This document shows positions 1 to 64,000 of a stretch of 64,000 nt of DNA, in pieces. Source of the DNA: Planctomycetes bacterium syqfu. GTDB lineage: Bacteria; Planctomycetota; Phycisphaerae; Phycisphaerales; Phycisphaeraceae. Below the pieces are notes generated by a model. The model was given only the letters and a program-made list of their open reading frames with translations. It was not told where the DNA came from and did no database searches. Numbering within the stretch: the first letter of the stretch is position 1; every line of letters starts with the position of its first letter. The DNA lies in contig CP087563.1 of assembly GCA_020974905.1 (NCBI GenBank), positions 1,674,001 through 1,738,000 of the forward strand, given 5' to 3'. The position numbers and the translations under genes were made by a program.

Positions 1-203
1 CCGAATATGCAACCATAAAGAACTTGCATCCGGCCTTTGCCCCATGCCCAATCCGCGCTGAGCCATGCTTGACAGAACCGACATTGATAGGGTCTATTAA
101 CAACTTTGCGAAAGACGACAAACTTAAACCCAATGTCAGATGGCTTGAGCAATTTACCACAACAAGGACAATGCGAATGATACCGCTGAACTTGATCTGA
201 CAT
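1..203 (-). CDS. Zinc-ribbon protein, C-terminus cut by window edge
   Basis: The first 67 codons of a leftward gene are visible. The start ATG at 201-203 follows a purine-rich AAGGGGGAATC Shine-Dalgarno. The peptide opens MSDQVQRYHSHCPCCGK and has a second pair, CRFC, about 30 residues later, so it holds a four-cysteine zinc ribbon. It then continues with aromatic-rich residues. The frame runs off the window at base 1, so total length and function are unknown. It lies 19 bases after the stop of alr and is read in the same direction, so it may be co-transcribed with it. No family beyond 'zinc ribbon' can be named. Confidence 0.6.
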   Translation of the reverse strand, partial: MSDQVQRYHSHCPCCGKLLKPSDIGFKFVVFRKVVNRPYQCRFCQAWLSADWAWGKGRMQVLYGCIF

Positions 204-222
204 GATTCCCCCTTGAAGTTAA

Positions 223-1401
223 TTATTCATGTGAAGTCGCAACCTGCTGCAGACTTGCCACCGGCGTCGTCGAATACCGTCGTGGTACATGCCAACTCAG
301 GCGACACAGCATTTCGTAGACGTGGGTATTGCCTAACTCGGCAAGTTTGACCAATGAGCATTCGCTGTCACGGGAGTCGTCGATGACTTGGACGTTGGTG
401 CCGACGGCTAGTCCGCTGCCGTTGATGTCGGTGAGGTCCAGGACGATTTGGTCCATGTTGACGCGGCCGATGACGGGGACGATTTTTTCGCCAGTGTCGG
501 TCATGACTTTGACTTTGCCCAGACTGCTTAAACTCAGCGGATACCCATCGGCAAACCCCACCGGCACGACACCGAGCAGGCTTTGGCGTTGGAGGGTGAA
601 GGTGCTGCCGTACCCGACCACGCGCCCTGCTGGATAGCTTTGGACGTGCATGAGTTTGCTACACCACTTCATCACCGGCTGAAGGTCTTCGCATAACCCG
701 TGATCATAGCCAAGCAGACTCAGGCCGACGCGGACCATGTCAAAGTGATAGGACGCACCGCGACAGGTTGCAGCCGAGTTGGCCATATGCAGCGTGACAT
801 CGTCCTGCAGGTCAGGGTCGACCATCTTCACTGCCTGGACGAAGCGTTCGCGTTGGGTGTTGAGAAACGCTTCATCGGCTTCGGCGGTGGCGGCATGCGT
901 CATCAAGCCGGTGAGCTCCACGCCGGGCATGTCATGGGTGAGTTTGACGGCTGCACCAAACTGCTCAAACGAGAGTCCGGAGCGACTCATGCCGGTGTCG
1001 AGCATCAGGTGGACGGGGATGGCAGCGGAGCGATCAATGCCGATCTGGTTGACCTGTTTGAGATGCGTCAGATCATGGATGGTAAAGTGCAATCGCTGCT
1101 GAGCGATGAGTTCGTCGAGGGGTTCAGGATGGACCAGCGTGCGAACCGGTGCCATGAGCAGGATAGGTTGCGTGAAGGCGCGGAAGCTCAACGCCCGGGC
1201 CTGATCGGCACCGAAGACGGCGAACATATCCGTCCCACATTGGCTCAAAACCCCCACCAACGGGTCGGCACCAACACCATAGCCGTCGGCCTTGACCACC
1301 GCACACATGGAGGCACCGCTGGGCGCCAACTTGCGTTTGATCACCGAGGCGTTGGCGGCAACTTTGCCTAAATCAATCTCTATCCAACTGTTATCGCTCA
1401 C
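223..1401 (-). CDS. alr: Alanine racemase
   Basis: A 392-residue, normal-length fold-type III PLP enzyme that interconverts L- and D-alanine for peptidoglycan. The motif AVVKADGYGVG near residue 37 carries the lysine that binds PLP. The C-terminal domain has VGYGSTF with the second catalytic tyrosine, followed by GRVNMDQI, both typical of Alr. The N-terminus MSDNSWIEIDL is the usual start of the family. The next gene downstream is the cut-off zinc-ribbon protein. Upstream there is a long non-coding stretch carrying dispersed inverted repeats. D-alanine production fits a planctomycete with peptidoglycan and with the L,D-transpeptidase at 53.6 kb. Confidence 0.95.
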   Translation of the reverse strand: MSDNSWIEIDLGKVAANASVIKRKLAPSGASMCAVVKADGYGVGADPLVGVLSQCGTDMFAVFGADQARALSFRAFTQPILLMAPVRTLVHPEPLDELIAQQRLHFTIHDLTHLKQVNQIGIDRSAAIPVHLMLDTGMSRSGLSFEQFGAAVKLTHDMPGVELTGLMTHAATAEADEAFLNTQRERFVQAVKMVDPDLQDDVTLHMANSAATCRGASYHFDMVRVGLSLLGYDHGLCEDLQPVMKWCSKLMHVQSYPAGRVVGYGSTFTLQRQSLLGVVPVGFADGYPLSLSSLGKVKVMTDTGEKIVPVIGRVNMDQIVLDLTDINGSGLAVGTNVQVIDDSRDSECSLVKLAELGNTHVYEMLCRLSWHVPRRYSTTPVASLQQVATSHE

Positions 1402-1479
1402 GGGAAAATCCTGCTTCCCTGCCTGTTGTCTTTTCCCTAGAACATTTGCAATCTTTCATCTCCACGCGATTCGGTATTT

Positions 1480-1568
1480 CGTCATTCCCGCGCAGGCGGG
1501 AATCCAGTGGCATTCTGTGTGCCTTTGCAAGTTCCACTGGACTCCCGCCTGCGCGGGAGTGACGGAAG
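1480..1568. repeat. Dispersed repeat family 1, copy 1 (paired REP-like palindromes)
   Basis: Two palindromic arms, CATTCCCGCGCAGGCGGGAA and the near-complement CTCCCGCCTGCGCGGGAG, are separated by about 35 bases that include CCAGTGG/CCACTGG. The whole unit is itself an imperfect inverted repeat. Related units occur at 5594-5677 (opposite orientation), 33668-33753 and 51544-51635. Shorter or decayed versions are at 15148-15174 and 9525-9563. All lie between genes. The layout resembles paired REP/BIME elements. No REP-associated transposase was seen in the window. Confidence 0.85.
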
Positions 1569-1736
1569 GTGTAGATGAATTTTTGAAACGCTCTAGCTTG
1601 ATTTTGCTAGTCACGAGTTCAAAATCGTCTTTTCGATTCTGAGCTTTCAGAATAACGACTTAGCCGTTAGAATACCATGCTGTTAACTGTGCAGGAAAGA
1701 AATTCACGTCAATTGGACGATGTTTCCTGTATCAGA

Positions 1737-1865
1737 GGATGCTGAGTGAATGGTGCTGGAGGTTGTGCCCGCCCTGGAGAAGTTGGTTCATCGGGTCTTC
1801 CAGGATTCGACCCCATGGCGATTTTGAAAGACAGCCCAACTTCCAGCACTGAGCACTCAGCATCC
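1737..1865. repeat. 129-bp inverted-repeat element upstream of the helicase gene
   Basis: The ends are near-complementary over about 30 bases: GGATGCTGAGTG at the left and CACTCAGCATCC at the right, followed inward by GTGCTGGA and TCCAGCAC. Inside, CTGGAGAA and TCTTCCAG could form a further stem. It could be a small MITE-like insertion, or a structured leader of the helicase mRNA, whose start is about 108 bases downstream. No second copy was recognised in this window. Confidence 0.55.
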
Positions 1866-1972
1866 TAACCGCCCTTCCAATCGACAATGTGTCTAACCGA
1901 TGGGCGATGCAAACTTTTCGACCACTATGATTACCGTCGTGGTCATGTTTTCAAACAGGATGATTGTTTTTC

Positions 1973-3340
1973 ATGAGTGAAGAAACCGCAGAACAAGCTC
2001 AGGCTTTCAAAGACCTGGGGCTTCGCAACAGTGTGCTCAAAGGTGTCATCGACGCTGGCTTTGAGACCCCATCGGATATCCAGGAAGCTTTGATCCCCAT
2101 GGCATTGGCGGGGAAAGACGTCATGGGTCAGGCCAAGACCGGTACCGGCAAGACGGCGGCATTCGGCCTGCCGATCCTGCATATGGCGGACCCCGAAATT
2201 TCGCAGCAGGCTCTGATCCTGGTCCCCACGCGTGAACTGGCTGCACAGGTGGCCTCGGAACTCGACGCCTTGGGCAAGCACACCCCCATCCGCACCACCA
2301 CCATCATCGGCGGTGAATCCATGCGTCACCAATCCAAGTCGCTTGCCAAAGGTGGCCACATCATCGTCGGCACACCCGGCCGCATCATGGACATGCAGGC
2401 CCGTGGGCAGATCAGTTTCGAGAACATGAAATACATCGTGCTCGATGAAGTCGACCGCATGCTCGACATTGGTTTCCGCGAAGACATCCGCCAGATTCTC
2501 TCGCGCGTCCGTGGTGATCATCAAACCATTTTCGTCTCCGCCACGCTGGAAGACGAGATCGAAAAACTCGCACGTCGTTACATGAAGTCCGATGCAGAAA
2601 AAATTCAGACCACCGGCGATGTGCTCACCGTTGCCCTGGTGGATCAGAAATATTTCACCGTTGAGTCCTGGGACAAGCAAGCCCTGCTGCTGTATCTGCT
2701 TCGACATGAAGAGCCGGATACCACGGTGGTGTTCTGTCGGACCAAGGCCACGGTGCATCGTCTGACGACTTATCTGAACCGCAAGAATCTCTCCGCCCGC
2801 GAGATTCATGGCGACATGCCACAGAAAAAACGCAACAGCGTGATGAAGTCGATGCGCGAGAAGCAACTGAACATCCTCGTAGCTTCGGACCTTGCAGCAC
2901 GTGGCCTGGATATTGACCATATCACACATGTGATCAACTACGATTTGCCCGAAGACCCCGACGTGTACATCCACCGCATTGGTCGTACCGCTCGTGCCGG
3001 CCGTCGCGGTTTTGCATGGTCCTTTGTGACACCTGAACAAGGTGGTCTGCTGACCGATATCGAAAAGCTCGCAGGCGTCATGATTGAAAAAATGGACTAC
3101 GACGGCTTTAAGCCCGGCCCGATTCCGGATGATATCCGTGAAGAACGTCAGCAAGCTGAAAAAGTCCAAATGCAACGTGAAGAAGCCACCAAGGCACGTT
3201 ATGCTGCACCATCAACAGCGGACACGCTCGCCCAGACCATGAGTGAAGACAAACTCAAAGCCATGTTCCCCGATGGTAAAATTCCCAAGAACGCTCCCAA
3301 GAGCAACCTGGGTACACGCTTCAAACGCCGCCGCCGGTAA
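1973..3340 (+). CDS. DEAD-box ATP-dependent RNA helicase
   Basis: A 455-residue superfamily 2 RNA helicase. Motifs appear in order: Q-motif region (FKDLGL), motif I AKTGTGKT, Ia PTRELA, Ib TPGR, motif II in the form DEVD rather than the usual DEAD, motif III SAT, then the second RecA domain with ARGLD and HRIGRTARAG. The tail is short and basic, ending RFKRRRR, as in RhlB/RhlE/CsdA-type proteins; the exact subgroup is not clear. The ATG at 1973 was chosen, with AGGA at 1957. An in-frame TTG at 1964 is the alternative. It probably unwinds structured RNA in mRNA decay, ribosome assembly or cold adaptation. A terminator follows directly. Confidence 0.92.
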   Translation: MSEETAEQAQAFKDLGLRNSVLKGVIDAGFETPSDIQEALIPMALAGKDVMGQAKTGTGKTAAFGLPILHMADPEISQQALILVPTRELAAQVASELDALGKHTPIRTTTIIGGESMRHQSKSLAKGGHIIVGTPGRIMDMQARGQISFENMKYIVLDEVDRMLDIGFREDIRQILSRVRGDHQTIFVSATLEDEIEKLARRYMKSDAEKIQTTGDVLTVALVDQKYFTVESWDKQALLLYLLRHEEPDTTVVFCRTKATVHRLTTYLNRKNLSAREIHGDMPQKKRNSVMKSMREKQLNILVASDLAARGLDIDHITHVINYDLPEDPDVYIHRIGRTARAGRRGFAWSFVTPEQGGLLTDIEKLAGVMIEKMDYDGFKPGPIPDDIREERQQAEKVQMQREEATKARYAAPSTADTLAQTMSEDKLKAMFPDGKIPKNAPKSNLGTRFKRRRR

Positions 3341-3373
3341 ACGGTCAACATCAATCTCCAATCACCAATCACA

Positions 3374-3409
3374 AACGCTCGATGGATACCTTCTCACCGA
3401 GCGTTTTTT
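3374..3409 (+). terminator. Rho-independent terminator of the helicase gene
   Basis: AACGCTCG and CGAGCGTT form an 8-bp stem around a loop of about 17 bases. The stem runs into a TTTTTT tract, about 34 bases after the helicase stop codon. Confidence 0.75.
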
Positions 3410-3491
3410 GTTATGTACATCACAGGATGAATGTTTCGCCCAACACCACACGCATCTCATAACACACATGTAACGCATCTTGCCACGCGAA

Positions 3492-3537
3492 AACGTCCCT
3501 GGAACTAAAGCCCTGGGACTTCAGTCCCAGGGACGTT
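3492..3537. repeat. Nested hairpin upstream of the repeat-protein gene
   Basis: An outer stem AACGTCCCTGG/CCAGGGACGTT encloses part of an inner palindrome, CCCTGGGACT-TC-AGTCCCAGGG. The two structures compete for the same CCCAGGG. It sits just upstream of the likely promoter at 3536-3566. It could be a REP-type element or a regulator binding site. Confidence 0.5.
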
Positions 3538-3566
3538 GTGCGCACGCCTGCCTTGTCGCCTATAAT
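3536..3566 (+). promoter_or_regulatory. Candidate housekeeping promoter of the repeat-protein gene
   Basis: TTGTGC at 3536 and a perfect TATAAT at 3561-3566 are separated by 19 bases, slightly longer than ideal. The -10 lies about 30 bases before the chosen ATG at 3597. Confidence 0.5.
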
Positions 3567-3596
3567 CCCACCATCCCCCCCACCAAGGACCCCGGC

Positions 3597-5519
3597 ATGC
3601 CCACACTTCGCATTTATCTCATCACTGCCCTGCTGATGTCGATCACCCTGCAAACACAGGCCCAATCACAAAACGCCTTCGCCCAACTGCTCGACAAGCA
3701 CCAACTCAATCCGCACAAGGTACAACTCAATCCCAAGCGTTGGAAAGGTGGCGGTGTCGGACGACTGCCGATTTTCGATAAGGTCAGTGATGACTGGATT
3801 CAGATGCAGCCGACCGCGATGTCACTGGGCATCAGTGCAAAGGAAAATCATCATTCCTTTCACCAACTGACCATGATGGGTTGGAGTCAATTGCAGAACG
3901 GTTTCCTGACAATCGATGGTCCGGTCTCAGAACCGATCAGGCAATCAATCCAATGGATACACAGCTCTGCCAATCGCCCGTTAAGTGACATGCAACTCAC
4001 TGTATTGGACAGCAAAATTCAAAAGCTCTCGCCTGAGATGTGCAATGCTACTGAACATCTGCTTTGGGCGATTGCACAGGCGATCTCACCTGCAAGCAAA
4101 CTCACTGGAACATTACCTGAAGGTATCGATCCTGAGATGCGTTACGGTTTGGCTGCTAACTTTGCCAGCGGGTTTTATTCGGTCAATGCCAACACGCAGG
4201 CCATGCTCAAAACGTTCAACGAGAGAGAAATGATCATCGGTGCTCACGGCATCACGCGCGTGCTTTCAGACTTCATCAATAAGCCCATCACCATCAAGCC
4301 AGATGATCCGTCGGACTTCCAATGGGAAACACCCTTTGGCATGATTATCCTGGGTAACAAGGGTTCACAGAACTATCCCAACAAACCGATCCTCCTTGCC
4401 ATCGACGTCTCGGGAGATGATGTCTATCACGCACCGCAGCTTAAACACCGCCAACCCGTCAGCGTGGTCATCGACCTGGAAGGTGACGATCAATATCTCA
4501 GTGAAGACGCAGGTGCCTTCGGTGTCGGCATCTGCGGATACAGCTTCCTCTACGACAGGTCCGGCAACGACAAGCACGAATCCAAACGCATAGGAGCCGG
4601 CAGCGCAGCATGGGGTGTCGGTATCGTCATCGACGACGCAGGCGATGACACCTACACCACCATCCACTTCGGCCAAGGTGCTGCGACTTATGGCATCGGT
4701 GTTCTCAGCGATGTTGCTGGCAACGACACCTACAACTGCTACCAATTCGCCCAAGGCTTTGGCGGACCGCGTGGCATGGGGATGCTCATCGACATGACGG
4801 GCAACGACAAATACCTTGCCAACGACGAAGACATCAAGTTCCCCTCCGCGCAATCCAAGAAGCACAACACGTCACTGGTCCAAGGCTGTGGCTTTGGGCG
4901 TCGCGCCAAGCAGGATGTCATGGCAGGTGGTTTGGGCGTCCTCGTTGATGGTGGTGGTGATGACGAATATCGCTGCGGCGTGTTCGGCCAAGGCGTCGCC
5001 TACTGGTTCGCATTGGGCCTGCTCATCGACTTTGATGGCAATGATGTCTACCACGGTCCGTGGTATGTCCAAGGCTCTGCTGTCCATCACGCGGCGTCGG
5101 CATTCCTCGATCTCAACGGTAACGATGACTACACTTCAACCATCAGTCAAAACACCGGCCATGCCAAGGACTTTTCCGTCGGGCTCTTCTTTGATGCCAT
5201 GGGTAATGACCATTACAGCGCATCAGGCAATAGTCTCGGAACCGCGATCTGGAACGGCATTGGTTTATTCCATGATGCAGATGGTGATGATGTCTACGAA
5301 CTGAAAAACAAGCCCGACCCTGAAAAACGCAGTAGCAATTTTGGTCATGCCAATCAGGTGAATCAGAACCAATGGTGTGCAGGACTTTTCATTGATGATG
5401 CGGGAACGGATACATTTGAGGAACATAATGAGATTAAAGCTGGTGCGACATGGCTAATGCCTTTGCCTGAAGACGGGAAACCGGGTTGCGTGGGGATTGG
5501 GAGTAATGTCGCAAAGTAA
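3597..5519 (+). CDS. Secreted protein built of G-N/D-D-x-Y repeats
   Basis: A 640-residue protein with an N-terminal signal peptide (LIYTA-like hydrophobic stretch ending TQAQS). The first third has no recognised domain. From about residue 260 on, the units GDDVY, GDDQY, GNDKH, GDDTY, GNDTY, GNDKY, GDDEY, GNDVY, GNDDY, GNDHY and GDDVY recur every 20-50 residues. Each follows a hydrophobic strand such as GVGIVIDDA. The spacing and the Asp-rich turns suggest a calcium-binding beta-solenoid on the cell surface or in the periplasm. ATG 3597 was chosen because it starts the signal peptide; an upstream TTG in frame would put the hairpin and promoter inside the gene. Function unknown. Confidence 0.75.
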   Translation: MPTLRIYLITALLMSITLQTQAQSQNAFAQLLDKHQLNPHKVQLNPKRWKGGGVGRLPIFDKVSDDWIQMQPTAMSLGISAKENHHSFHQLTMMGWSQLQNGFLTIDGPVSEPIRQSIQWIHSSANRPLSDMQLTVLDSKIQKLSPEMCNATEHLLWAIAQAISPASKLTGTLPEGIDPEMRYGLAANFASGFYSVNANTQAMLKTFNEREMIIGAHGITRVLSDFINKPITIKPDDPSDFQWETPFGMIILGNKGSQNYPNKPILLAIDVSGDDVYHAPQLKHRQPVSVVIDLEGDDQYLSEDAGAFGVGICGYSFLYDRSGNDKHESKRIGAGSAAWGVGIVIDDAGDDTYTTIHFGQGAATYGIGVLSDVAGNDTYNCYQFAQGFGGPRGMGMLIDMTGNDKYLANDEDIKFPSAQSKKHNTSLVQGCGFGRRAKQDVMAGGLGVLVDGGGDDEYRCGVFGQGVAYWFALGLLIDFDGNDVYHGPWYVQGSAVHHAASAFLDLNGNDDYTSTISQNTGHAKDFSVGLFFDAMGNDHYSASGNSLGTAIWNGIGLFHDADGDDVYELKNKPDPEKRSSNFGHANQVNQNQWCAGLFIDDAGTDTFEEHNEIKAGATWLMPLPEDGKPGCVGIGSNVAK

Positions 5520-5593
5520 ATGGCGGTGGTGTTTCGTGCGTTAAACAGACTGCTTAGCAGATAGATCATCTCCAACAACTAATCTCCAACTTT

Positions 5594-5677
5594 CGTCACT
5601 CCCGCGCAGGCGGGAGTCCAGTGGAGCTTGCAAGTATGCACAGAATGCCACTGGATTCCCGCCTGCGCGGGAATGAC
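5594..5677. repeat. Dispersed repeat family 1, copy 2
   Basis: The same paired palindromes as at 1480-1568, in the opposite orientation, between the convergent ends of the repeat protein and the ABC permease. The position suggests it may also fold at the 3' ends of both transcripts. Confidence 0.85.
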
Positions 5678-5716
5678 AAATCAAATGATGCTTATGTAAT
5701 TAACCTATCGAATCAC

Positions 5717-6547
5717 TCAACTACTCGCACTGCGGTAGCGATTCAGTGATGCGAGGAATAACTTACGTGAAACATAGAGTCCGATGCAGGCGATCACCAG
5801 TGAATAAATCGCCAACGGGAATTGATCAGCGGTCAATGGTTTTGCCAACACGCGTGCAGGGACGTTTGCAACCAGCAGGATTGGAATTGCTGTCGTGAAG
5901 ATCCAGCGAATGGGAAGCCCCAGCGAACCTTTGTAAATCTCCAACGGATAGCGTGAAAACGTGGTGACATAAAACCAGAGTTGATCCAGCGACTGGTTAC
6001 GTGTCATCCAGATACTCACGCAGCTCATCATCAACATGCAACTGTAATAAATCGACACCCCTGCGATGACATACAACGGGAAGAGCATAAACTGCACGAT
6101 TTGAGGTGTGAATGCCATTTGCCAAAGTGAATAGGCAATGACACAAATCCCAAGGATGAGGTTGGCCAATGACGACCAATCGATGCGTGTGAAGGTCACG
6201 AGAAATTGTGTATCAATCGGTTTGAGCAGGACGAAATCCAGATTCCCCTGTCGAATCATTTCGGAGAACTCGCGCATGTTGGGGATGAAGAATGTCTGCA
6301 TGAGACTGTTGATGATCATGACGGTTCCCAGGAAGACGAAGAACGGGAACTTGGTCCAGCCGGTGTCTTTGCCGATGGAATCTCGGAACTGGAAAATCAG
6401 GTTGTAGAAAATGATCTGCAAGCTCGTCCAGCACATCACCGACAGACTGTGGGCGATGAAGTTGACTCGGAAGGTCATCTCACGAATCAGACTGTTGCGA
6501 GCAACGGTTGCCAAAATCGACATGTAGGGCGCTTTGGATGTTGACAT
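5717..6547 (-). CDS. ABC-2 type exporter permease subunit
   Basis: About 276 residues with six predicted membrane segments and the short soluble N-terminus of the COG3694-like permease family, which pairs with the COG4587-like permease next door. The ATG at 6547 was chosen because AGGTT precedes it by a proper distance. It starts 4 bases after the stop of the upstream permease, so the two are translationally linked. A longer start at 6634 would overlap that gene by more than 80 bases and is unlikely. The substrate cannot be read from sequence. Confidence 0.85.
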   Translation of the reverse strand: MSTSKAPYMSILATVARNSLIREMTFRVNFIAHSLSVMCWTSLQIIFYNLIFQFRDSIGKDTGWTKFPFFVFLGTVMIINSLMQTFFIPNMREFSEMIRQGNLDFVLLKPIDTQFLVTFTRIDWSSLANLILGICVIAYSLWQMAFTPQIVQFMLFPLYVIAGVSIYYSCMLMMSCVSIWMTRNQSLDQLWFYVTTFSRYPLEIYKGSLGLPIRWIFTTAIPILLVANVPARVLAKPLTADQFPLAIYSLVIACIGLYVSRKLFLASLNRYRSASS

Positions 6548-6551
6548 CGAT

Positions 6552-7367
6552 TTAACCTCCAAACCCACTGTACCGACGGACGCCAAAGCGGAAGGACAGT
6601 TGCGTGGTGATGAAGAAGAACACCGCCCAGGCAAAGCCGATCCAAAGTCCGTTGATGGTTTGTTCCCATGTCATCCGTTCAAGAAACACGGCACAGGGGA
6701 AATATGCCATGTACTGAAACGGCAGACAATCAAAGCCATTACGCAACCAGTCGGGCAAGAAGTCCAACGGGAACATATGTCCTGAGAAGAAGAAGTTCAT
6801 GAGCATGTACATGAACATCAGTGAAGTGACTTCCAACCACCAGAACGCGATAAAGCCGAACGTCGCTTCGAGAAAGAACCCGATGCAAAACGCAAGGCCC
6901 AGCGATGCGATATAGGCAAGCATCACATGCATCGGCGGCCAGCCGTCAAAATAATCTCGGAACAGGAAGAAGACGATGCCAAAGGGAATCGTCGCCATCA
7001 TGTAATAAACCAGCTTGTGCGCGATGCGTTTGGCAAGCAGGAATCCGATCAGATCAATCGGCTGGATCAGGTACTTTTTAATCTGCCCATCACGAATCTC
7101 GCCAGCAATGCCATGCGTCAAACCGGGCATACTCGAAAACGCACGTGCAACGGTGACCAGCAGGTAATACGCGACGATATCGCCGATGTCCATGCCCTTG
7201 ATGTTATCGCTTTCACCTGCACCAATGACTGCGGTCCAAAGCAGCACCTGCGTGATGATTGGCATGAATCGGATCAACGTGGAGAGAATGAAATCACCAC
7301 GATAAACCAATCGCTCAGACAAGCTGATGCGAAAGATCATCCACCACAATGTGAGTCGGCCGGTCAT
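6552..7367 (-). CDS. ABC-2 type exporter permease subunit
   Basis: A 271-residue integral membrane protein with six hydrophobic segments. It resembles the COG4587-like half of three-gene ABC-2 exporters. The start ATG overlaps the stop of the ATPase gene as ATGA (7364-7367), a strong sign of one operon: ATPase, permease, permease. It probably forms a heterodimer with the next permease. The substrate is unknown. Confidence 0.85.
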   Translation of the reverse strand: MTGRLTLWWMIFRISLSERLVYRGDFILSTLIRFMPIITQVLLWTAVIGAGESDNIKGMDIGDIVAYYLLVTVARAFSSMPGLTHGIAGEIRDGQIKKYLIQPIDLIGFLLAKRIAHKLVYYMMATIPFGIVFFLFRDYFDGWPPMHVMLAYIASLGLAFCIGFFLEATFGFIAFWWLEVTSLMFMYMLMNFFFSGHMFPLDFLPDWLRNGFDCLPFQYMAYFPCAVFLERMTWEQTINGLWIGFAWAVFFFITTQLSFRFGVRRYSGFGG

Positions 7368-8368
7368 GCGCTGGCGTCCTCCCCCGGATCAGTCGCTGTT
7401 GAGAACACGTTGGCAATGACCTCTTCCAGCGGCGGGTCTTCGACGGAGATATCGTCAACAGGATGCACACTGAGAATCGAAGCCAGCACCTGGCCGACCT
7501 CGCTGCGTTGGACTTGTAATTTCACGCGTGGTGTCTGCACTTCAAGCACCTTCCCATACATCGCAAGGTCCGGCAGATTTTCAATGCCTTCAGGGAATTG
7601 CAACGTCAGATTCTTGTGACCACCAAACTCATCAATGATGCCCGACAGCGAACCGTCGTAATGCATCTGCCCGTTGGCAATGATCACCACGCGCTGACAC
7701 AGCGCGGTGATGTCTTTCATGTAATGGCTGGTGAGCAGGATCGTGATCTTGCGTTCCTGCTGGTAGTGTTTGAGGAACTTCTGGATGTTGTGCTGAGCGA
7801 CGACGTCAAGGCCGATGGTCGGTTCATCCAGAAACAGCACATCCGGCGAATGCAGCAAGGCAGCGATGAGTTCCATCTTCATGCGTTCACCCAGTGATAA
7901 TTCGCGAACGGGTTGGCCAAGCAGTTTGCGGACACCCAGTAAATCCACCAGTTCGTCATGTGTTGCATCGAACTGTTCTTCGGGGACGCGGTAGATTTTC
8001 TGATGCAGTCGGAAGGACTCCTGTGCAGGCAGGTCCCACCAGAGTTGGTTCTTCTGCCCCATCACCAGTGCAAAGCGACGTCGGTAATTGTCTTCACGCT
8101 GCCAGGGGACATGGCCGAGCACGGTCGCGGTGCCATCGGTGGGTGTGATGACGCCGGAGAGCAGTTTGAGCGTGGTGGTCTTGCCTGCGCCATTGGGACC
8201 CAGGAAAGCAACGAATTCGCCTTGCTCGACCTGCATGTTGATCCCGCGCACCGCCTGGACCTGTTTGTACTCGCGTTTACCCAGACCGCGGATTGCCTGC
8301 ATGAGGCCTTCCTTCTTCTGGTAGACACGATAGGTTTTGGTGAGATTGTTAACTTCGATGGTTGGCAT
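7364..8368 (-). CDS. ABC transporter ATP-binding protein
   Basis: About 334 residues. Walker A is GPNGAGKT, the signature is LSLGERMKMEL (an LSLGE form typical of COG4586-type exporter ATPases), and Walker B is VLFLDEPTIGLD. A C-terminal extension of roughly 90 residues follows the nucleotide-binding domain. The start chosen is MPTIEVNNLTKTY at 8368; in-frame ATGs 18 bases or more upstream are possible and neither has a strong ribosome site. It powers the two permeases encoded directly downstream. A DUF2726 gene is divergent. Confidence 0.9.
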   Translation of the reverse strand: MPTIEVNNLTKTYRVYQKKEGLMQAIRGLGKREYKQVQAVRGINMQVEQGEFVAFLGPNGAGKTTTLKLLSGVITPTDGTATVLGHVPWQREDNYRRRFALVMGQKNQLWWDLPAQESFRLHQKIYRVPEEQFDATHDELVDLLGVRKLLGQPVRELSLGERMKMELIAALLHSPDVLFLDEPTIGLDVVAQHNIQKFLKHYQQERKITILLTSHYMKDITALCQRVVIIANGQMHYDGSLSGIIDEFGGHKNLTLQFPEGIENLPDLAMYGKVLEVQTPRVKLQVQRSEVGQVLASILSVHPVDDISVEDPPLEEVIANVFSTATDPGEDASA

Positions 8369-8420
8369 GGTTTTCAAGCAGTCCATGATACACAATCTCA
8401 GGGATATCGTGCCAATCCGA

Positions 8421-8449
8421 TTGAACTTCTCCGCGGATGCGATTATCTT
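8421..8449 (+). promoter_or_regulatory. Candidate promoter of the DUF2726 gene
   Basis: TTGAAC at 8421 and TATCTT at 8444 are separated by 17 bases. The pair is 45 bases upstream of the ATG at 8495, which also has GAGGA at 8484. It lies between divergent genes. Confidence 0.5.
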
Positions 8450-8494
8450 TAGAGACTCGCATTACCGACATGAACTTTTATCCGAGGAACACTG

Positions 8495-9019
8495 ATGCCA
8501 TTAATGTGGGTACCCTTTGTTTCGGCTGTTTTCTTTATCACCGGCATTCTTGTTGCAAGTCTGCTCTGGCGTCGTGAACTCTCTTCGTTGGGTATCAGCA
8601 GAACACCTGCCAAACGTGATCCCAATCAGAAGTATCCCTTCGTCAAAGCCGAGAATCTGCTTAACGAACTTGAAGCCACGGTCTATGACATTCTTCAGCA
8701 CGAAGCCGGTTCCAAGCGCATGGTGTTTTGCAAAATGCAATTGACTTCGGTGGCCACCATCCCCCCACGCACCGAGCGTGAAGAGTTTCTCAAGAAGCTT
8801 GCCGGCTCACGACGGCTGGACTTCGTGATCGTCAATGCGGATACCTACGCACCGATTCTGGCCATTCAAATGCCCTGCAAAGGTGAAGACCGTGAAATCA
8901 TCAGCGATGCAATGGAAGCAATTAAAATGCCGTTGGTCGTCCTGCCTAACAAAAAGACCTACGACGTGGTCGAGTTACATGATTTGATCATGCAGGCGAC
9001 GGGCAAGGGTAAGGATTAA
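8495..9019 (+). CDS. DUF2726 domain protein with membrane anchor
   Basis: A 174-residue protein. One hydrophobic segment (about residues 5-25) is followed by a basic linker and a domain from about 45 to the end that resembles DUF2726: LLNELEATVYDIL, then a beta-strand with RRLDFVIVNADTYAPILAIQM. That fold is related to restriction-endonuclease-like or topoisomerase-primase-type folds, but catalysis is unproven. GAGGA lies 8 bases before the ATG. It is followed 48 bases later by a zinc-ribbon membrane protein. Confidence 0.7.
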   Translation: MPLMWVPFVSAVFFITGILVASLLWRRELSSLGISRTPAKRDPNQKYPFVKAENLLNELEATVYDILQHEAGSKRMVFCKMQLTSVATIPPRTEREEFLKKLAGSRRLDFVIVNADTYAPILAIQMPCKGEDREIISDAMEAIKMPLVVLPNKKTYDVVELHDLIMQATGKGKD

Positions 9020-9067
9020 ATCTCCCATCTATCAACAACCTGCATCCGGAAACCGGGGACATCGTTG

Positions 9068-9469
9068 ATGCAGCAACCCGAGAGTAGAACCATCGCCAAA
9101 GCATTGATGCGGCAAGCCAAGTTACGTGGCATGCGTTATGGCTTGTTTGCAGGTGTTTTGCTGTGCAGTTTGCTAGCAATCGCATACATCACCAGCGGTG
9201 CGTCATTACAGGATTATCTGCTTAGCGAATGGAACATCGGCCCATCTGACATCTACCTGTATTTGTTTTTGACACTGGTGGCATGCTTGCTGCTGGGCAT
9301 CTATCTCTGTGCGTTTAAAACACTGCGAGCCATCGACCATGCGATGCGGGGACACTGCATGCACTGCGGCTATGACCTGCGTGGCGAAGACCAGATGTGC
9401 CCTGAGTGTGGTAAAGCACAACAGGAACTTTTCCGGCGATTCAATGATTGGTATGACGGTGAGGTTTAA
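9068..9469 (+). CDS. Small membrane protein with zinc ribbon CGYDLRG/CPECG
   Basis: About 133 residues. Two hydrophobic segments (roughly residues 25-45 and 60-85) are followed by a C-terminal ribbon MHCGYDLRGEDQMCPECGK. That ribbon signature is very common in planctomycete membrane proteins and of unknown role. ATG 9068 was chosen; the preceding TTG at 9065 is also in frame. GGGGA lies about 10 bases upstream. The context gives no clear function. Confidence 0.75.
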   Translation: MQQPESRTIAKALMRQAKLRGMRYGLFAGVLLCSLLAIAYITSGASLQDYLLSEWNIGPSDIYLYLFLTLVACLLLGIYLCAFKTLRAIDHAMRGHCMHCGYDLRGEDQMCPECGKAQQELFRRFNDWYDGEV

Positions 9470-9524
9470 GCGGTCACCTAAGCGCATTGCAGCATAAATT
9501 CCAAGATACGAAAATCAATCATGT

Positions 9525-9563
9525 CCTTCACTCCCACGTCCCCGGAAGGCAGGAGTGACGGAA
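9525..9563. repeat. Decayed family 1 palindrome
   Basis: TCACTCCCACGTCCCCGGAA followed by GGCAGGAGTGACGGAAG keeps the outer ends of a family 1 arm (CACTCCC/GGAGTGACGGAAG) but has lost the core. Nothing else is seen in 9470-9675. Confidence 0.45.
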
Positions 9564-9675
9564 GATGGTGATTCATTCCAATGAACGCATTACGTTGATC
9601 GCGCTCAAAGAAAAACTCCGCGTCGGGTTCGACACGGGGTTGTGTACTTGTGTGTCATGCGTAGGCGTCGGTCAA

Positions 9676-11355
9676 TCAATCCCGGCTGAACAATCGCATC
9701 AAGCCACGCTTACGCGGACGAGCGAATGCCGATGCCACCGCGTCGGTATCAAAGCCAGCAGGCAAGGTGTTACCGGATGCAAAGCTGTAGAGAATGGCTT
9801 TAAAAACGGTGTCCGCTGCACTGGTTGCCACGGAGATCAAGGCGATCACAATCGCACAGCCTGCCAAGACGCAAAGCGTCATCACAGGGCTTTGCAACAC
9901 CACGGCTGAAGCCCAGAGCATAAAGCCCATCACCACGTAAATCGGCAGGGTCACGATAAACGTCATCAAAGCCAGTGAGAAGTTACCCCGAAGTGAATCA
10001 CCCCAGGCTTCCTTCATGGTCTTGACCGATGACTTGATCGCCTTGAACGGGCCAACACCTTCTACTGTAATCACCGGGACAACGAAGAACGTCAGAATTG
10101 TCCAGCCGGCACCGAGTATCCAGGCGATCAATCGGCCGACCTTGTCGTTGAGTCCTTCGATAATCTTGAGAATCATACCGACCACAGCAGAGACCAACGC
10201 CCATGCAAGAATCTGTGGCAGACGTTGCATGGCGATTTTCATCCCATAACCAACCGTGGGCACTTCGCCACGCATGATCTTCATCGCACAGGCAATCAAG
10301 CCGGTGTTGAAAAACGCGATGACGAAATAGTTACAGAAGTAAAAGGCAAAGCCAATCAAGCCCCACATGGCCAGCCAGACATAATCAATGGCTTCCGCGG
10401 GACGACTCTCAAACGCGCCCCCGTTTTCAGCAGCCGCACCAAACGCATCTTCCAATGCGAACATGAACTTCTGAGCTTCAGCGACAATCTTATCCGCCTC
10501 GGCTTCGGACTTGCCTTCCGCGATGAGTTCCTGGCGCATCTGGGCAAAGTCTGCTTTTTCTTCTTCGGTGAGTTCACGGGGGCCCTTGGCAGTTGCGGGT
10601 GCTTCTGTTGCAGCAGTGCCCGCGGTCTGGGTTGCGTCTCCTGCTGCTGCTACGACATTGGGATCCGTCGCATCGGTCGTTGTGTCAACAGCTTCAGTAT
10701 CAGCCGGTTGCATTTGAGCCTGTCGCTGTTGGGCGCGATTCATTTCAGAGTTGGCCTGAGCGAGCACCAAACCGCCGACGGGCAAGGCGAAACTCAAAAG
10801 CACGATCAAGGCTGCGATGCCTGAGCAGACCGGGAAGATGAGCAGTTGTTTAAAATCCCAAATCATGCCGTAGCTGATCTTGGCAAAGGTCCAGCTTCGT
10901 TTGAATCGACCGAAGATGCCGTCTGCATAGTCGTCATAGACCTGGCCGCCGCCGGACATCTGTACGCCGACAGAGGTGTTGAGCTTGCTGCCTTCCTTGA
11001 GGTTAAAACCACAACTCACGCAGATCACCGCGCCGGGTCGGACACTGGTTTTACAGGATGGGCAGGTCGGCCCGCCAAGATTGGCAGGTGGCGGGACATT
11101 GAGTTGTCCATCGGGTGTCGCCAGGGCGTCACCACCATGCGAACCGGTAGACGGCTTGCTGGCGCCCATGTTCAGGTCAATGCCCGAGTCGAGATTAAGT
11201 TCCAGTTCCATGCCCTGGTCCGCCGGATCAGTTGCGGGGAAGCGCAGGGCTTGGCCACACTTACAGCGGACCTTCTTGCCAGCATATTTTTCCTGCCAGG
11301 CATAAGCACGATGACAGTGCTCGCAGCTCACTTTGCCGTCTGACGATGAACTCAT
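9676..11355 (-). CDS. Multi-pass membrane protein with two N-terminal zinc ribbons
   Basis: 559 residues. Ribbon 1 is CEHCHRAY..CKCG (about residues 11-34). Ribbon 2 is CPSCKTS..CVSCGFN (about 98-116). A hydrophobic segment near 170-200 is followed by an Ala/Thr/Glu-rich linker (about 200-300, with TEEEKADFAQMRQELIAEGKSEAEA, likely helical). At least five membrane segments fill the C-terminal half, ending in a basic tail. Proteins of this build are frequent in planctomycetes and uncharacterised. A purine-rich GGGGAAAATTT precedes the ATG. It stands alone, divergent from the ROK regulator. Confidence 0.75.
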   Translation of the reverse strand: MSSSSDGKVSCEHCHRAYAWQEKYAGKKVRCKCGQALRFPATDPADQGMELELNLDSGIDLNMGASKPSTGSHGGDALATPDGQLNVPPPANLGGPTCPSCKTSVRPGAVICVSCGFNLKEGSKLNTSVGVQMSGGGQVYDDYADGIFGRFKRSWTFAKISYGMIWDFKQLLIFPVCSGIAALIVLLSFALPVGGLVLAQANSEMNRAQQRQAQMQPADTEAVDTTTDATDPNVVAAAGDATQTAGTAATEAPATAKGPRELTEEEKADFAQMRQELIAEGKSEAEADKIVAEAQKFMFALEDAFGAAAENGGAFESRPAEAIDYVWLAMWGLIGFAFYFCNYFVIAFFNTGLIACAMKIMRGEVPTVGYGMKIAMQRLPQILAWALVSAVVGMILKIIEGLNDKVGRLIAWILGAGWTILTFFVVPVITVEGVGPFKAIKSSVKTMKEAWGDSLRGNFSLALMTFIVTLPIYVVMGFMLWASAVVLQSPVMTLCVLAGCAIVIALISVATSAADTVFKAILYSFASGNTLPAGFDTDAVASAFARPRKRGLMRLFSRD

Positions 11356-11528
11356 AAATTTTCCCCATGAACAAAGCTGTCAAGATCAAAAGCGGATCAG
11401 ATCCAGTGTCCAGACTTCAAGCAACTTCGTCAAGCCTAAATCCAATAATACATCCCATTAAACCAAGCATTACACCAAATCCAAACAAGCCATTTGACCA
11501 AATTACAGATTTATTCTTTTATGAAGTC

Positions 11529-11567
11529 TTGACTTTTTAATTTACTGTAATAAATTTAATACAGTAA
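11529..11567 (+). promoter_or_regulatory. Promoter with overlapping palindromic operator for the ROK regulator
   Basis: TTGACT at 11529 and TAAATT at 11552 are separated by 17 bases. The near-perfect palindrome TTACTGTAAT-AAATTT-AATACAGTAA (11542-11567) covers the -10. A dimeric regulator bound here would block transcription. The ROK-type protein 33 bases downstream is the natural candidate, acting on its own gene. Confidence 0.6.
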
Positions 11568-11599
11568 TCTTTTAAAATCATCAGCACTGATAAGAACGC

Positions 11600-12667
11600 A
11601 TGAAAACCTCCATCACCGAACAAGCCAATGTCCACGCAAGGCAGTCCTTAACGCGTTGGATTCTACTCAAACGCAAAGCCACACGGTCGGAGTTGGTCAC
11701 CGATACCGGGCTGTGTGCGGCTTCCGTGACCAATCACACCCGCTGGATGATCGAACAGGGTCTGATCAAGAGCACCCCCACGCGCGTTCCCGACGTCAAA
11801 CGCTCGGTCGACCTGCTGCAATTGAATCCGGACAACGGCGTGTTGATGCTCATTGATCTGCAAGCTCATCAAGTCTCAATCGCCCTGCTGGATATTGAAG
11901 GCCAACCGCTTTATCTGCTGGATCGACCGATTGAACAACCGACTCAGCGTGAGATTTTCAAGGTCCTAGGTCAAAGCGTACTGGAGATGCGCCAATGGGC
12001 ACGCGATGCTGACCGCAACATTGACCACGCGGGTATGTGTGTTCACGGGACGATGGTCAGCAACAGTCTGATTTTCAGTATTGATGGCGTTGCGGATTGG
12101 CGTCCCTGTGAACCCAAGCTCATTCTCCGACCACTTAACGACATTCCCAAAATGGACATCTGGACGCACATCATGTGCAAGCTCCTTGGTTTTGCCAGTC
12201 AGCAAAAGACCGATGATCAGATTGGTTACGTGGAGTACCGCGACAACAACTTTCACATTGCCACACTCCGCAAAGGTAAAGTCTGTCTTGGGACACACGG
12301 CACAACCAGCAGTTTCCTGCATGAGTCCGTCGATGAGTTGGGGCCCACCTGTTATTGCGGTCGCAAGGGATGTCTTGCTCATCTGCTCGAATCCGGTTGC
12401 CAGGTCGATCCCAGACTTCTTGCCAACACGTTTATCCAGATCGTCAATCGCATCCGCGTCAGCACCCTTGCCATGGAATGGGATGGTGCGCGTGAATGGC
12501 TACAGATCAAACTCGAAGAATCAGGCTACAACACCCACTGGATCGACGACGGCAAGGCAATGGTTCTCGACGGCCTTCATATTCTCACCGCACAGGAAGC
12601 ACTCACCCAGAAACTCGCTTATCTGAGCAAATCCAGCAAAACCGCTCAAGTCAAAGGTGCAAAATGA
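11600..12667 (+). CDS. ROK-family transcriptional regulator
   Basis: 355 residues. The N-terminal winged helix (about residues 10-75) contains [25 protein letters not shown]-like helices. The sugar-kinase-like ROK domain carries the zinc-binding signature [12 protein letters not shown] near residue 253. The usual phosphate-binding and sugar motifs are weak, so it is probably a sensor and not a kinase. Its stop overlaps the start of the pseudopilin gene as ATGA, and a glycosidase follows, so the three form a sugar-responsive cassette. A palindrome lies over its promoter. Confidence 0.8.
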
Positions 12668-13371
12668 ATCAGTCGACATACAAACGTGGTTTTACCCTGA
12701 TCGAACTTCTGGTGGTGATCTCCATTATCGCCCTGCTCATTGCGATCCTGTTACCTGCGTTGAGTAAAGCGCGTGAAGCAAGTCGCCGCATCACCTGCGC
12801 CAACACCATGCATCAGATTGGTCTTGCCACAAGTATGTATGCCAACGACTTTGAAGAACACCTGCCTGTCGCGGTGGATGTGAATGTTTCAAGCAGTTAC
12901 CGCTGGGCACGCTTGTTAATTTATTACTTTAATTCCCAGGCCGGTTATGGCTCAGCCAATGCAGCGAATATCTGCGCTCAAACACGCCTGTTCCAATGCG
13001 CCAGTGGCCCGACGACTCCACCGCTGAGTTCAGCAACCAACAATCCGATTGATGTCACGCGATGCGATTACGGCTGGACACGACAGGTTGCTGTCGGTGG
13101 GGATATGGTGGTGAGTAAAGTCCAAACCTACCGTATCTCGCAAATTCAAAAAGCAGGACTCACGCTCATCAGCGGTGACAACTGGAATGCGTACAACAAC
13201 GTCCGCTACGAACCGCGAACGATGGGCGTCAGCGGTTCAGAGATCAAAGACTGGCATAGTAATGAAGGCTTGAACATGCTCTTTGTGGACTTCCATGCCA
13301 GCTTCACTCAAAAGCAGGACATCCAACTCCCAGGCATGATCACGGGAAGATATCTCTACACCATGCCCTGA
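12664..13371 (+). CDS. Pseudopilin-like protein (DUF1559-type)
   Basis: 235 residues. After a short basic leader comes [25 protein letters not shown], the prepilin cleavage and assembly segment of type II/IV pilins. The rest has strands and a C-terminal [11 protein letters not shown], a variant of the planctomycete DGH motif with DF in place of DG. Start and stop overlap with the ROK gene (ATGA), so the two are translated together. The glycosidase follows after 90 bases. Its likely place is the periplasm or envelope. The actual role of these very abundant planctomycete pilins is unsettled. Confidence 0.85.
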
Positions 13372-13461
13372 TCTGAATCAATCCGACGAGTAAAAGAATC
13401 ATGGCGTTTGCTTCAATGTCACTGCGCCATTTTGTAACCCCATGCAGGAATCAACACACCG

Positions 13462-15093
13462 ATGTCACGCACATATCCCATCAATCAACTTGGCAAGATC
13501 GCATTCACAGGCTTTATGCTGATGATGTTCACACCAATCGCACATGCGCAAATCACACTACACAGACAATCGTTTCTGTTTAACTCCGGGCAGCCAATCA
13601 AACTCATGCTGCAATGCAAACAAGCTGAGGCTTCGACGAATGATGCACAGTTTGTGTGTCTGCTGACCCCGTATGGCAAGACAAACACAACGACAACACA
13701 ACATTCAATTTCCAATCTCACCACCGCTGCACATGCGTATGAACTCGAACTTCCAAGTCAGGCAGAAGGTCTGTACAACCTGCAAATCCAACTGATCGTG
13801 AAAGGTAAACAAGTCAGCGAGAAAACCATCAGCATTGGCGTTCTGCCCCAAGCCCAAGCCAAGGCCGTCAAGCCCGAGTCTGCGTTTGGGACGGTCGCGC
13901 ATCTGAATCGCATGAAGCCTGACGAACTACGTGCCACAGTCAAAAACATGTCACGCATTGGTATCCGCTGGGCGCGTGAAGGCTTTATCTGGAGTGATAT
14001 CCAACCCACCCCAGACGGCCCCATGCAGTGGGAACACTACGATCAGATGATCGATACCTGCGAAGAATTCGGCATCACCGTCCTGCCTGTCCTGGCCTAC
14101 AGCACCAAGTGGGCAGCGCAATATCCCCCCAAAGATATCAACTCAAAAAACCAACGCTCCGAAGCCATGCCCCGCCTCGATGCCTGGCAGAACTTCGCCC
14201 GCGCGAGCGTCGAGCGTTACAAAGACCGCATCAAACACTGGGAAATCTGGAACGAACCCAACTCCACCACCTTCATGAAAGTTGCCGATCGCACCAAGCA
14301 GGCACAAGACTATGCACAGCTATTGGCAACGGCACATCAGACTATCAAGCAACACGATCCCAAGGCACAGATCATTATCGGCGGCTTCACGCCCAAACAC
14401 TGGCTGCCCAAGGTCCCCTATCTCCATGAAGCCAACTTCATGAAAGCGATCTACGCACACCAACCCCGCCCCTTTGATATCCTCGGCTATCACCCTTACA
14501 CCGCACCGCACACCGACACGACCAATGCTGCGACCGTCAAAAAGTACTTCAAACTTGCCAGCTTCTGTTGGGATGTCAGCATGGAGAAGAAAGGCCAATT
14601 GCCGGCAACATGGATGACGGAGTTCGGCACGCCCACCATGCCGTTCATGACCGAAGACCGCGCTGCCCAATACATGGCTGTTTTGTATGTCACTGCGATG
14701 GCTGATGGCAGAGTTGCCAAGAATTTCTGGTACGACTTTCAAAACGATGGCCCCAAGTCCGACAACAAGGAACACAACTTCGGACTCCTGCGTTTCGATG
14801 GCACGCCCAAACCCGGATACTTTGCGTATCGCAATCTCACTTCAATGCTAGAAGACGCGCAATTTCAAAGTTCCACAGATCACGGTCAATGGATCGAACA
14901 TCGCTTTACGCGTGCAGGAAAGAACTTCAGCGTGATTTGGTGTCACGAAGATTCGCAACTCACCATTGCATTGCCCGTCAAGGCATCATCCTGTGAGGTC
15001 ATCAATGTCATTGGGCAAAGCCAACGTATTGAAACAAGCAAGGGTCAACTGCAATTGATGATCACGCAAAGTCCGCTGTTTGTTCTGCAGTGA
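13462..15093 (+). CDS. Secreted glycoside hydrolase, clan GH-A (GH39/GH5-like)
   Basis: 543 residues with a signal peptide ending THAHA-like (IAHAQ, about residue 30). An N-terminal beta-rich domain (about 30-145) is followed by a TIM barrel. WEIWNEPN near residue 263 carries the acid/base glutamate, and WMTEFGTP near residue 385 carries the nucleophile. A short beta domain closes the protein. Retaining clan A enzymes of this type act on beta-linked glycans; substrate unknown. It is the last gene of the ROK-pilin-glycosidase cassette. An inverted repeat and an IS element follow. Confidence 0.85.
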   Translation: MSRTYPINQLGKIAFTGFMLMMFTPIAHAQITLHRQSFLFNSGQPIKLMLQCKQAEASTNDAQFVCLLTPYGKTNTTTTQHSISNLTTAAHAYELELPSQAEGLYNLQIQLIVKGKQVSEKTISIGVLPQAQAKAVKPESAFGTVAHLNRMKPDELRATVKNMSRIGIRWAREGFIWSDIQPTPDGPMQWEHYDQMIDTCEEFGITVLPVLAYSTKWAAQYPPKDINSKNQRSEAMPRLDAWQNFARASVERYKDRIKHWEIWNEPNSTTFMKVADRTKQAQDYAQLLATAHQTIKQHDPKAQIIIGGFTPKHWLPKVPYLHEANFMKAIYAHQPRPFDILGYHPYTAPHTDTTNAATVKKYFKLASFCWDVSMEKKGQLPATWMTEFGTPTMPFMTEDRAAQYMAVLYVTAMADGRVAKNFWYDFQNDGPKSDNKEHNFGLLRFDGTPKPGYFAYRNLTSMLEDAQFQSSTDHGQWIEHRFTRAGKNFSVIWCHEDSQLTIALPVKASSCEVINVIGQSQRIETSKGQLQLMITQSPLFVLQ

Positions 15094-15147
15094 GATATGC
15101 ACTGGGAGTCATGCAATAGAACGCATCGTGAATGGATCAACACACTT

Positions 15148-15174
15148 CGTCATTCCCGCGATGGCGGGAGTGAC
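15148..15174. repeat. Short family 1 palindrome
   Basis: CGTCATTCCCGCGATGGCGG followed by GAGTGAC: one arm of the family 1 repeat folded on itself, 55 bases after the glycosidase stop. Confidence 0.6.
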
Positions 15175-15353
15175 CGATCGTGAAAATCAATGATTTATTG
15201 CATTTTTCACTCAAATGTAGCGTCTGGCGCGCTTATGTCTGCGTGCGTCATCAATGAAAGACCCATTCAATAGCTGTGTATGAAAACCCTGCTGCTCGGG
15301 GTATGTTTCGAGCATCGTTTGTTCGGAACTAGCCCATCACCAGGAGCAACAGG

Positions 15354-16409
15354 ATGAAGACTGATTCTACCATGTACGTCGGCCTTGACTATCACCAATC
15401 GAGCATTCAACTGTGTGTGATGGATGCTGCGGGCAAGACGCTGCTCAATCGCAAGTGCGACAACGATCTGCTGGCGTTGACACGACATCTGCCTAAGGGC
15501 GTGAAGGTGCAGGCGACGATCGAAGCGATGCCCGGCAGCGCGGATCTGGCTGAAGCCCTTTGCAGGCAACCGGGCTGGTCGGTGCATCTGGCTCATGCTC
15601 AGCACGTGGCCCGGATGAAGCGGACACGCGAGAAGACCGACCGCAGTGATGCTTACGTGCTGGCGGATTTGACGCGCGTGGGTTACGTGCAAAAGGTGTG
15701 GCTGCCGCCCCAATCGGTGCGCGAGTTGCGACGGTTGGTCAGCCATCGATTGCAGTTGGTGGATCGTGCCAAGGCGTTGAAGCTGCGCGTGGGCAGTTTG
15801 CTGCGCGATCACCGGGTGAAGCTGGCAGGGACGAGATGGAGCAAGCCATGGCTTTTGGCGTTGGCTCAAACCGTTGCGTCGTTGCCTGCTGACAGTGCGT
15901 GGATCATCAGTGAGCAACTTGACGAACTGGCGCATCTGAGCATGCGGATCAAGGCGGCTGATGCGCGGCTCAAAGAAGTGACGGCCCAGGACACGTTAAC
16001 CGGACACCTGCTGGCTCAGGCGGGCGTGGGATTGATCACGGCCACGGCATTGCGTGCAGCAATCGGACGATTTGATCGGTTTAAAAACGGTAAGTCGCTT
16101 GCACGTTACTGCGGGCTCAGCCCACGCAACGCCTCGTCGGGCAGTCGTCAGAATCAAGGCGGTTTGGTGGATGATGCCAACAAGCGTCTTCGCAGTTTGC
16201 TCATCAAGTTGGCTTGGCGACTGATGCGGGCCTCCGGGGGTTCCGGGGGGCGTTGGAAAGCGATGGCTTGTCGTTTGCGTGACCGTGGCAAAGCATCGTG
16301 TCTGATCGCTGCAGCGGTGGCCAATCGTTGGGTGCGTCAGTTGCATCACCAGTTGGTTGAGGTGATCGACGATGCCAACGTGACGAGGCAAGTGCCTGCA
16401 ACGATGTGA
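15354..16409 (+). CDS. IS110/IS1111 family transposase
   Basis: 351 residues, full length and apparently intact. The N-terminal RuvC-like DEDD domain shows VGLDYHQSS (first Asp), ATIEAMPGS (Glu) and EKTDRSDAY (Asp pair). The C-terminal domain has GVGLITATALRAAIGRF and then RYCGLSPR, typical of the Transposase_20 half that carries the catalytic serine. A ribosome site AGGAGCAACAGG precedes the ATG. These recombinases work with a structured RNA encoded in the element's own non-coding end. Higher G+C and many GCG/CTG codons differ a little from neighbours. Confidence 0.93.
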   Translation: MKTDSTMYVGLDYHQSSIQLCVMDAAGKTLLNRKCDNDLLALTRHLPKGVKVQATIEAMPGSADLAEALCRQPGWSVHLAHAQHVARMKRTREKTDRSDAYVLADLTRVGYVQKVWLPPQSVRELRRLVSHRLQLVDRAKALKLRVGSLLRDHRVKLAGTRWSKPWLLALAQTVASLPADSAWIISEQLDELAHLSMRIKAADARLKEVTAQDTLTGHLLAQAGVGLITATALRAAIGRFDRFKNGKSLARYCGLSPRNASSGSRQNQGGLVDDANKRLRSLLIKLAWRLMRASGGSGGRWKAMACRLRDRGKASCLIAAAVANRWVRQLHHQLVEVIDDANVTRQVPATM

Positions 16410-16620
16410 CGAATTGGAAGTGACGGCAAGGATGTGAGAGGCCGTGTGCTGCCCCTTTGGATATCGATCATGAGCTCGACTCGCGGCTGGGCTTGATGCT
16501 CGCTAATAGCTGGGGCAGTGATCGAAATCTCGCAACCACCCACATGGGCTAGCCAATGCGATGCTCGAATAGAAGCTTGGGACGCGGCAGGCGGTCGAAC
16601 ACAAAAATTGTCATCGGAAG
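16410..16620 (+). ncRNA. Candidate bridge RNA region of the IS1111-type element
   Basis: The right non-coding end after the transposase stop is about 240 bases, where IS1111-group elements are known to encode their bridge RNA. CTGCCCC (16449-16455) pairs with GGGGCAG (16512-16518), closing a 70-base stem-loop that could hold a guide loop. A second structured stretch follows to about 16600. The boundaries and the target/donor guide bases are inferred, not shown. Confidence 0.45.
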
Positions 16621-16731
16621 AAAAAAACTTGACAGCAGCAGGCTTTTCATAGAAGCCGCGAGCTGACAGCGCACGCGTCACACGTCCACGCGACACTTGA
16701 GTGAAAAATGCAATAAAACACACAGCGCCAT

Positions 16732-17001
16732 TTACTTTTTGGCCAACTGCTGTTTCTTATCTTCCTCGACAAGCTTCATGAGTTTACCTGCAAGGTCGAC
16801 ACCTTTGCTGGCCACTTCGATGCTGCCCTTGGTACTTTCGATTGAAAGTCGGGTAGACCCTTCCGCCACGTCGAATGCCAGGCCTGTGAGTTCACGTGCG
16901 ACCTTAATCGAGCCGACCACCATGGAGACACAGCCGGTTGAAGTCATGGCGATGGCGATGAGAAATGTCAGTGCAAAGATCCGTTTGAGTTGCTGCATCA
17001 T
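16732..17001 (-). CDS. Small lipoprotein
   Basis: 89 residues. A basic N-terminus and hydrophobic stretch end in MTSTGC, a lipobox, with the lipidated Cys near residue 24. The mature part is short, with alternating hydrophobic and charged residues and probably helical. GGAGG sits directly before two consecutive ATGs (17001 and 16998); the second has better spacing. Convergent with the IS element. No family recognised. Confidence 0.65.
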   Translation of the reverse strand: MMQQLKRIFALTFLIAIAMTSTGCVSMVVGSIKVARELTGLAFDVAEGSTRLSIESTKGSIEVASKGVDLAGKLMKLVEEDKKQQLAKK

Positions 17002-17132
17002 GCCTCCAGTGTGAGGATTACGACAACTGCCATTGTCGCGTGAGTCACTGGATTAACGAATACGAAACGGACAGATGCAAGCGGGATGTGTGAAAATAGG
17101 CAATTTTCGGCTTATCGGATGTAGGTTCAGTT

Positions 17133-17221
17133 AAAGCCGCTACTCTCCTGAGTAGCGGGTTGTTTCATTGCGATATCGATTGATTACAAGGCAACCCGTG
17201 ACACAGGAGTGTCACGGCTTT
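17133..17221. repeat. Dispersed repeat family 3, short copy (MITE-like)
   Basis: The left end AAAGCCGCTACTCTCCTGAG and the right end, whose complement starts AAAGCCGTGACACTCCTGTG, are about 30-base terminal inverted repeats. A longer copy with the same ends is at 58111-58346. It lies between the lipoprotein start and the PgpH stop. Confidence 0.7.
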
Positions 17222-17254
17222 GAGATTACAATGACGCATCTGTGCTCGAAAATC

Positions 17255-19624
17255 TCAAGACACCGCAGCAGCGGGTTTGTTCTCGGCCTGCGGCTTGTCG
17301 GTCGGATACTTGATGCGGCCGTGATAGATGGCGCAGAGCATACGCGTGATGGCGTTCTCGATGGCATGCAGTTCCTTGAGGGTCATGTTGCTCTGATCGA
17401 ACTGGCCGTCCATCAGACGTTTCATCGCTATGGTGTGGACCAACTGTTCCAAACGCACAGGCGTCGGCTCAGCCAATGTCCGGCTGGCGCCTTCGAGTGC
17501 ATCACAGAGCATGAGGATCGCCTGCTCACGGGATTGAGGCTTGGGACCGGGGTAACGGAATTCAAACTCCGCTGGCGCCGGCGAATTTTCCGCTGCGTTT
17601 TGTTGCTTGGCTGCGTGATAGAAGTATTCGACGAGTGTCGTGCCGTGATGCGTTTCGATGAAACCACGGACCGCAACGGGCAAGCCGAACTCGCGGGCCA
17701 TCTCGATGCCGTCTTTGACGTGGCCGACGATGATCAGCAGACTCATCGCAGGTGAAAGCTTATTGTGTTTGTTGGGACCGCCGCCCTGATTTTCGACGAA
17801 GTAGGACGGCTTATTCATCTTGCCGATGTCATGGAACATGGCACCGACGCGACATAACAAACCGTTGGCACCGATCGATTCGGCGGCGGCTTCGGCCATG
17901 TCGGCAATACGCAGTGAGTGCTGGAAAGTGCCCGGCGCTTCCTCTGCCATACGGATCAAAAGCGGGTGCGATGCATCGTTGAGTTCACGCAGGGTCATGC
18001 TCGTGGTCACGCGGAACATGCGTTCGACGGCAGGCAGAATGCCCTGAACCACGATCCCGGCAAACAAACCGACGAACACCAGAATCGCCGGGTCACGCCA
18101 GATGTAATCCAGGTCTTTCCAGACCGCCAGATCGCTGGAACCGAGCTTGGCGAAGACACAGGCCGCTGCCATACACACGCCCGACCAGAAGCCGATGATT
18201 GCCAGACGCGAACGGGTTCGCACGTCATCGAGAAAGCCTGCAACCGCACCAACACCACAAAGCGTCACCACCGCAAACTCCGTGGAAAGATTCAGGCTGA
18301 GCATGACGATAAGGGTATGCGAAGCACCCATGGCCAAGGCAAATCGCTGGTCATAGCTGATGGCAAGGATCATCGTCGCCATCAATGTCGGGAGGACCGC
18401 TGTGGCATACAGGTAATTGGGGACATTGATCACACCCATGATCGCCATCGCCTGACAACCCAGAACCAACACCGTCAAGGCAAGGCCACGCATCGGATTG
18501 ACCGCAATGCGACGGGCAAAGCCGATGATGTACACCCACATCGCAAGACTCACCACCAGCAACATGCCCACGCGTCCGACGAGCATGGCAAGCGAAATGC
18601 TGAACATGCCCACCAGTGACTGGTCGGAGATGCTTTGCAGGTATGCCTTGTTTTCCAACTCGATGAGCAGGACATCCTGACTCTTGAGAATGGTGCCCGC
18701 CTGGATCATCACCGTGTCAGGCGTGTAGGTGAGTTTGGCTTCTTCGACACGTTTATAGGCATTTTCCTTACGCTTGGTCGTGGTCTCATTGTCGAGCGTG
18801 TACGTCGGGGCGATGCGGTCATTAATGACAGAGATCACCGCCTGACGGATGGATGCAGGGAATTCGGTTTGGACCAGCTTGCGGACATCACTGCGGAAGC
18901 GGTTGGATTCGTTGGTCGAGTAAAACCGGTCATCACCATCACTGAGACTGTAGCCGTTGGAGTTAGTGCGTGGCAGTTCGTTGTAGACCGGATGCTGAAT
19001 GTAGATGGTTGACGAGAACGTCCCCCCACTGGTCTCAGCTTCCATGCGTTCGGGCGAGATCATGGCAAGGCCGGCAATGCGACCGAGCAATCGCTCCACC
19101 TTTTTGGTCCATTCGGTTCGTGAGCTTTCGTCTTCAGCAGCCTTTTTGAGTTCTTCCAGTGCACGGTTATCAATGGACAGATGATCGCGGTAGTCACTTG
19201 GGATCTGCTGGGGGGTGTCGTAATCTTTGCCGATGTTCAGCAGGCCTTTGAGATCCTTCCGGATATTCTCAAAAAAAGCATCGTTGAGTTTGTAGACCGA
19301 TGGTTCGCGGTCGCGGGCATTCTGGCGTCGGATTTCAGTTTTGCGTTCGTCGATGGCTTTGAATTCAACACGCGGGACGATGGGCTGGGTGACGAGATCA
19401 CCGACGACATACTGATCCCGGCGGTCAGCCATGTGAATGAGGATGCCACCGACAATGGTGGTGATGCAGGCATAGAGCAATGCCCACCAGACAAAGCGTT
19501 CATTGAGAAATGACCGCCAAGTTGCCTTGGGCCTACGGACATTCCGCCGGACGTTGCCTCTTCTTGCGGTTGTGTTGCTTTTGCCAGCTGGCATGCATCT
19601 ACTTTCAAAAAACACACGGTTCAT
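17255..19624 (-). CDS. PgpH-type 7TM-HD phosphodiesterase
   Basis: 789 residues. The order is: basic N-terminal tail, one membrane helix (about residue 45-65), a large extracytoplasmic 7TMR-HDED-like domain (about 70-340), seven membrane helices (about 345-540), and a cytoplasmic HD domain with FQHSLRIADMAEAAA, AMFHDIGKM and THHGT. This is the build of PgpH, which hydrolyses cyclic di-AMP in Firmicutes. Function here is by homology. The start at 19624 has an in-frame alternative at 19594. PhoH lies directly upstream in the same direction, as in many bacteria, where ybeY often follows; ybeY is not in the window. Confidence 0.9.
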   Translation of the reverse strand: MNRVFFESRCMPAGKSNTTARRGNVRRNVRRPKATWRSFLNERFVWWALLYACITTIVGGILIHMADRRDQYVVGDLVTQPIVPRVEFKAIDERKTEIRRQNARDREPSVYKLNDAFFENIRKDLKGLLNIGKDYDTPQQIPSDYRDHLSIDNRALEELKKAAEDESSRTEWTKKVERLLGRIAGLAMISPERMEAETSGGTFSSTIYIQHPVYNELPRTNSNGYSLSDGDDRFYSTNESNRFRSDVRKLVQTEFPASIRQAVISVINDRIAPTYTLDNETTTKRKENAYKRVEEAKLTYTPDTVMIQAGTILKSQDVLLIELENKAYLQSISDQSLVGMFSISLAMLVGRVGMLLVVSLAMWVYIIGFARRIAVNPMRGLALTVLVLGCQAMAIMGVINVPNYLYATAVLPTLMATMILAISYDQRFALAMGASHTLIVMLSLNLSTEFAVVTLCGVGAVAGFLDDVRTRSRLAIIGFWSGVCMAAACVFAKLGSSDLAVWKDLDYIWRDPAILVFVGLFAGIVVQGILPAVERMFRVTTSMTLRELNDASHPLLIRMAEEAPGTFQHSLRIADMAEAAAESIGANGLLCRVGAMFHDIGKMNKPSYFVENQGGGPNKHNKLSPAMSLLIIVGHVKDGIEMAREFGLPVAVRGFIETHHGTTLVEYFYHAAKQQNAAENSPAPAEFEFRYPGPKPQSREQAILMLCDALEGASRTLAEPTPVRLEQLVHTIAMKRLMDGQFDQSNMTLKELHAIENAITRMLCAIYHGRIKYPTDKPQAENKPAAAVS

Positions 19625-19740
19625 TACCGCAGTGGACCGCTAAGGCCACATTTTACCGATTCGGGGCCACAAAACATCCCTAATTGGCTATCGACCAGAT
19701 CATCAGGCCGGACAAATGCGCTTAACTATTGAATTGGACA

Positions 19741-20778
19741 TTACCTGTCAGAATCGACATTTTCGTCAAAATCGGCAATTTTATCCGGACGCTGACGCTT
19801 TTTGTCGGTCTTGTCGTACGCTTCGACGATCCGCTGGACCAGGCTGTGACGCACGATGTCGGCCTTATCCAGCGTCGCAAAGGCAATGCCACGGGTGTAT
19901 CGCAGACGGTAAACCGCATCGACAAGGCCCGAATCGCGCGGGTCATCAAGGTCCGTCTGAGACGTATCGCCGGTGACCACCATCTTGCTGCCATGGCCCA
20001 GCCGCGTGAGGAACATCATCATCTGACTCTTGGTGGTGTTCTGGGCTTCGTCAAGAATGATCATCGCATCGTTGAGTGTTCGACCACGCATGAATGCCAA
20101 TGGCACGATCTCAATGACATCACTTGCCATCAACCGCGCAACCTGATCAAACTCCATCATGTCATGCAAACCGTCAAGCAGCGGACGCAGATACGGGTTG
20201 ACCTTCTCCTGCATGGTGCCCGGCAAAAAGCCAAGCCGCTCCCCCGCTTCCACCGCAGGACGAACCAACACGAGTTTGCGCACCACGCCGCGCTTAAGCA
20301 GTGACACCGCTGCCGCGACGGCGAGGTACGTCTTACCCGTTCCCGCAGGTCCGCAGCAGAATGTCAGATCATGATCGAGCACAGCCTGGAGATAAGATTT
20401 TTGTCCCGGCGTTGCAGGCTTGATCCGACGGTCACGCAGGTAGACACTCAGCCCACTGTCCACGCTGATGGGTTCACGCGAACCATCGGTCTGCGCCATG
20501 CCGTTGCGTGTGGTCAGTTGAAGCTGTTCACTGGTTGCAATGAGTTCAAGCAGATGTTGCCGAGAGATGGGCTTATTCTGCTTGGCAGCATCGGAGAGTT
20601 TGTTAAGCACATGCGCAGCACGTCCGACCGCATCGGGTTCGCCGCTGAGTTTAAGCGTCTCATCGCGCGAAGCGATCCGCACATTGAGCGCTTCACGAAT
20701 CAGCTTGAGATTGATCTCACCTGCCCCGGTCATCGTGAACCGCTGGGCGCCTTGGGGTAATGCTATCGTCAGTTCCAA
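19741..20778 (-). CDS. phoH: PhoH-like ATPase
   Basis: 345 residues. Walker A is CGPAGTGKTYLAVA and Walker B is MIILDEAQNTT. Between them is AVEAGERLGFLPG, the PhoH fingerprint. The N-terminal about 100 residues form the KH-like part found in PhoH proteins next to YbeY. It is thought to be an RNA-associated ATPase. The gap to the PgpH start is 116 bases, so the two may share a transcript. Confidence 0.93.
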   Translation of the reverse strand: MELTIALPQGAQRFTMTGAGEINLKLIREALNVRIASRDETLKLSGEPDAVGRAAHVLNKLSDAAKQNKPISRQHLLELIATSEQLQLTTRNGMAQTDGSREPISVDSGLSVYLRDRRIKPATPGQKSYLQAVLDHDLTFCCGPAGTGKTYLAVAAAVSLLKRGVVRKLVLVRPAVEAGERLGFLPGTMQEKVNPYLRPLLDGLHDMMEFDQVARLMASDVIEIVPLAFMRGRTLNDAMIILDEAQNTTKSQMMMFLTRLGHGSKMVVTGDTSQTDLDDPRDSGLVDAVYRLRYTRGIAFATLDKADIVRHSLVQRIVEAYDKTDKKRQRPDKIADFDENVDSDR

Positions 20779-20910
20779 AAAAACAATCCTCTTTCATGGC
20801 GTCACAAAGCCGTCATGCAATGCATGCAACGGGACCGGATATTGTACCGTGAATAAAGTCGGCTGACAGTTTTCGCTACGAATATCAGTCAATCTCGCTA
20901 CAATCATGCC

Positions 20911-21393
20911 ATGCCAAACTCGCCCGTCATCATGCTTACTCTCATCGTGTACGCCCTCTGTTTTGTGGGTTGTCAATCGGCGGACACCCCGATTCTGATC
21001 ATGCCCGGCATTGAGGTCACCGATCAGAACGCCAGTCAGGCGACGTTCAATCATCCCATCAGTCGCCTGGATTATGACCTGTGGCGTGCAGCCAAAGTCG
21101 ACGGATGGGCGATGCCGTATCCCATCAAACCGGATGACGACGGACACTATCGTGGTAAAGGCATGATGCCCGACGGACGCCCACTGATTGTTGATGCATG
21201 GCCGACTGACAATGAGAAACAGAGCTTTATCGCTGAGGTGAAAATCGGACACCTTGGCGATCAACCCAAACAGCGTTTTTATCTGAGCAATCTCCAACGG
21301 ATTCTCAAAGGCAAGCCCATGCCCAAACGCGGTCTGAATTTCACCAAAGATGATGTGGTAAAACCGATCCCCAATGGCGATACAACACCGTAA
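20911..21393 (+). CDS. Lipoprotein of unknown function
   Basis: 160 residues. A hydrophobic leader ends in CFVGC, giving a lipidated Cys near residue 21. The mature domain is about 135 residues and ends in a basic stretch. No family was recognised. TACAAT stands only 6 bases before the ATG, so the mRNA may be leaderless or that box may be chance. Divergent from phoH and convergent with the next gene. Confidence 0.65.
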   Translation: MPNSPVIMLTLIVYALCFVGCQSADTPILIMPGIEVTDQNASQATFNHPISRLDYDLWRAAKVDGWAMPYPIKPDDDGHYRGKGMMPDGRPLIVDAWPTDNEKQSFIAEVKIGHLGDQPKQRFYLSNLQRILKGKPMPKRGLNFTKDDVVKPIPNGDTTP

Positions 21394-21429
21394 AAGATGA
21401 TCGCGCTAAACCGCAAGCGGTTGATCGGA

Positions 21430-22797
21430 TCACTTGACGAACTGCGGCCAGAGGCGTTCGATTTGATGTCGCGGTGCGGGGATGAGCATGCGACCGCCTG
21501 CAAGAACACGCTTGATGATCTGGCCATTGGCTTGATAGTCGGTGACCTGTTCCTGAATGTCTTCTGGAGACAACCGGGAATAAACGCGATACTTGCCCCC
21601 TGCCAAATGCTCCAGCCGTTCGGTTCGGAATGAGACCTTGCCCTTGTTGGGATGGTAGGCATAAAAGCCCCATTGACCATCAGGTTGATCAGCCAGCATC
21701 ATCGGCAACAAATACAAGTCCACCTGCGTGAGATATCCTTTGGGGGGCATGTCCCATGTGTAATTGCGGTCACTGGTGGGCTGGCGTCGATTGAGTTGAA
21801 TCTTGCCATTGGAGAGTAAGCCCGTTTCGACCCATGTGTTCTGCATGTCGATGGGGATTTGCTGAGCATCGAATTTGAGTTGCTGTTGGTCACGCAATTT
21901 AAACTGCGTGATCTTGCGCGGATCACGTGGGCGTTCGGTGGTTCGGATGGACCAGATTTCTTCATCACGTTCCGTGGAGACATAGCTGGTGTTAATCGAA
22001 TCGTAGAGCGTATTGCCCAACTGAATCCGCGCCATCACTTCGATTTTAAACCCCATGCGTTCCATGGCATTGTTGTTGGCGATCTCACGCCCATCGAGTT
22101 TGCCATAGGCTTGGCGGATACGCATGTAACCAATATCACGATCACCCTCGACGAATCGGAACCACTGCTCGGGGATCAATTGGTCCTTGAGTTTTTCAAA
22201 CTGGAGTTTTGCCAGCAATTCATGACCGGCATCAAGCAATGTCTCACGCTTGGCAACCAACTCACGTGGATCGGTCATCTTCAAGCTGGCAATGACGGCC
22301 TTGTAAACCGGATTGGCTAAATCATACTTGGCTTTGGGCGTCTCAAGCTGAAAAAGCACAAACACCTTCGGCGAGATTTGCACAAACGTCTGAGCGGTCA
22401 CCCAGGGCCCCTGCTTGGTCTGAGGCAGGTAGAAGTACAACGCCAACTGCTTGTAATCGTTGACCGTTGCAATGTCATCCTTAAGCGCATTGGCTGAGGG
22501 GTAGGCGACGGTCATCTGTTCGATGGCCAATTCCTGCACCTGCGCCAGCGTCATCTCGGTATCGGTTTCCTTGATGAACAGGTGAATGCCATAGCCGTCC
22601 CGCGTGGTGATCCGGGCAATGGCATCATCGACACTGAGCTTGTTCACATTGGCGTTGAGTGGTGGCAAAATGGAAATGCCATAGGAATATTCCTGCCAAC
22701 GCTGATTATCCAACAGTGCACTTTGCTGAGCCTGCAAAGGACAGACGCCAAGCAACAGTGCAACCAACAAGATGACATTAACGAGCAGTCGATTCAT
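21430..22797 (-). CDS. Exported protein of unknown function
   Basis: About 455 residues from ATG 22797, which starts a clear signal peptide (MNRLLVNVILLVALLLGV..LQAQQ). The mature part has no recognised domain. It contains a lipoprotein-like beta pattern and a repeated GYMRI/YVSTERDEE region. The start overlaps the end of the upstream gene by 20 bases, so both are translated as a pair. That pair lies directly after the exopolysaccharide locus, so a role in export or surface layers is possible but not shown. Confidence 0.6.
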   Translation of the reverse strand: MNRLLVNVILLVALLLGVCPLQAQQSALLDNQRWQEYSYGISILPPLNANVNKLSVDDAIARITTRDGYGIHLFIKETDTEMTLAQVQELAIEQMTVAYPSANALKDDIATVNDYKQLALYFYLPQTKQGPWVTAQTFVQISPKVFVLFQLETPKAKYDLANPVYKAVIASLKMTDPRELVAKRETLLDAGHELLAKLQFEKLKDQLIPEQWFRFVEGDRDIGYMRIRQAYGKLDGREIANNNAMERMGFKIEVMARIQLGNTLYDSINTSYVSTERDEEIWSIRTTERPRDPRKITQFKLRDQQQLKFDAQQIPIDMQNTWVETGLLSNGKIQLNRRQPTSDRNYTWDMPPKGYLTQVDLYLLPMMLADQPDGQWGFYAYHPNKGKVSFRTERLEHLAGGKYRVYSRLSPEDIQEQVTDYQANGQIIKRVLAGGRMLIPAPRHQIERLWPQFVK

Positions 22798-24721
22798 GAT
22801 CTTTGATCCATTGTGCAATCGCATTCTGGTGACCCGGCCATTGATTGTACACTTGATTGACATCCACGCGTTGCACTCTCAGCGATAATGTGCTGCTCTG
22901 CCCTGCTTCAAAATCAAATCCGTCAAGCGATTGGAAATGCCCCTGCTCATCAAAGCGGTAAATGTTGGTATCCAGACACACGACTGGACGCCGCAGCAGG
23001 CGGTAACCCAGCGTGGTCTTCTCCAGTCGGACCCAATGCAGGATCGGCGGAGATGCAGTGTAGGCCGTGCGGACCAGTAACCATTGATCGAGCCAGCCCT
23101 GTTGGGTAAACCAATCCACCGGCCAGAAGTCCTCATTGATCGGCCAGGGAATGTCCGCAGCGTTTTCATCCGTATAGCCAAGCACGTTTGATTCACAGAC
23201 GATTTTGCCATCCGACATTTTCATTGACCGGAGTGTGTCTTTGCCTTCAGCAATCTTTTCCTGAGTCGATGAATGATAAGTCTGTTTGTCAAAATCCACT
23301 TCCCAGAAACGATCGATCTTCGAATCACCCTTGGCAGACGGGAAGACGACATGCACGAAGCTGCTTGCCAGATCATCCGACTCACGTTTGATGGATTCGA
23401 GTTGGTAACCGACAAGTTGATCAGCCATGTGGATGGTGTAGACATTAAGCTCATCGTCAATCACTTCTTTCAAGTGTTGCGGAGCATAGGCCACCCATTG
23501 CTTGCCACGTTCGATGGCAGACATCTGTTCCGCCAAGGCATCGGGCGTTTGAGCCAACATCGCTGCAATGTTCGGCAGGTATTCATCAACACGTTGAACC
23601 GAATCCACTTCGCCGGTTACTTCGATGACCAATGCAGCCTGACCGTGCGGCTCGATGATGTGCACCTGTCGCGACAACGGTTCAGGTCCCACACCATAAT
23701 CTTTGTCCGTCGGATACTGCAGGCGATGCCAGGTCGTGTTGGCATGTCCATCGACCTTGATCAGTTCCTTGTCGCTGGGTTTGCGTTTCATCGTCCCCTG
23801 AAACTGCCATGAGAGATACTGCTTGATCGTTGCATCATCCAGACTCACCGACCGGGCAACACGGATCACACAGAAACCATCCATTGAATCGGGATACAAA
23901 AGCACGACGCCCGGTGCTTGCGTATCACAGGTCGCATACCAATCCGAGAGATTGGCTGAATAACCCAACTGTCGCTGGCGACAGGCGTCGGGCGTGGTCA
24001 ACTCAAAACGGTTGTCCTGGGCAAGCAATGCGATGGCAGTTTGGACCTTGTCAAAACGAGCTAACGCTGCCGAGTTCATGGCTTGACCGGGTGTGGCGCG
24101 GCGGGTGTAAAACACCCAGTAACTCCGGCCGTCATGTGTCCAGATGAGCAGATGATGCAAGACGGGTACACCATCGGTTCGACTGATGGCAAGCAGACGC
24201 CGTTGCATGCGATTGCCTTGGCGTGATGCCCATTGATGAGCAACACTCAATGACGAGACATCCGCAGTACCAATGGCATGACGGATGGCCGCATAGATCA
24301 CGGCCTGCGGTCCCTGTGTTTGGCCTGCATCCAATTCAAAGACGTGAAGTTTGGTGTCTTTCTGACGAACATCAATGAAGTGAGACTCGTGTCGCACGCC
24401 GGGCACATCGCTGGTTTGAACGGGCGACTGAGGTTGCCAATCTTCGGGCAACTGTAAATCCAGCGTGTCAACCGCGTGGTGTTTGAGTTGATCGAGTTTT
24501 TCCTTGAGATCAAAATCAGGCTCGAATCGGTCTTCGGAAATGCCTGCGCGATAGTGACTGAGCCACTGGGCAGCAACCAGCGATAAAATCAAAACCAGGA
24601 GCATCGCACCTGCAACGGTCCGATGCTCCTGGCGGGTCGAAGTTGAAGTTGTTTGTTTGCCCATGTCCGGCGCATGGTAGGTTGCCCGACCATGTGTTGC
24701 AATATCATCCCGCGTCGACAC
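22778..24721 (-). CDS. Large membrane-anchored protein of unknown function
   Basis: 647 residues from a GTG at 24721; an in-frame ATG at 24664 is a good alternative. A single membrane helix (AGAMLLVLILSLVAAQWLS) lies near residues 37-56 and the rest is extracytoplasmic, with repeated mixed strands. No known family was recognised. The GTG lies 18 bases after the stop of the glycosyltransferase, so it is probably the distal part of the exopolysaccharide operon. Architecture resembles the protein downstream (21430-22797). Confidence 0.6.
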   Translation of the reverse strand: MSTRDDIATHGRATYHAPDMGKQTTSTSTRQEHRTVAGAMLLVLILSLVAAQWLSHYRAGISEDRFEPDFDLKEKLDQLKHHAVDTLDLQLPEDWQPQSPVQTSDVPGVRHESHFIDVRQKDTKLHVFELDAGQTQGPQAVIYAAIRHAIGTADVSSLSVAHQWASRQGNRMQRRLLAISRTDGVPVLHHLLIWTHDGRSYWVFYTRRATPGQAMNSAALARFDKVQTAIALLAQDNRFELTTPDACRQRQLGYSANLSDWYATCDTQAPGVVLLYPDSMDGFCVIRVARSVSLDDATIKQYLSWQFQGTMKRKPSDKELIKVDGHANTTWHRLQYPTDKDYGVGPEPLSRQVHIIEPHGQAALVIEVTGEVDSVQRVDEYLPNIAAMLAQTPDALAEQMSAIERGKQWVAYAPQHLKEVIDDELNVYTIHMADQLVGYQLESIKRESDDLASSFVHVVFPSAKGDSKIDRFWEVDFDKQTYHSSTQEKIAEGKDTLRSMKMSDGKIVCESNVLGYTDENAADIPWPINEDFWPVDWFTQQGWLDQWLLVRTAYTASPPILHWVRLEKTTLGYRLLRRPVVCLDTNIYRFDEQGHFQSLDGFDFEAGQSSTLSLRVQRVDVNQVYNQWPGHQNAIAQWIKDHESTAR

Positions 24722-24738
24722 GACGCGGCTCGTCTGAT

Positions 24739-26064
24739 TTACGCGGCTTTGGCATAGATGGGTACGTCACTGATTCGACGCGCCATCACGTAGCTTAATT
24801 CCATGCCGGTGGTTTTGATCGGGCAGTATTCCTGAATGAAACTCCGGGCACCGCGTGCCAATTGCAGACGCATGGCTGTGCTTCGCAGTGAGTCGACACA
24901 CAGGTCCACCCAGTCACGATCGAGCTTGGGCATCAGCAGGTGTTCGCCGTGCTTGACGTTCAGATCACTGACGGAACTCGACGAGGTGATGACAGGTCGG
25001 GCCATCGCCATCGCCTGCAAAGTCGGCCAGACGGCCTGGGCGATTTCCTGTAACGAACTGACGACGACGGAGGCGCTGCTCAGACGACGTGCTGTTGCTG
25101 GAGACAAAGCCGGACCACTGCAGGTGAGTACCGCGTTGGGTACAGCCTGTTTGATGCGGGGCCAGATTTCCTCGGTAAACCAGCTCTTTGAACGCCAGAA
25201 TGAACGGCTGCGCCAGTTGCCATGCAACACCACCTGCGGGAGTTCCGTTTGGATGTCGTTGAGAGGTAACTTGAAGTAACCCAGGTCCACGGCATCGGGC
25301 ACGACGATCGAATGACAATGACGATCGACAAACGAATGCTGAGCCAACGGTGAGTTGATGGTCAGGATGTCCGCCCGACAGGCGATGTACTGTTCCATCT
25401 CCGAACGCTGCTGTGCGCGGTGCTGGTGCCAGAGTTGTCGGGTGTAGCTGTTGGACTTCTGTGCGATCAATTCGTGAGCCATGCTCAACGGTTGATAGAG
25501 ATCACATACACGGACGTTGGCACGAACCCGTTCAGCCAAAGGCCAGAGTCCGGGGTGCATGCACATCACCGCATCAAAGCGATGATCCTTACGCATCAAT
25601 CGGACTTGTCTGCGGAGCGCTGAGGTCATGCGGACCTGATCCGAGACATTGGGTGCGACCATGGACAAACCGCGGCCGAAGATTTCACGTCGTATTGGAC
25701 AATCTTCCACGACGATGGTGTGTGTCTGGGAATTGACCTGTCGCCACTGGTTAAGGTGAACAGGTTCGTCCTTGATGCAAGCCAGGTGCACATCGTGTGT
25801 CTGACTTGCCAGTCGAAGCATTTGCCAGGCCCGGGCCCGATCGGCAGTACCCATCGGGTCTGGGACGCAGTGGCTGAGCATGAGCAACGCCGGACGTTTA
25901 TTCCCGGCCGTTGCTCCGATCAGTGGCAATTGCTCAAGGGAGCTTAAATCCTTGAGACTTTCCGGTGACGGGTTCTCCCCTCCGCCCCGTGTTGCTGCTG
26001 CCTGGCGAATTGTCTTTCTCCCAACCGCCCCGCTGCTGCCACTAGTTTGATTTGATGCCTGCAT
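24739..26064 (-). CDS. Glycosyltransferase, PEP-CTERM/exopolysaccharide locus type
   Basis: 441 residues from ATG 26064, which has GGAG eight bases upstream; a GTG nine bases further upstream is in frame. A low-complexity N-terminal 60 residues are followed by a GT-B fold: N-terminal RPALLMLSHCVPDPMGTADRARAW, then VVPDAVDLGYF, and C-terminal HGEHLLMP. This matches glycosyltransferases of the sugar transferase family linked to PEP-CTERM/EpsH systems (TIGR03087-like), although the C-terminal donor site is divergent. It probably adds a sugar to the lipid-linked repeat unit. Confidence 0.7.
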   Translation of the reverse strand: MQASNQTSGSSGAVGRKTIRQAAATRGGGENPSPESLKDLSSLEQLPLIGATAGNKRPALLMLSHCVPDPMGTADRARAWQMLRLASQTHDVHLACIKDEPVHLNQWRQVNSQTHTIVVEDCPIRREIFGRGLSMVAPNVSDQVRMTSALRRQVRLMRKDHRFDAVMCMHPGLWPLAERVRANVRVCDLYQPLSMAHELIAQKSNSYTRQLWHQHRAQQRSEMEQYIACRADILTINSPLAQHSFVDRHCHSIVVPDAVDLGYFKLPLNDIQTELPQVVLHGNWRSRSFWRSKSWFTEEIWPRIKQAVPNAVLTCSGPALSPATARRLSSASVVVSSLQEIAQAVWPTLQAMAMARPVITSSSSVSDLNVKHGEHLLMPKLDRDWVDLCVDSLRSTAMRLQLARGARSFIQEYCPIKTTGMELSYVMARRISDVPIYAKAA

Positions 26065-26124
26065 AACATGCACTCCGAATACAACGCAGGTTTAACGAAC
26101 TATCCAACGAATACGCTAGTTTGA

Positions 26125-27111
26125 TCAGGCCGCCTTGGCGTAGTAGCGGTATTGGTAGCGGTATCCGTAGCGGTAGTAGTAATACTGTCTGAAACTGCGT
26201 GAGTGGTCGGTGGCGATGACCCCTGCCACGGGTGCATGGTAGCTTTCCAGGGTGCGGATGGCCTGACGGATCAGCGTGCTGGGGGTCCGGCTCATGCGGG
26301 CGATGAGAATCACATCATCACTTTGCGAACCGAGGATACCAGCATCAGCCAACTCCACGACAGGTGGTGTGTCGATGATCACGTGATCGTATTCACGCTT
26401 GAGTTTCTTGATCATCGAAGACATCTGCGGGCTGGAGAGCAGTTGGACGGCTTCGTTGTTCACACGCGTCCCGGCGGGGAGCACGTGCAGACCGTTGGGG
26501 CCGACTTCCAGAAGTGCATCCTGGAAGGAAGCTTCACCACGCATCACACCGACCAGACCATATGACTGGGGCAGGTTCAAAAGTTTCTTGAACTGCGGCA
26601 GACGAAGGTCCGCTTCAATCACCAGCGTCTTGCGGTTATGCAGTTCGGACATGATCAGGCCCATGTTGAGGCTGGTGATCGTCTTGCCTTCCTGCGGCGT
26701 CGCGGAGGTAATGGTGTGGACAAGGTGTCGACGGTTTTCCCACTTGGCCAGCAAACCGGTGCGGATCGAGCGATACTCTTCGGCGATCACGCATGACGGA
26801 TTGGTCAGACTCACCAGGCGTTCGTCCACGTCACTGTAATCCTCACGATTGACAGTCCGTTGGGCGGGCTTGGGCATCGGGGGCACGCTGATGTTCACAG
26901 ACGGTGCTGCCGGTGCTGCCAGCGATGGGGTGGGTTGAGCCTGGGGCTGTTGTGGAGCCTGTGGGGCCTCGATGGACAGATTTTCAGAAGCCGGAGTCTG
27001 CTCGCCGGTGAACTTCAGGCCACCAGTTGGTGACGAAGTTGCATCGGCATGCTTGGCCGAATCCTTGGGTTCCTGCCCACCACGATTCAATGCGTCAAAG
27101 ATGTAACCCAT
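26125..27111 (-). CDS. BY-kinase (capsular polysaccharide tyrosine autokinase)
   Basis: 328 residues. A Pro/Ala/Gln-rich N-terminal linker of about 90 residues precedes a P-loop domain. Walker A is ATPQEGKTITS, Walker A' is VIEADLRLP, and Walker B is HVIIDTPPV. The C-terminus is a tyrosine cluster (YYYYRYGYRYQYRYY), the usual site of transfer autophosphorylation. This is the CpsD/CapB-type tyrosine kinase that controls chain length with Wzz. The gene lies next to the ExeA-like ATPase, as in the exopolysaccharide loci of the PEP-CTERM type. The three-base gap to the upstream gene indicates one operon. Confidence 0.9.
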   Translation of the reverse strand: MGYIFDALNRGGQEPKDSAKHADATSSPTGGLKFTGEQTPASENLSIEAPQAPQQPQAQPTPSLAAPAAPSVNISVPPMPKPAQRTVNREDYSDVDERLVSLTNPSCVIAEEYRSIRTGLLAKWENRRHLVHTITSATPQEGKTITSLNMGLIMSELHNRKTLVIEADLRLPQFKKLLNLPQSYGLVGVMRGEASFQDALLEVGPNGLHVLPAGTRVNNEAVQLLSSPQMSSMIKKLKREYDHVIIDTPPVVELADAGILGSQSDDVILIARMSRTPSTLIRQAIRTLESYHAPVAGVIATDHSRSFRQYYYYRYGYRYQYRYYAKAA

Positions 27112-27113
27112 GA

Positions 27114-27998
27114 TTACATATTCCCTGCTAGCGCGAGCCTTGGGGTCTCGCTGGTTGAAGAAACAAATTCGCTGTGTTTAAGACTCAGTGAAAGATCCGC
27201 AGCAACGGTTTGGATCATTGCCGGCGTGATTTCACGTTCTTTTTTCACACTTGCCAGAAGCATCGCACCATCACAGATGTAGTTGATCAGGCGGGGTACG
27301 CCGTGCGTGAGATGGAAGATAGCTTCAAGCGTTTTACCCGGGAAGCGGACCTGCAGATGCTGCGGGTCGATGCTTGCCAGACGGATACGATGGCCGATGT
27401 AGGCGGCGGTTTCCTGGATGTTCATCGGGCGAAGCGTCTTGACCATGGCCAAACGCTGGCGAAGCGAAGACATCTCAGGCTGCTGAAGTCGATGGATCAA
27501 CTCCGGCTGGCCGACGAGCACCACCTGAACAAGCTTGGCGCGGTTGGTGTCGTAGTTACTGAGCATGCGAAGCTCTTCGAGCGCACTGTCGGACATCGTG
27601 TGCGCTTCGTCCACGAGCAGGACCACCGGCTCACCGGTTGCATACTGTTCATGCAGGAAGGTGAAGACCTTCTCAAGCAGAATCGCATGGTCGTCCAGTG
27701 CGTGGTAGGTCACTTCCACAGCCCGGAGAATCTGGCGAAGCAGTTGCTTGCCGTCTTCGTGCCCGTGGAGGATCGGGACGATTCGCGAGCTGTCTGAACA
27801 GCGACTGATCATCGTCCGTCCGACCGTGGTCTTACCCGTCCCCACCGGCCCGGTCACACACACGTAGCCTTTACGCATGCGGATCGTGTACTCAATGGCG
27901 GCGAGTGCCTCGCGGTGTTCCTCGCTCCCGAAGAAGAATCGCGGGTCAGGCGTATTCTCAAAGGGCAAGGTTTTGAGGTTGAAAAATGCGTCGTACAT
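27114..27998 (-). CDS. ExeA/XrtA-locus-type AAA ATPase
   Basis: 294 residues. MYDAFFNLKTLPFENTPDPRFFF is the classic start of this group. Walker A is GPVGTGKTT and Walker B is PVVLLVDEAHTMS. Proteins of this type (TIGR03015-like) occur in PEP-CTERM/exosortase-linked exopolysaccharide loci, and ExeA is a related secretion ATPase. What they act on is unknown. It is followed directly by the BY-kinase. Confidence 0.88.
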   Translation of the reverse strand: MYDAFFNLKTLPFENTPDPRFFFGSEEHREALAAIEYTIRMRKGYVCVTGPVGTGKTTVGRTMISRCSDSSRIVPILHGHEDGKQLLRQILRAVEVTYHALDDHAILLEKVFTFLHEQYATGEPVVLLVDEAHTMSDSALEELRMLSNYDTNRAKLVQVVLVGQPELIHRLQQPEMSSLRQRLAMVKTLRPMNIQETAAYIGHRIRLASIDPQHLQVRFPGKTLEAIFHLTHGVPRLINYICDGAMLLASVKKEREITPAMIQTVAADLSLSLKHSEFVSSTSETPRLALAGNM

Positions 27999-28023
27999 CT
28001 CGAGTTTCCCTTAACTCTTGGTG

Positions 28024-29700
28024 TTAGTCAGACTGGCGGGCATCAACACTTGCTTTGGCGTCTTTCGCACTTGTGTTCAGTTGCTGCTGGAGCATCTCCA
28101 TCGGATCGTTCTGGATCACGTCTGTGTTCGGGTTGTTCTGCAGGTTCATGTACAGGACACTGACCAGGGTCACCAGGACGGTTGTCATGGCAACGGCATT
28201 GAGCGGGTACAGGACCATGTTGCGAACCTTACGCATCCGACGATGCTGCACCGAGACGATCTCACTAACTTCACCAAGCAGAGGCAGGTGAAGCGAGTTG
28301 GAGAGTTGTTCACCGTCGTGGAAGGTTTCATCCGTACGATGAGCAAAGAGCAGACTGATGGCACCACTGATCAGGCCCAGCCCCATCGCGGAGATGAGAA
28401 TCTGGAACATGTTCGGGGCCACCGGGCGTGTCAACTCGGTACACGGGCGGATGAAGGCCAGTTGAACACCGCGGTTGCCATCTTCAGCACTGCGGGCCAT
28501 CTGGACACGGCGGAGGTTTTCTTCCCAGAACTGCAGTTCACGCTGCAATTGATCCATCTGGCGGGTGATCTTGCGATACTGCGAACGGATCGGGAAGAGT
28601 TCAGAAGCTTTCATATCAAGCTGCTGGCGACGTTCGGTCACCTGGTTGAGTTCAGCTTCGATGGCATCGTATTGCGTCTGTGCCTGCGTCAAGGCCAGCT
28701 TCAGTTCGTCAAAGCGATTGTTGCTGGCAATAGTCTTGCGGGTGACCACTTCGGTTTCGGTGTTGCCGATGACCTGCTGCACCTGTGCGATCTGAACCTG
28801 AAGGTCCTGAACCTGTGGGTGACGGTCAGTCATCTTGTTGACCACGACGGCTGTGCGGTACTCATTCTGAAGATCGCGAAGCTTGGCTTCCAGGCGGATC
28901 AACTCGGGGTTACGTTCCTTCACCAGTGAGTTGATGGTCTGAGAAGTCGATGCCAGGGCTTGCTTGCAGGCGTCCTTCTGATTCTTGGCGATGTTGAGTT
29001 GACGGGTCAGGTCAGCAACGCGTTCATCAAGCTGCGTCTGGATCATGCTGATGCTGTTGGGTGAATCAGGCAGCAACTCGGCATACTTGATTTCGTAGGT
29101 CAGCTTCTGGTTTTCCAGTGTTTCAATCTTGATGCGGGTGCGATCGACTTCGTCATAGAAGAAGCTCTGTGTGTCTTCAAGTCCCTTGGCAATCTGCTCA
29201 CGAGCCTGGTCGATGTAGTTGTGAACCAGTCGGTTGATCACCAGGCGGCTGAGGATCGGATCGGTGCCGATGTATTTGACACTGATACGTTCGTGTTCCT
29301 GCGTGGCGATCTCAAACTGGACCTGTAACTTGCGAGCCATGTCGCGACGGAGTTCAGCGAGATTCACATCCTGGCCACCGTTTTCGACCATCATGGCCAC
29401 GAAGGGCTTGACGTCATCAATGGCCTTGTCCAGACTCACGCCGTTGGTCAGCTCCTGCTTGATGCTGGTGGTATGCTGATCGTAGGTCTTCTGCCCGCTA
29501 CCGACCATGATTGAAGCGAGGACTTGATCGGTGCGACGATCGAAGACGGCTTCAGCCTGGTACTTGCGAGGCAGCAGCAGCGAGAGCGCCAAGACGGCTG
29601 CACTGACAATAAACAGTGGGAAGATGAACCGCCATTTGTAACGCAGGAGGATAAACCATGCGTCGACTAAGGCTTTAGCTTGGTTATTTGAGCGACTCAT
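28024..29700 (-). CDS. Wzz-type polysaccharide chain-length protein
   Basis: 558 residues. Membrane helix 1 (FIFPLFIVSAAVLALSLLL, about 23-42) is followed by a long periplasmic coiled-coil region (about 160-430). Membrane helix 2 is near 445-465, then a basic stretch, another helix (about 510-530) and a short tail. This is the PCP2/GumC-like build that sets chain length or spans the envelope in exopolysaccharide export. Partner of the BY-kinase downstream and of the outer membrane protein upstream. Confidence 0.85.
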   Translation of the reverse strand: MSRSNNQAKALVDAWFILLRYKWRFIFPLFIVSAAVLALSLLLPRKYQAEAVFDRRTDQVLASIMVGSGQKTYDQHTTSIKQELTNGVSLDKAIDDVKPFVAMMVENGGQDVNLAELRRDMARKLQVQFEIATQEHERISVKYIGTDPILSRLVINRLVHNYIDQAREQIAKGLEDTQSFFYDEVDRTRIKIETLENQKLTYEIKYAELLPDSPNSISMIQTQLDERVADLTRQLNIAKNQKDACKQALASTSQTINSLVKERNPELIRLEAKLRDLQNEYRTAVVVNKMTDRHPQVQDLQVQIAQVQQVIGNTETEVVTRKTIASNNRFDELKLALTQAQTQYDAIEAELNQVTERRQQLDMKASELFPIRSQYRKITRQMDQLQRELQFWEENLRRVQMARSAEDGNRGVQLAFIRPCTELTRPVAPNMFQILISAMGLGLISGAISLLFAHRTDETFHDGEQLSNSLHLPLLGEVSEIVSVQHRRMRKVRNMVLYPLNAVAMTTVLVTLVSVLYMNLQNNPNTDVIQNDPMEMLQQQLNTSAKDAKASVDARQSD

Positions 29701-29782
29701 GTGAACGACTTCCTTCCGATTTTGAGTTCACGTTCGTACGTGTCAATCACTTCGACTTCAACAAAACACTTCAGGTAACCCG

Positions 29783-30565
29783 TTAACGTGCGTTCTCTGG
29801 GCCACCCCGGTACGGATAACCCGAAAGGTCGGTGCCGATGCTTGCAGGGCCGGCAACCGTCTGTGCTGCGGGTTGGATTGGGAGTAACAACTGCTGTAAG
29901 GCAAGACCGACTGCGGCAAAACCGTTGGCAGGCACATACAGGATGTCACCTTCATTGAGCACGGCATCGAGTGTCGTATCGCCTTCTTTAACCATCTTGT
30001 CCAGGTCAATGGTCATGCGTTTGACCATCTCACCTTTGCCAGACGGACGCAGCACATGAATGCAGGTCGGGTCGGCCAGGCGTGACGGCTGAGCCATTGC
30101 CAGGGTTTGCAGAACCGTGTTGGCACCGTTGTAGGAGTATGCACCGGGACGGGCGACTTCACCGAACACAAAGATGCGTTTGGAATTAAAGCCCACCACG
30201 CGGAGACTCACATCAGCATCTTCGTAGTACTGAGAGGCAAGCTGTTGCAACTCGGTGCTGACCTGCTCGGGTGTCTTGCCTGCCACGAAGTGTGAGCCAA
30301 GCAAGGGAAGCGTGATGCGACCATCAGGGCGGATCTGCTCGGTGTGATTGGAAATTTCCGTCACACGCTTGGAGTAGATCGTAATCGTGTCAGGCGGCGC
30401 CAGGGTGTAGGCCTTGCTGGTGACCGTCGGACGCGGTGTGGTTACGAACGCCGAGTAATCAGTGTAGTTCGGCTGAGAGCAACCCACGAGCCCCAACAGG
30501 ATGCCGATGAGAATCGGGCCTGCTGAAAGTGACGGACGCTTTTTGATAACGGTAAACTTCGACAT
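29783..30565 (-). CDS. Polysaccharide export outer membrane lipoprotein (Wza-like)
   Basis: 260 residues. The leader ends in LVGC, so a lipidated Cys is near residue 29. The polysaccharide export domain has YTLAPPDTITIYSKRVTE and RPDGRITLPLLG. An SLBB-like segment, VFGEVARPGAYSYNGANTVLQTLAMA, follows. Wza family members are usually longer (about 350-380), so this is a short form without extra SLBB copies and the C-terminal helix. It is the second gene of the locus, after the priming transferase. Confidence 0.88.
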   Translation of the reverse strand: MSKFTVIKKRPSLSAGPILIGILLGLVGCSQPNYTDYSAFVTTPRPTVTSKAYTLAPPDTITIYSKRVTEISNHTEQIRPDGRITLPLLGSHFVAGKTPEQVSTELQQLASQYYEDADVSLRVVGFNSKRIFVFGEVARPGAYSYNGANTVLQTLAMAQPSRLADPTCIHVLRPSGKGEMVKRMTIDLDKMVKEGDTTLDAVLNEGDILYVPANGFAAVGLALQQLLLPIQPAAQTVAGPASIGTDLSGYPYRGGPENAR

Positions 30566-30596
30566 CTTAATTTCCTCCTGACACTGTTTTTTACGA

Positions 30597-31238
30597 TTAC
30601 AGTGCGGCTTGATCCCAAACTTTCGGAAACGTCGCCAGCAGCAGCTTCAGATCGCTGAGCACGCTACGGTGACGCAGGTATCGCAAATCAAAGGCAACTT
30701 TCCGACGGGCACCCGCCAGATCGTTGGTGTAACCATGTTTGACCTGGGCAAGACCCGTCAGGCCCGGACGACCTGCCAGGCGGCGTTCAATGCCCGGGAT
30801 ATCCTTACGCAGTTGTTCAAACATCTCAGGGCGTTCGGGGCGAGGTCCGACCAGGCTCATATCACCCTTGAGAATGTTCCAGAGCTGGGGTAATTCATCG
30901 ACGTGTGAACGACGCATGATGTTGCAACCAAAGAGCACACGCGGGTCACGCTTGGAGGCCCACTGGGCGCTACCGGGTTTTTCAGCGTTCATCCCCATCG
31001 TGCGGAACTTGTAAATCTTGAACAGCCAGCCGTCGGTTCCCACACGCCATTGCGAGTAGAACACCGGGCCCCCATCCACCAGGCGAATCCATAGAGCACA
31101 GAAAGCAAGCACAGGCAGGAGAACAAGAATGCCAACCGCAGAGCCGCAGATATCAATCAGACGCTTGCACGTCTCAAAGAACATGCCGGGGCTTTGCAGC
31201 GATCGGTTGCTTAGACTCAGGGGCTGACTGGTTTTCAT
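30597..31238 (-). CDS. Sugar transferase (priming glycosyltransferase, WcaJ/PglC-like)
   Basis: 213 residues. After a short N-terminus there is one hydrophobic segment (about residues 29-50), then KIYKFRTMGMNAE, RRSHVDELPQLWNILKGDMSLVGPRPE and GRPGLTGLAQVKHGYT. All are hallmarks of the bacterial sugar transferase domain that puts the first sugar phosphate on undecaprenyl phosphate. It is the small form with a single reentrant helix. As the first gene of the leftward locus it probably starts its transcription from the region 31239-31518. Confidence 0.92.
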   Translation of the reverse strand: MKTSQPLSLSNRSLQSPGMFFETCKRLIDICGSAVGILVLLPVLAFCALWIRLVDGGPVFYSQWRVGTDGWLFKIYKFRTMGMNAEKPGSAQWASKRDPRVLFGCNIMRRSHVDELPQLWNILKGDMSLVGPRPERPEMFEQLRKDIPGIERRLAGRPGLTGLAQVKHGYTNDLAGARRKVAFDLRYLRHRSVLSDLKLLLATFPKVWDQAAL

Positions 31239-31271
31239 TGCTCGAAAAACTCCACATTTGCATCTGTGACA

Positions 31272-31287
31272 TTGACAACTCTGTCAA
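31272..31287. promoter_or_regulatory. Perfect palindrome upstream of the exopolysaccharide locus
   Basis: TTGACA-ACTC-TGTCAA is a perfect inverted repeat 34 bases upstream of the first gene of the exopolysaccharide locus (start 31238). It may be an operator, in a place where it would cover or flank the promoter. The rest of 31239-31518 holds no ORF; a methyltransferase starts divergently at 31519. Confidence 0.4.
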
Positions 31288-31518
31288 CGGACTAGGATCA
31301 GGTATCGTCGCAATGATTAGGTCACTTAAGCCAACTTTTCATTTTGTGACGTTTGTAACGACAAAAATATTTATGAGACTTGCACCGCAATCCCCTGAAC
31401 ATTGCCATCGCACAAGCGTTCGTCAGTCATTTAGCCCCCCTGTCTTCTGGCCGATAGTCTTGGAGGTACTTGTTATAGAGACGTGGTGATCTGCCTATGC
31501 AGAATCAGGAAACACCGA

Positions 31519-32301
31519 ATGTCTGATAAAAAACGCATCCAGATGATCTCAGGTCTGACACCTGCTGTTGAGGGGGAGCCGCAACGTCGTCCAACCGACC
31601 TGCTGAGTCTCGGGCCCATCTCCAGCAAAGCATCCAAGCCCTGGAATCCGGACTGGACCATCTACCAATTAGCCCGTCAGCATTATTTACCCGACACCAA
31701 TCAACAACTTTTTGTCTTCGCCTGTGGTCAAGGTGACGTTGCCATCCGTTTGGCAATGCTTGGGTACGACGTCTATGCCAGCGACCCCGATCCTACCAAC
31801 ATCGATTGGGCCAAAGAGTCCGCCCTGCAGCATGGTGTTGCCTCCCATTGCCAATTCGCACATATGTCGAATGAAGTCATCCAATATGACGATCAACGCT
31901 TTGATCTGATCATCAGCCTTGATGCACTCAAAACGTCCGATATCACGCAAACCGTCAACCAACTGCATCGCATTCTCAAAGACGGTGGCTTGGCTATGTT
32001 CAAGGAACAGGTCATCACCCCACTGGACAAAGCAGCCAACGTGGCAACTGCGTTAACCGATTCGGACCTTCAGTTGCTTGAGTCCACCTTCGATGACATG
32101 CAGGTCCAGCGGTTTACCATTCTCAGTCGACTGAATCACCTGATCCCACCATCCAGCCAATCCACGCGGACCGCGTTGCAGAAACTCGACCGCAAACTCC
32201 TGGACCTCTGCCCCCCCATGGCAAAGCTCGGGGCCACCGCTGTCATCACCTGTCATCGACATGCTCAGGGGCTGGGTGACGACATCCAGTTTGCTGCGTG
32301 A
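31519..32301 (+). CDS. Class I SAM-dependent methyltransferase
   Basis: 260 residues. The SAM-binding region is LFVFACGQGDVAIRLAMLGYDVYASDPD (about residues 57-85), followed by QRFDLIISLDALKT, where other family members have FD.V......L. The glycine motif reads CGQGD, acceptable for this family. AGGA lies before the ATG at 31519. Substrate unknown; it lies divergent from the exopolysaccharide locus and could modify a sugar or a lipid. Confidence 0.75.
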   Translation: MSDKKRIQMISGLTPAVEGEPQRRPTDLLSLGPISSKASKPWNPDWTIYQLARQHYLPDTNQQLFVFACGQGDVAIRLAMLGYDVYASDPDPTNIDWAKESALQHGVASHCQFAHMSNEVIQYDDQRFDLIISLDALKTSDITQTVNQLHRILKDGGLAMFKEQVITPLDKAANVATALTDSDLQLLESTFDDMQVQRFTILSRLNHLIPPSSQSTRTALQKLDRKLLDLCPPMAKLGATAVITCHRHAQGLGDDIQFAA

Positions 32302-32415
32302 CGCATGAACGATTCGAATCAAGCATCCCAAATCAAAAGACCATACACCGTCCAATAATCACCTGTTTTTTCAATGACAGGTGGGTTGTTGAAATGTGTT
32401 CATTTGGTTACGCTA

Positions 32416-33546
32416 ATGGACATGAAGCGCATGGAGGCGCAAATTCTGATCCTGGACGGAGGCCTTATCCTGCTGAGTTTGACAGCCGGCTGTCGCACGA
32501 TCTCCCTGAATCTCAAAAAGACACTGCCCCCACCGCCCAAAGAGACGGTCGTTGAGCCTGTGCAATCGGCATCCACGTACCAAACGCCCTCCGCCAATCA
32601 ACAAACTCAAACCAGCCCACAGCAATCGCAAAGTACAGAACCGGCCCAGCCGCAACTCACCCATGACAAGGTGCTTCTCAGTCAGGCCAACACCTACATC
32701 ATCAAAGGTGATCTCCAATCAGCGTTGGTCAAGTTTGAGCAGGCCATCGTGGAGAATCCCAAGCTGCTGCCAGCCTACATCGGGGCAGGTCGGATCTATC
32801 ACGGCCAAGGTGACTACGCCTTAGCCGAAGCCAAATTCGAGGAAGCCACCCGCATCGCCCCCACCAGTTTCCAGGCACACTATTACCTGGGACTCATGCG
32901 ACAGCTGCTTAAAAAATATCCCTTGGCCATCAAGGCGTTTCTCTACGCATTAGCGATCAATCCCGAAGACTTTGCGGCCAACCACAACCTGTCGATCTGT
33001 TATCTGCAGATCGGTCGTGCTGCTGAAGCCGCACCTTATGCACTCAAAGCAACCAGACTCAACAAGAACTCACAAGCTGCCTGGGCGAATCTCGGTTCGT
33101 CTTACAACGTGATGAGTCTTTATGAAAAAGCAATCCGTGCTTACCGCCAGGCCAATGAACTGGGGGAACCCACCGAGCCGATCCTGTTGGGTCTTGCTGA
33201 AGCACACATGCGGCTTGAGAACTTTGACCGCGCCAAGATCGTGCTCAAACAGGTCATCGCTGACTTCCCCTCTGCGGTGGCACATGAACGCATGGGTTAC
33301 GCCTTGTTCAAGCAACGCAAGTACGACGATGCCATGCAACAATTCCGTGCTGCCCTGCTCTTTGATCCGGATGATACGGCATCACTCAACGGCCTGGGTG
33401 TCTGCATGATGACCAAGTACATTGCCAACGGACGCACTGTCCAACTCCAATGCGAACAGGCGCTCTCCGCCTGGCGTCGCAGCCTTGAGATCACGCCCAA
33501 TCAACCCCAGATTACCAACCTGCTCCAATCCTTTGGCCAAGGTTAA
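32416..33546 (+). CDS. TPR lipoprotein
   Basis: About 376 residues. A hydrophobic leader ends in LTAGC, giving a lipidated Cys near residue 26. A Gln/Pro/Ser-rich linker (about residues 35-90) is followed by eight or so TPR units (AYIGAGRIYHGQGDYALAEAKFEEATRIAP and so on) to the C-terminus. Starts at 32416 or 32422 are both possible; neither has a good ribosome site. It resembles PilF/PilW or BamD-like scaffolds, but no specific assignment is possible. Confidence 0.7.
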   Translation: MDMKRMEAQILILDGGLILLSLTAGCRTISLNLKKTLPPPPKETVVEPVQSASTYQTPSANQQTQTSPQQSQSTEPAQPQLTHDKVLLSQANTYIIKGDLQSALVKFEQAIVENPKLLPAYIGAGRIYHGQGDYALAEAKFEEATRIAPTSFQAHYYLGLMRQLLKKYPLAIKAFLYALAINPEDFAANHNLSICYLQIGRAAEAAPYALKATRLNKNSQAAWANLGSSYNVMSLYEKAIRAYRQANELGEPTEPILLGLAEAHMRLENFDRAKIVLKQVIADFPSAVAHERMGYALFKQRKYDDAMQQFRAALLFDPDDTASLNGLGVCMMTKYIANGRTVQLQCEQALSAWRRSLEITPNQPQITNLLQSFGQG

Positions 33547-33667
33547 GTCTCACGTAGCGAATCCAAGCAGTTTCCCAAGCAACCGCAACACAAGCCGTCA
33601 GATGAACAAAGCGAATCTGACAGACCAGAACACTTCAAACCATTAATCTCCATATCGTCTTTCATTT

Positions 33668-33753
33668 CGTCATTCCCGCGCAGGCGGGAATCCAGTGGCA
33701 TTCAGTTGACGCTTGCAGTTGTCAATGGACTCCGCCTGCGCGGGAGTGACGGA
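33668..33753. repeat. Dispersed repeat family 1, copy 3
   Basis: Paired palindromes as at 1480-1568, in the same orientation. The right arm has lost one base (ACTCCGCCTGCGCGGGAGT). Confidence 0.85.
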
Positions 33754-33820
33754 AGATGAAGATATATTCTTGAAAATGACTCTACTGATCACGCTTGACG
33801 ACACACCAATCAACCATATA

Positions 33821-33853
33821 AAAATCACCGACAAGCAAACCTGTCGGTGATTC
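33821..33853 (-). terminator. Rho-independent terminator of the PL6 lyase gene
   Basis: On the minus strand, AATCACCGACA and TGTCGGTGATT form an 11-bp stem around an 8-base loop. The stem is followed by further T residues, about 60 bases past the lyase stop. Confidence 0.8.
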
Positions 33854-33910
33854 GTTACGGGTATGATCCACAAGATCAAACCACAGTCTCGGATTATTTT
33901 CACTTGCAAC

Positions 33911-35269
33911 TCATCGCGCCCACGTCGCCCCGACATCTTCACGATCCAACGGCTTTAAGCGCTGCAGCGTCATCTCACGCACACTGGCAGGACTCTGCTT
34001 AAGCAACGCAAACGCGTCCTCTGGCAAAGGCTGCTGATTGCCCGACACCAGTTTTTGCGTGATCTCCATGCCGGTGATGAGATTGTTCTTCCAGGTCAAT
34101 TGTCCCTGTTTTTCCTGACGGAATGTGATCACGGCCAAGCCGGTTGGATCAATCACCGTATTGCCTTCAAGCAACGTCTCCGTCGGAACCACAAACGCCT
34201 TGGAAGTCTCCGGCTTGACGCCGATATCAAAGGGACTGCGACAGTTGATCAGCACGTTATCCCGGATCACACAATCCTTCACCGGCCAATACCCATGTAG
34301 CGGCCCTTCCGCAAAAGCATTGTTTAAAACGATGGCACCATAAAACTGCTCACCATTGAGATTCTCCATGTAATTGCCCTGAACGACATGACCTTCGCCA
34401 ATCACACGGACCCCGCTGTTGAGTTCATGGCCGTCACCAATAAAGACGTTGTCGCGGACAATGCAGTTGTTGCCATGACGCAAAGTCATCTGACCTTTGC
34501 AATGAAGAAACGTGTTGTTTTCATAGACATTAAAGCAACTCTTGTTTGAGATGATTTCAATCTCACCATCGCATTTTTCAAAGAGGTTGCGATACACGCG
34601 GACATGCGCTGCCATCATCGATGTCTTGCTGTCACCAATGCGCATGATCTCCCAACCGTTCTTGTCCGTGCCCTTGGGGCGATTGGCAAAATAATTGTCA
34701 TGAATTGCGTGCCCGACACCCTTAGCCGGGTTAAGCTCCGCATCATCAAGCCAAACCGTCAGCAGATTGTCTTCAACGATTTTGTTGGTGAATGTGCAGT
34801 GATCAATCTCGTGAAAACGCCCATGAATATAGACCCATTTGGCTTTGTGACCATCCCCGTTTTTATCGTGTATGCGCGTTTGCGTCAGACGACAATGTTC
34901 CGAGCCCCGCTCAAAACGGATCACCCAATCGCTCTTGATCGACCCGCCATTCAAGTCGAACCCACTGACCACCAGATGCGAACCTTCGATGAAGATTCGT
35001 GAGTTGCCGGTGAGAACCACCTTACCTGGCGTCTGGGCGCGGAGTGTGATGGGTTTATCCTTTTGTCCCTTATTTTGTGGGGCAAACTTGATATCCTCAT
35101 CGGCATACGTGCCATCCGCCCAGACGATTTCGTCCCCTGCTTGAACCTGTTTACAAACTTCAGCCAGTTGCTTTGCAGAGTTGATCTGCCAGGTCTTCGC
35201 GCACGCCATGTTCACCAGGCAAGCCAACAAGAGTCCGCTAAATAACCAACCACGTGATGCTAACAACAT
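33911..35269 (-). CDS. Polysaccharide lyase family 6 (alginate lyase/chondroitinase B-like)
   Basis: About 452 residues from ATG 35269, which has AAGGAT six bases upstream. A signal peptide (LFSGLLLACLVNMACA) is followed by a right-handed beta-helix. NKSCFNVYENNTFLHCKGQMTLRHGN carries the Lys and Arg expected of the PL6 active site. PL6 enzymes cleave alginate or dermatan sulfate by beta-elimination. The sodium symporter, acetyl esterase and alginate-lyase-family protein nearby make alginate or a related uronate the likely substrate. Two bases separate the upstream symporter stop at 35287 from the in-frame lyase region. Confidence 0.85.
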   Translation of the reverse strand: MLLASRGWLFSGLLLACLVNMACAKTWQINSAKQLAEVCKQVQAGDEIVWADGTYADEDIKFAPQNKGQKDKPITLRAQTPGKVVLTGNSRIFIEGSHLVVSGFDLNGGSIKSDWVIRFERGSEHCRLTQTRIHDKNGDGHKAKWVYIHGRFHEIDHCTFTNKIVEDNLLTVWLDDAELNPAKGVGHAIHDNYFANRPKGTDKNGWEIMRIGDSKTSMMAAHVRVYRNLFEKCDGEIEIISNKSCFNVYENNTFLHCKGQMTLRHGNNCIVRDNVFIGDGHELNSGVRVIGEGHVVQGNYMENLNGEQFYGAIVLNNAFAEGPLHGYWPVKDCVIRDNVLINCRSPFDIGVKPETSKAFVVPTETLLEGNTVIDPTGLAVITFRQEKQGQLTWKNNLITGMEITQKLVSGNQQPLPEDAFALLKQSPASVREMTLQRLKPLDREDVGATWAR

Positions 35270-35286
35270 CCTGTATCCTTCCAATG

Positions 35287-37116
35287 TTAAACCGAATCCC
35301 GACTCATCTGAGTAGCCGGTTCACTTGCGGACAGGGAATCCGATTTTAGCTTCTGCATTTGATTTTGTTTTCGGTATCCCAGGTAAACAAACAGCGAACC
35401 TATCCCGCCAACAAACACGGCAACAAAGCCGATTGCAAGACGGCCTTCCAGGGGATTGGGGAGTACCATCAGGAAACCAAGGAATACCCCCACCACGACA
35501 GCAAAGGTGCCGAGGATTTTGAGTTGTTCATGATCATTGCCTTCTCCGACTTCCTTTTCAAAGTCGATGGGCGTATGCATGTTGGTAAAGAAGGTTTCGA
35601 CTTTCTGCTTGTACGCAGCGCTTGCTGTGAACCAGAACGGGACCGTGATCAAAAAGCCCAACGTCCCCAGCCCGACATTCCAGAAAAGCTTGTCCTGGAA
35701 GGCCCACGGTTCACTGAGCCAACCCCATGCTGCAAGCTCTTTACTGAAGAATCCCACGGTGGAACTGCACAGTGCAAAACACACGGAACACACGCACGAC
35801 CACACCGGCGCCCGCTTGATGAAAATGCCAACGATCAACGGGACGCCCAACGGCATGGCCAAGAGCGTGCCGACATCAAGCATCAACTGAAAGACCCCCT
35901 TGCCTCCAGCGCGGGCAAAGTACAAAGCAAGACAGATAATACACAGACCGCAGGCAACACTCACCATCTTACCCATGAATAACAGCGACGTTCCGGTTCG
36001 AGGCGTCCAGCCAAAAAGCCTGCAAATCGTGGGATAAATGTCCTGTGTCACCACAGCTGCATTGCGGTTTAGACCACTGTCCATCGAACTCATCGTGGCA
36101 GACAACATCGCAACCACCATCATTCCCGTGAGTCCGGTGGGCAGAAGTTTGAGACTAATCACCGCATACGCTGCCTCGGATGGTTTGGTGATTGCCAACT
36201 CAGAAATTTCAGCATGGTAAAGCAGTCGCGCGACCATCGGTGGGACCAACCAGATAAACGCCCCCATGGCCATGAGGACCCCTGCCATTGCTGCTGCCTT
36301 GCGTGCTTCAAAACCGTCCTTCACTGCGAAATAGCGATAGGACGCATTAAGCGTGTTGTAATTCAGAACGTTCTTAAGGAGCATCGCTCCAGCCCACACC
36401 CATGTGAAGGAATGAGCGTCAAACATGCCGTCGGCGTTGATGACTTGGTAAGACGTCTGGAGTCCCTGCTCTTTGATCGCTGCACTAAAGCCATCGAACC
36501 CGCCAATCGCTTTGAGACTCAGATAGGCCATGAGGATGGTGATGGGCACGAGAATCAGGCATTGCAGAAAGTCCGTTGCCATGACCGCCCAACTGCCACC
36601 ACTGGTTGAGTACAACAGCACGACGACGCCAACGACAATGATCACCCAGTTGATCGATTCGTCATAGCCAAGCACGGAAGAACAGAAAATCGCAAGACCA
36701 TACAGCCACAACGCTGCATAGACGAGATTGGTTAACACATTAAACCAAGCGTAAAACTGCTGTGTTTTATGGCCAAAACGCTTTTCGATGACTTCAGGGA
36801 CGGTGATCGCACGCAGTTGTCTGAACCACGGCGCGATGAACAAGGCACCGACGAAATAGGCGACCGCATTGGTCATGTAAATGATGAGCACACTCCAACC
36901 TGCGTCATAAGCAACACTGCTGGCGCCGGTGAATGTCCAGGCCGAGAAGCTGGTCATAAACGCGCTGGCACCGACCAGCCACCAGGTCCCCTTGCAACCG
37001 TTACGGAAGTAGTCGCTGGTGTCTTTATTCTGGCGACTGAGTACCGCTCCGACTGCAACCAGCAGAAGCATGTACGCACCGATCACCATCATGTCAATAC
37101 TGGATATTGCAGGCAT
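35287..37116 (-). CDS. Sodium:solute symporter (SSS family)
   Basis: 609 residues with about 14 membrane segments. The start has GAYMLLLVAVGAVLS..SDYFRNGCKGTWWLVGASAFMTSFSAWTFTG, the SSS signature. Members import sugars, uronates or sialic acid with sodium. Positioned between the PL6 lyase and the acetyl esterase in the same direction, so it probably takes up oligosaccharides or monomers released by the lyase. The C-terminal 100 residues contain an additional pair of helices as in the longer SSS forms. Confidence 0.9.
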   Translation of the reverse strand: MPAISSIDMMVIGAYMLLLVAVGAVLSRQNKDTSDYFRNGCKGTWWLVGASAFMTSFSAWTFTGASSVAYDAGWSVLIIYMTNAVAYFVGALFIAPWFRQLRAITVPEVIEKRFGHKTQQFYAWFNVLTNLVYAALWLYGLAIFCSSVLGYDESINWVIIVVGVVVLLYSTSGGSWAVMATDFLQCLILVPITILMAYLSLKAIGGFDGFSAAIKEQGLQTSYQVINADGMFDAHSFTWVWAGAMLLKNVLNYNTLNASYRYFAVKDGFEARKAAAMAGVLMAMGAFIWLVPPMVARLLYHAEISELAITKPSEAAYAVISLKLLPTGLTGMMVVAMLSATMSSMDSGLNRNAAVVTQDIYPTICRLFGWTPRTGTSLLFMGKMVSVACGLCIICLALYFARAGGKGVFQLMLDVGTLLAMPLGVPLIVGIFIKRAPVWSCVCSVCFALCSSTVGFFSKELAAWGWLSEPWAFQDKLFWNVGLGTLGFLITVPFWFTASAAYKQKVETFFTNMHTPIDFEKEVGEGNDHEQLKILGTFAVVVGVFLGFLMVLPNPLEGRLAIGFVAVFVGGIGSLFVYLGYRKQNQMQKLKSDSLSASEPATQMSRDSV

Positions 37117-37134
37117 GATTCAAATCAATTTCTA

Positions 37135-37162
37135 TTGGACACATCACGAATAATGTGTCCAA
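37135..37162. terminator. Hairpin between esterase and symporter genes
   Basis: TTGGACACAT and ATGTGTCCAA form a 10-bp stem around an 8-base loop. The T tract is weak in either direction, so this may be an mRNA-stabilising hairpin that sets relative expression and need not terminate. Confidence 0.4.
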
Positions 37163-37179
37163 AATCTCAAGTCACTGAA

Positions 37180-38538
37180 TTACTGATTGGCGGAGATGGC
37201 TTGTTTGGCGTGCTCAAAGGCAGCGCCCTTGAACAGATTCCATACATCACTGTTTTGGTTATGAGCCATGTGTAAGCCGTGGTAAATCTGCTTGTCACTC
37301 TTGATCACGTTGTAGGCTGCATACACCGACGTGGGTGCACAGACCGTGTCACAAAACCCCACGGACATGATGATGGGCGCCTTGATCCGACAGGCAAAGT
37401 TAATGGCATCGAAATAGCCGGACGTCTTGAGCACGTTGTCCCAGGCTGCCTTGTCCTTTTCACGATCCAGATTCTTGAAGAGTCCCGGCCAGCCGGACTT
37501 TCTGCCGATGGCAATGGCACCGTGATCACACATGGCAGGGACACCAGCAAGTAAGAGCGTGATGTCATCATCCAAACCACCAGCGACCAACGTCTGACCA
37601 CCACCCTGTGATGAACCCCAGACAATCAGCGTCTTGCCATCCCATTCGGGGCGGGACTTGAGAAACTGCAAAGCGCGGTAAAGACGCATGTACATCCCAA
37701 GAAAATAGTAGGTCTCACGGTCTTCGCGTCCCCGCACGCGGTAGTCCGACAGATCACCTTTGTAGCGTTTGCTGTAATAACTTTTATCCTTGCCATTGGG
37801 AATACCGTGGGCATTAAAGTCCAAACCAATCATCCCCACCGCAGCGCCGCGGTCGACGGGATTATTCATGTAGGACGTTTTGACCCCGGCTGAATGGGGA
37901 AAAAGAATCGCCGGACACTTGCCTTTTTGCGCATTCTTGGGCATCGCAAAATAGCCGGAGACGGGTGCACCATCGGGATTGCCCTGTCCGTCGGGGCAGT
38001 TAAGTTGCAGATCAAATGCCAAGGCATCATCGCGTTTACATTCAACCGCGGTGAGGACCGGTTTCATGGGACTGGCCAGCACCAGTTTCTTTTTTGATTC
38101 CCAGAATGCATCAAAGTCCGCTGGCTCCGGTTGGCTTGGTATGATTAATTCGGGATCCACGGCCGCCCCCGCAACGGCCGGTTTCTCCCTGTTTTTATAG
38201 TCCAAATGCCCCGGCACGTTGACAAAAAGTTTGACAAAGCCCGGTTCATCCAATGATGCGGTGATCATTGCTGGTTGCTTGCCCAGATCAATTTCACCCT
38301 TTGCCAATGTCCTGGCACCATCTTTACTGACGGTATATGTCACCGTCTCGGTCATCGGCTTGCCATCACGGGTCGCGAAGACATTAAACGTGATGGGTTG
38401 GCCTTGCTTGTAAACCCCATCGGACCGGTCGGTGGTGATTTTCACTTCGACCTTGGGTGCTGCAATCGCAAGTGAACCACCTAGCAGAACCAGCAACAAG
38501 GTCAATCTCAAACGTAACGATGCGAATAACGTATTCAT
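37180..38538 (-). CDS. Acetyl esterase, AXE1/cephalosporin-C deacetylase-like
   Basis: 452 residues. A signal peptide (LTLLLVLLGGSLAIA) and a beta domain of about 130 residues precede an alpha/beta-hydrolase. The nucleophile elbow is GSSQGGG, the acid is in GFCDTVCAP, and the His is in YHGLHMAH. The family removes acetyl groups from xylan and related polymers. With PL6 and an alginate-lyase-family protein nearby it may deacetylate alginate. Upstream lie two pilin genes in the same direction. Confidence 0.87.
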   Translation of the reverse strand: MNTLFASLRLRLTLLLVLLGGSLAIAAPKVEVKITTDRSDGVYKQGQPITFNVFATRDGKPMTETVTYTVSKDGARTLAKGEIDLGKQPAMITASLDEPGFVKLFVNVPGHLDYKNREKPAVAGAAVDPELIIPSQPEPADFDAFWESKKKLVLASPMKPVLTAVECKRDDALAFDLQLNCPDGQGNPDGAPVSGYFAMPKNAQKGKCPAILFPHSAGVKTSYMNNPVDRGAAVGMIGLDFNAHGIPNGKDKSYYSKRYKGDLSDYRVRGREDRETYYFLGMYMRLYRALQFLKSRPEWDGKTLIVWGSSQGGGQTLVAGGLDDDITLLLAGVPAMCDHGAIAIGRKSGWPGLFKNLDREKDKAAWDNVLKTSGYFDAINFACRIKAPIIMSVGFCDTVCAPTSVYAAYNVIKSDKQIYHGLHMAHNQNSDVWNLFKGAAFEHAKQAISANQ

Positions 38539-38581
38539 GAATCAAAGCACTTTCGATTGAACAAATCGGAGTCGGATAAAT

Positions 38582-39349
38582 TTAGTTTGACGTATCAGGC
38601 GTGTTGTATGCGGTAGCCGAATCATCGGGATTGAGCGTTGCTGCGTGGCCATCAACATAGAGATAATTGGAAGCACTATCATTGGCATGACGGGTTGGAT
38701 CTTCATTGGCAAGTGTGCTGAATGACCAACCGGAACTGCCACAGTCGACATAGGTCCCCTGACTGTCCCCGTTGATGATGCGCTTGGAGGGGAAGAGCAA
38801 ATCTTCATACCGCCAGGACGGGGTGTTTGGTGGTGCGTAGGGTTCGCGGTCCGCCCCACTGTTGTAGGTGTCATTGGGATGCTGGTACTTGGCACGATTA
38901 TGCTGGAGATTGTGATAACTGCCTGAAACCAGCGATGAAGTTTTGAGTCGCTGCACCATGCCGTAGCCGCTGCGATAGCTGTCGGTTTGCATGTAGTTCC
39001 AATTGGGGCAGCCTGTGAAAATTTTGGAGATCAGGTGACGCGTTGAGGAACTGCGGTCATCCTTACCGTTGGTGTACTTGGAGAGAATCTGGAACCAGAT
39101 GTAATCGTAACCATAGGGATTGCCCTCCCAACCGTTACGGATGCGTGGGTAGACAATGGCATCTTTATGGTCATTGCCATAGTAGTAATGCACCAATCCC
39201 ATCTGTCGGAGATTGCTCAGACATTTGGTGGTGTGTGCTGCATCACGGGCGCTACCCAAGGCAGGTAGCAGAATGGCGATGAGCAGTGAGATGATGGAGA
39301 TGACCACCAACAATTCGATGAGTGTAAAAGCCTGGTTACTGCGTTTCAT
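38582..39349 (-). CDS. Pseudopilin-like protein (DUF1559-type)
   Basis: 255 residues. [41 protein letters not shown] shows the prepilin leader and helix. The C-terminus has [14 protein letters not shown], the DGH motif. AGGA precedes the ATG by 8 bases. It is 60% or so alike to the next pilin by eye ([28 protein letters not shown] versus [28 protein letters not shown]), so the two look like a recent duplication. Confidence 0.85.
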
Positions 39350-39369
39350 GAGTCTATCCTGTCATCAGA

Positions 39370-40110
39370 TCAATAGCTGGTTGTTTCATCTGCCGGATCA
39401 TTGATAGCCTGGAATGAAAGAACGGGATCCAAGCTGGCGGCATGGCCATCGACAAACAAGAGGTTCGAGGCGTTGCCATTTAAGTGACGGGTCGGGTCTT
39501 CATATTTTAACGGCTCAAAGCGATAGCCACTGACCGACGTATCAATAAAGGCGCCCTGGCTATCCCCATTGATCGCACGCTTTGATGGCTGGGTCAGATC
39601 ATCATACCGCCAACATGGCGAATAGGGTGGTGCGGGGAGTTTGTCTTTGTCCGCATAACCATCATTGCCATCATCTTCGGGATGCTGATACTTAGCTCGC
39701 GTGTCGGGGGATTTGAGTCGCAACACCATGCCATAACCCGGGCGATAGGTCACACTCTGATCGTACGGCCATTCCGGGCAACCGGTGAAAATCGGCGAGA
39801 GATTGTTATCAAAGCGATTGTCCTTGCCGTTGAGAAATTTGGACATGATCTGAAACCAGTAGTAGTCATTGGTATAAGGATTGCCAGCCCAGTTTTTCTC
39901 AATGCGCGGGAAGATGATGACGTCTTTGTGATCGTTGCCATAGTATTGATGACAGATACCGATCTGCTTGAGATTACTCAGACACTTGGCGTTGTATGCT
40001 GCTTTACGAGCACTTGCCAAGGCCGGCAGGAGAATGGCGATGAGCAGGCTGATGATGGAAATGACCACCAGTAGTTCAATCAATGTGAAAGCACGGAGTC
40101 GATTGGACAT
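39370..40110 (-). CDS. Pseudopilin-like protein (DUF1559-type), paralogue of its neighbour
   Basis: 246 residues, starting [42 protein letters not shown]. The DGH motif [14 protein letters not shown] is at the C-terminus. AAGGA precedes the ATG. The stop is 21 bases before the start of the neighbouring pilin. It is close to its paralogue at 38582-39349 along the full length. Both sit between a LacI regulator and an esterase. Confidence 0.85.
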
Positions 40111-40192
40111 GATCGATTCCTTTCGTTGAAAGTCAGTGTCTCTTTAATTGACGGGCGGGGCTAAAAACGAACACCACACTCAAACAGCGTAT

Positions 40193-41260
40193 TTATGTCG
40201 ATTTCACGGCATTTTCGTTTTGATACATGTCGGCATCCTGCCCTTCAATGAGACGAGGCTGAACTTGAATGTCTGCGCGAACCAGGTCACGCGGGTGATC
40301 CATACGCCAAAGCAGTTGCTTGACTGCCTGGCGTCCGACAATCTCCGGCTGAATGTCGATGGTGGCCGGAACAGGGAACAGGCCATCGAGCATGGGGTGA
40401 TAGTCACAGGCAATAAACTGCATGTCTTTGCCGGGTGTGATACCACGTTGATACAGGCTTCGGTAGACCAATGCCATCAATGAGGCACGGGGCACAAAGA
40501 CGCCTGTGGGTCGATTGGGTAATTCAAGCAGTCGATCGATCATGTTGCCGATGCGCTGCTGATCAAGTTCTTCTTTAAGGTCCATGAGGTTGGTGACATT
40601 GCCATCCACCAAGACGTCCACGCCGAGTCCCGCTTCGTGTGCTGCCGCTTCAAACGACTCAGCACGCTGGGAAAAGCCCATGTGACAGGAATTGACATGC
40701 AGGAAGGCGACCTGCTTGTGACCGCGTTCTTTGAGGTAGTCTAGCGCCATCGTGCCGATCGCTTCATTGTCCGGCCCGACCCGATCGCCCCAATAGCCCA
40801 GGCGACTGCGACGTGAGAGAAACCAGACACAGGGATTGCACGACAGCTTCTGTGCCAAATCACGCGACGGGGGAAAACCATGAAGCAAAAGCCCGTCGAC
40901 ATTGCCGGATGTGACATTGGGAGGCAGGCGACGCTCATCACCAATCTGGCTGAGAATCATGTTGTAACCCGACTCAGCCAACGCGGACTCAGCACCATGC
41001 ACCACCGCTGCCGTGATCGATGCCAACGCCATGGAAGGGTCGGTCCCAAAGAGCAGCACGGCGATATTACCCGTGCGCTGCTTGCGACGACTCCGCGGCT
41101 GAGGCCCACGACGGACCACCGGCGGCGTATAGCCGAGCTGCTGCATCGCCTTGGTCACACGCTGCACACTCTTGGGCGAAACGCCCTCCCCGCCGTTGAT
41201 CACGCGGGAGACTGTGGCATGGGACACACCGGCCATTTTGGCGACTTCGACGATTGACAT
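40193..41260 (-). CDS. LacI-family transcriptional regulator
   Basis: 355 residues from ATG 41260; a GTG at 41308 is in frame but has no ribosome site. VEVAKMAGVSHATVSRVINGGEGVSPKSVQRVTKAMQQLGYTP is the classic HTH and hinge. The periplasmic-binding-protein-like core has GNIAVLLFGTD and FIACDYHPML. In context it probably controls the divergent alginate-lyase operon and the pilin-esterase genes downstream. No palindrome in the 238-base divergent region was clear enough to call an operator. Confidence 0.87.
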   Translation of the reverse strand: MSIVEVAKMAGVSHATVSRVINGGEGVSPKSVQRVTKAMQQLGYTPPVVRRGPQPRSRRKQRTGNIAVLLFGTDPSMALASITAAVVHGAESALAESGYNMILSQIGDERRLPPNVTSGNVDGLLLHGFPPSRDLAQKLSCNPCVWFLSRRSRLGYWGDRVGPDNEAIGTMALDYLKERGHKQVAFLHVNSCHMGFSQRAESFEAAAHEAGLGVDVLVDGNVTNLMDLKEELDQQRIGNMIDRLLELPNRPTGVFVPRASLMALVYRSLYQRGITPGKDMQFIACDYHPMLDGLFPVPATIDIQPEIVGRQAVKQLLWRMDHPRDLVRADIQVQPRLIEGQDADMYQNENAVKST

Positions 41261-41498
41261 GTTCAAAGCATAGACAGGCAGGACGCCCATGTCAATCATC
41301 AATTTCACATTTTATTTTCCATGCCTGAACAATTCTTATTTCATTTTAAAACAATTACTTACACTTTCACAAACATCTATTTGTACATTTTAAACTGTAA
41401 ATTACTTGCACATTAATCGACACCTGCCTATGCTTACGCAAAACCTAAAACGTCATTCACAAACCACAGGTCCAACTTTCAATCGTCATCCGTATTCA

Positions 41499-42755
41499 AT
41501 GAATCACCGACTTGCCAACCTGACACGCTGCACCAGCCTGCTTCTGGCGATCGCTGCCAGTGCCTGCAGTGCCCAATCGCCTCAGCAGCAAGCCGACACA
41601 CCGCCTGCAGTCATCACGCTTTGCCCGCAGTCGTATGTGACTCTCAAAAAGCAGATCAAAGCCGACCACGCCCGGTACCTGCAAGGACTCATTGAACTGG
41701 AAGCCCACGCCAACAAGGCACTCTTTGAACCTGTGCGGGCGATCACTGAAAAAACCGTCAAGGGTCCGAGCAGCGATCCGCATGATTACGTTTCACTCTC
41801 GCCCTATCGCTGGCCGAACCCGGACACCGCGGACGGCTTGCCGTGGATTCGCAAAGACGGGCGCGTCAATCCGATGCGTGATCAATATGACTTACCGGCC
41901 ATGGATCAGATGACGCACACCGTGCTGACACTTGCGACGGGATACTACTTTCTCAACCGCCCCGCCTTTGCCAAGCGTGCCAGCGATTTGCTTGCCATGT
42001 GGTTTATCAATCCAGAAACACGCATGAACCCGCGCGTCGCCCACGGTCAATTCATCCCCGGCAAGACCGACGGTCAATGCTTTGGCATCCTGGAAACCAC
42101 ACGACTCTTCCGCGCCATAGATGCAGCAGGCTTAATCCAGGGTTCGGAGTTCTGGACATCACAACATGACAAAGCCATGAAGCAGTGGTTTACGGATTAC
42201 ATGCATTGGATTCAAACCAGTGACCTTGGCAAAGAAGAATTGGCGCAACCCAACAATCACAGCAACTGGGCGATTGCTCAGATCATGGTCTTTGCGATGT
42301 ATGTCGGTGATCATGAAACAGCCAAGGCGATGTGCGATTTGGCCAAGCAGAACATTGACTCGCAAATCAAAACCGATGGTTCACAACCGCATGAACTCAC
42401 CCGCACGCGGAGTCTGGATTATTCGGAGTTTTCCCTGCGTGGCCTGCTTCTCACCGCATGGTCAGGAAAACAAATCGGCTGCGACTTGGCCGACTACACC
42501 AACCCCCAAGGCGGCAATCTTCTCAAGGCCATGCAATTCATCACACCGCATCTGGCTGATCCGACGGATTGGCCTTACAAGCAGATTGCCCCGCCCAAGG
42601 CCTACAAATTTCACAAGACACTGGGACTGGCAGACAGCCTGTATCCCAACCACGGTTTTGGCAAACGCATCAAGCAACTGCCTGTCAAAGTCGACGCGTC
42701 TGACATTTTCTTTCACCCGACAAATGCCTATCAATGCCCGGAGAATAAGAAATAA
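41499..42755 (+). CDS. Alginate-lyase-family secreted protein
   Basis: About 418 residues from ATG 41499; the hydrophobic leader (LLLAIAASACS) suggests a lipoprotein or signal peptide. The alpha/alpha-toroid shows DPHDYVSLSPYRWPNP, NNHSNW (expected active-site Asn/His) and ELTRTRSLDYSEFSL. This is the alginate lyase domain (PF05426-like, PL5/PL-related). It starts the rightward operon followed by three sugar-metabolism genes, the first only 2 bases downstream. Probably attacks the polysaccharide outside the cytoplasm. Confidence 0.85.
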   Translation: MNHRLANLTRCTSLLLAIAASACSAQSPQQQADTPPAVITLCPQSYVTLKKQIKADHARYLQGLIELEAHANKALFEPVRAITEKTVKGPSSDPHDYVSLSPYRWPNPDTADGLPWIRKDGRVNPMRDQYDLPAMDQMTHTVLTLATGYYFLNRPAFAKRASDLLAMWFINPETRMNPRVAHGQFIPGKTDGQCFGILETTRLFRAIDAAGLIQGSEFWTSQHDKAMKQWFTDYMHWIQTSDLGKEELAQPNNHSNWAIAQIMVFAMYVGDHETAKAMCDLAKQNIDSQIKTDGSQPHELTRTRSLDYSEFSLRGLLLTAWSGKQIGCDLADYTNPQGGNLLKAMQFITPHLADPTDWPYKQIAPPKAYKFHKTLGLADSLYPNHGFGKRIKQLPVKVDASDIFFHPTNAYQCPENKK

Positions 42756-42757
42756 CC

Positions 42758-43750
42758 ATGCAATATCGCACACTGCCCAACACGGATTTAAACGTCTCTG
42801 CCATCGCCTTTGGCTGTATGTCCACGGTTGCTAACCCAACTTATCCCGGCGCCGAAGAGCAGCAGGTGATGGACACGATTCACGCTGCGATTGATGCAGG
42901 GATCACGCTCATCGATACCGCCCCGATGTATGGTGATGGTGAGTCAGAACGCCTGCTTGGCTTAGCCGTCAAAGACCGTCGCGACAAAGTCATCATTGCA
43001 GACAAAGCCAGCGGTCCGACCTTGAGTAAAGCCGAGATTCTGGCGGACTGCGAAACGAGTTTAAAACTCCTGCAGACCGATGTCATCGACCTGTATCAAA
43101 TCCATTGGCCACGCCGTCAGGTTCCGATCCATGAAACCATCGAAGCGCTGGATACCCTGAAAAAACAGGGCAAAATCCGCTTCACCGGCGTGTGTAATTA
43201 TGGCCCATTGGACCTGGGTGACTGGTTGCCACTGGTGGATTGCTGCTCTACGGACCAGGTGGTTTACAACATGCTCATGCGTGCTGCCGAGTACGAGTTG
43301 ATCCCGATGTGCCAGGAAAAGAATGTCGGACTGCTTTGCTACTCCCCCATGGCTCAGGGGCTACTCACCGGCCGCTTTGCCACCGCAGACGAAGTTCCCG
43401 TCGGCAGAGCACGCACGCGCCATTTTGCGTCGACGCGCCCCGAAGCGCGTCACGGTGAACCAGGCTGTGAGGAAGAAACCTTCACCGCCATCGCCAGGTT
43501 CAAGGCGTTTTGTGAAGCTCGCAATCTGAACATGGCCCACGCGTCACTGGCATGGCTGCTGCATCAACCGACGGTGACGGCAGTTCTCGCGGGCGCCTCG
43601 CGTCCCGATCAGGCGACCGCCAATGCGTTGGCAGCGGACATTGCATTTTCCACGGATGAAATTGAAGAACTCAATTACATCACACAACCGGTCAAAGAAA
43701 AGCTCGGACCGTCGTTGGACGTCTGGGCATCGGAGGCGCGGACACGGTAA
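42758..43750 (+). CDS. Aldo/keto reductase
   Basis: 330 residues with the AKR TIM barrel. ITLIDTAPMYGDGESE carries the catalytic Asp and Tyr, ADKAS the Lys, and LYQIHWPR the His. Members reduce aldehydes or ketones of sugars with NADPH. In this operon it may reduce an unsaturated uronate derivative, although oxidation of a sugar alcohol is also possible. The gap to the lyase is 2 bases. Confidence 0.9.
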   Translation: MQYRTLPNTDLNVSAIAFGCMSTVANPTYPGAEEQQVMDTIHAAIDAGITLIDTAPMYGDGESERLLGLAVKDRRDKVIIADKASGPTLSKAEILADCETSLKLLQTDVIDLYQIHWPRRQVPIHETIEALDTLKKQGKIRFTGVCNYGPLDLGDWLPLVDCCSTDQVVYNMLMRAAEYELIPMCQEKNVGLLCYSPMAQGLLTGRFATADEVPVGRARTRHFASTRPEARHGEPGCEEETFTAIARFKAFCEARNLNMAHASLAWLLHQPTVTAVLAGASRPDQATANALAADIAFSTDEIEELNYITQPVKEKLGPSLDVWASEARTR

Positions 43751-43760
43751 TCGCCAAGAC

Positions 43761-43810
43761 AACCCGGTCAAGATGACCGGGATATATTGCTCCGCCATCT
43801 TGGCTGGGTT
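43761..43810. repeat. Dispersed repeat family 2, copy 1
   Basis: AACCCGGTCAAGATGACCGG, then about 13 bases, then the GCCATCTTGGCTGGGTT arm. Similar units are at 58805-58860 (same orientation) and 49153-49203 (reverse orientation). Here it separates aldo/keto reductase from the oxidoreductase, inside an apparent operon. Confidence 0.7.
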
Positions 43811-43824
43811 GGGAAATTTACACC

Positions 43825-44895
43825 ATGATCTCAAGTAACAACTCACAACTCGTACGCGTCGGCATTGCCGACCTGGGGCGCAGTGGCTGGAACATCCATG
43901 CCAGGCAACTCCAATCTCTGCCTGAGTGTTTTCGCATCACTGCTGTCACCGATGCCCTGGCCGATCGCTTGACAGAAGCCAACAGTGAACTGGGTTGTGC
44001 GACGTACACTGACTTTGACGCGATGCTCGCCGATGACAACGTGGACTTGATCGTTGTTGCAACCCCCAATCCATTGCACACCGAACACGCTATCAGTGCG
44101 ATGCAAGCGGGCAAACACGTGGTCTGCGAAAAGCCGTTTGCCTTGACCGTTGCCGATGCCGACCGCGCGATTGCAGTCAGCAAAGAGACCGGCAAGTTGC
44201 TTGCCCCCTTCCAGAACCGTCGGTTTGAACCGCATTTTCTGAAGGTCAAAGAACTCATCGACAAGGGTGAACTGGGGCGCATCCTGCAAATCCGCATGGT
44301 TTGGCATGGTTTTACCCGGCGCTGGGATTGGCAGACCCTCAAGCAATATGGCGGCGGACTGCTCAACAACAATGGCGCGCATTTGCTCGATCAGGCGTTG
44401 ACATTACTCAACGACGACGAGCCGGAGATGTTTGTTGACCTGCAACGCGGCTTAAGCAGCGGGGACACCGAAGACCACATCAAAGTTGTCCTGCGAAACA
44501 AAGACGGGATGACCATGGATGTCGAATTGACCAACGTCAGCGCTTACCAACAAGACCGATGGCATGTGTGTGGCACAAACGGCGGACTCACGGGCACGAC
44601 CGAAAAACTCCAATGGAAAACAGTCGATTGGGACAGCATGCCCGACCGCCCTGTTCAGCGCGATCCGGTTGTCAGTGATCGCAGCTACAACCAGGACGAT
44701 ATCCAATGGACTGAACACCATTGGCAGGAACCGACGGATGCGGAACATGTTGTCGTGTGTTACTACCGGAACCTGCATGCTGCCATCACAGATGGACAAC
44801 CGTTATTCGTCACCCCCGAAAGTGTTCGGCAGCAGATTCGGATTTTAAATCGCTGTCATGAACTGTGCCCCCGGAAGTTTGAAATCGTCAGCTAA
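43825..44895 (+). CDS. Gfo/Idh/MocA-family oxidoreductase
   Basis: 356 residues. The Rossmann start is VGIADLGRSGWNIHARQ, slightly unlike the common GXGXXG. VVCEKPFAL carries the conserved Lys-Pro. The substrate domain contains LLNNNGAHLLDQALTLL. Members act on sugar-type substrates with NAD(P). It is the third gene of the alginate-type operon, and the following gene is a sugar isomerase, a common pair. Confidence 0.88.
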   Translation: MISSNNSQLVRVGIADLGRSGWNIHARQLQSLPECFRITAVTDALADRLTEANSELGCATYTDFDAMLADDNVDLIVVATPNPLHTEHAISAMQAGKHVVCEKPFALTVADADRAIAVSKETGKLLAPFQNRRFEPHFLKVKELIDKGELGRILQIRMVWHGFTRRWDWQTLKQYGGGLLNNNGAHLLDQALTLLNDDEPEMFVDLQRGLSSGDTEDHIKVVLRNKDGMTMDVELTNVSAYQQDRWHVCGTNGGLTGTTEKLQWKTVDWDSMPDRPVQRDPVVSDRSYNQDDIQWTEHHWQEPTDAEHVVVCYYRNLHAAITDGQPLFVTPESVRQQIRILNRCHELCPRKFEIVS

Positions 44896-44919
44896 GTGAT
44901 AAGACAAAGAGATTACACC

Positions 44920-45780
44920 ATGTACAAAAGCCTGATTCCCGATCTGTTGAAAATCAATTGCACGCCCCTGGAAACCATCGCCTATGCCCAAAAGCATGGC
45001 TTTGAAGGTGTCGAATTTCGCTTCCGTCATGGCGGCAGCCAGGTGACATCTGAAAATGTCAACCAAATCAAACAGGCGATGGCCGATGCGGGAGTCCGCG
45101 CGGGTAATTGCAGTCTGCTCACGGGCAAGTCCAATGACTCGGATGAGGATTGGGATGCAAACTTGACCACGCTGGATGAACGCTGCGCCATTGCTGCTGA
45201 GCTTGGTTTTACGCGGTCGATGTGGGTGCTTATGCCGTTTCACGAAACGTTGGACTATCAGCAGTGTTGGGACATGCACATTACACGACTCACCCAGGCG
45301 GGAATCGTGATGGCCAAGCATGGCATTCGATTAGGATTGGAGTACATCTCGCCGTTGACGCGTCGCAAGGATTTTGACATGCAGTTTGTTCATGATCTCA
45401 AAGGCACACTCAAGCTACTGGCGGATGTGAACCTGCCCAACGTCGGACTGATGCTCGACAGCATGCACTGGTATTGCGCTCGCGAAACCGTGTCGGACTT
45501 GACCGCATTGACCAATGACCAGGTGGTTGCCGTGCATGTCAACGATGCGATTGCTGGACGTGAGATTGATGAACAGTCCGCGTTTGAACGTGACCTGCCT
45601 GGTGAGACAGGTGTGATTGATCTGGAAGGTTTTCACGATGCCCTGCGTCAGATTGGCTATGACGGGCCGGTGACGTGCGAACCGTTGCATCCGACGAAGT
45701 GGGACAACCGCGACCCGGATGAACTGCTTGGAAAACTCAGTGCGTGCATGGATCGGTATCTGGTTGCCAAGACAGCATGA
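44920..45780 (+). CDS. Sugar phosphate isomerase/epimerase (AP endonuclease 2 fold)
   Basis: 286 residues from ATG 44920, with AAGAG upstream. A TIM barrel of the xylose-isomerase-like type: YAQKHGFEGVEFRF, then metal-site positions in GLEYISPL, GLMLDSMHWYC, VAVHVNDA and PVTCEPL. It lies 24 bases after the Gfo/Idh/MocA gene. The pair is typical of inositol or keto-sugar pathways; here it probably completes processing of lyase products. Confidence 0.87.
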   Translation: MYKSLIPDLLKINCTPLETIAYAQKHGFEGVEFRFRHGGSQVTSENVNQIKQAMADAGVRAGNCSLLTGKSNDSDEDWDANLTTLDERCAIAAELGFTRSMWVLMPFHETLDYQQCWDMHITRLTQAGIVMAKHGIRLGLEYISPLTRRKDFDMQFVHDLKGTLKLLADVNLPNVGLMLDSMHWYCARETVSDLTALTNDQVVAVHVNDAIAGREIDEQSAFERDLPGETGVIDLEGFHDALRQIGYDGPVTCEPLHPTKWDNRDPDELLGKLSACMDRYLVAKTA

Positions 45781-45787
45781 TTGGATT

Positions 45788-45854
45788 GAGCACCGAATGT
45801 TAATTCGGTGCAGGTTCACTTGGTCATCCTGCACCAGATTCACATCTGGTGCTC
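45788..45854 (+). terminator. Double hairpin at the end of the sugar operon
   Basis: CACCGAAT-GTTA-ATTCGGTG (45791-45810) is followed by GCACCAGAT-TCAC-ATCTGGTGC (45831-45852), and both are enclosed by GAGCACC/GGTGCTC. A stretch of A then T follows. Terminator-like. Confidence 0.5.
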
Positions 45855-45879
45855 AAAAAAATTTTCTCACCATGATGGC

Positions 45880-45986
45880 GAGGAGGTGTTAAACAGGTTC
45901 TTGAGCTGCGCCATGCTATATGATGTAACATGTAGTCTGCGGATAGGGAACCCCGGCCTGTTCAGGAGCCTGTTTAATGCCTCCTC
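45880..45986 (+). promoter_or_regulatory. 23-bp RNA stem covering ribosome site and start of the sigma-54 activator
   Basis: The 5' arm 45880-45902 can pair without any mismatch to the 3' arm 45964-45986: 19 Watson-Crick pairs and 4 G-U pairs. The 3' arm contains AGGAG (45964-45968) and the ATG (45977-45979), so both would be buried. The loop is 61 bases. The wobbles fit an RNA stem on the plus strand and would be A-C mismatches on the other strand. Could act as a thermosensor, ligand-controlled switch or antisense target. Confidence 0.55.
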
Positions 45987-47491
45987 ACCCAAGGAAGAAA
46001 ACCAACTCAAAGAAGCCGTCGTCATCTGCGACGCCAGAAACCAACATCATCGATGAAAGTCAGGTGACACAGGAACATGCCGTCCTTGCCATCGGTTTGG
46101 ACACACTGGTTCTGGATCAGGTGGCCGAGGTCTGCGTGGAACTTCACGCATCACTGACGCATTTCAACACGCCAAACCAGGCACCCGAATCCGTTGAGCA
46201 TGCTGCGTTGGCATTGTGTCAGATTCAGCATTTCCAGGAACTCCACGAGCTATACCCGCAATTGCCGGTGATCGTGATCGCGTCGGTTGCTGACAGTCGG
46301 CTGACGATTGAAGCGATGAAGCGTGGCGCGATTGAATGTCTGGTGACACCGATCCTGCCGGACATTCTGCATGAGCATATGACGGAGGCGATGCAGTCTG
46401 CTGCGGACCTCGTAGCCCACCCGCGCGGGCGCATGACCATCCAGGGCGCTGATGACGGGATCATTGGCCAGTCCCCTGCCATGCTCAATGTGTACAAGCT
46501 GCTGGGCCTCATTGCACCAAGGCAAGTCAACGTGCTTCTCACCGGTGAGTCGGGGACGGGTAAAGAAGTCATCGCCCAGGCGATCCATAAACACTCGCGT
46601 CGCGCAGACAAACCGTTTCTTGCCATCAACTGTGCTGCCATTCCTGAGACACTTTTGGAAGACGAACTTTTCGGTCATGAAAAAGGTGCCTTCACCGGCG
46701 CGGATCATCAGCGCGAAGGCAAGTTCGAACAAGCTGACGGCGGCACGCTGTTACTCGATGAGATTGGCGACATGCCGTTGGCAACACAGGTCAAGCTATT
46801 GCGTGTGTTGCAGAACCATAATTTCACCCGGCTTGGTGGTTCCAAGATCATCAACTGTGATGTGCGGATTATTGCTGCAACGCATCAACCGCTTGAACAA
46901 CTCATCGAAACCAAGCGGTTCCGACAGGACTTGTATTACCGTCTGAAAGTCGCCACGATTCACCTGCCCCCGCTGCGTCAACGCGAAGTCGATGCGGTGT
47001 TGATGGCCCATTATTTCGTGGACGAACTGAACAACTCCTTTGGCACGCATATCAGTAAGTTCAGTCCCGACGCCATTGCGACCATTCTCAGCTATGACTG
47101 GCCGGGAAATGTGCGCGAACTGGAAAACGCGATCAAGGCATCACTGCTGGTTGCCCGCGGCACGGTATTCAAAGCCGAGTTCCTGCCCGAGCACATCCGC
47201 CTTGCGCGTCCCCAGGGTACAAACACAGACAGCCCTGCTGCAGCATCCCCTGCCATGCCCGACGGCCAGTTACAGCAACTGATCACCCAAACCCTCTCGG
47301 ACACCAGCAAGCACGGCGAGGTCCGCCAGAGCATCATCGACACCGTGGACAAACGCCTCATCGTCGAAGCACTCAACCAATCGCATGGCCAACTCCAGCA
47401 GACCGCCAAGCTCCTGGGCATCAGCCGCACTACACTCCGCCAACGCATGAACAAACTGGGCATCAGCCTGACGGTGTCTGCCACGCCGTGA
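45977..47491 (+). CDS. Sigma-54 enhancer-binding protein with degenerate receiver domain
   Basis: 504 residues. A basic, Ser-rich N-terminus (1-25) precedes a receiver-like domain (about 30-135). The AAA+ sigma-54 domain (about 155-395) has GESGTGKE (Walker A), GAFTGA (sigma-54 contact loop), GGTLLLDEIGD (Walker B) and RQDLYYRL. A Fis-type HTH at the C-terminus has TAKLLGISRTTLRQRM. The receiver lacks the phospho-acceptor Asp (QIQHF where DL/DI is expected), the acidic pair, and the Lys (VTPI where KPF is expected). It should therefore not be switched by ordinary phosphotransfer. A -24/-12 promoter lies 270 bases downstream. Confidence 0.93.
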   Translation: MPPHPRKKTNSKKPSSSATPETNIIDESQVTQEHAVLAIGLDTLVLDQVAEVCVELHASLTHFNTPNQAPESVEHAALALCQIQHFQELHELYPQLPVIVIASVADSRLTIEAMKRGAIECLVTPILPDILHEHMTEAMQSAADLVAHPRGRMTIQGADDGIIGQSPAMLNVYKLLGLIAPRQVNVLLTGESGTGKEVIAQAIHKHSRRADKPFLAINCAAIPETLLEDELFGHEKGAFTGADHQREGKFEQADGGTLLLDEIGDMPLATQVKLLRVLQNHNFTRLGGSKIINCDVRIIAATHQPLEQLIETKRFRQDLYYRLKVATIHLPPLRQREVDAVLMAHYFVDELNNSFGTHISKFSPDAIATILSYDWPGNVRELENAIKASLLVARGTVFKAEFLPEHIRLARPQGTNTDSPAAASPAMPDGQLQQLITQTLSDTSKHGEVRQSIIDTVDKRLIVEALNQSHGQLQQTAKLLGISRTTLRQRMNKLGISLTVSATP

Positions 47492-47554
47492 GACTCAAAA
47501 CAACTGTTTGAGCCAGTTGATCGCCACCGGTCTTTTCTCATTCTCGATGCATCC

Positions 47555-47590
47555 AAACCGCTTCACGGTTTCGGCATCACGCCGTGATGC
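47555..47590. promoter_or_regulatory. Candidate upstream activator palindromes
   Basis: Two palindromes stand side by side: AAACCG-CTTCA-CGGTTT (47555-47571) and GCATCACG-C-CGTGATGC (47574-47590). They lie about 170-205 bases before the -24/-12 promoter at 47761, the usual distance for enhancer-binding proteins, and right after the gene for such a protein. Confidence 0.45.
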
Positions 47591-47760
47591 AACCATCAAT
47601 TTTCGAGCTTATTTTTAACACTGCGGTCAATTTTTGATCATCACTGGCATTTTTACGCCCATAACACGAAAAATATCCCGTTAATGGGAGAAATGCTAAA
47701 AATTCCCAATGCTTTTTGGGGAAGCAGTTTAAAATAATGTCAAAGGTGCCCCATCCTATC

Positions 47761-47777
47761 TGGCACACCCCTTGCTT
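47761..47777 (+). promoter_or_regulatory. Sigma-54 (RpoN) promoter
   Basis: TGGCAC-ACCCC-TTGCTT has GG at 47762-47763 and GC at 47774-47775 with the required 10-base spacing, and matches the consensus at nearly all positions. Transcription should begin near 47787 and include the DksA-like gene and perhaps hpf. Confidence 0.85.
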
Positions 47778-47825
47778 AAGTGTTCATTGTCAACAAGTGT
47801 TGTTTCACTCACAGGAGGGAATGTG

Positions 47826-48014
47826 ATGTTACGCAACCAGGCTTTGACCAGTTTGACCAGTATCCTGCACGTTGGACTTTATCGCGAGGAGAAAACACAT
47901 GAACCGGTCGCAGACTTTGGCAAAACTCAAGGGCGTCCTGACCGACAAGCTCAACCGTATCACAAACGTCACGAGCCCCGAAAACCAATTGAACGACCCA
48001 CGCGCGTTCCGTGA
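47826..48014 (+). CDS. Possible leader ORF overlapping the DksA-like gene
   Basis: AGGAGG at 47813 is the strongest ribosome site in the area and stands 7 bases before an ATG at 47826. That frame codes for 62 residues (MLRNQALTSLTSILHVGLYR...) and runs through the start of the DksA-like gene in another frame. The C-terminal half is Arg/Pro-rich, as expected for an unselected frame, so only the 5' part, or the act of translating it, may matter. Could be a regulatory leader. Low certainty. Confidence 0.25.
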   Translation: MLRNQALTSLTSILHVGLYREEKTHEPVADFGKTQGRPDRQAQPYHKRHEPRKPIERPTRVP

Positions 48015-48168
48015 GTTATCCATGGCATTCAAACAAATCGGGCAAGGCAAATATGGCATCTGCATGGAATGTGGTAACAACATCCCGCTGACCAGGCTGA
48101 CCATCAAACCCGAAGCCGTCCGGTGTATCGAATGTCAAAAGAAGTTTGAACGCATGGTTACCAACTAA
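47899..48168 (+). CDS. DksA/TraR-like zinc-finger protein
   Basis: 89 residues from ATG 47899, with AGGAG 10-14 bases upstream. A helical region (about 5-45) is followed by a four-cysteine finger YGICMECGNNIPLTRLTIKPEAVRCIECQKKF. This is the DksA/TraR zinc finger, in the short form. DksA-like proteins bind in the RNA polymerase secondary channel and adjust transcription under starvation. The usual DxxDxA motif at the coiled-coil tip was not found, so its effect may differ from DksA. Transcribed from the sigma-54 promoter at 47761. Confidence 0.8.
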   Translation: MNRSQTLAKLKGVLTDKLNRITNVTSPENQLNDPRAFRELSMAFKQIGQGKYGICMECGNNIPLTRLTIKPEAVRCIECQKKFERMVTN

Positions 48169-48315
48169 TCCAAACCCGTTGATAACCCGGTTAAGACTCA
48201 GGGTAAAAGGAGATGAGATTCTGCAAATATTTTTTTCGCAGTTCTAACAAACCCGACTTTTGTATTGCTTAATTAAAAGAACCACCGCCAATCTTTTTTG
48301 AAAGGATTTACGCAC

Positions 48316-48663
48316 ATGCAGATTCAAGTTCATTTCAGTGACGTCCAGAACAGTTGGGCCATCAACAGCCACGTGCACCAACGACTGGCCAATGCGCTCA
48401 AATCAGGTCTCGACCAGATCACGCGCATCGACGTTCACCTGCATGATGATTCGGGTCCGTCCAAGTCCGGGACCAGCGACAAACGCTGCACCATCGAAAT
48501 GCGACTGGCTGGGATGGATCCCATGAGCATCGAACAACGTGGCAATGACATGTATGCCGTCATCAATCAGGCAACACGTAAATTGCAGAAAACGCTGAGC
48601 AAAACACGTGACCGTCAACGCGACCACCGTCACCAGATGCGTCACTTTGCTTCACTGAACTAG
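48316..48663 (+). CDS. hpf: Ribosome hibernation promoting factor, short form
   Basis: 115 residues from ATG 48316 with AAAGGA upstream. MQIQVHFSDVQNSWAINSHVHQRLANALKSGLDQITRIDVHLHDD and later IEMRLAGMDPMSIEQRGNDMYAVINQATRKLQKTL match the HPF/RaiA fold, whose beta-alpha-beta-beta-beta-alpha order can be followed. No C-terminal dimerisation domain, so it is a short HPF or YfiA type. It silences ribosomes in resting cells. It lies 147 bases after the DksA-like gene. Confidence 0.85.
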   Translation: MQIQVHFSDVQNSWAINSHVHQRLANALKSGLDQITRIDVHLHDDSGPSKSGTSDKRCTIEMRLAGMDPMSIEQRGNDMYAVINQATRKLQKTLSKTRDRQRDHRHQMRHFASLN

Positions 48664-49048
48664 ACGGCAAGCCCAACGGTTTTGCCCATGCAACAATGAC
48701 TTTTTGAAGTTTGTTTATCAGGAGGAACTGCCACTGAAAACCCAAGCGAACTTTAATCGTTAAATGGACCATTCCATTCCGACCAAGCAAGCACCAGGCA
48801 GCAGATGCGACATTTTGAAATAGCCAGTTGTGACCCGACGACACTGACGGCCCAACTGCCACCAGACAATCCACTGTCCCTGATTGTTGCCCGTGTGCTG
48901 GCTTGCGGAATGCTTTGATCAATCACAATTTTTCAACGCACAGGAGATCACTTCAGAGCGTTTGATTAACTGACCATCCACGATGGACACCACTTCCAAA
49001 CGGACCTCACAACGCCCCCAGGCAAGGGGTGCCATCCATTTTCCAAAG

Positions 49049-49084
49049 CAGACCGTCCAAGACCTCCGGACGGTCTGTTTTTTT
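49049..49084 (+). terminator. Rho-independent terminator
   Basis: AGACCGTCC and GGACGGTCT form a 9-bp stem around AAGACCTCC, followed by GTTTTTTT. It probably ends the transcript of the sigma-54/hpf region. Confidence 0.85.
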
Positions 49085-49152
49085 ATGGATGCTTCGTATC
49101 AAGTGCTTCGTTGCACGACAACGATCTAAGCCAAAGAGCATCGATCCAACCG

Positions 49153-49203
49153 AACCAGGATGGCTCGGCCATATACACATAGCCCGGTCATTTTGGCCGG
49201 GTT
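49153..49203. repeat. Dispersed repeat family 2, copy 2 (reverse orientation)
   Basis: AACCAGGATGGCTCGGC.. and ..AGCCCGGTCATTTTGGCCGGG: the reverse complement of the unit at 58805-58860. Confidence 0.75.
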
Positions 49204-49229
49204 TATGTCACGCCTGCAACCATACGCGT

Positions 49230-51449
49230 TCAATCCAACCACCAGCGTCCATGGGGTTGTGTCTGGGTGTAAGGCAGTTGAACCAGTTGATTGTTGATGA
49301 GACTGCGTGCCTGAGTTGCGCCGAAGCTGCCAAGCGTCGCAGGGCCGGAGACTTCGAGGATGCTGCCTTTGGATAACTGTAGATAGCTGACAAGTATCGG
49401 CTTTTGTGCTTTGAAATATGTTTGCTTGCCAAAAGTCAATGACTGACCGTTCACGGTGAAGCCGACGAGATTGCCGTCTTGTGTGATTCGCACCTGAGCC
49501 AATCCTACCACCGGCTTGGTGACACCTGCGCGTTCTGGGATTTCATGTCTTGCCAGATCGACTTGGACTTGTTGGTTGGTTGGAGTTTTGAAGTTGATTG
49601 CCAGTACATCAGCCGTGAGTTTTGTTTGGACTTGTTGCTGCTGCCACTGCGATGGATCACAATCGGGAACCAATGCGATGACACTGATCGCATCATCACC
49701 CAGGGTGATATCAATGACATCCAAAGACGAAGGTGGTGCGAATTTGGGTGAATCAATTTTGATCTTCGCCCGGAAGTATGGCTCGACTTTTTCATCACGT
49801 AGCACCGGCATTTTGCCGACCAGTGACGCAACGGTTAATGCGACGGAATCGGTGTTGTTCAAGCGTTTTTGATGCACAGTAACCGTCTGGCCGGAGAGCT
49901 GTGTAACCGTTGCTGGGACGGGAATCGCATAATGCAGTCCGGTGAGTTTTTCGCCTTGTGCAGCCTGGGTGATGATCAGCAAGACGCCTTGCACAGGGAC
50001 AAAGAGTTGCGTGACCTGGCGAGACTCACCCTGCTCATCGGTGAGTTTCTGGACAACCTGATACTGGCTGGCAGCAAAGCCGACGAAAGACTTGGCATCG
50101 ATCAACTCACGCTTGAGTTTGCCTTGGTTCGTGGTGATGGCAGGTAAACCGTCGTGGGCATCTTCCCAGATATACAGATGCTGTTTACGCCCCAGATAAC
50201 GCAGACCGCCGGGATCAAACTCGGTGAAAGGCTCGGTGGCACCGAACTTCTTGAAGGCTTGACGTGGGTTCTGATGCGTGTAATCCCCACCGATGATGAC
50301 CATGCCGGTCGGATCACTGAGCATCATGCGCATCATGCCGGTATTCTCTTTGTGACTTTCATCCAGGCGCATCATCTGCGTGCCCATGCCCCCCCAACTG
50401 ATTGCTTCGGGTTCGCGTTCCGTTTTGAGTAAAGCATCGTAGTTATTGACCAGTGCACCATGAAAACACAACGGACTTAAATCGTAGAGTTCCCAATTGG
50501 AAATTGCCTGCGTACAGAGCTTCTCAAGACGGTCATAGGCATCCGAAGCAAGCAGTGGATTGTTCACATGATTGAGTAAGCCCACCGACACAGTCCGACT
50601 GTCAGGGAAAAAGCGGCTTGGGGCGCGACAGGTCTCAAACGTGAAGCCGTTAACCATACGACCGAGTAGTGACAGATCAGAGACCTGCTTTTTCTGGTGG
50701 TCATCAAGCCTATCCCAAAGCAAATCTGCTGCTCCCATCATGCCCGGCTCTCCGACGAGTTGATAGCCGACATCGACACCGCCTTCACGCCAGAATGGGC
50801 CATCCACACAATCGAGCACACTCTGAAATTTGACCATGGCATCGGATGCAATTTTTTCATCATCCAACACCTTGGCAGCAAGAATCAGCGCATAGGCCGC
50901 AAAGGCGTCCTGATTGTTGGCACGCAGGTCATCGTTGGTGTTCATTAATGCTGTGGTATAGGTTGGCAGGTAGGCACACATGCCACGCAACTTGGTTTTC
51001 ATGTCCGACTGAATATCTGCAGGAATCACGTCCGGCGCATCACGCAGCGATAAAGCAAAACTGATGATGATGTGCGTGTTAAACAGAAAGTCATAGCCGG
51101 TGTTAAAGCGTTTTTTCTCAGGATTCCACCAATGCTCGACCATGTATTGGTAATGCGCGATCGAACGTTTTGCTGCATCCTGATCACCGAGTCGTTGGCC
51201 TGCAAGAAAGTTCCAATAGATGGCATTGACATAACTCATCGCATCGCCGTCTTTGGAAGACTTGCGTTTGGCCGAATGGCTCCAGTGATCCGTCGTCCAG
51301 TTATCCATCGTGGCCTTGGTGGCCTTGGCGATGAGCTTGTTGAGCATCTGACGATCAGCGTCAGCAGATTGTGTTTGTTGGGCGATGAGCGGTGAACTTG
51401 TCATCACCAACAGGCAGATGAACATTGTCGCGGTGCGTAAATGCTTCAC
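49230..51449 (-). CDS. Secreted polysaccharide-lyase-like protein
   Basis: 739 residues. A signal peptide (FICLLVMTSSPLIA) is followed by an alpha/alpha-toroid-like N-terminal half (about 30-380), with HWSHSAKRKSS, IYWNFLAGQRL and NTGYDFLFNTHIIIS. A beta-rich half follows, with EAISWGGMGTQMMR and GGDYTHQNPRQAF. That order (toroid, then beta-sandwich) is that of PL8-type and related lyases, but no family signature is certain. It lies in the same direction as, and downstream of, a pilin and a LacI regulator. Probably cleaves an acidic polysaccharide. Confidence 0.6.
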   Translation of the reverse strand: MKHLRTATMFICLLVMTSSPLIAQQTQSADADRQMLNKLIAKATKATMDNWTTDHWSHSAKRKSSKDGDAMSYVNAIYWNFLAGQRLGDQDAAKRSIAHYQYMVEHWWNPEKKRFNTGYDFLFNTHIIISFALSLRDAPDVIPADIQSDMKTKLRGMCAYLPTYTTALMNTNDDLRANNQDAFAAYALILAAKVLDDEKIASDAMVKFQSVLDCVDGPFWREGGVDVGYQLVGEPGMMGAADLLWDRLDDHQKKQVSDLSLLGRMVNGFTFETCRAPSRFFPDSRTVSVGLLNHVNNPLLASDAYDRLEKLCTQAISNWELYDLSPLCFHGALVNNYDALLKTEREPEAISWGGMGTQMMRLDESHKENTGMMRMMLSDPTGMVIIGGDYTHQNPRQAFKKFGATEPFTEFDPGGLRYLGRKQHLYIWEDAHDGLPAITTNQGKLKRELIDAKSFVGFAASQYQVVQKLTDEQGESRQVTQLFVPVQGVLLIITQAAQGEKLTGLHYAIPVPATVTQLSGQTVTVHQKRLNNTDSVALTVASLVGKMPVLRDEKVEPYFRAKIKIDSPKFAPPSSLDVIDITLGDDAISVIALVPDCDPSQWQQQQVQTKLTADVLAINFKTPTNQQVQVDLARHEIPERAGVTKPVVGLAQVRITQDGNLVGFTVNGQSLTFGKQTYFKAQKPILVSYLQLSKGSILEVSGPATLGSFGATQARSLINNQLVQLPYTQTQPHGRWWLD

Positions 51450-51543
51450 GTTGCGAACTCCATGTAGTTAAGATCAAAAATAATTTTCAGTGTCGGACGA
51501 TTAGAGCAGTTCAAAGAATGATTCTCCATGCACGCTCTGATTT

Positions 51544-51635
51544 CGTCATTCCCGCGCCCCGGAAATGCGGAAATCCAATGGTATTCTGATGACGCTAGCA
51601 CATTTCACTGGACTCCCGCCTTCGCGGGAGTGACG
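51544..51635. repeat. Dispersed repeat family 1, copy 4 (diverged)
   Basis: Starts CGTCATTCCCGCGCCCCGGA and ends CTCCCGCCTTCGCGGGAGTG; the right arm is intact and the left arm is mutated. Between the lyase-like gene and the pilin gene. Confidence 0.75.
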
Positions 51636-51664
51636 AAAGGTCGAGATTCATTTTCCGATTCGCA

Positions 51665-52381
51665 TTAATTACGGTACTTCTCTGCCTGCTCCACCAAGGC
51701 GTCCGCGGTGTAGGCTGCTGCGGACATATCAGCACGCAGTGCATTGAACGTGTCATTGGTGTGCCAACTGACGGTTGGGAAGTTGGACATGGTTTTACTG
51801 CGCAAGTCCAGGGAAAGCTTGTTGGAATCGGTGATCAGGACCAAACCCGAATGCTTGACGCGATCCGAGAAGCGACGCCAACCGACATTGGTAGTGTGCT
51901 TGGCACCCAGACCACTGTTGTAGGGACTGATCCAGGACTCGGCACCGTAGCTGCCGGTGTTGGTGTAACCGAAATAAAAGTTTGGATTGGTATTGGGTGT
52001 GCTCCCGGTAAAACCATATGGCGCCGGATCGCGTGGGCATAGAAACATGCGCGAAGTCCGGTCGTTGTTTTCCTTACGCGGCTTGAGAAACTCCGACAGA
52101 TGCACCGGCCAATAACAGTTGCCCAATCCACCGGGATAGGAAAAGCGGAACGGCGGGCAGTAGCCGTTGTAAAGATCGACGTATTGGGTCAGGGCCATGC
52201 CGTGCTGACGAATCTGCGTCAGGCATTGCACATCACGTGCTGCATCGCGTGACTTTTTCAAGGCGGGCAGAAGAATACTGATCAGCAGCGAAACGATCGA
52301 AATCACCACCAATAATTCGATGAGTGTGAAGGCTGTACGACTTGCGTTCGGCTTGGTTGTCATGTTGTGTAAACGTAGCAT
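51665..52381 (-). CDS. Pseudopilin-like protein (DUF1559-type)
   Basis: 238 residues from ATG 52381, with AAGGA upstream. After a 17-residue leader there is [37 protein letters not shown]. The C-terminal DGH motif is not clear here (WHTNDTFNALRADMS), so it is an atypical member. It lies between a LacI regulator and a secreted lyase-like protein. Confidence 0.8.
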   Translation of the reverse strand: MLRLHNMTTKPNASRTAFTLIELLVVISIVSLLISILLPALKKSRDAARDVQCLTQIRQHGMALTQYVDLYNGYCPPFRFSYPGGLGNCYWPVHLSEFLKPRKENNDRTSRMFLCPRDPAPYGFTGSTPNTNPNFYFGYTNTGSYGAESWISPYNSGLGAKHTTNVGWRRFSDRVKHSGLVLITDSNKLSLDLRSKTMSNFPTVSWHTNDTFNALRADMSAAAYTADALVEQAEKYRN

Positions 52382-52444
52382 AGCTGTTCCTTCAATGTGT
52401 CTTGAAGCTAGGCAAATATCAGTCTGAAAAACCAGTTGTACCGA

Positions 52445-53533
52445 TCAACGCAGATCCGCAACGGATTGGCGAATCACAATGTCTCCTGTGATCAATTGAA
52501 CGGACGAATGAAAACAATTCGAAGGCGTCAAGACCTTCTGTATCAGTTGACGGGTTGCGACATAGGCGGTCCCGGCAAAGGCCATCGCGTAGGTGGTCAG
52601 GCCGGGGTTAAGCATGTTGAAAACTGACGGTGCGTTGTCGATGCCGACGATACTCAGGTCCTTGCCGATGGTTTTGCCCTGCTTGAACATGGCCATGTAC
52701 AACCCCGCAGCCGTCCAGTCATTGACGGCGATGACAGCGGTGGGACGCAGGTCTTTGGGCATGTCAAAGAATCGCGCAACCGTCGGCCCAAGGTCCGGGG
52801 GCGCAGCTTCGGGTTGGCTGTGACCATGCGCATCCACCTGATCGGGCAACTCCAGACAGATGTCCAACGAGGGATCGTAGGCCTGATGCTGACGCAGAAA
52901 ATCCTCCACCCCATGTCGGCGTGGCAGGAACATCGCGTGATAATTCTGTGGCATCAGGCAGGCAATCCGACGATGCCCCATCTCCCAGAGATACGCAGCC
53001 ATCTGCCAGCCGGCAGCATGATTGTCAGGCATCACCTGCGGGAAATCCTGCTTGGGGTCCTGCATCGCCAACCCCATTCGCGGCATGTCCGCAGGCAACT
53101 GATCCAGCCAATGAAGCTTGGACGTGGTTCCCTTAAAGAGCATCGCATCGACCTTGCCTTCCCGGATGAAGCGAGGCAGCTGCGCCTGGTCCGATGTCCC
53201 CGCAAACTCGACCACCGGATGATAGTCCAACTCCGCACAGGCTTTCTCGATCCCCTGCATGTATTGAACGATCAACGGATGCCCTGCCCAGTCCGCGGAC
53301 ATGTTGAAAAAGTAGATACCGATGTTGCCGGTGAGATTGGCCGATTGACTGGGCGAAGCGGTTGATTTACTGGCCACCGATTTCTGGTAACCCAGCGAAT
53401 GCATGGCTTTACGGACTTTTTCGAGATTATCCGTACTGATATTCTCAAAGCCGTTGATCACACGACTGACTGTCCCGACGGAGACGCCGGCAGTCTGTGC
53501 AACCTGCTTGATGGTAACGGTCTTTTCTGGCAT
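52445..53533 (-). CDS. LacI-family transcriptional regulator
   Basis: 362 residues. VTIKQVAQTAGVSVGTVSRVINGFENISTDNLEKVRKAMHSLGY is the HTH and hinge start. The core begins GNIGIYFF and includes SIVGIDNAPSVF. An 18-bp perfect palindrome lies 21 bases before the start (53554-53571), pointing to autoregulation. Downstream in the same direction are the pilin and the lyase-like gene, which it probably controls. Confidence 0.9.
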   Translation of the reverse strand: MPEKTVTIKQVAQTAGVSVGTVSRVINGFENISTDNLEKVRKAMHSLGYQKSVASKSTASPSQSANLTGNIGIYFFNMSADWAGHPLIVQYMQGIEKACAELDYHPVVEFAGTSDQAQLPRFIREGKVDAMLFKGTTSKLHWLDQLPADMPRMGLAMQDPKQDFPQVMPDNHAAGWQMAAYLWEMGHRRIACLMPQNYHAMFLPRRHGVEDFLRQHQAYDPSLDICLELPDQVDAHGHSQPEAAPPDLGPTVARFFDMPKDLRPTAVIAVNDWTAAGLYMAMFKQGKTIGKDLSIVGIDNAPSVFNMLNPGLTTYAMAFAGTAYVATRQLIQKVLTPSNCFHSSVQLITGDIVIRQSVADLR

Positions 53534-53553
53534 TCATTGAACCTGTTGAAATT

Positions 53554-53571
53554 TCATTGAATATTCAATGA
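53554..53571. promoter_or_regulatory. Perfect 18-bp operator upstream of a LacI-type gene
   Basis: TCATTGAATATTCAATGA is fully symmetrical. A further half-site, TTCATTGAA, lies at about 53533-53541 across the start region. Likely bound by the LacI-type regulator next to it. Confidence 0.7.
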
Positions 53572-53629
53572 TAGACGGAAGGTTCAAGGAGTCAAGTGTC
53601 TGAGCAAAAATTGCGGGATGTATCGCCGG

Positions 53630-54397
53630 TTAATGTTCATGCGTTGATGTGAGTGGATACTTGGCGAATATTTCTGTTAAATCCGAATACAGGTCTTCAA
53701 CCCAAACGGGTTGGCCTGCACGATTAACCTTATCGCCCCAATCAACCTTCCGAGGATCAGAAGGTGCAATGGCTATTTGCATCTGCTCCTTACCGATGAG
53801 TGCTGCCAGTACAAAAAGTTCTTCAATAGCTTGATCTCCAATGGCTAGACAACCAATCGATCGATCTTTGCCATGGATAAAAATGTTACTGCCGAGATCA
53901 GTTCGACCTTCTTGTTGAGCCTGTAGACGATCAAATGAGTTGGGATAATTAATCTTCAGAGACAAGTGATATGAGCTATTGGGATTTAATGCCACAATGT
54001 CATAGATACCCTCTGGTACCTGACGATCGCCTTCTCGACGTTTCGGGCCGGTATGACCACTGGCAGCTAGAATTGGATAGGTGCGGATCAATTCAAAACG
54101 CTCGTCGGATAGAGCCCATAGCTCCAGAACTTTTGTATCCTTGATTGCCAACAATGTCACTGCCTGAGGAGGCCAATGAACCTTTGCATGATCAAATGCA
54201 GGTTTCAATCTCAAACGAACTTGATCACCGTACTGATCAAGAACTGATTCAATCGTCTGGCCACCAATTATCTTGCGATATATCGGTCCCCAAATCGATC
54301 TGCCATAAAACACAAACGTCCCACCACCCAGCAAGCATGTACAAACTATTGTGACTAACACTACTTGTTTGGACTTCCCCGGCTTCTGATTATTCAT
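53630..54397 (-). CDS. L,D-transpeptidase (YkuD domain)
   Basis: 255 residues. One N-terminal membrane helix (about residues 12-32) is followed by a YkuD domain. The catalytic HGKDRSIGCLAIGD (His, Ser, Gly, Cys) sits near residue 170-185. Such enzymes form 3-3 crosslinks or attach proteins to peptidoglycan. The domain is compact and close to the minimum length for the family. Its ATG overlaps the end of a small Cys-rich ORF by 8 bases. Confidence 0.85.
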   Translation of the reverse strand: MNNQKPGKSKQVVLVTIVCTCLLGGGTFVFYGRSIWGPIYRKIIGGQTIESVLDQYGDQVRLRLKPAFDHAKVHWPPQAVTLLAIKDTKVLELWALSDERFELIRTYPILAASGHTGPKRREGDRQVPEGIYDIVALNPNSSYHLSLKINYPNSFDRLQAQQEGRTDLGSNIFIHGKDRSIGCLAIGDQAIEELFVLAALIGKEQMQIAIAPSDPRKVDWGDKVNRAGQPVWVEDLYSDLTEIFAKYPLTSTHEH

Positions 54398-54572
54398 GAC
54401 TTGTTTTCGATTGATTGTTCTTCTGAGTCATTTCAGCCAGCCGCACTTCCGGGGGGACGGCAAATTTCAAATTCCTGGGTAATGCACACCCCTTGCGCCC
54501 CGGCACGCAAGCTTGTTTGAGTCGACGACAACTGTCATCGGACTGTTCGAGATGGGGGCATTCCCATGCCAT
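54390..54572 (-). CDS. Small Cys-rich protein upstream of the L,D-transpeptidase
   Basis: 60 residues: five cysteines in CPHL..C..LKQAC..RKGC, spread over the first 30 positions. GGAG is 7 bases before the ATG at 54572. The gene ends 8 bases inside the next gene's start, so the two may be translated together. The cysteine spacing looks like a metal site or disulfide fold. No family named. Confidence 0.45.
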   Translation of the reverse strand: MAWECPHLEQSDDSCRRLKQACVPGRKGCALPRNLKFAVPPEVRLAEMTQKNNQSKTSHE

Positions 54573-54762
54573 GTGCGAACTCCATTACACGACTGAACGC
54601 CGACATTATAGCTTAGAAAAAAGCATCCCAATAAACGCTTGATATCAAGACATTTCTATCTGTTTTACTTATATAGATCAGGGGTTGTTCTCCATGTGGG
54701 GTTGCTGCTATCATTGCCCGTCTGGAATATTGGTTAATACACGAAGACCTTCAATTGGAGAC

Positions 54763-56070
54763 ATGACCTTGTCTGACAACGCCCACAAATTCGGCACGCA
54801 AGCCCTCCACGCTGGCCAGGAACCTGACCCGACCACCAACAGCCGTGCGGTTCCGATTTATGCAACCACCAGCTACACCTTCAATGACACCGATCACGCT
54901 GCTGCCCTTTTCGGCTTGGCTGAGTTCGGCAACATCTACACCCGTCTGATGAACCCGACGACCGATGTCCTTGAAAAGCGCATTGCTGCCCTGGACGGTG
55001 GTGCAGCAGGCCTGGCATTTGCCTCGGGTCAATCCGCGATCACCGCAGCGATTCTCACCATCTGTCACAGCGGCCAGAACTTCATCTCCTCAACGAGCCT
55101 TTACGGTGGCACATGGACCCTCTTCACCCAGACGTTTAAGCAGATGGGCATTGAAGTGCGTTTCTACGATCCGTCGGAACCCGAAAAGATCGCTGAACTC
55201 GTCGACGAAAACACCCGCTGCGTCTACATGGAATCGATTGGTAATCCCAAGAACGACGTGCCGGACATCAAGGCGATTACGGATGAAGCGCACAAGGCAG
55301 GCCTGCCGGTCATCTGTGATAACACCGTCATGACCCCCGCATTGCTTAAGCCCATCGAACACGGCGTGGACATCGTGGTCTACTCGGCCACCAAGTTCCT
55401 CGGCGGTCACGGCACGCATGTCGGCGGCCTGATCGTTGACAGTGCAAACTTCAAGTGGGCAGACAACCCTGAAAAATGGCCGGAGTTCTGCTCACCTTCA
55501 CCGAGTTATCACGGTGCGGTGTTCGAAGAAGCGCTTCGCCCGATTGGCAACATCGCCTACATCCTGCATATCCGCACCCACTGGCTGCGTGACACCGGTG
55601 CCTGCATGTCGCCCTTCGCAGCGTTCCTGTTCCTCCAAGGCATTGAAACACTGCACCTGCGTATGCCCCGTCACTGCGAAAACGCATTGAAGGTCGCTCA
55701 TTTCCTCGAAGCTCACCAGGCAGTGGAATGGGTCAGCTATCCCGGTCTTGAATCCAGCAAGTACAACGCCCTTGCCAAGAAGTACCTGCCCAACGGCCAA
55801 GGCGCCATCATGGGCTTTGGTATCAAGGGTGGCATGGAAGCTGGCAAGAAACTGATCAACTCCGTCAAGCTGCTTAGCCATCTGGCCAACATTGGTGACG
55901 CCAAGAGCCTGATCATTCATCCCGCTTCGACCACCCATCAGCAGCTGACTCCCGAAGAGCAGCAGAAGACCGGCGTGGTCCCCGAGTACATCCGCCTGTC
56001 CGTCGGTATCGAAGATGCAGACGACATCATCGCGGACCTGGCACAAGCCATCGAAGCCTCACAAGCCTGA
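54763..56070 (+). CDS. metY: O-acetylhomoserine aminocarboxypropyltransferase (O-acetylhomoserine sulfhydrylase)
   Basis: About 435 residues. A PLP-dependent Cys/Met-metabolism enzyme. [11 protein letters not shown] is the typical MetY start, and [16 protein letters not shown] carries the PLP lysine. It makes homocysteine from O-acetylhomoserine and sulfide. The ATG at 54763 has GGAG only 2 bases upstream, while an in-frame TTG at 54769 would have ideal spacing. MetX, which makes its substrate, is encoded next. A terminator separates the two. Confidence 0.94.
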
Positions 56071-56097
56071 ATAAGCTTGTAAAACACATGTCAATCA

Positions 56098-56132
56098 AAC
56101 GGGACGGATCTTCACGATTCGTCCCGTTTTTT
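56098..56132 (+). terminator. Rho-independent terminator of metY
   Basis: AAACGGGACG and CGTCCCGTTT pair around GATCTTCACGATT, and a T tract follows (TTTTTTA). Twenty-seven bases after the metY stop. Confidence 0.85.
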
Positions 56133-56143
56133 ATTTCAAACAT

Positions 56144-56256
56144 TTTTACCGCTGAGGCGCAGAGGACGCAGAGGTCAAACAGAGAAGAATTTAATATTGA
56201 ACAAACTCAACGCATCCCTGTTTTATCTCTGCGTCCTCTGCGCCTCAGCGGTAAAA
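56144..56256. repeat. Perfect 30-bp inverted repeat, family 4
   Basis: Left arm 56144-56173 begins TTTTACCGCTGAGGCGCAGA; right arm 56227-56256 is its exact complement, all 30 positions. 53 bases lie between. The core CGCAGAGGACGCAGAG is known as a dispersed repeat in many unrelated bacterial genomes. In an mRNA it would make a very stable stem between metY and metXW. Confidence 0.8.
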
Positions 56257-56307
56257 TGATTGACTCAGTTGACCAATCCCACTTCACTATCGACAATACA
56301 TGGCTCA

Positions 56308-58101
56308 ATGAATTCAAACGCACAAAGCTCTGATGATCTGCGGTCGGCCAAGCCACTGACACATGCGCAGGTCTTTGAATACAACCAACCGTTGACACTC
56401 AAACACGGTGGCCAGTTGCCTCACGTCCAGGTCACCTACGAAACGTATGGCACGCTCAATGCCTCACGATCCAATGCGATCATGCTCTGCCATGCACTGT
56501 CGGGCGACTCCCATGTTGCCCAACATGATCCGACGGATGATCCGGGCTGGTGGGATCTGGCAGTCGGCCCTGGCAAGATCATCGACACCAACGAATACTT
56601 CGTCATCTGTTCCAATGTCCTTGGCGGATGTCGTGGCACGACCGGTCCCAACAGCATCAACCCAAAGTCCGGCCAACCCTACGGCCAGGACTTCCCGGTG
56701 ATCACCATTGAGGACATGGTCGATGTTCAGAAATTACTCGTCGAACACCTTGGCATCGACAAACTCTTTGCGGTCATCGGTGGATCACTGGGTGGCATGC
56801 AGACCCTCTGCTGGGCGACGCGTTACCCCGACAGTCTGCTTGCTGCAGGTGTCCTTGCTTCTGCACCGCGACTCTCAGCACAGGGTATTGCCTTCGACGT
56901 TGTTGCACGCAATGCGATTCTGCGCGACCCGCATTTTCACAACGGTCAATACTACGACAAAGCCAACAAGCCCGATGTCGGTTTGGCGTTGGCGCGCATG
57001 CTTGGGCATATCACGTATCTGTCGCCCAAAGCGATGCACGATAAATTCGAACGTGACAAACTTGCCCCACGCGATGTCGCGACGGACTTTGAAAAGAAGT
57101 TTTCCGTGGGTTCGTATCTTGCTTATCAGGGGGACAAGTTCGTTGAGCGTTTTGATGCCAACAGCTATCTGACGATTTCGATGGCAATGGACATGTTCGA
57201 CATGGGTGCTGAACGTGACCAGTTGGAAAAGGCTTTTGCCAACACCACGTGTCGTTGGTTGATTTTGAGTTTTACCAGTGACTGGCTTTTCCCTTCATCA
57301 CAGTCGCGTGAGATGACCGACGCACTGATCTGTCAGGGTAAATGCGTGAGTTTCTGCAACATCACATCCGATGCAGGACATGACGCGTTTTTGCTTGCCA
57401 ACGATCTGGATCGCTACGGCGGGATGCTCAAAGCGTTCCTCAACACCACCACGACCACCGGCACGTTTATCCCCGCTCAACCCCTGCCCGAAGACCAACC
57501 GTCCGAACACCGCTACGATCTTGAACAGCTCATCGGCCTGGTCGACGAAGGTAAATCCGTCCTCGACCTGGGGTGCTCACGTGGCTCATTACTCACACGC
57601 TTAGCCCACGAACGCCACTCTGACCACTTGGTCGGCGTGGACCTGGATGAATACAAAATCCAACTCACCATGCAGCGTGGTTTTGATGTGGTCCAAGGCA
57701 ACCTCGAAGAAGGCTTACCCGACTTCCAGGATAAGCAGTTTGACTACGTGGTACTCTCGCTGACCTTGCAAGGCATTGTGCATACCGAAGCGATCGTCGA
57801 GGAAATGCTCCGCGTGGGTAAACGCTGCATCGTCAGTTATCCCAACTTTGCTTATCACAAACTGCGCAAGATGCTCTTTGAGGAAGGTCGGTCTCCCGGT
57901 GCTGAAGGCGGCATTCTCAGTTATGACTGGTACAACACACCCAACCGCCGATTCCTGTCGATTCTTGATTGGCAGATTTTCTGTGCAGAGCGCAACATCA
58001 CCATCCACCGCCACTTGTTCTTAAACAATGAACAACATCAGATCGTCAGCAATGATCCAAACCTCAACGCGGACATGGCAATTTGTGTGTTTAGTCGGTG
58101 A
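56308..58101 (+). CDS. metXW: Homoserine O-acetyltransferase fused to MetW
   Basis: 597 residues. The N-terminal 375 or so form MetX, an alpha/beta-hydrolase with the nucleophile in GGSLGGMQ, Asp in FTSDWLFP and His in DAGHDAFL. From about residue 415 it is MetW, a methyltransferase-like domain with VLDLGCSRGSLL, GVDLDEYKIQ and YNTPNRRFLSILDWQIFC. MetX and MetW are usually two neighbouring genes; here one reading frame joins them without a stop. MetW is needed for activity of MetX in some proteobacteria. No strong ribosome site at 56308. Confidence 0.93.
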   Translation: MNSNAQSSDDLRSAKPLTHAQVFEYNQPLTLKHGGQLPHVQVTYETYGTLNASRSNAIMLCHALSGDSHVAQHDPTDDPGWWDLAVGPGKIIDTNEYFVICSNVLGGCRGTTGPNSINPKSGQPYGQDFPVITIEDMVDVQKLLVEHLGIDKLFAVIGGSLGGMQTLCWATRYPDSLLAAGVLASAPRLSAQGIAFDVVARNAILRDPHFHNGQYYDKANKPDVGLALARMLGHITYLSPKAMHDKFERDKLAPRDVATDFEKKFSVGSYLAYQGDKFVERFDANSYLTISMAMDMFDMGAERDQLEKAFANTTCRWLILSFTSDWLFPSSQSREMTDALICQGKCVSFCNITSDAGHDAFLLANDLDRYGGMLKAFLNTTTTTGTFIPAQPLPEDQPSEHRYDLEQLIGLVDEGKSVLDLGCSRGSLLTRLAHERHSDHLVGVDLDEYKIQLTMQRGFDVVQGNLEEGLPDFQDKQFDYVVLSLTLQGIVHTEAIVEEMLRVGKRCIVSYPNFAYHKLRKMLFEEGRSPGAEGGILSYDWYNTPNRRFLSILDWQIFCAERNITIHRHLFLNNEQHQIVSNDPNLNADMAICVFSR

Positions 58102-58110
58102 TCGCCAGCT

Positions 58111-58346
58111 AAAGCCGTGACTCTCCTGAGTCACCGGGTGGTCACGGGATTGTTTCAAATCGAATCTATCACTTCGAGATACAGCATTGCGTCGCAATGC
58201 TGCTACCACATTGATATCAACGATGAATCAAAACAGCTGCGTTGCGACGCAACGCTGAAACTGCAAAGCAGTTTATCTTTATCACGTTTTGCACAAATAT
58301 CGATCGTCAATCAAGACAACCCGTGCCGCGGGAGCGACACGGCTTT
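58111..58346. repeat. Dispersed repeat family 3, long copy (MITE-like)
   Basis: Starts AAAGCCGTGACTCTCCTGAG and ends with an arm whose complement begins AAAGCCGTGTCGCTCCCGCG; these are the same ends as at 17133-17221. The inner part carries two more palindromes, AGCATTGCGTCGCAATGCT at 58183-58201 and a CGTTGCGACGCAACG core at about 58238-58252. Covers nearly the whole space between metXW and the DUF454 gene. Confidence 0.7.
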
Positions 58347-58372
58347 TGTATGTCAGTGATTCGTCGATCAGC

Positions 58373-58798
58373 TTATTTCTTCCCGACGCGCCAGATGTAC
58401 CACGTGCCGATGGGTCCGCAGGCCAGGACGGTTGCAATGAGCCAATCCGGGCGTTGATTGAAAAACAGGATGCTGACACTGATACTGATCGCCAACCACA
58501 TCACCACGGTTGAAATCACGCGTGCTTTGCGGGGCATTTTTTCGGGATGATCGACATAAATCAGAAACGGTGCGAAGAACCGATTGCGGATCAAACGCTC
58601 TTCAAGCCACGGGCAGGATCGGGCGAAACACCAGCAGGCCATGATCAGAAAAACCGTCGTCGGCAAGCCGGGAACCACCACCCCCACGCCACCAACCCCC
58701 ACCAATATCACCCCCACACCTGCAAGCAGGAACCGACGGAGTCTGGATGGTGACGCAGTTGGCGGACACATGAAAGGCATTGTAACGTGAGTTTTCAT
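58373..58798 (-). CDS. DUF454 (YbaN-like) membrane protein
   Basis: 141 residues. Two or three hydrophobic stretches contain GVVVPGLPTTVFLIMACWCFARSCPWLEERL, the signature of the DUF454 family. N-terminal 20 residues are uncertain; ATGs also occur at positions 7 and 10. Unknown function. It stands alone beside dispersed repeats. Confidence 0.85.
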   Translation of the reverse strand: MKTHVTMPFMCPPTASPSRLRRFLLAGVGVILVGVGGVGVVVPGLPTTVFLIMACWCFARSCPWLEERLIRNRFFAPFLIYVDHPEKMPRKARVISTVVMWLAISISVSILFFNQRPDWLIATVLACGPIGTWYIWRVGKK

Positions 58799-58804
58799 GT
58801 CTGA

Positions 58805-58860
58805 AACCCGGTCAAGATGACCGGGCTATGTGTCTATAGCCGAGCCATCCTGGCTTGGTT
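58805..58860. repeat. Dispersed repeat family 2, copy 3
   Basis: AACCCGGTCAAGATGACCGG...GAGCCATCCTGGCTTGGTT, matching 43761-43810 and the complement of 49153-49203. Confidence 0.75.
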
Positions 58861-58903
58861 ACCTTGGAAGCGTACACTTGAAAATGGGTGTGCAAGCAGA
58901 TGA

Positions 58904-60892
58904 TCAGCGATACATCACCGACTTGCCATCCACGGTCAATTCCATGAACACTGGCTTGGGCTTGTAGAAGACCAGTTTGCTTTTGGTGTCCAGCGCCATG
59001 ATCGCGCGGTGTTTGCCAGCGGACATGCCCTGGATGGTCATGTCTTTGTCGAAAGTAATTTCTTTGCCATCGACCGCGATCTTCATAATGGGCAACTCGG
59101 ATTTGATATCCAATGCACCGGCTTCGGACATTTCAAAATCAATGGCAGCGACGAAGTAGGCAGGCTTGCGGGTAAAGACATTGGCAGCCTTGTACCACTC
59201 TTTGCTTTGACCAAACGGGAAGATGCGGTCGTATGCAAACATCTCGCTTGCAGCGGCATCGGTCGTGGACCACGTGGTCAACAAGTCCCCTTCCGTCGTC
59301 GGCTTAAGCTGAGCATCGGTTTGGGACATGGCAACGTAGGGTGCAAAGTCAAATTCTTTGGGGACAAACGGGCCGGTGATGTGGGCAAAGTCGCGGATCA
59401 TCACAGCCTTTTCTTCGGCGGTGGCTTGAGGACCGGTGACGTCGAATGTCAGATGCGCCTTGGCCTGCACGTTGGGATCGGGCATGAAGAGTTCAGCAGC
59501 AACAATCGTCTTGCCCTGCGTGTATCGGATACCGGATTTGATCTTGCCAGGCGTGAAGGGAAGCTTGATGGTTTGGCCGGGTTTGAGTTCTTTGATGCGA
59601 TCAAACCCGTTGCCGATTTCATAGAACAACGGCTTGCGGATCACGATGTAAATGGTTGAGATCGGCTTGTCGGTATTGTTGGCGACGGTGAGTAAAATAT
59701 CACCTGAGGAATCATAACCAAAACCGAATGCCAACCCCGGGATTTCCTCACTGGTTTTAAGCTCGGTTGACTTGCCATCACCAAAGTGCAGCCAATCGAC
59801 TTTGCTGGGCAATTGCTGATCCTGCGTGTAAGGCAGGTTGACCATCCAGCTTTGTTCATCAAGTTTGATGATGTCCAGGACTTTGTCATCGAGTATGACC
59901 TTGCTGGGTTTTGAGCCGGTGAGTGTGATACTCAAAGGGACATCTTCGCCAGCATATTCAATGGTCGGGCGCGAGACTTTGTAGGTGCCAACCTTGGATT
60001 CATCGGGCGTGATGAGCGTGTACTTGGCGTTGAGTCGGTAGGCAGCAAACTCGGTTTGTGAGCAGTACCAGAAGTCATCTCGGCCGGCATACTCACTGAC
60101 AACCTGCTTGAACTTTTCCATCTCCGGCGCCGGTTGCCAAGGATGGACACCGAGGCTGATGCTGTAGTCGGTCTGCTTGTATTTTTCAGGATTGTCGAGG
60201 ATATCTTTCATCTTGGCCCTGAACTTATCCGCATTGATCTTGCGGTCACCGGGGACGACCTGGTTGACGGTGGAGAACAAACCCTTGGGCAGGTACTGGG
60301 TGTTCTTGGCAAAGTGACTGTAGACACAATGGTGATACCCACTACGGACCAGTGCGTCGGAGATGTCGGGTTGAGATTGTGGATCGTGACCGGTCCAGTA
60401 CGTGCCGAACGGGAAGGCAAAGGAGTTGATGGGGAAGTCGACCTCGGCTTCGCGCTCGATGCGGTTAAGCAGAATTTCTTTGAAGACCGCGTTGGGATTG
60501 ACGGTGGTCAGCCAATAGTGATGGACGGTGTGCCCCGCCACGCTGCAGCCCTGGGACGCGAGTGTGCGGGCGCCTTGAGCATCCATGAGACGACTTGAGC
60601 CGTTGAGATAAAAGCTGCCCTTGATGCCGATGTCGACCATGGCTTTATGCATGTTCAGAGCATTGGGATTGTTGTCATCCCAGCGCGCGGTGAAAGCCCA
60701 ATCCTTATTAAACGGGACGGGTTGGATGTCGATATTCGGTTGATCGTGATCCGACTCGATGACGAGGGTCTGATTAAAGACAGTGACCTGTGCCATTGCC
60801 GCGTGGCCTGCAAGCAGCAGGACACCAAGCAACAGACCAGCGAACACAGACAATGACAAGGGGCGCGTTTGAGACACATGAAGCTCCATCAT
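58904..60892 (-). CDS. Secreted polysaccharide deacetylase-like protein
   Basis: 662 residues. Signal peptide (SVFAGLLLGVLLLAGHAAMA). A NodB-like domain (about 60-280) shows the metal-site pattern TARWDDNN and GHTVHHYW, SFAFPFG and HPW near its end. The C-terminal 380 residues are beta-rich. NodB enzymes remove acetyl from N-acetylated or O-acetylated glycans. The upstream palindrome at 60902-60913 and the divergent LacI-type gene with tandem operators suggest sugar control. Confidence 0.82.
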   Translation of the reverse strand: MMELHVSQTRPLSLSVFAGLLLGVLLLAGHAAMAQVTVFNQTLVIESDHDQPNIDIQPVPFNKDWAFTARWDDNNPNALNMHKAMVDIGIKGSFYLNGSSRLMDAQGARTLASQGCSVAGHTVHHYWLTTVNPNAVFKEILLNRIEREAEVDFPINSFAFPFGTYWTGHDPQSQPDISDALVRSGYHHCVYSHFAKNTQYLPKGLFSTVNQVVPGDRKINADKFRAKMKDILDNPEKYKQTDYSISLGVHPWQPAPEMEKFKQVVSEYAGRDDFWYCSQTEFAAYRLNAKYTLITPDESKVGTYKVSRPTIEYAGEDVPLSITLTGSKPSKVILDDKVLDIIKLDEQSWMVNLPYTQDQQLPSKVDWLHFGDGKSTELKTSEEIPGLAFGFGYDSSGDILLTVANNTDKPISTIYIVIRKPLFYEIGNGFDRIKELKPGQTIKLPFTPGKIKSGIRYTQGKTIVAAELFMPDPNVQAKAHLTFDVTGPQATAEEKAVMIRDFAHITGPFVPKEFDFAPYVAMSQTDAQLKPTTEGDLLTTWSTTDAAASEMFAYDRIFPFGQSKEWYKAANVFTRKPAYFVAAIDFEMSEAGALDIKSELPIMKIAVDGKEITFDKDMTIQGMSAGKHRAIMALDTKSKLVFYKPKPVFMELTVDGKSVMYR

Positions 60893-60901
60893 GATAAGAA
60901 C

Positions 60902-60913
60902 GAAAACGTTTTC
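60902..60913. promoter_or_regulatory. LacI-type operator GAAAACGTTTTC
   Basis: A 12-base perfect palindrome 10-21 bases upstream of the deacetylase start, with the central CG typical of LacI/GalR operators. Binding here would block the ribosome start region or promoter. Confidence 0.55.
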
Positions 60914-61043
60914 TAGGATATGCTAAGTCTAGACCCGTATACGATGCCAGACAAGTGTCTGCTGTGCAAATCGTTCGGACTTGCGCCGAATGTTGTCTCT
61001 AACCAGCATCTCAGCCTGGATTTGACAGCAAAGCCACACAAAA

Positions 61044-61101
61044 ATCATCACGTGATGATTGACTTCAAACCAGCCACCTCCTACGATCATCACGTGATGA
61101 C
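61044..61101. promoter_or_regulatory. Tandem operators ATCATCACGTGATGAT
   Basis: Two 16-base sites: ATCATCACGTGATGAT (61044-61059, perfect) and ATCATCACGTGATGAC (61086-61101, one mismatch). Centres are 42 bases apart, about four helical turns, so both face the same side. They lie between the divergent deacetylase and LacI-type genes. Confidence 0.75.
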
Positions 61102-61145
61102 AAGTATGATTTGATATCCTGATATGGATATTCAATGGAGAGATG

Positions 61146-62192
61146 ATGGGACGAAGTGACAGCCTCAAACGCATTGCAGAGATGACCGGGCTATCCGTGC
61201 CAACGGTTGTGCAGGTGCTCGGGACGCGGGGGCATCGCTATCGCCAGGAGACTCGCGAGAAAGTCCAGGAGGCTGCTGCCCAGATCGGTTACCGTCCCAA
61301 TGCAGCAGCTCGGGCGCTAAACAAGGGACGCTTTGGCAGTGCTGCGATTCTCTGCGGCGCCAATCCCTGGCTGAATCTCCTGCCCCAGATGCTTGTCGAT
61401 GGCATCATGGATGAACTTGAAGCCCGCAGCATGCATCTGACTATGGCCAGGCTCTCTAACGATCGACTCAACCAGGAAGACGAGTTGCCCAAGGTGCTTC
61501 GTCAATGGATGGCGGACGGTCTACTGATCAATTACAACACGGAGATCCCCCAGCAGATGCAGCAGTACGTCAAGCAGTATCACCTGCCTGCTATCTGGCT
61601 CAACTCCAAACATGATTATGACTGCGTGCATCCGGATGATTACGGTGCAGGCAAACAGATCACGGAAAACCTGCTCAAGCTCGGGCATCGCAAGATTGCC
61701 TACGCGGACTACAACAAGGGCATGATTGATCCAACATGGCATCAGGTCCATTACAGCACCCATGACCGTGCTGCGGGTTATCGTGACACGATGCAGGCAG
61801 CTGGGCTTGAACCGCGTGAGATTCGCAGTATGGACAATGCCGGCGAGAAACATCGTTTGGATTACTCGATCCGCTGGCTCAGTGAATCCGAGCGCCCCAC
61901 TGCTGTGATTGCTAACGGACTTCATATCGGCATGGCGGTTTGGCAGGCGGCATTGAAGCTGCAAATCAAGGTGCCTGACGACATGTCGATCGTTGCCATC
62001 GGCCACGGGTCATATGGTGAAACGCACATGGGTCTGAACACGTGGATCGTCCCCGAATACTCCGAGGGGCGTGAAGCCGTGAAATTACTTTGTCAGAAAA
62101 TTCAGCAACCGGATGTCGAACTGCCGCCGGTGGCTGTGACATTTGATTGTGTTCGTGACGGGATCACGCTTGGGCCTGCCCCGGGTTTGTGA
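61146..62192 (+). CDS. LacI-family transcriptional regulator
   Basis: 348 residues from the second of two consecutive ATGs (61143 and 61146), with GGAG upstream. The HTH is SLKRIAEMTGLSVPTVVQVLGTRGHRYRQETREKVQEAAAQIGYRPNAAARAL; the recognition helix VPTVVQVLG differs from the common TVSRVIN. The ligand domain follows. Divergent from the deacetylase, with tandem operators between. The next gene rightwards is a pilin, then a glycosidase. Confidence 0.88.
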   Translation: MGRSDSLKRIAEMTGLSVPTVVQVLGTRGHRYRQETREKVQEAAAQIGYRPNAAARALNKGRFGSAAILCGANPWLNLLPQMLVDGIMDELEARSMHLTMARLSNDRLNQEDELPKVLRQWMADGLLINYNTEIPQQMQQYVKQYHLPAIWLNSKHDYDCVHPDDYGAGKQITENLLKLGHRKIAYADYNKGMIDPTWHQVHYSTHDRAAGYRDTMQAAGLEPREIRSMDNAGEKHRLDYSIRWLSESERPTAVIANGLHIGMAVWQAALKLQIKVPDDMSIVAIGHGSYGETHMGLNTWIVPEYSEGREAVKLLCQKIQQPDVELPPVAVTFDCVRDGITLGPAPGL

Positions 62193-62279
62193 TCACGTTG
62201 ATTACATCAAACAACGCTTTTTGCGCACTGCCCATCACCCAATGGTTGGCAGCGGTATTTCATGCAAGGAATCACTGGC

Positions 62280-63017
62280 ATGCACATTCACCCCACTGTT
62301 TCCAGGACACGTTCATCGACGCTAGGCTTTACGCTCATCGAATTGCTGGTCGTCATCTCCATTATCTCACTGCTCGTTGCCATCCTCCTCCCTGCATTGG
62401 GGCAGGCACGCAAACAGGCGCGCAGCATCCAATGTGCAACGAATCTCAGGCAAGTCGCACTCTGTGCAGCGGGCTACATGGCAGACCGACAGGACTGGGT
62501 CCCCCCTGCCTACGGTGGTGGTATGCCCTGGTATCAGGTCATGTGGAAGTCAGGCCACCTGCCCAAAGCGTCGGGAATCAATGGCAACGCGCCAGGCCAA
62601 GGCGGCTATGACAAATCCGCTGGCATCATCAAATGCCCCGAAGCCATGCTCAAATATGAAACCAGTCAATCGCAAGCCTATTGGGGTTACAACAACAGTT
62701 ACTTCTACAACAAACGCTGGGTCGGCCCCAAACATGTCTGGTACTACGGCGAATCCTATCAGTTCCTGGAAATGACTAAACCCTCGGACATCGTTTTCCT
62801 CATGGATCACAACTTCACCAGCGTCAACACCAACGATGCAGCAGACGAAGCACCCATCTATTGGAACTGCCCGGAAATCGTTGATTTTCGACATAACAAC
62901 ATCGCTTGGTACGTCGCATGGGACGGGCATACCGACACCGCACGTCCAGAAGATGTCACCGAAACCGTTGCCAGCACGGACACGGATTGGATGAAGCGTC
63001 ATTTCTGGAAACGGTAA
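62280..63017 (+). CDS. Pseudopilin-like protein (DUF1559-type)
   Basis: 245 residues from ATG 62280, with AAGGA 9 bases before it; an in-frame ATG at 62262 is the alternative. [34 protein letters not shown] is the prepilin region. [17 protein letters not shown] carries the H-x9-DG motif exactly. Its neighbours are the LacI regulator (88 bases upstream) and the glycosidase (52 bases downstream). Confidence 0.85.
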
Positions 63018-63068
63018 ACAATTTTTTCAAACCCATAGCATTCGCACGCAATAAGGACTCATACATTC

Positions 63069-64000
63069 ATGACACGCAACGCATTTTTCAGCATGATCAT
63101 GTTGCTCATCTTCGCAGCATCAACCACCTTTGCTCAATCCCAACCCCAAGGCAGCATCACACTCATGCCGCAGTTCAACCAGACCGTCGACACACGCCCC
63201 AACGTGCTCGGTCACAACATGACCGGCAAAGACTGGCATGGGACCAAGGGCGATATCCCCGTGTTCTTCAATCCCAAACTCGGCAAGGTGGACCCGGCAT
63301 GGATGCCACTGATCACCGCCTTTGACCTGCATCTGCTCCGACTGCATTGGGGCAACAAATATCCGTGGAAAGATGCCATCGGCCCACTGGACCAACGCAA
63401 GTCCATCGAACATGAAATGTGGAACGCACACTACCGCACCGAAGCGGGGCTCGATGAATACCTGCAGTTTTTCCAGTCCATCCCCAACGCGCCCGAACTG
63501 TCGCTCATCGCTTCGCCCATGCGTCCGACGCAGGAGTTGGCGGATCTCGTCGCCTACTGCAACAGCACCACCGGTCCCATGGCAGACATGCGTAAAGCCA
63601 ACGGCCATGCTGCGCCGTACAACATCCGTTACTGGGAGATGGGCAACGAAATCGACTACAAAAAACGGGCGGACGTCGATGTCATGCGTGAAGACACCGA
63701 CAAGGAAAAACGCGAGAAACACAGCGTTGAGGATTACCTGCAACTGGTCACGCCACGCATCGCAGCGATGAAAGCGGTCGATCCGACCATCAAGATTTTC
63801 GTCCACGCGCAAACCGCCCCGTGGTATAACCACAATCCCGATTGGCCGCTTTGGCATCAGACATTGCTTCAACAAATCGGTGACCAAATCGATGGCATCG
63901 TGATTCATCCCTACTACGACGGCTACTCCGTTTCGACCTGTCTTAAAAGTGTGGATCAGGTGATTAACGACATCGCCAAGTTCGGCCCCAAGGATCGAAA
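63069..64000 (+). CDS. Secreted glycoside hydrolase, GH39/GH51-like (3' end cut)
   Basis: 310 residues are visible before the edge. Signal peptide (MTRNAFFSMIMLLIFAASTTFAQ). The barrel has YWEMGNEIDYKKR, in which the E of GNE is the usual acid/base, and later VIHPYYDGYS. This is the pattern of arabinofuranosidases and related retaining clan A enzymes. The nucleophile should lie beyond the window. It is the third gene of the regulator-pilin-enzyme cassette. Confidence 0.8.
   Translation, partial: MTRNAFFSMIMLLIFAASTTFAQSQPQGSITLMPQFNQTVDTRPNVLGHNMTGKDWHGTKGDIPVFFNPKLGKVDPAWMPLITAFDLHLLRLHWGNKYPWKDAIGPLDQRKSIEHEMWNAHYRTEAGLDEYLQFFQSIPNAPELSLIASPMRPTQELADLVAYCNSTTGPMADMRKANGHAAPYNIRYWEMGNEIDYKKRADVDVMREDTDKEKREKHSVEDYLQLVTPRIAAMKAVDPTIKIFVHAQTAPWYNHNPDWPLWHQTLLQQIGDQIDGIVIHPYYDGYSVSTCLKSVDQVINDIAKFGPKDR

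Follow-up and report, generated by a model that had tools for sequence, protein, structure and literature searches.

The locus lies in the window, by which we mean the whole 64,000-nucleotide stretch of the Planctomycetes bacterium syqfu genome that was analysed (contig CP087563.1, 1.674–1.738 Mb). Six genes for polysaccharide initiation and export are followed on the same strand by genes for two exported proteins, phoH, and a gene for a 7TM-HD protein that we take to be of the PgpH type:

30597–31238, minus strand: priming sugar-phosphate transferase (PF02397, 200 bits; TIGR03025 match)
29783–30565, minus strand: Wza-like outer-membrane export protein (PF02563, 53.9 bits; TIGR03027, 84.9 bits, cut-off 180)
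28024–29700, minus strand: Wzz-like chain-length protein, 558 aa (TIGR03007, 120 bits, cut-off 279)
27114–27998, minus strand: ExeA-like AAA ATPase (TIGR03015, 242 bits, cut-off 324.5)
26125–27111, minus strand: BY-kinase (TIGR01007, 114 bits, exceeding the cut-off of 108; TIGR03018, 133 bits, cut-off 231)
24739–26073, minus strand: glycosyltransferase-like protein (TIGR03087, 88.9 bits, cut-off 316.65)
22778–24721 as called, 22778–24664 from a conserved ATG (628 aa), minus strand: 647-aa exported protein
21430–22863 as called, 21430–22797 from a likelier ATG (455 aa), minus strand: 477-aa exported protein
19741–20778, minus strand: PhoH (PF02562, 294 bits), a frequent neighbour of the exported pair in the same bacterial family
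17255–19624, minus strand, after phoH: 7TM-HD protein (PF07697, PF07698, PF01966)

The gene order described in the original prediction is borne out, with open frames at each position and each name backed by a family scan. The same order is found again in many relatives and is thus not due to chance. The priming transferase is a short form (213 aa) without the membrane domain that full-length members have at the N-terminus, and it covers only positions 255–441 of the 445 in TIGR03025. The Wza-like protein has a lipoprotein-like signal by eye. The Wzz-like protein and the kinase are encoded by separate genes, with no fusion. The kinase carries Walker A (SATPQEGKT), A' (LVIEADLR) and B (VIIDTPP) motifs, and 10 tyrosines fall within its last 25 residues. 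A literature search returned no paper joining Phycisphaerales, exopolysaccharide and tyrosine kinase.

The locus had been described as an exopolysaccharide locus of the PEP-CTERM type in which no exosortase, polymerase or flippase is seen. The exopolysaccharide assignment holds. The set resembles that of the XrtA/PEP-CTERM system in having a separate Wzz and a short BY-kinase, an ExeA-like ATPase, Wza, a Stp1-like glycosyltransferase and a priming transferase, and the six proteins are closest to families associated with that system. However, each falls below the curated cut-off of the corresponding model (scores against cut-offs, in rounded bits: TIGR03007, 120/279; TIGR03013, 214/393; TIGR03015, 242/324; TIGR03018, 133/231; TIGR03027, 85/180; TIGR03087, 89/317). 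Other differences are the absence of an exosortase from the window and of a polymerase or flippase from the frames scanned, and a glycosyltransferase-like protein that is degenerate in its family. Pfam detected no exosortase, Wzy or Wzx family among 32 further window frames outside the eight genes, the scan covering frames before position 56260 that do not overlap larger ones. The genome itself, however, carries two exosortases, at 4.919 and 6.504 Mb, and eight PEP-CTERM places above cut-off (controls above cut-off: PEP-CTERM, 0/14; exosortase, 1/14). None of these PEP-CTERM places is near the window; they and both exosortases are more than 2 Mb from the locus. Each exosortase adjoins other exopolysaccharide genes, with its own Wzc-like gene nearby, and a PEP-CTERM protein is encoded some 7 kb from one of them.

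We examined distribution in 101 genomes, comprising this genome and 100 relatives. An exosortase is present in all 101, and a locus-type Wzz, defined as a match of at least 430 bits (a limit set after the match list had been seen), in 36. Any Wzz match at E 1e-5 is found in 43 genomes; the seven beyond the 36 are paralogues, fragments or weak rows. Since the exosortase is universal in the sample and the locus-type Wzz is not, the two are not tied. The locus could nevertheless provide the polysaccharide for the exosortase system and have simply moved away from the exosortase in the chromosome, with PEP-CTERM proteins attached to its product. The kinship of its proteins to the XrtA/PEP-CTERM-associated models and the presence of exosortases and PEP-CTERM places in the genome are in keeping with such an arrangement. 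We consider it unlikely, given that no score reaches the XrtA-system cut-offs, that a separate Wzc-like gene accompanies each exosortase, and that 65 of the 101 genomes have an exosortase and no match to the locus-type Wzz. The locus is a real, separate module for polysaccharide initiation and export, apart from the exosortases. Our literature search found no paper joining Phycisphaerae, exopolysaccharide and exosortase.

The two exported proteins were originally taken to be possible participants in export, whose genes overlap. The overlap is real and amounts to 20 nt with the likelier starts, ATG 24664 for the 647-aa protein, where the Met is invariant in 15 aligned rows, and ATG 22797 for the 477-aa protein, which precedes the signal peptide. 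The description as membrane-exported also suits both, the 647-aa protein having, by eye, a signal anchor and the 477-aa protein a signal peptide. As dedicated export parts of a single exopolysaccharide locus, they might carry polymer or a lipid-linked precursor to Wza. Their position directly downstream on the same strand, with overlapping genes, and a predicted EipB/LolA-like fold suited to a carrier (see below) speak for this, as does the fact that, of 35 genomes having both, 24 have the pair next to the locus. The distribution makes such a dedicated role improbable. The 477-aa family occurs in 95 of the 101 genomes, and no locus-type Wzz was found in 60 of these, some of which are incomplete (the contig of G001 begins within the pair). 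Among the 80 genomes with a completeness of 90% or more and a contamination of 5% or less (rounded values), 77 have the 477-aa family, 53 of them without a Wzz of 430 bits. The 647-aa partner lies upstream of the 477-aa gene in several genomes without a locus-type Wzz, and the pair is intact there in, for example, G026, G029, G012, G071 and G059. G007 and G009 have the locus and the pair at separate places, with phoH beside the pair. Of the two observations named in the original prediction as refuting it, own promoters for the two genes and their occurrence elsewhere without the locus, the second is thus made. In scans across the locus, predicted promoters and terminators were at chance level (7 promoters found against 6.3 expected; 7 terminators against 9.8).

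The exported pair is thus not specific to the locus; it is probably an older, independent periplasmic pair, although locus and pair, neighbours in 24 of 35 genomes, may have a functional tie. phoH is found within 2.5 kb downstream of the pair in 27 of 35 loci from the same bacterial family and in none of 11 from other families (family and order names of the sampled genomes were inferred from named records). Outside the order, a phylum sample yielded one weak row for the 477-aa family. No paper joining PhoH, PgpH and Planctomycetes was found in a literature search.

A profile scan of the pair against Pfam and NCBIfam assigned no family and gave a single chance-level row (E 0.18). A profile of the 477-aa family searched against solved structures retrieved two chance rows only, with 6NTR not among them. 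AF2 models (pLDDT 83.8 for the 647-aa protein and 81.8 for the 477-aa protein) suggest a common architecture. The 647-aa protein is predicted to consist of a signal anchor, a Mog1/PsbP-like domain, a second PsbP-like stretch and an EipB/LolA-like domain, and the 477-aa protein of a signal peptide, a Mog1/PsbP-like domain and an EipB/LolA-like domain. The modelled C-terminal domains match EipB (6NTR) with Z-scores of 14.3 (rmsd 3.4, 197 residues aligned) and 13.6 (rmsd 3.5, 194 aligned), and the N-terminal domains match Mog1, PsbP and LpqN with Z-scores from 10.5 to 15.8, the best being PsbP (2xb3, Z 15.8) for the 477-aa protein and Mog1 (Z 14.7) for the 647-aa protein. The two proteins can be aligned with each other, starting at about residue 260 of the 647-aa protein (hhalign E 2.3e-6, probability 89); the assignment of the second PsbP-like stretch in the latter (about residues 264–395) is based on this alignment and on the order of secondary structures, the stretch having no fold match of its own. 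For the C-terminal domain of the 477-aa protein, the strongest structural match is 9fqr_Xh, from the sperm axoneme (Z 18.2, 225 aligned), which we take as similarity of fold only.

EipB (DUF1849) of Brucella is an envelope integrity protein whose mechanism is unclear (PMC10787603). The pair shares with it a periplasmic location and, in the predicted models, the spiral β-barrel fold. However, there is no sequence match to EipB (Pfam, E up to 1), and here the domain is joined to a Mog1/PsbP-like domain and occurs in a tandem pair. Likewise, the N-terminal domain shares its predicted fold with Mog1/PsbP-like proteins, which include the envelope proteins LpqN and DcrB, but is fused to an EipB/LolA-like domain and has no family match at the sequence level. 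The models thus offer a domain make-up for a widespread periplasmic pair that is outside any scanned Pfam or NCBIfam model.

Within the polysaccharide module, the designation of the protein at 24739–26073 as an active glycosyltransferase is not sustained. The classic glycosyltransferase motif is E-x7-E. The window protein has LQAMA where relatives in a sister family have LEAMA, the Glu being kept in 3/3 sister-family members; the other Glu of the motif is already missing in these Glu-bearing relatives. Of the 26 complete copies in its own family, 13 are full-length, and all of these have Gln at the position of the conserved Glu; the other 13 have lost most of the C-terminal domain, although gene and tail are kept. 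One of the short copies (G024) has a Glu aligned to this position, but lacks most of the domain around it. Because a sequence profile search against solved structures gave no match for the protein, it is the alignment with relatives that identifies the donor-site Glu. Replacement of Glu by Gln need not abolish activity. A divergent enzyme that is still active would account for the half of the complete genes that stay full-length; the uniform Gln in exactly these copies, and the survival of gene and tail in the others after most of the C-terminal domain was shed, make us doubt strongly that it is one. The residue changes suggest instead that the protein is probably a pseudoenzyme that has lost catalysis. 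The series from active-site Glu to Gln to domain loss would then document how, in nature, an enzyme turns into a pseudoenzyme within an exopolysaccharide operon. A literature search for "catalytically inactive glycosyltransferase" with exopolysaccharide found no paper.

The kinase and the glycosyltransferase-like protein have similar C-termini (...YYAKAA and ...IYAKAA in the window). Counting one locus per genome in the 36 genomes, an Ala-Ala end is found in 29/35 kinases and 28/28 glycosyltransferase-like proteins. The background is 16/625 open reading frames in such loci (L051–L114, not de-duplicated, several being from the same genomes, and including frames that may not be genes; L051, L052 and L079 were omitted from the tails inspected alongside). 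The six exceptional kinases end in -SA (three), -AS (one) or otherwise (two). The glycosyltransferase-like protein was left uncounted in eight genomes: in G013 and G046 a contig end cuts the gene, in G032 the contig is short and has no kinase, G041, G045, G047 and G049 have no match beside the kinase, and in G078 the gene, whose product likewise ends in Ala-Ala, is elsewhere in the locus. Among homologues outside such loci, L125 ends in Ala-Ala and L126, L138 and L124 do not. Position -3 is mostly basic or Gln. The alanine codons of both tails vary (GCA, GCC, GCG, GCT), and by eye no shared DNA motif is seen downstream, so that we found no reason at the DNA level for these tails. The ATPase was considered as a third member and rejected: its frequent LAGN(M)/LAG end falls together with a Shine-Dalgarno-like stretch (GCAGGGAA or the like) immediately ahead of the start of the kinase gene, which is reason enough at the DNA level for these ends. 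Even so, 6/32 ATPases of these loci end in Ala-Ala, which, like the tail of L125 and the six exceptional kinases, speaks against a mark peculiar to the kinase and the glycosyltransferase-like protein.

Ala-Ala is the key element of ClpXP degrons, and YALAA suffices as a degron on GFP (PMC7652416). Regulated turnover common to the kinase and the glycosyltransferase-like protein is thus a testable, putative reading. The genome has ClpX and tmRNA, with a predicted tag ending in -MAA. The tails resemble ssrA-like degrons in their Ala-Ala end (...YAKAA in the window compared with YALAA), but are encoded by the genes themselves and have mostly a basic residue or Gln at position -3, where the E. coli ssrA tag has Leu and the predicted tag of this genome Met. 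By this analogy, the (basic or Gln)-Ala-Ala terminus most likely marks both proteins for ClpXP-type turnover. We also put forward, tentatively, a fuller scenario in which a glycosyltransferase of the locus has turned into a non-catalytic regulator, reduced to its N-terminal half in many species, both it and the adjacent kinase carry ssrA-like degrons, and export is set by their joint turnover through ClpXP. Somewhat more doubtful is that the tails are docking peptides rather than degrons, that of the glycosyltransferase-like protein mimicking the kinase tail and occupying its binding site, either in the kinase ring or in the ATPase. In keeping with docking, the two tails share the sequence Tyr-Ala-(Lys/Gln)-Ala-Ala in the window protein pair and in those of a few relatives, and the kinase tail adjoins the tyrosine cluster. 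However, Tyr is at position -5 in just 5/29 tails of the glycosyltransferase-like protein, and Ala-Ala is kept in kinases whose C-terminal region is poorer in tyrosine (G045, G047, G049). The di-alanine tails offer a cheap, direct test of regulated proteolysis of polysaccharide export kinases.

Gene content, order and distribution, with the residue changes and tails, are the observed basis of a model, to which we give about an even chance, of two modules side by side: polysaccharide initiation and export with a regulated pseudo-glycosyltransferase, and an older periplasmic pair. Module 1 (30.6 to 24.7 kb, six genes) would start and export a cell-surface polysaccharide. The priming transferase would attach the first sugar to a lipid carrier. 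Chain length and the gating of export would be the task of the Wzz-like protein together with the separate BY-kinase, and Wza would take the chain across the outer membrane; the addition of later sugars, flipping and polymerisation would depend on genes elsewhere. The glycosyltransferase-like protein keeps remnants of the fold of a glycosyltransferase, its catalysis most likely lost, and would serve as a partner for binding or regulation, and the export complex may be adjusted by its amount, through ClpXP-type turnover, as well as by tyrosine phosphorylation. We infer these activities, the loss of catalysis and the turnover. Module 2, which many species have without module 1, would comprise one membrane-anchored (647-aa) and one soluble (477-aa) periplasmic protein; in view of the predicted folds, it most likely carries or chaperones a hydrophobic envelope cargo, likewise inferred, between the membranes. 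Gene order alone had merged two things, an exosortase-independent polysaccharide module and a widespread periplasmic pair.

Module 1 resembles the Wzy/Wzx-Wzz-Wzc-Wza pathway in its priming transferase, chain-length protein, BY-kinase with a tyrosine cluster, and Wza. It differs in that the scanned frames of the window contain neither Wzy nor Wzx, and in the conserved Ala-Ala tails of the kinase and the glycosyltransferase-like protein. The priming transferase also has a recurrent C-terminus, WD..A and then usually Leu, Cys or Met; the whole stretch there is conserved, and we gave this end no reading of its own.

The window spans positions 1,674,001–1,738,000 of a genome of 7.38 Mb in a single contig. 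The order of its exopolysaccharide (EPS) genes had been correctly described in the original prediction, and we found eight consecutive genes on one strand:

31238 to 21430, minus strand: eight-gene run of priming transferase, Wza, Wzz, ExeA-like ATPase, BY-kinase, glycosyltransferase-like (GT-like) protein and two unknowns
22778-24721, minus strand: the first unknown, an exported protein of 647 aa
21430-22863, minus strand: the second unknown, an exported protein of 477 aa

In an NCBIfam scan, XrtA/PEP-CTERM-associated models were the best or near-best matches of the six EPS proteins, with all XrtA-system scores below the curated cut-offs; the only EPS model whose cut-off is passed is TIGR01007, the general BY-kinase model. 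The priming transferase is a short form, and its match to TIGR03025 is confined to the C-terminal part of the model. A search with the Wzz-like protein returned 24 named loci, all from planctomycete records (15 labeled Phycisphaeraceae or Phycisphaerales, 2 Phycisphaera sp. and 7 Planctomycetota only). In its make-up the locus is XrtA-like, a module by which a polysaccharide is started and exported. The earlier interpretation is half right, as the exported proteins are not supported as a specific part of the locus. As an EPS locus it is ordinary, and it is unusual in a series of putative pseudoenzymes and in the tails shared by two of its proteins. A SAM methyltransferase gene (31483-32301, plus strand) is divergent from the priming transferase, and a homologue is kept at the same place in the loci of several relatives (L054, L068, L091, L093, L097 and L099).

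An older observation, mentioned in PMC1569441, is that EpsH is usually close to EPS genes. The genome-wide search proposed with the original prediction identified two exosortases (PF09721), at 4.919 and 6.504 Mb. One lies in a frame of 673 aa, which exceeds the length of an exosortase domain; the other has 311 aa and is followed by a weakly EpsI-like protein (26 bits). Both are near Wzc-like genes and genes of the Wza or priming-transferase type, and a PEP-CTERM protein is located ∼7 kb from the second. PF07589 matched nine places in the genome, eight of them above the cut-off, where none of 14 control genomes has a match (6 of the 14 match at the loose E-value); the place nearest to the window is the weak ninth, at 3.913 Mb. 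Exosortase is present in all 101 genomes compared (this one and 100 relatives), whereas a Wzz match of at least 430 bits, hereafter locus-type Wzz, occurs in 36 and any Wzz match in 43. Thus, the EPS locus is not tied to exosortase.

The distribution of the exported proteins also differs from that of the EPS genes. The 477-aa family is found in 95 of the 101 genomes (91 when searched by single sequence), and in 19 of 244 genomes of a phylum sample; 18 of these belong to the order, and the remaining hit scores 26 bits. It is present in 35 of the 36 genomes with locus-type Wzz (the exception is G014), as well as in 60 genomes where no locus-type Wzz was found. Among 46 fetched loci, Wzz lies within 9 kb upstream of the 477-aa gene in 24, and a homologue of the 647-aa protein is directly upstream in 31, including genomes without locus-type Wzz (G026, G029, G034, G012, G071, G059 and G055). 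Of 35 loci of the window's family, 27 have phoH no more than 2.5 kb downstream, and three of the eight that do not are truncated by a contig edge; none of 11 loci from other families has phoH there. Two relatives, G007 and G009, keep the pair beside phoH and carry their EPS genes at another place. These distributions and neighbor counts indicate that the exported proteins, previously suggested to be part of the EPS locus, are a separate conserved periplasmic pair, an older unit of which the EPS genes are a frequent neighbor.

Between the pair and phoH, a small lipoprotein-like gene on the opposite strand (20911-21393, plus), whose family was not recognized, is kept in several relatives. In two sister-family loci (L069:5922-8699 and L071:10960-13671), a family 35 glycoside hydrolase follows the 477-aa gene in place of phoH.

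AlphaFold2 models of the 477-aa protein (17 sequences, mean pLDDT 81.8) and the 647-aa protein (15 sequences, mean pLDDT 83.8) predict related architectures. The former consists of a Mog1/PsbP-like domain (residues 46–198; PsbP Z 15.8, LpqN Z 15.1) and an EipB/LolA-like domain (residues ∼209–466; EipB 6NTR Z 14.3, rmsd 3.4, 197 aligned). The closest fold match of residues 209–466, outranking bacterial EipB, is a sperm axoneme chain (9fqr_Xh, Z 18.2, 225 aligned, 14% identity). The 647-aa model starts with a signal anchor and a Mog1/PsbP-like domain (residues 72–241; Mog1 Z 14.7); another PsbP-like stretch follows, and then an EipB-like domain (residues 415–622; Z 13.6, rmsd 3.5, 194 aligned; LolA rows Z 7.5–8.8). 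The homologues encoded directly upstream of the 477-aa gene have 635–694 aa (one of them truncated where its contig ends), 377–431 aa in three sister-family loci, or 110–311 aa in short forms which, where aligned, retain the anchor and first domain only. The culturable strain ZRK32 (L103), a relative, combines the EPS locus with a short GT-like protein, such a short partner and the 477-aa protein. In a profile comparison, the 477-aa protein aligns with residues 260–630 of the 647-aa protein (E 2.3e-6, probability 89), so that a duplication is the probable origin of the pair; one partner carries an additional anchored domain. EipB, which the predicted C-terminal domains of both proteins resemble (6NTR), is described in PMC10787603 as a barrel of the periplasm with a link, of unknown mechanism, to the integrity of the envelope; a LolB- or chaperone-like role is discussed there. 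The pair may act as a carrier or chaperone.

The GT-like protein has likely lost catalysis, judging from its alignment. Three sister-family relatives (G067, G078 and G081) have the sequence NK(V/I)LEAMA, and Gln replaces its Glu (LQAMA and variants) in all 13 full-length, complete-frame copies of the window's family. Even the Glu-bearing relatives lack the first of the two Glu residues in the classic E-x7-E motif. Another 13 complete copies are reduced to 192–299 aa, with the C-terminal domain mostly or wholly gone and the N-terminal half and tail kept; one short copy, from G024, is aligned with a Glu at the position of this Gln, although the protein is otherwise without the domain. The locus glycosyltransferase is probably a pseudoenzyme.

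The GT-like protein and the BY-kinase share a C-terminal Ala-Ala. Counting one locus per genome in 36 genomes, this end is found in 28 of 28 GT-like proteins (20 genera of two families) and 29 of 35 BY-kinases; the remaining kinases end in Ser-Ala (three), Ala-Ser (one) or otherwise (G041 and G025). In the same loci it occurs in 6/32 ATPases and in no priming transferase (0/32), Wza (0/34) or Wzz (0/36), nor in the neighboring 477-aa protein (0/23), PhoH (0/19) or HD protein (0/15). The background is 16 of 625 ORFs of at least 200 aa (loci L051–L114), and one of 30 BY-kinases has this end in the 30 loci returned by a TIGR03018 search of the phylum. The preceding residues vary, although most tails have Lys, Arg or Gln at position −3, and the two alanines are encoded by varying codons.

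The simplest reading of such a conserved cytoplasmic end would be a degron. According to the account in PMC7652416, no other part of the E. coli ssrA degron matters as much as its terminal Ala-Ala, and related Ala-Ala ends target other proteins in E. coli; on GFP, YALAA was sufficient and LAA was not. The tails in the window, YYAKAA (BY-kinase) and IYAKAA (GT-like protein), likewise end in Ala-Ala. The genome encodes ClpX (593 bits) and a tmRNA whose tag is predicted by ARAGORN to end in MAA. The main rival to the degron is a docking peptide formed by the tails.

In genus g20 (L157, L159 and L160), the kinase tail is a basic stretch followed by Ala-Ala, with fewer tyrosines close to the end. 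No GT-like gene was found beside the BY-kinase in these loci, where the 477-aa gene comes next.

A polysaccharide breakdown cluster, probably for uronate polysaccharide use, adjoins the EPS genes, yet is separate from them:

33911-45780: chondroitinase-B-type lyase (PF14592), sodium symporter, AXE1 esterase, LacI regulator, alginate lyase (PF05426) and sugar oxidoreductases

An IS110-type transposase (15354-16409, plus strand) adjoins the HD protein gene.
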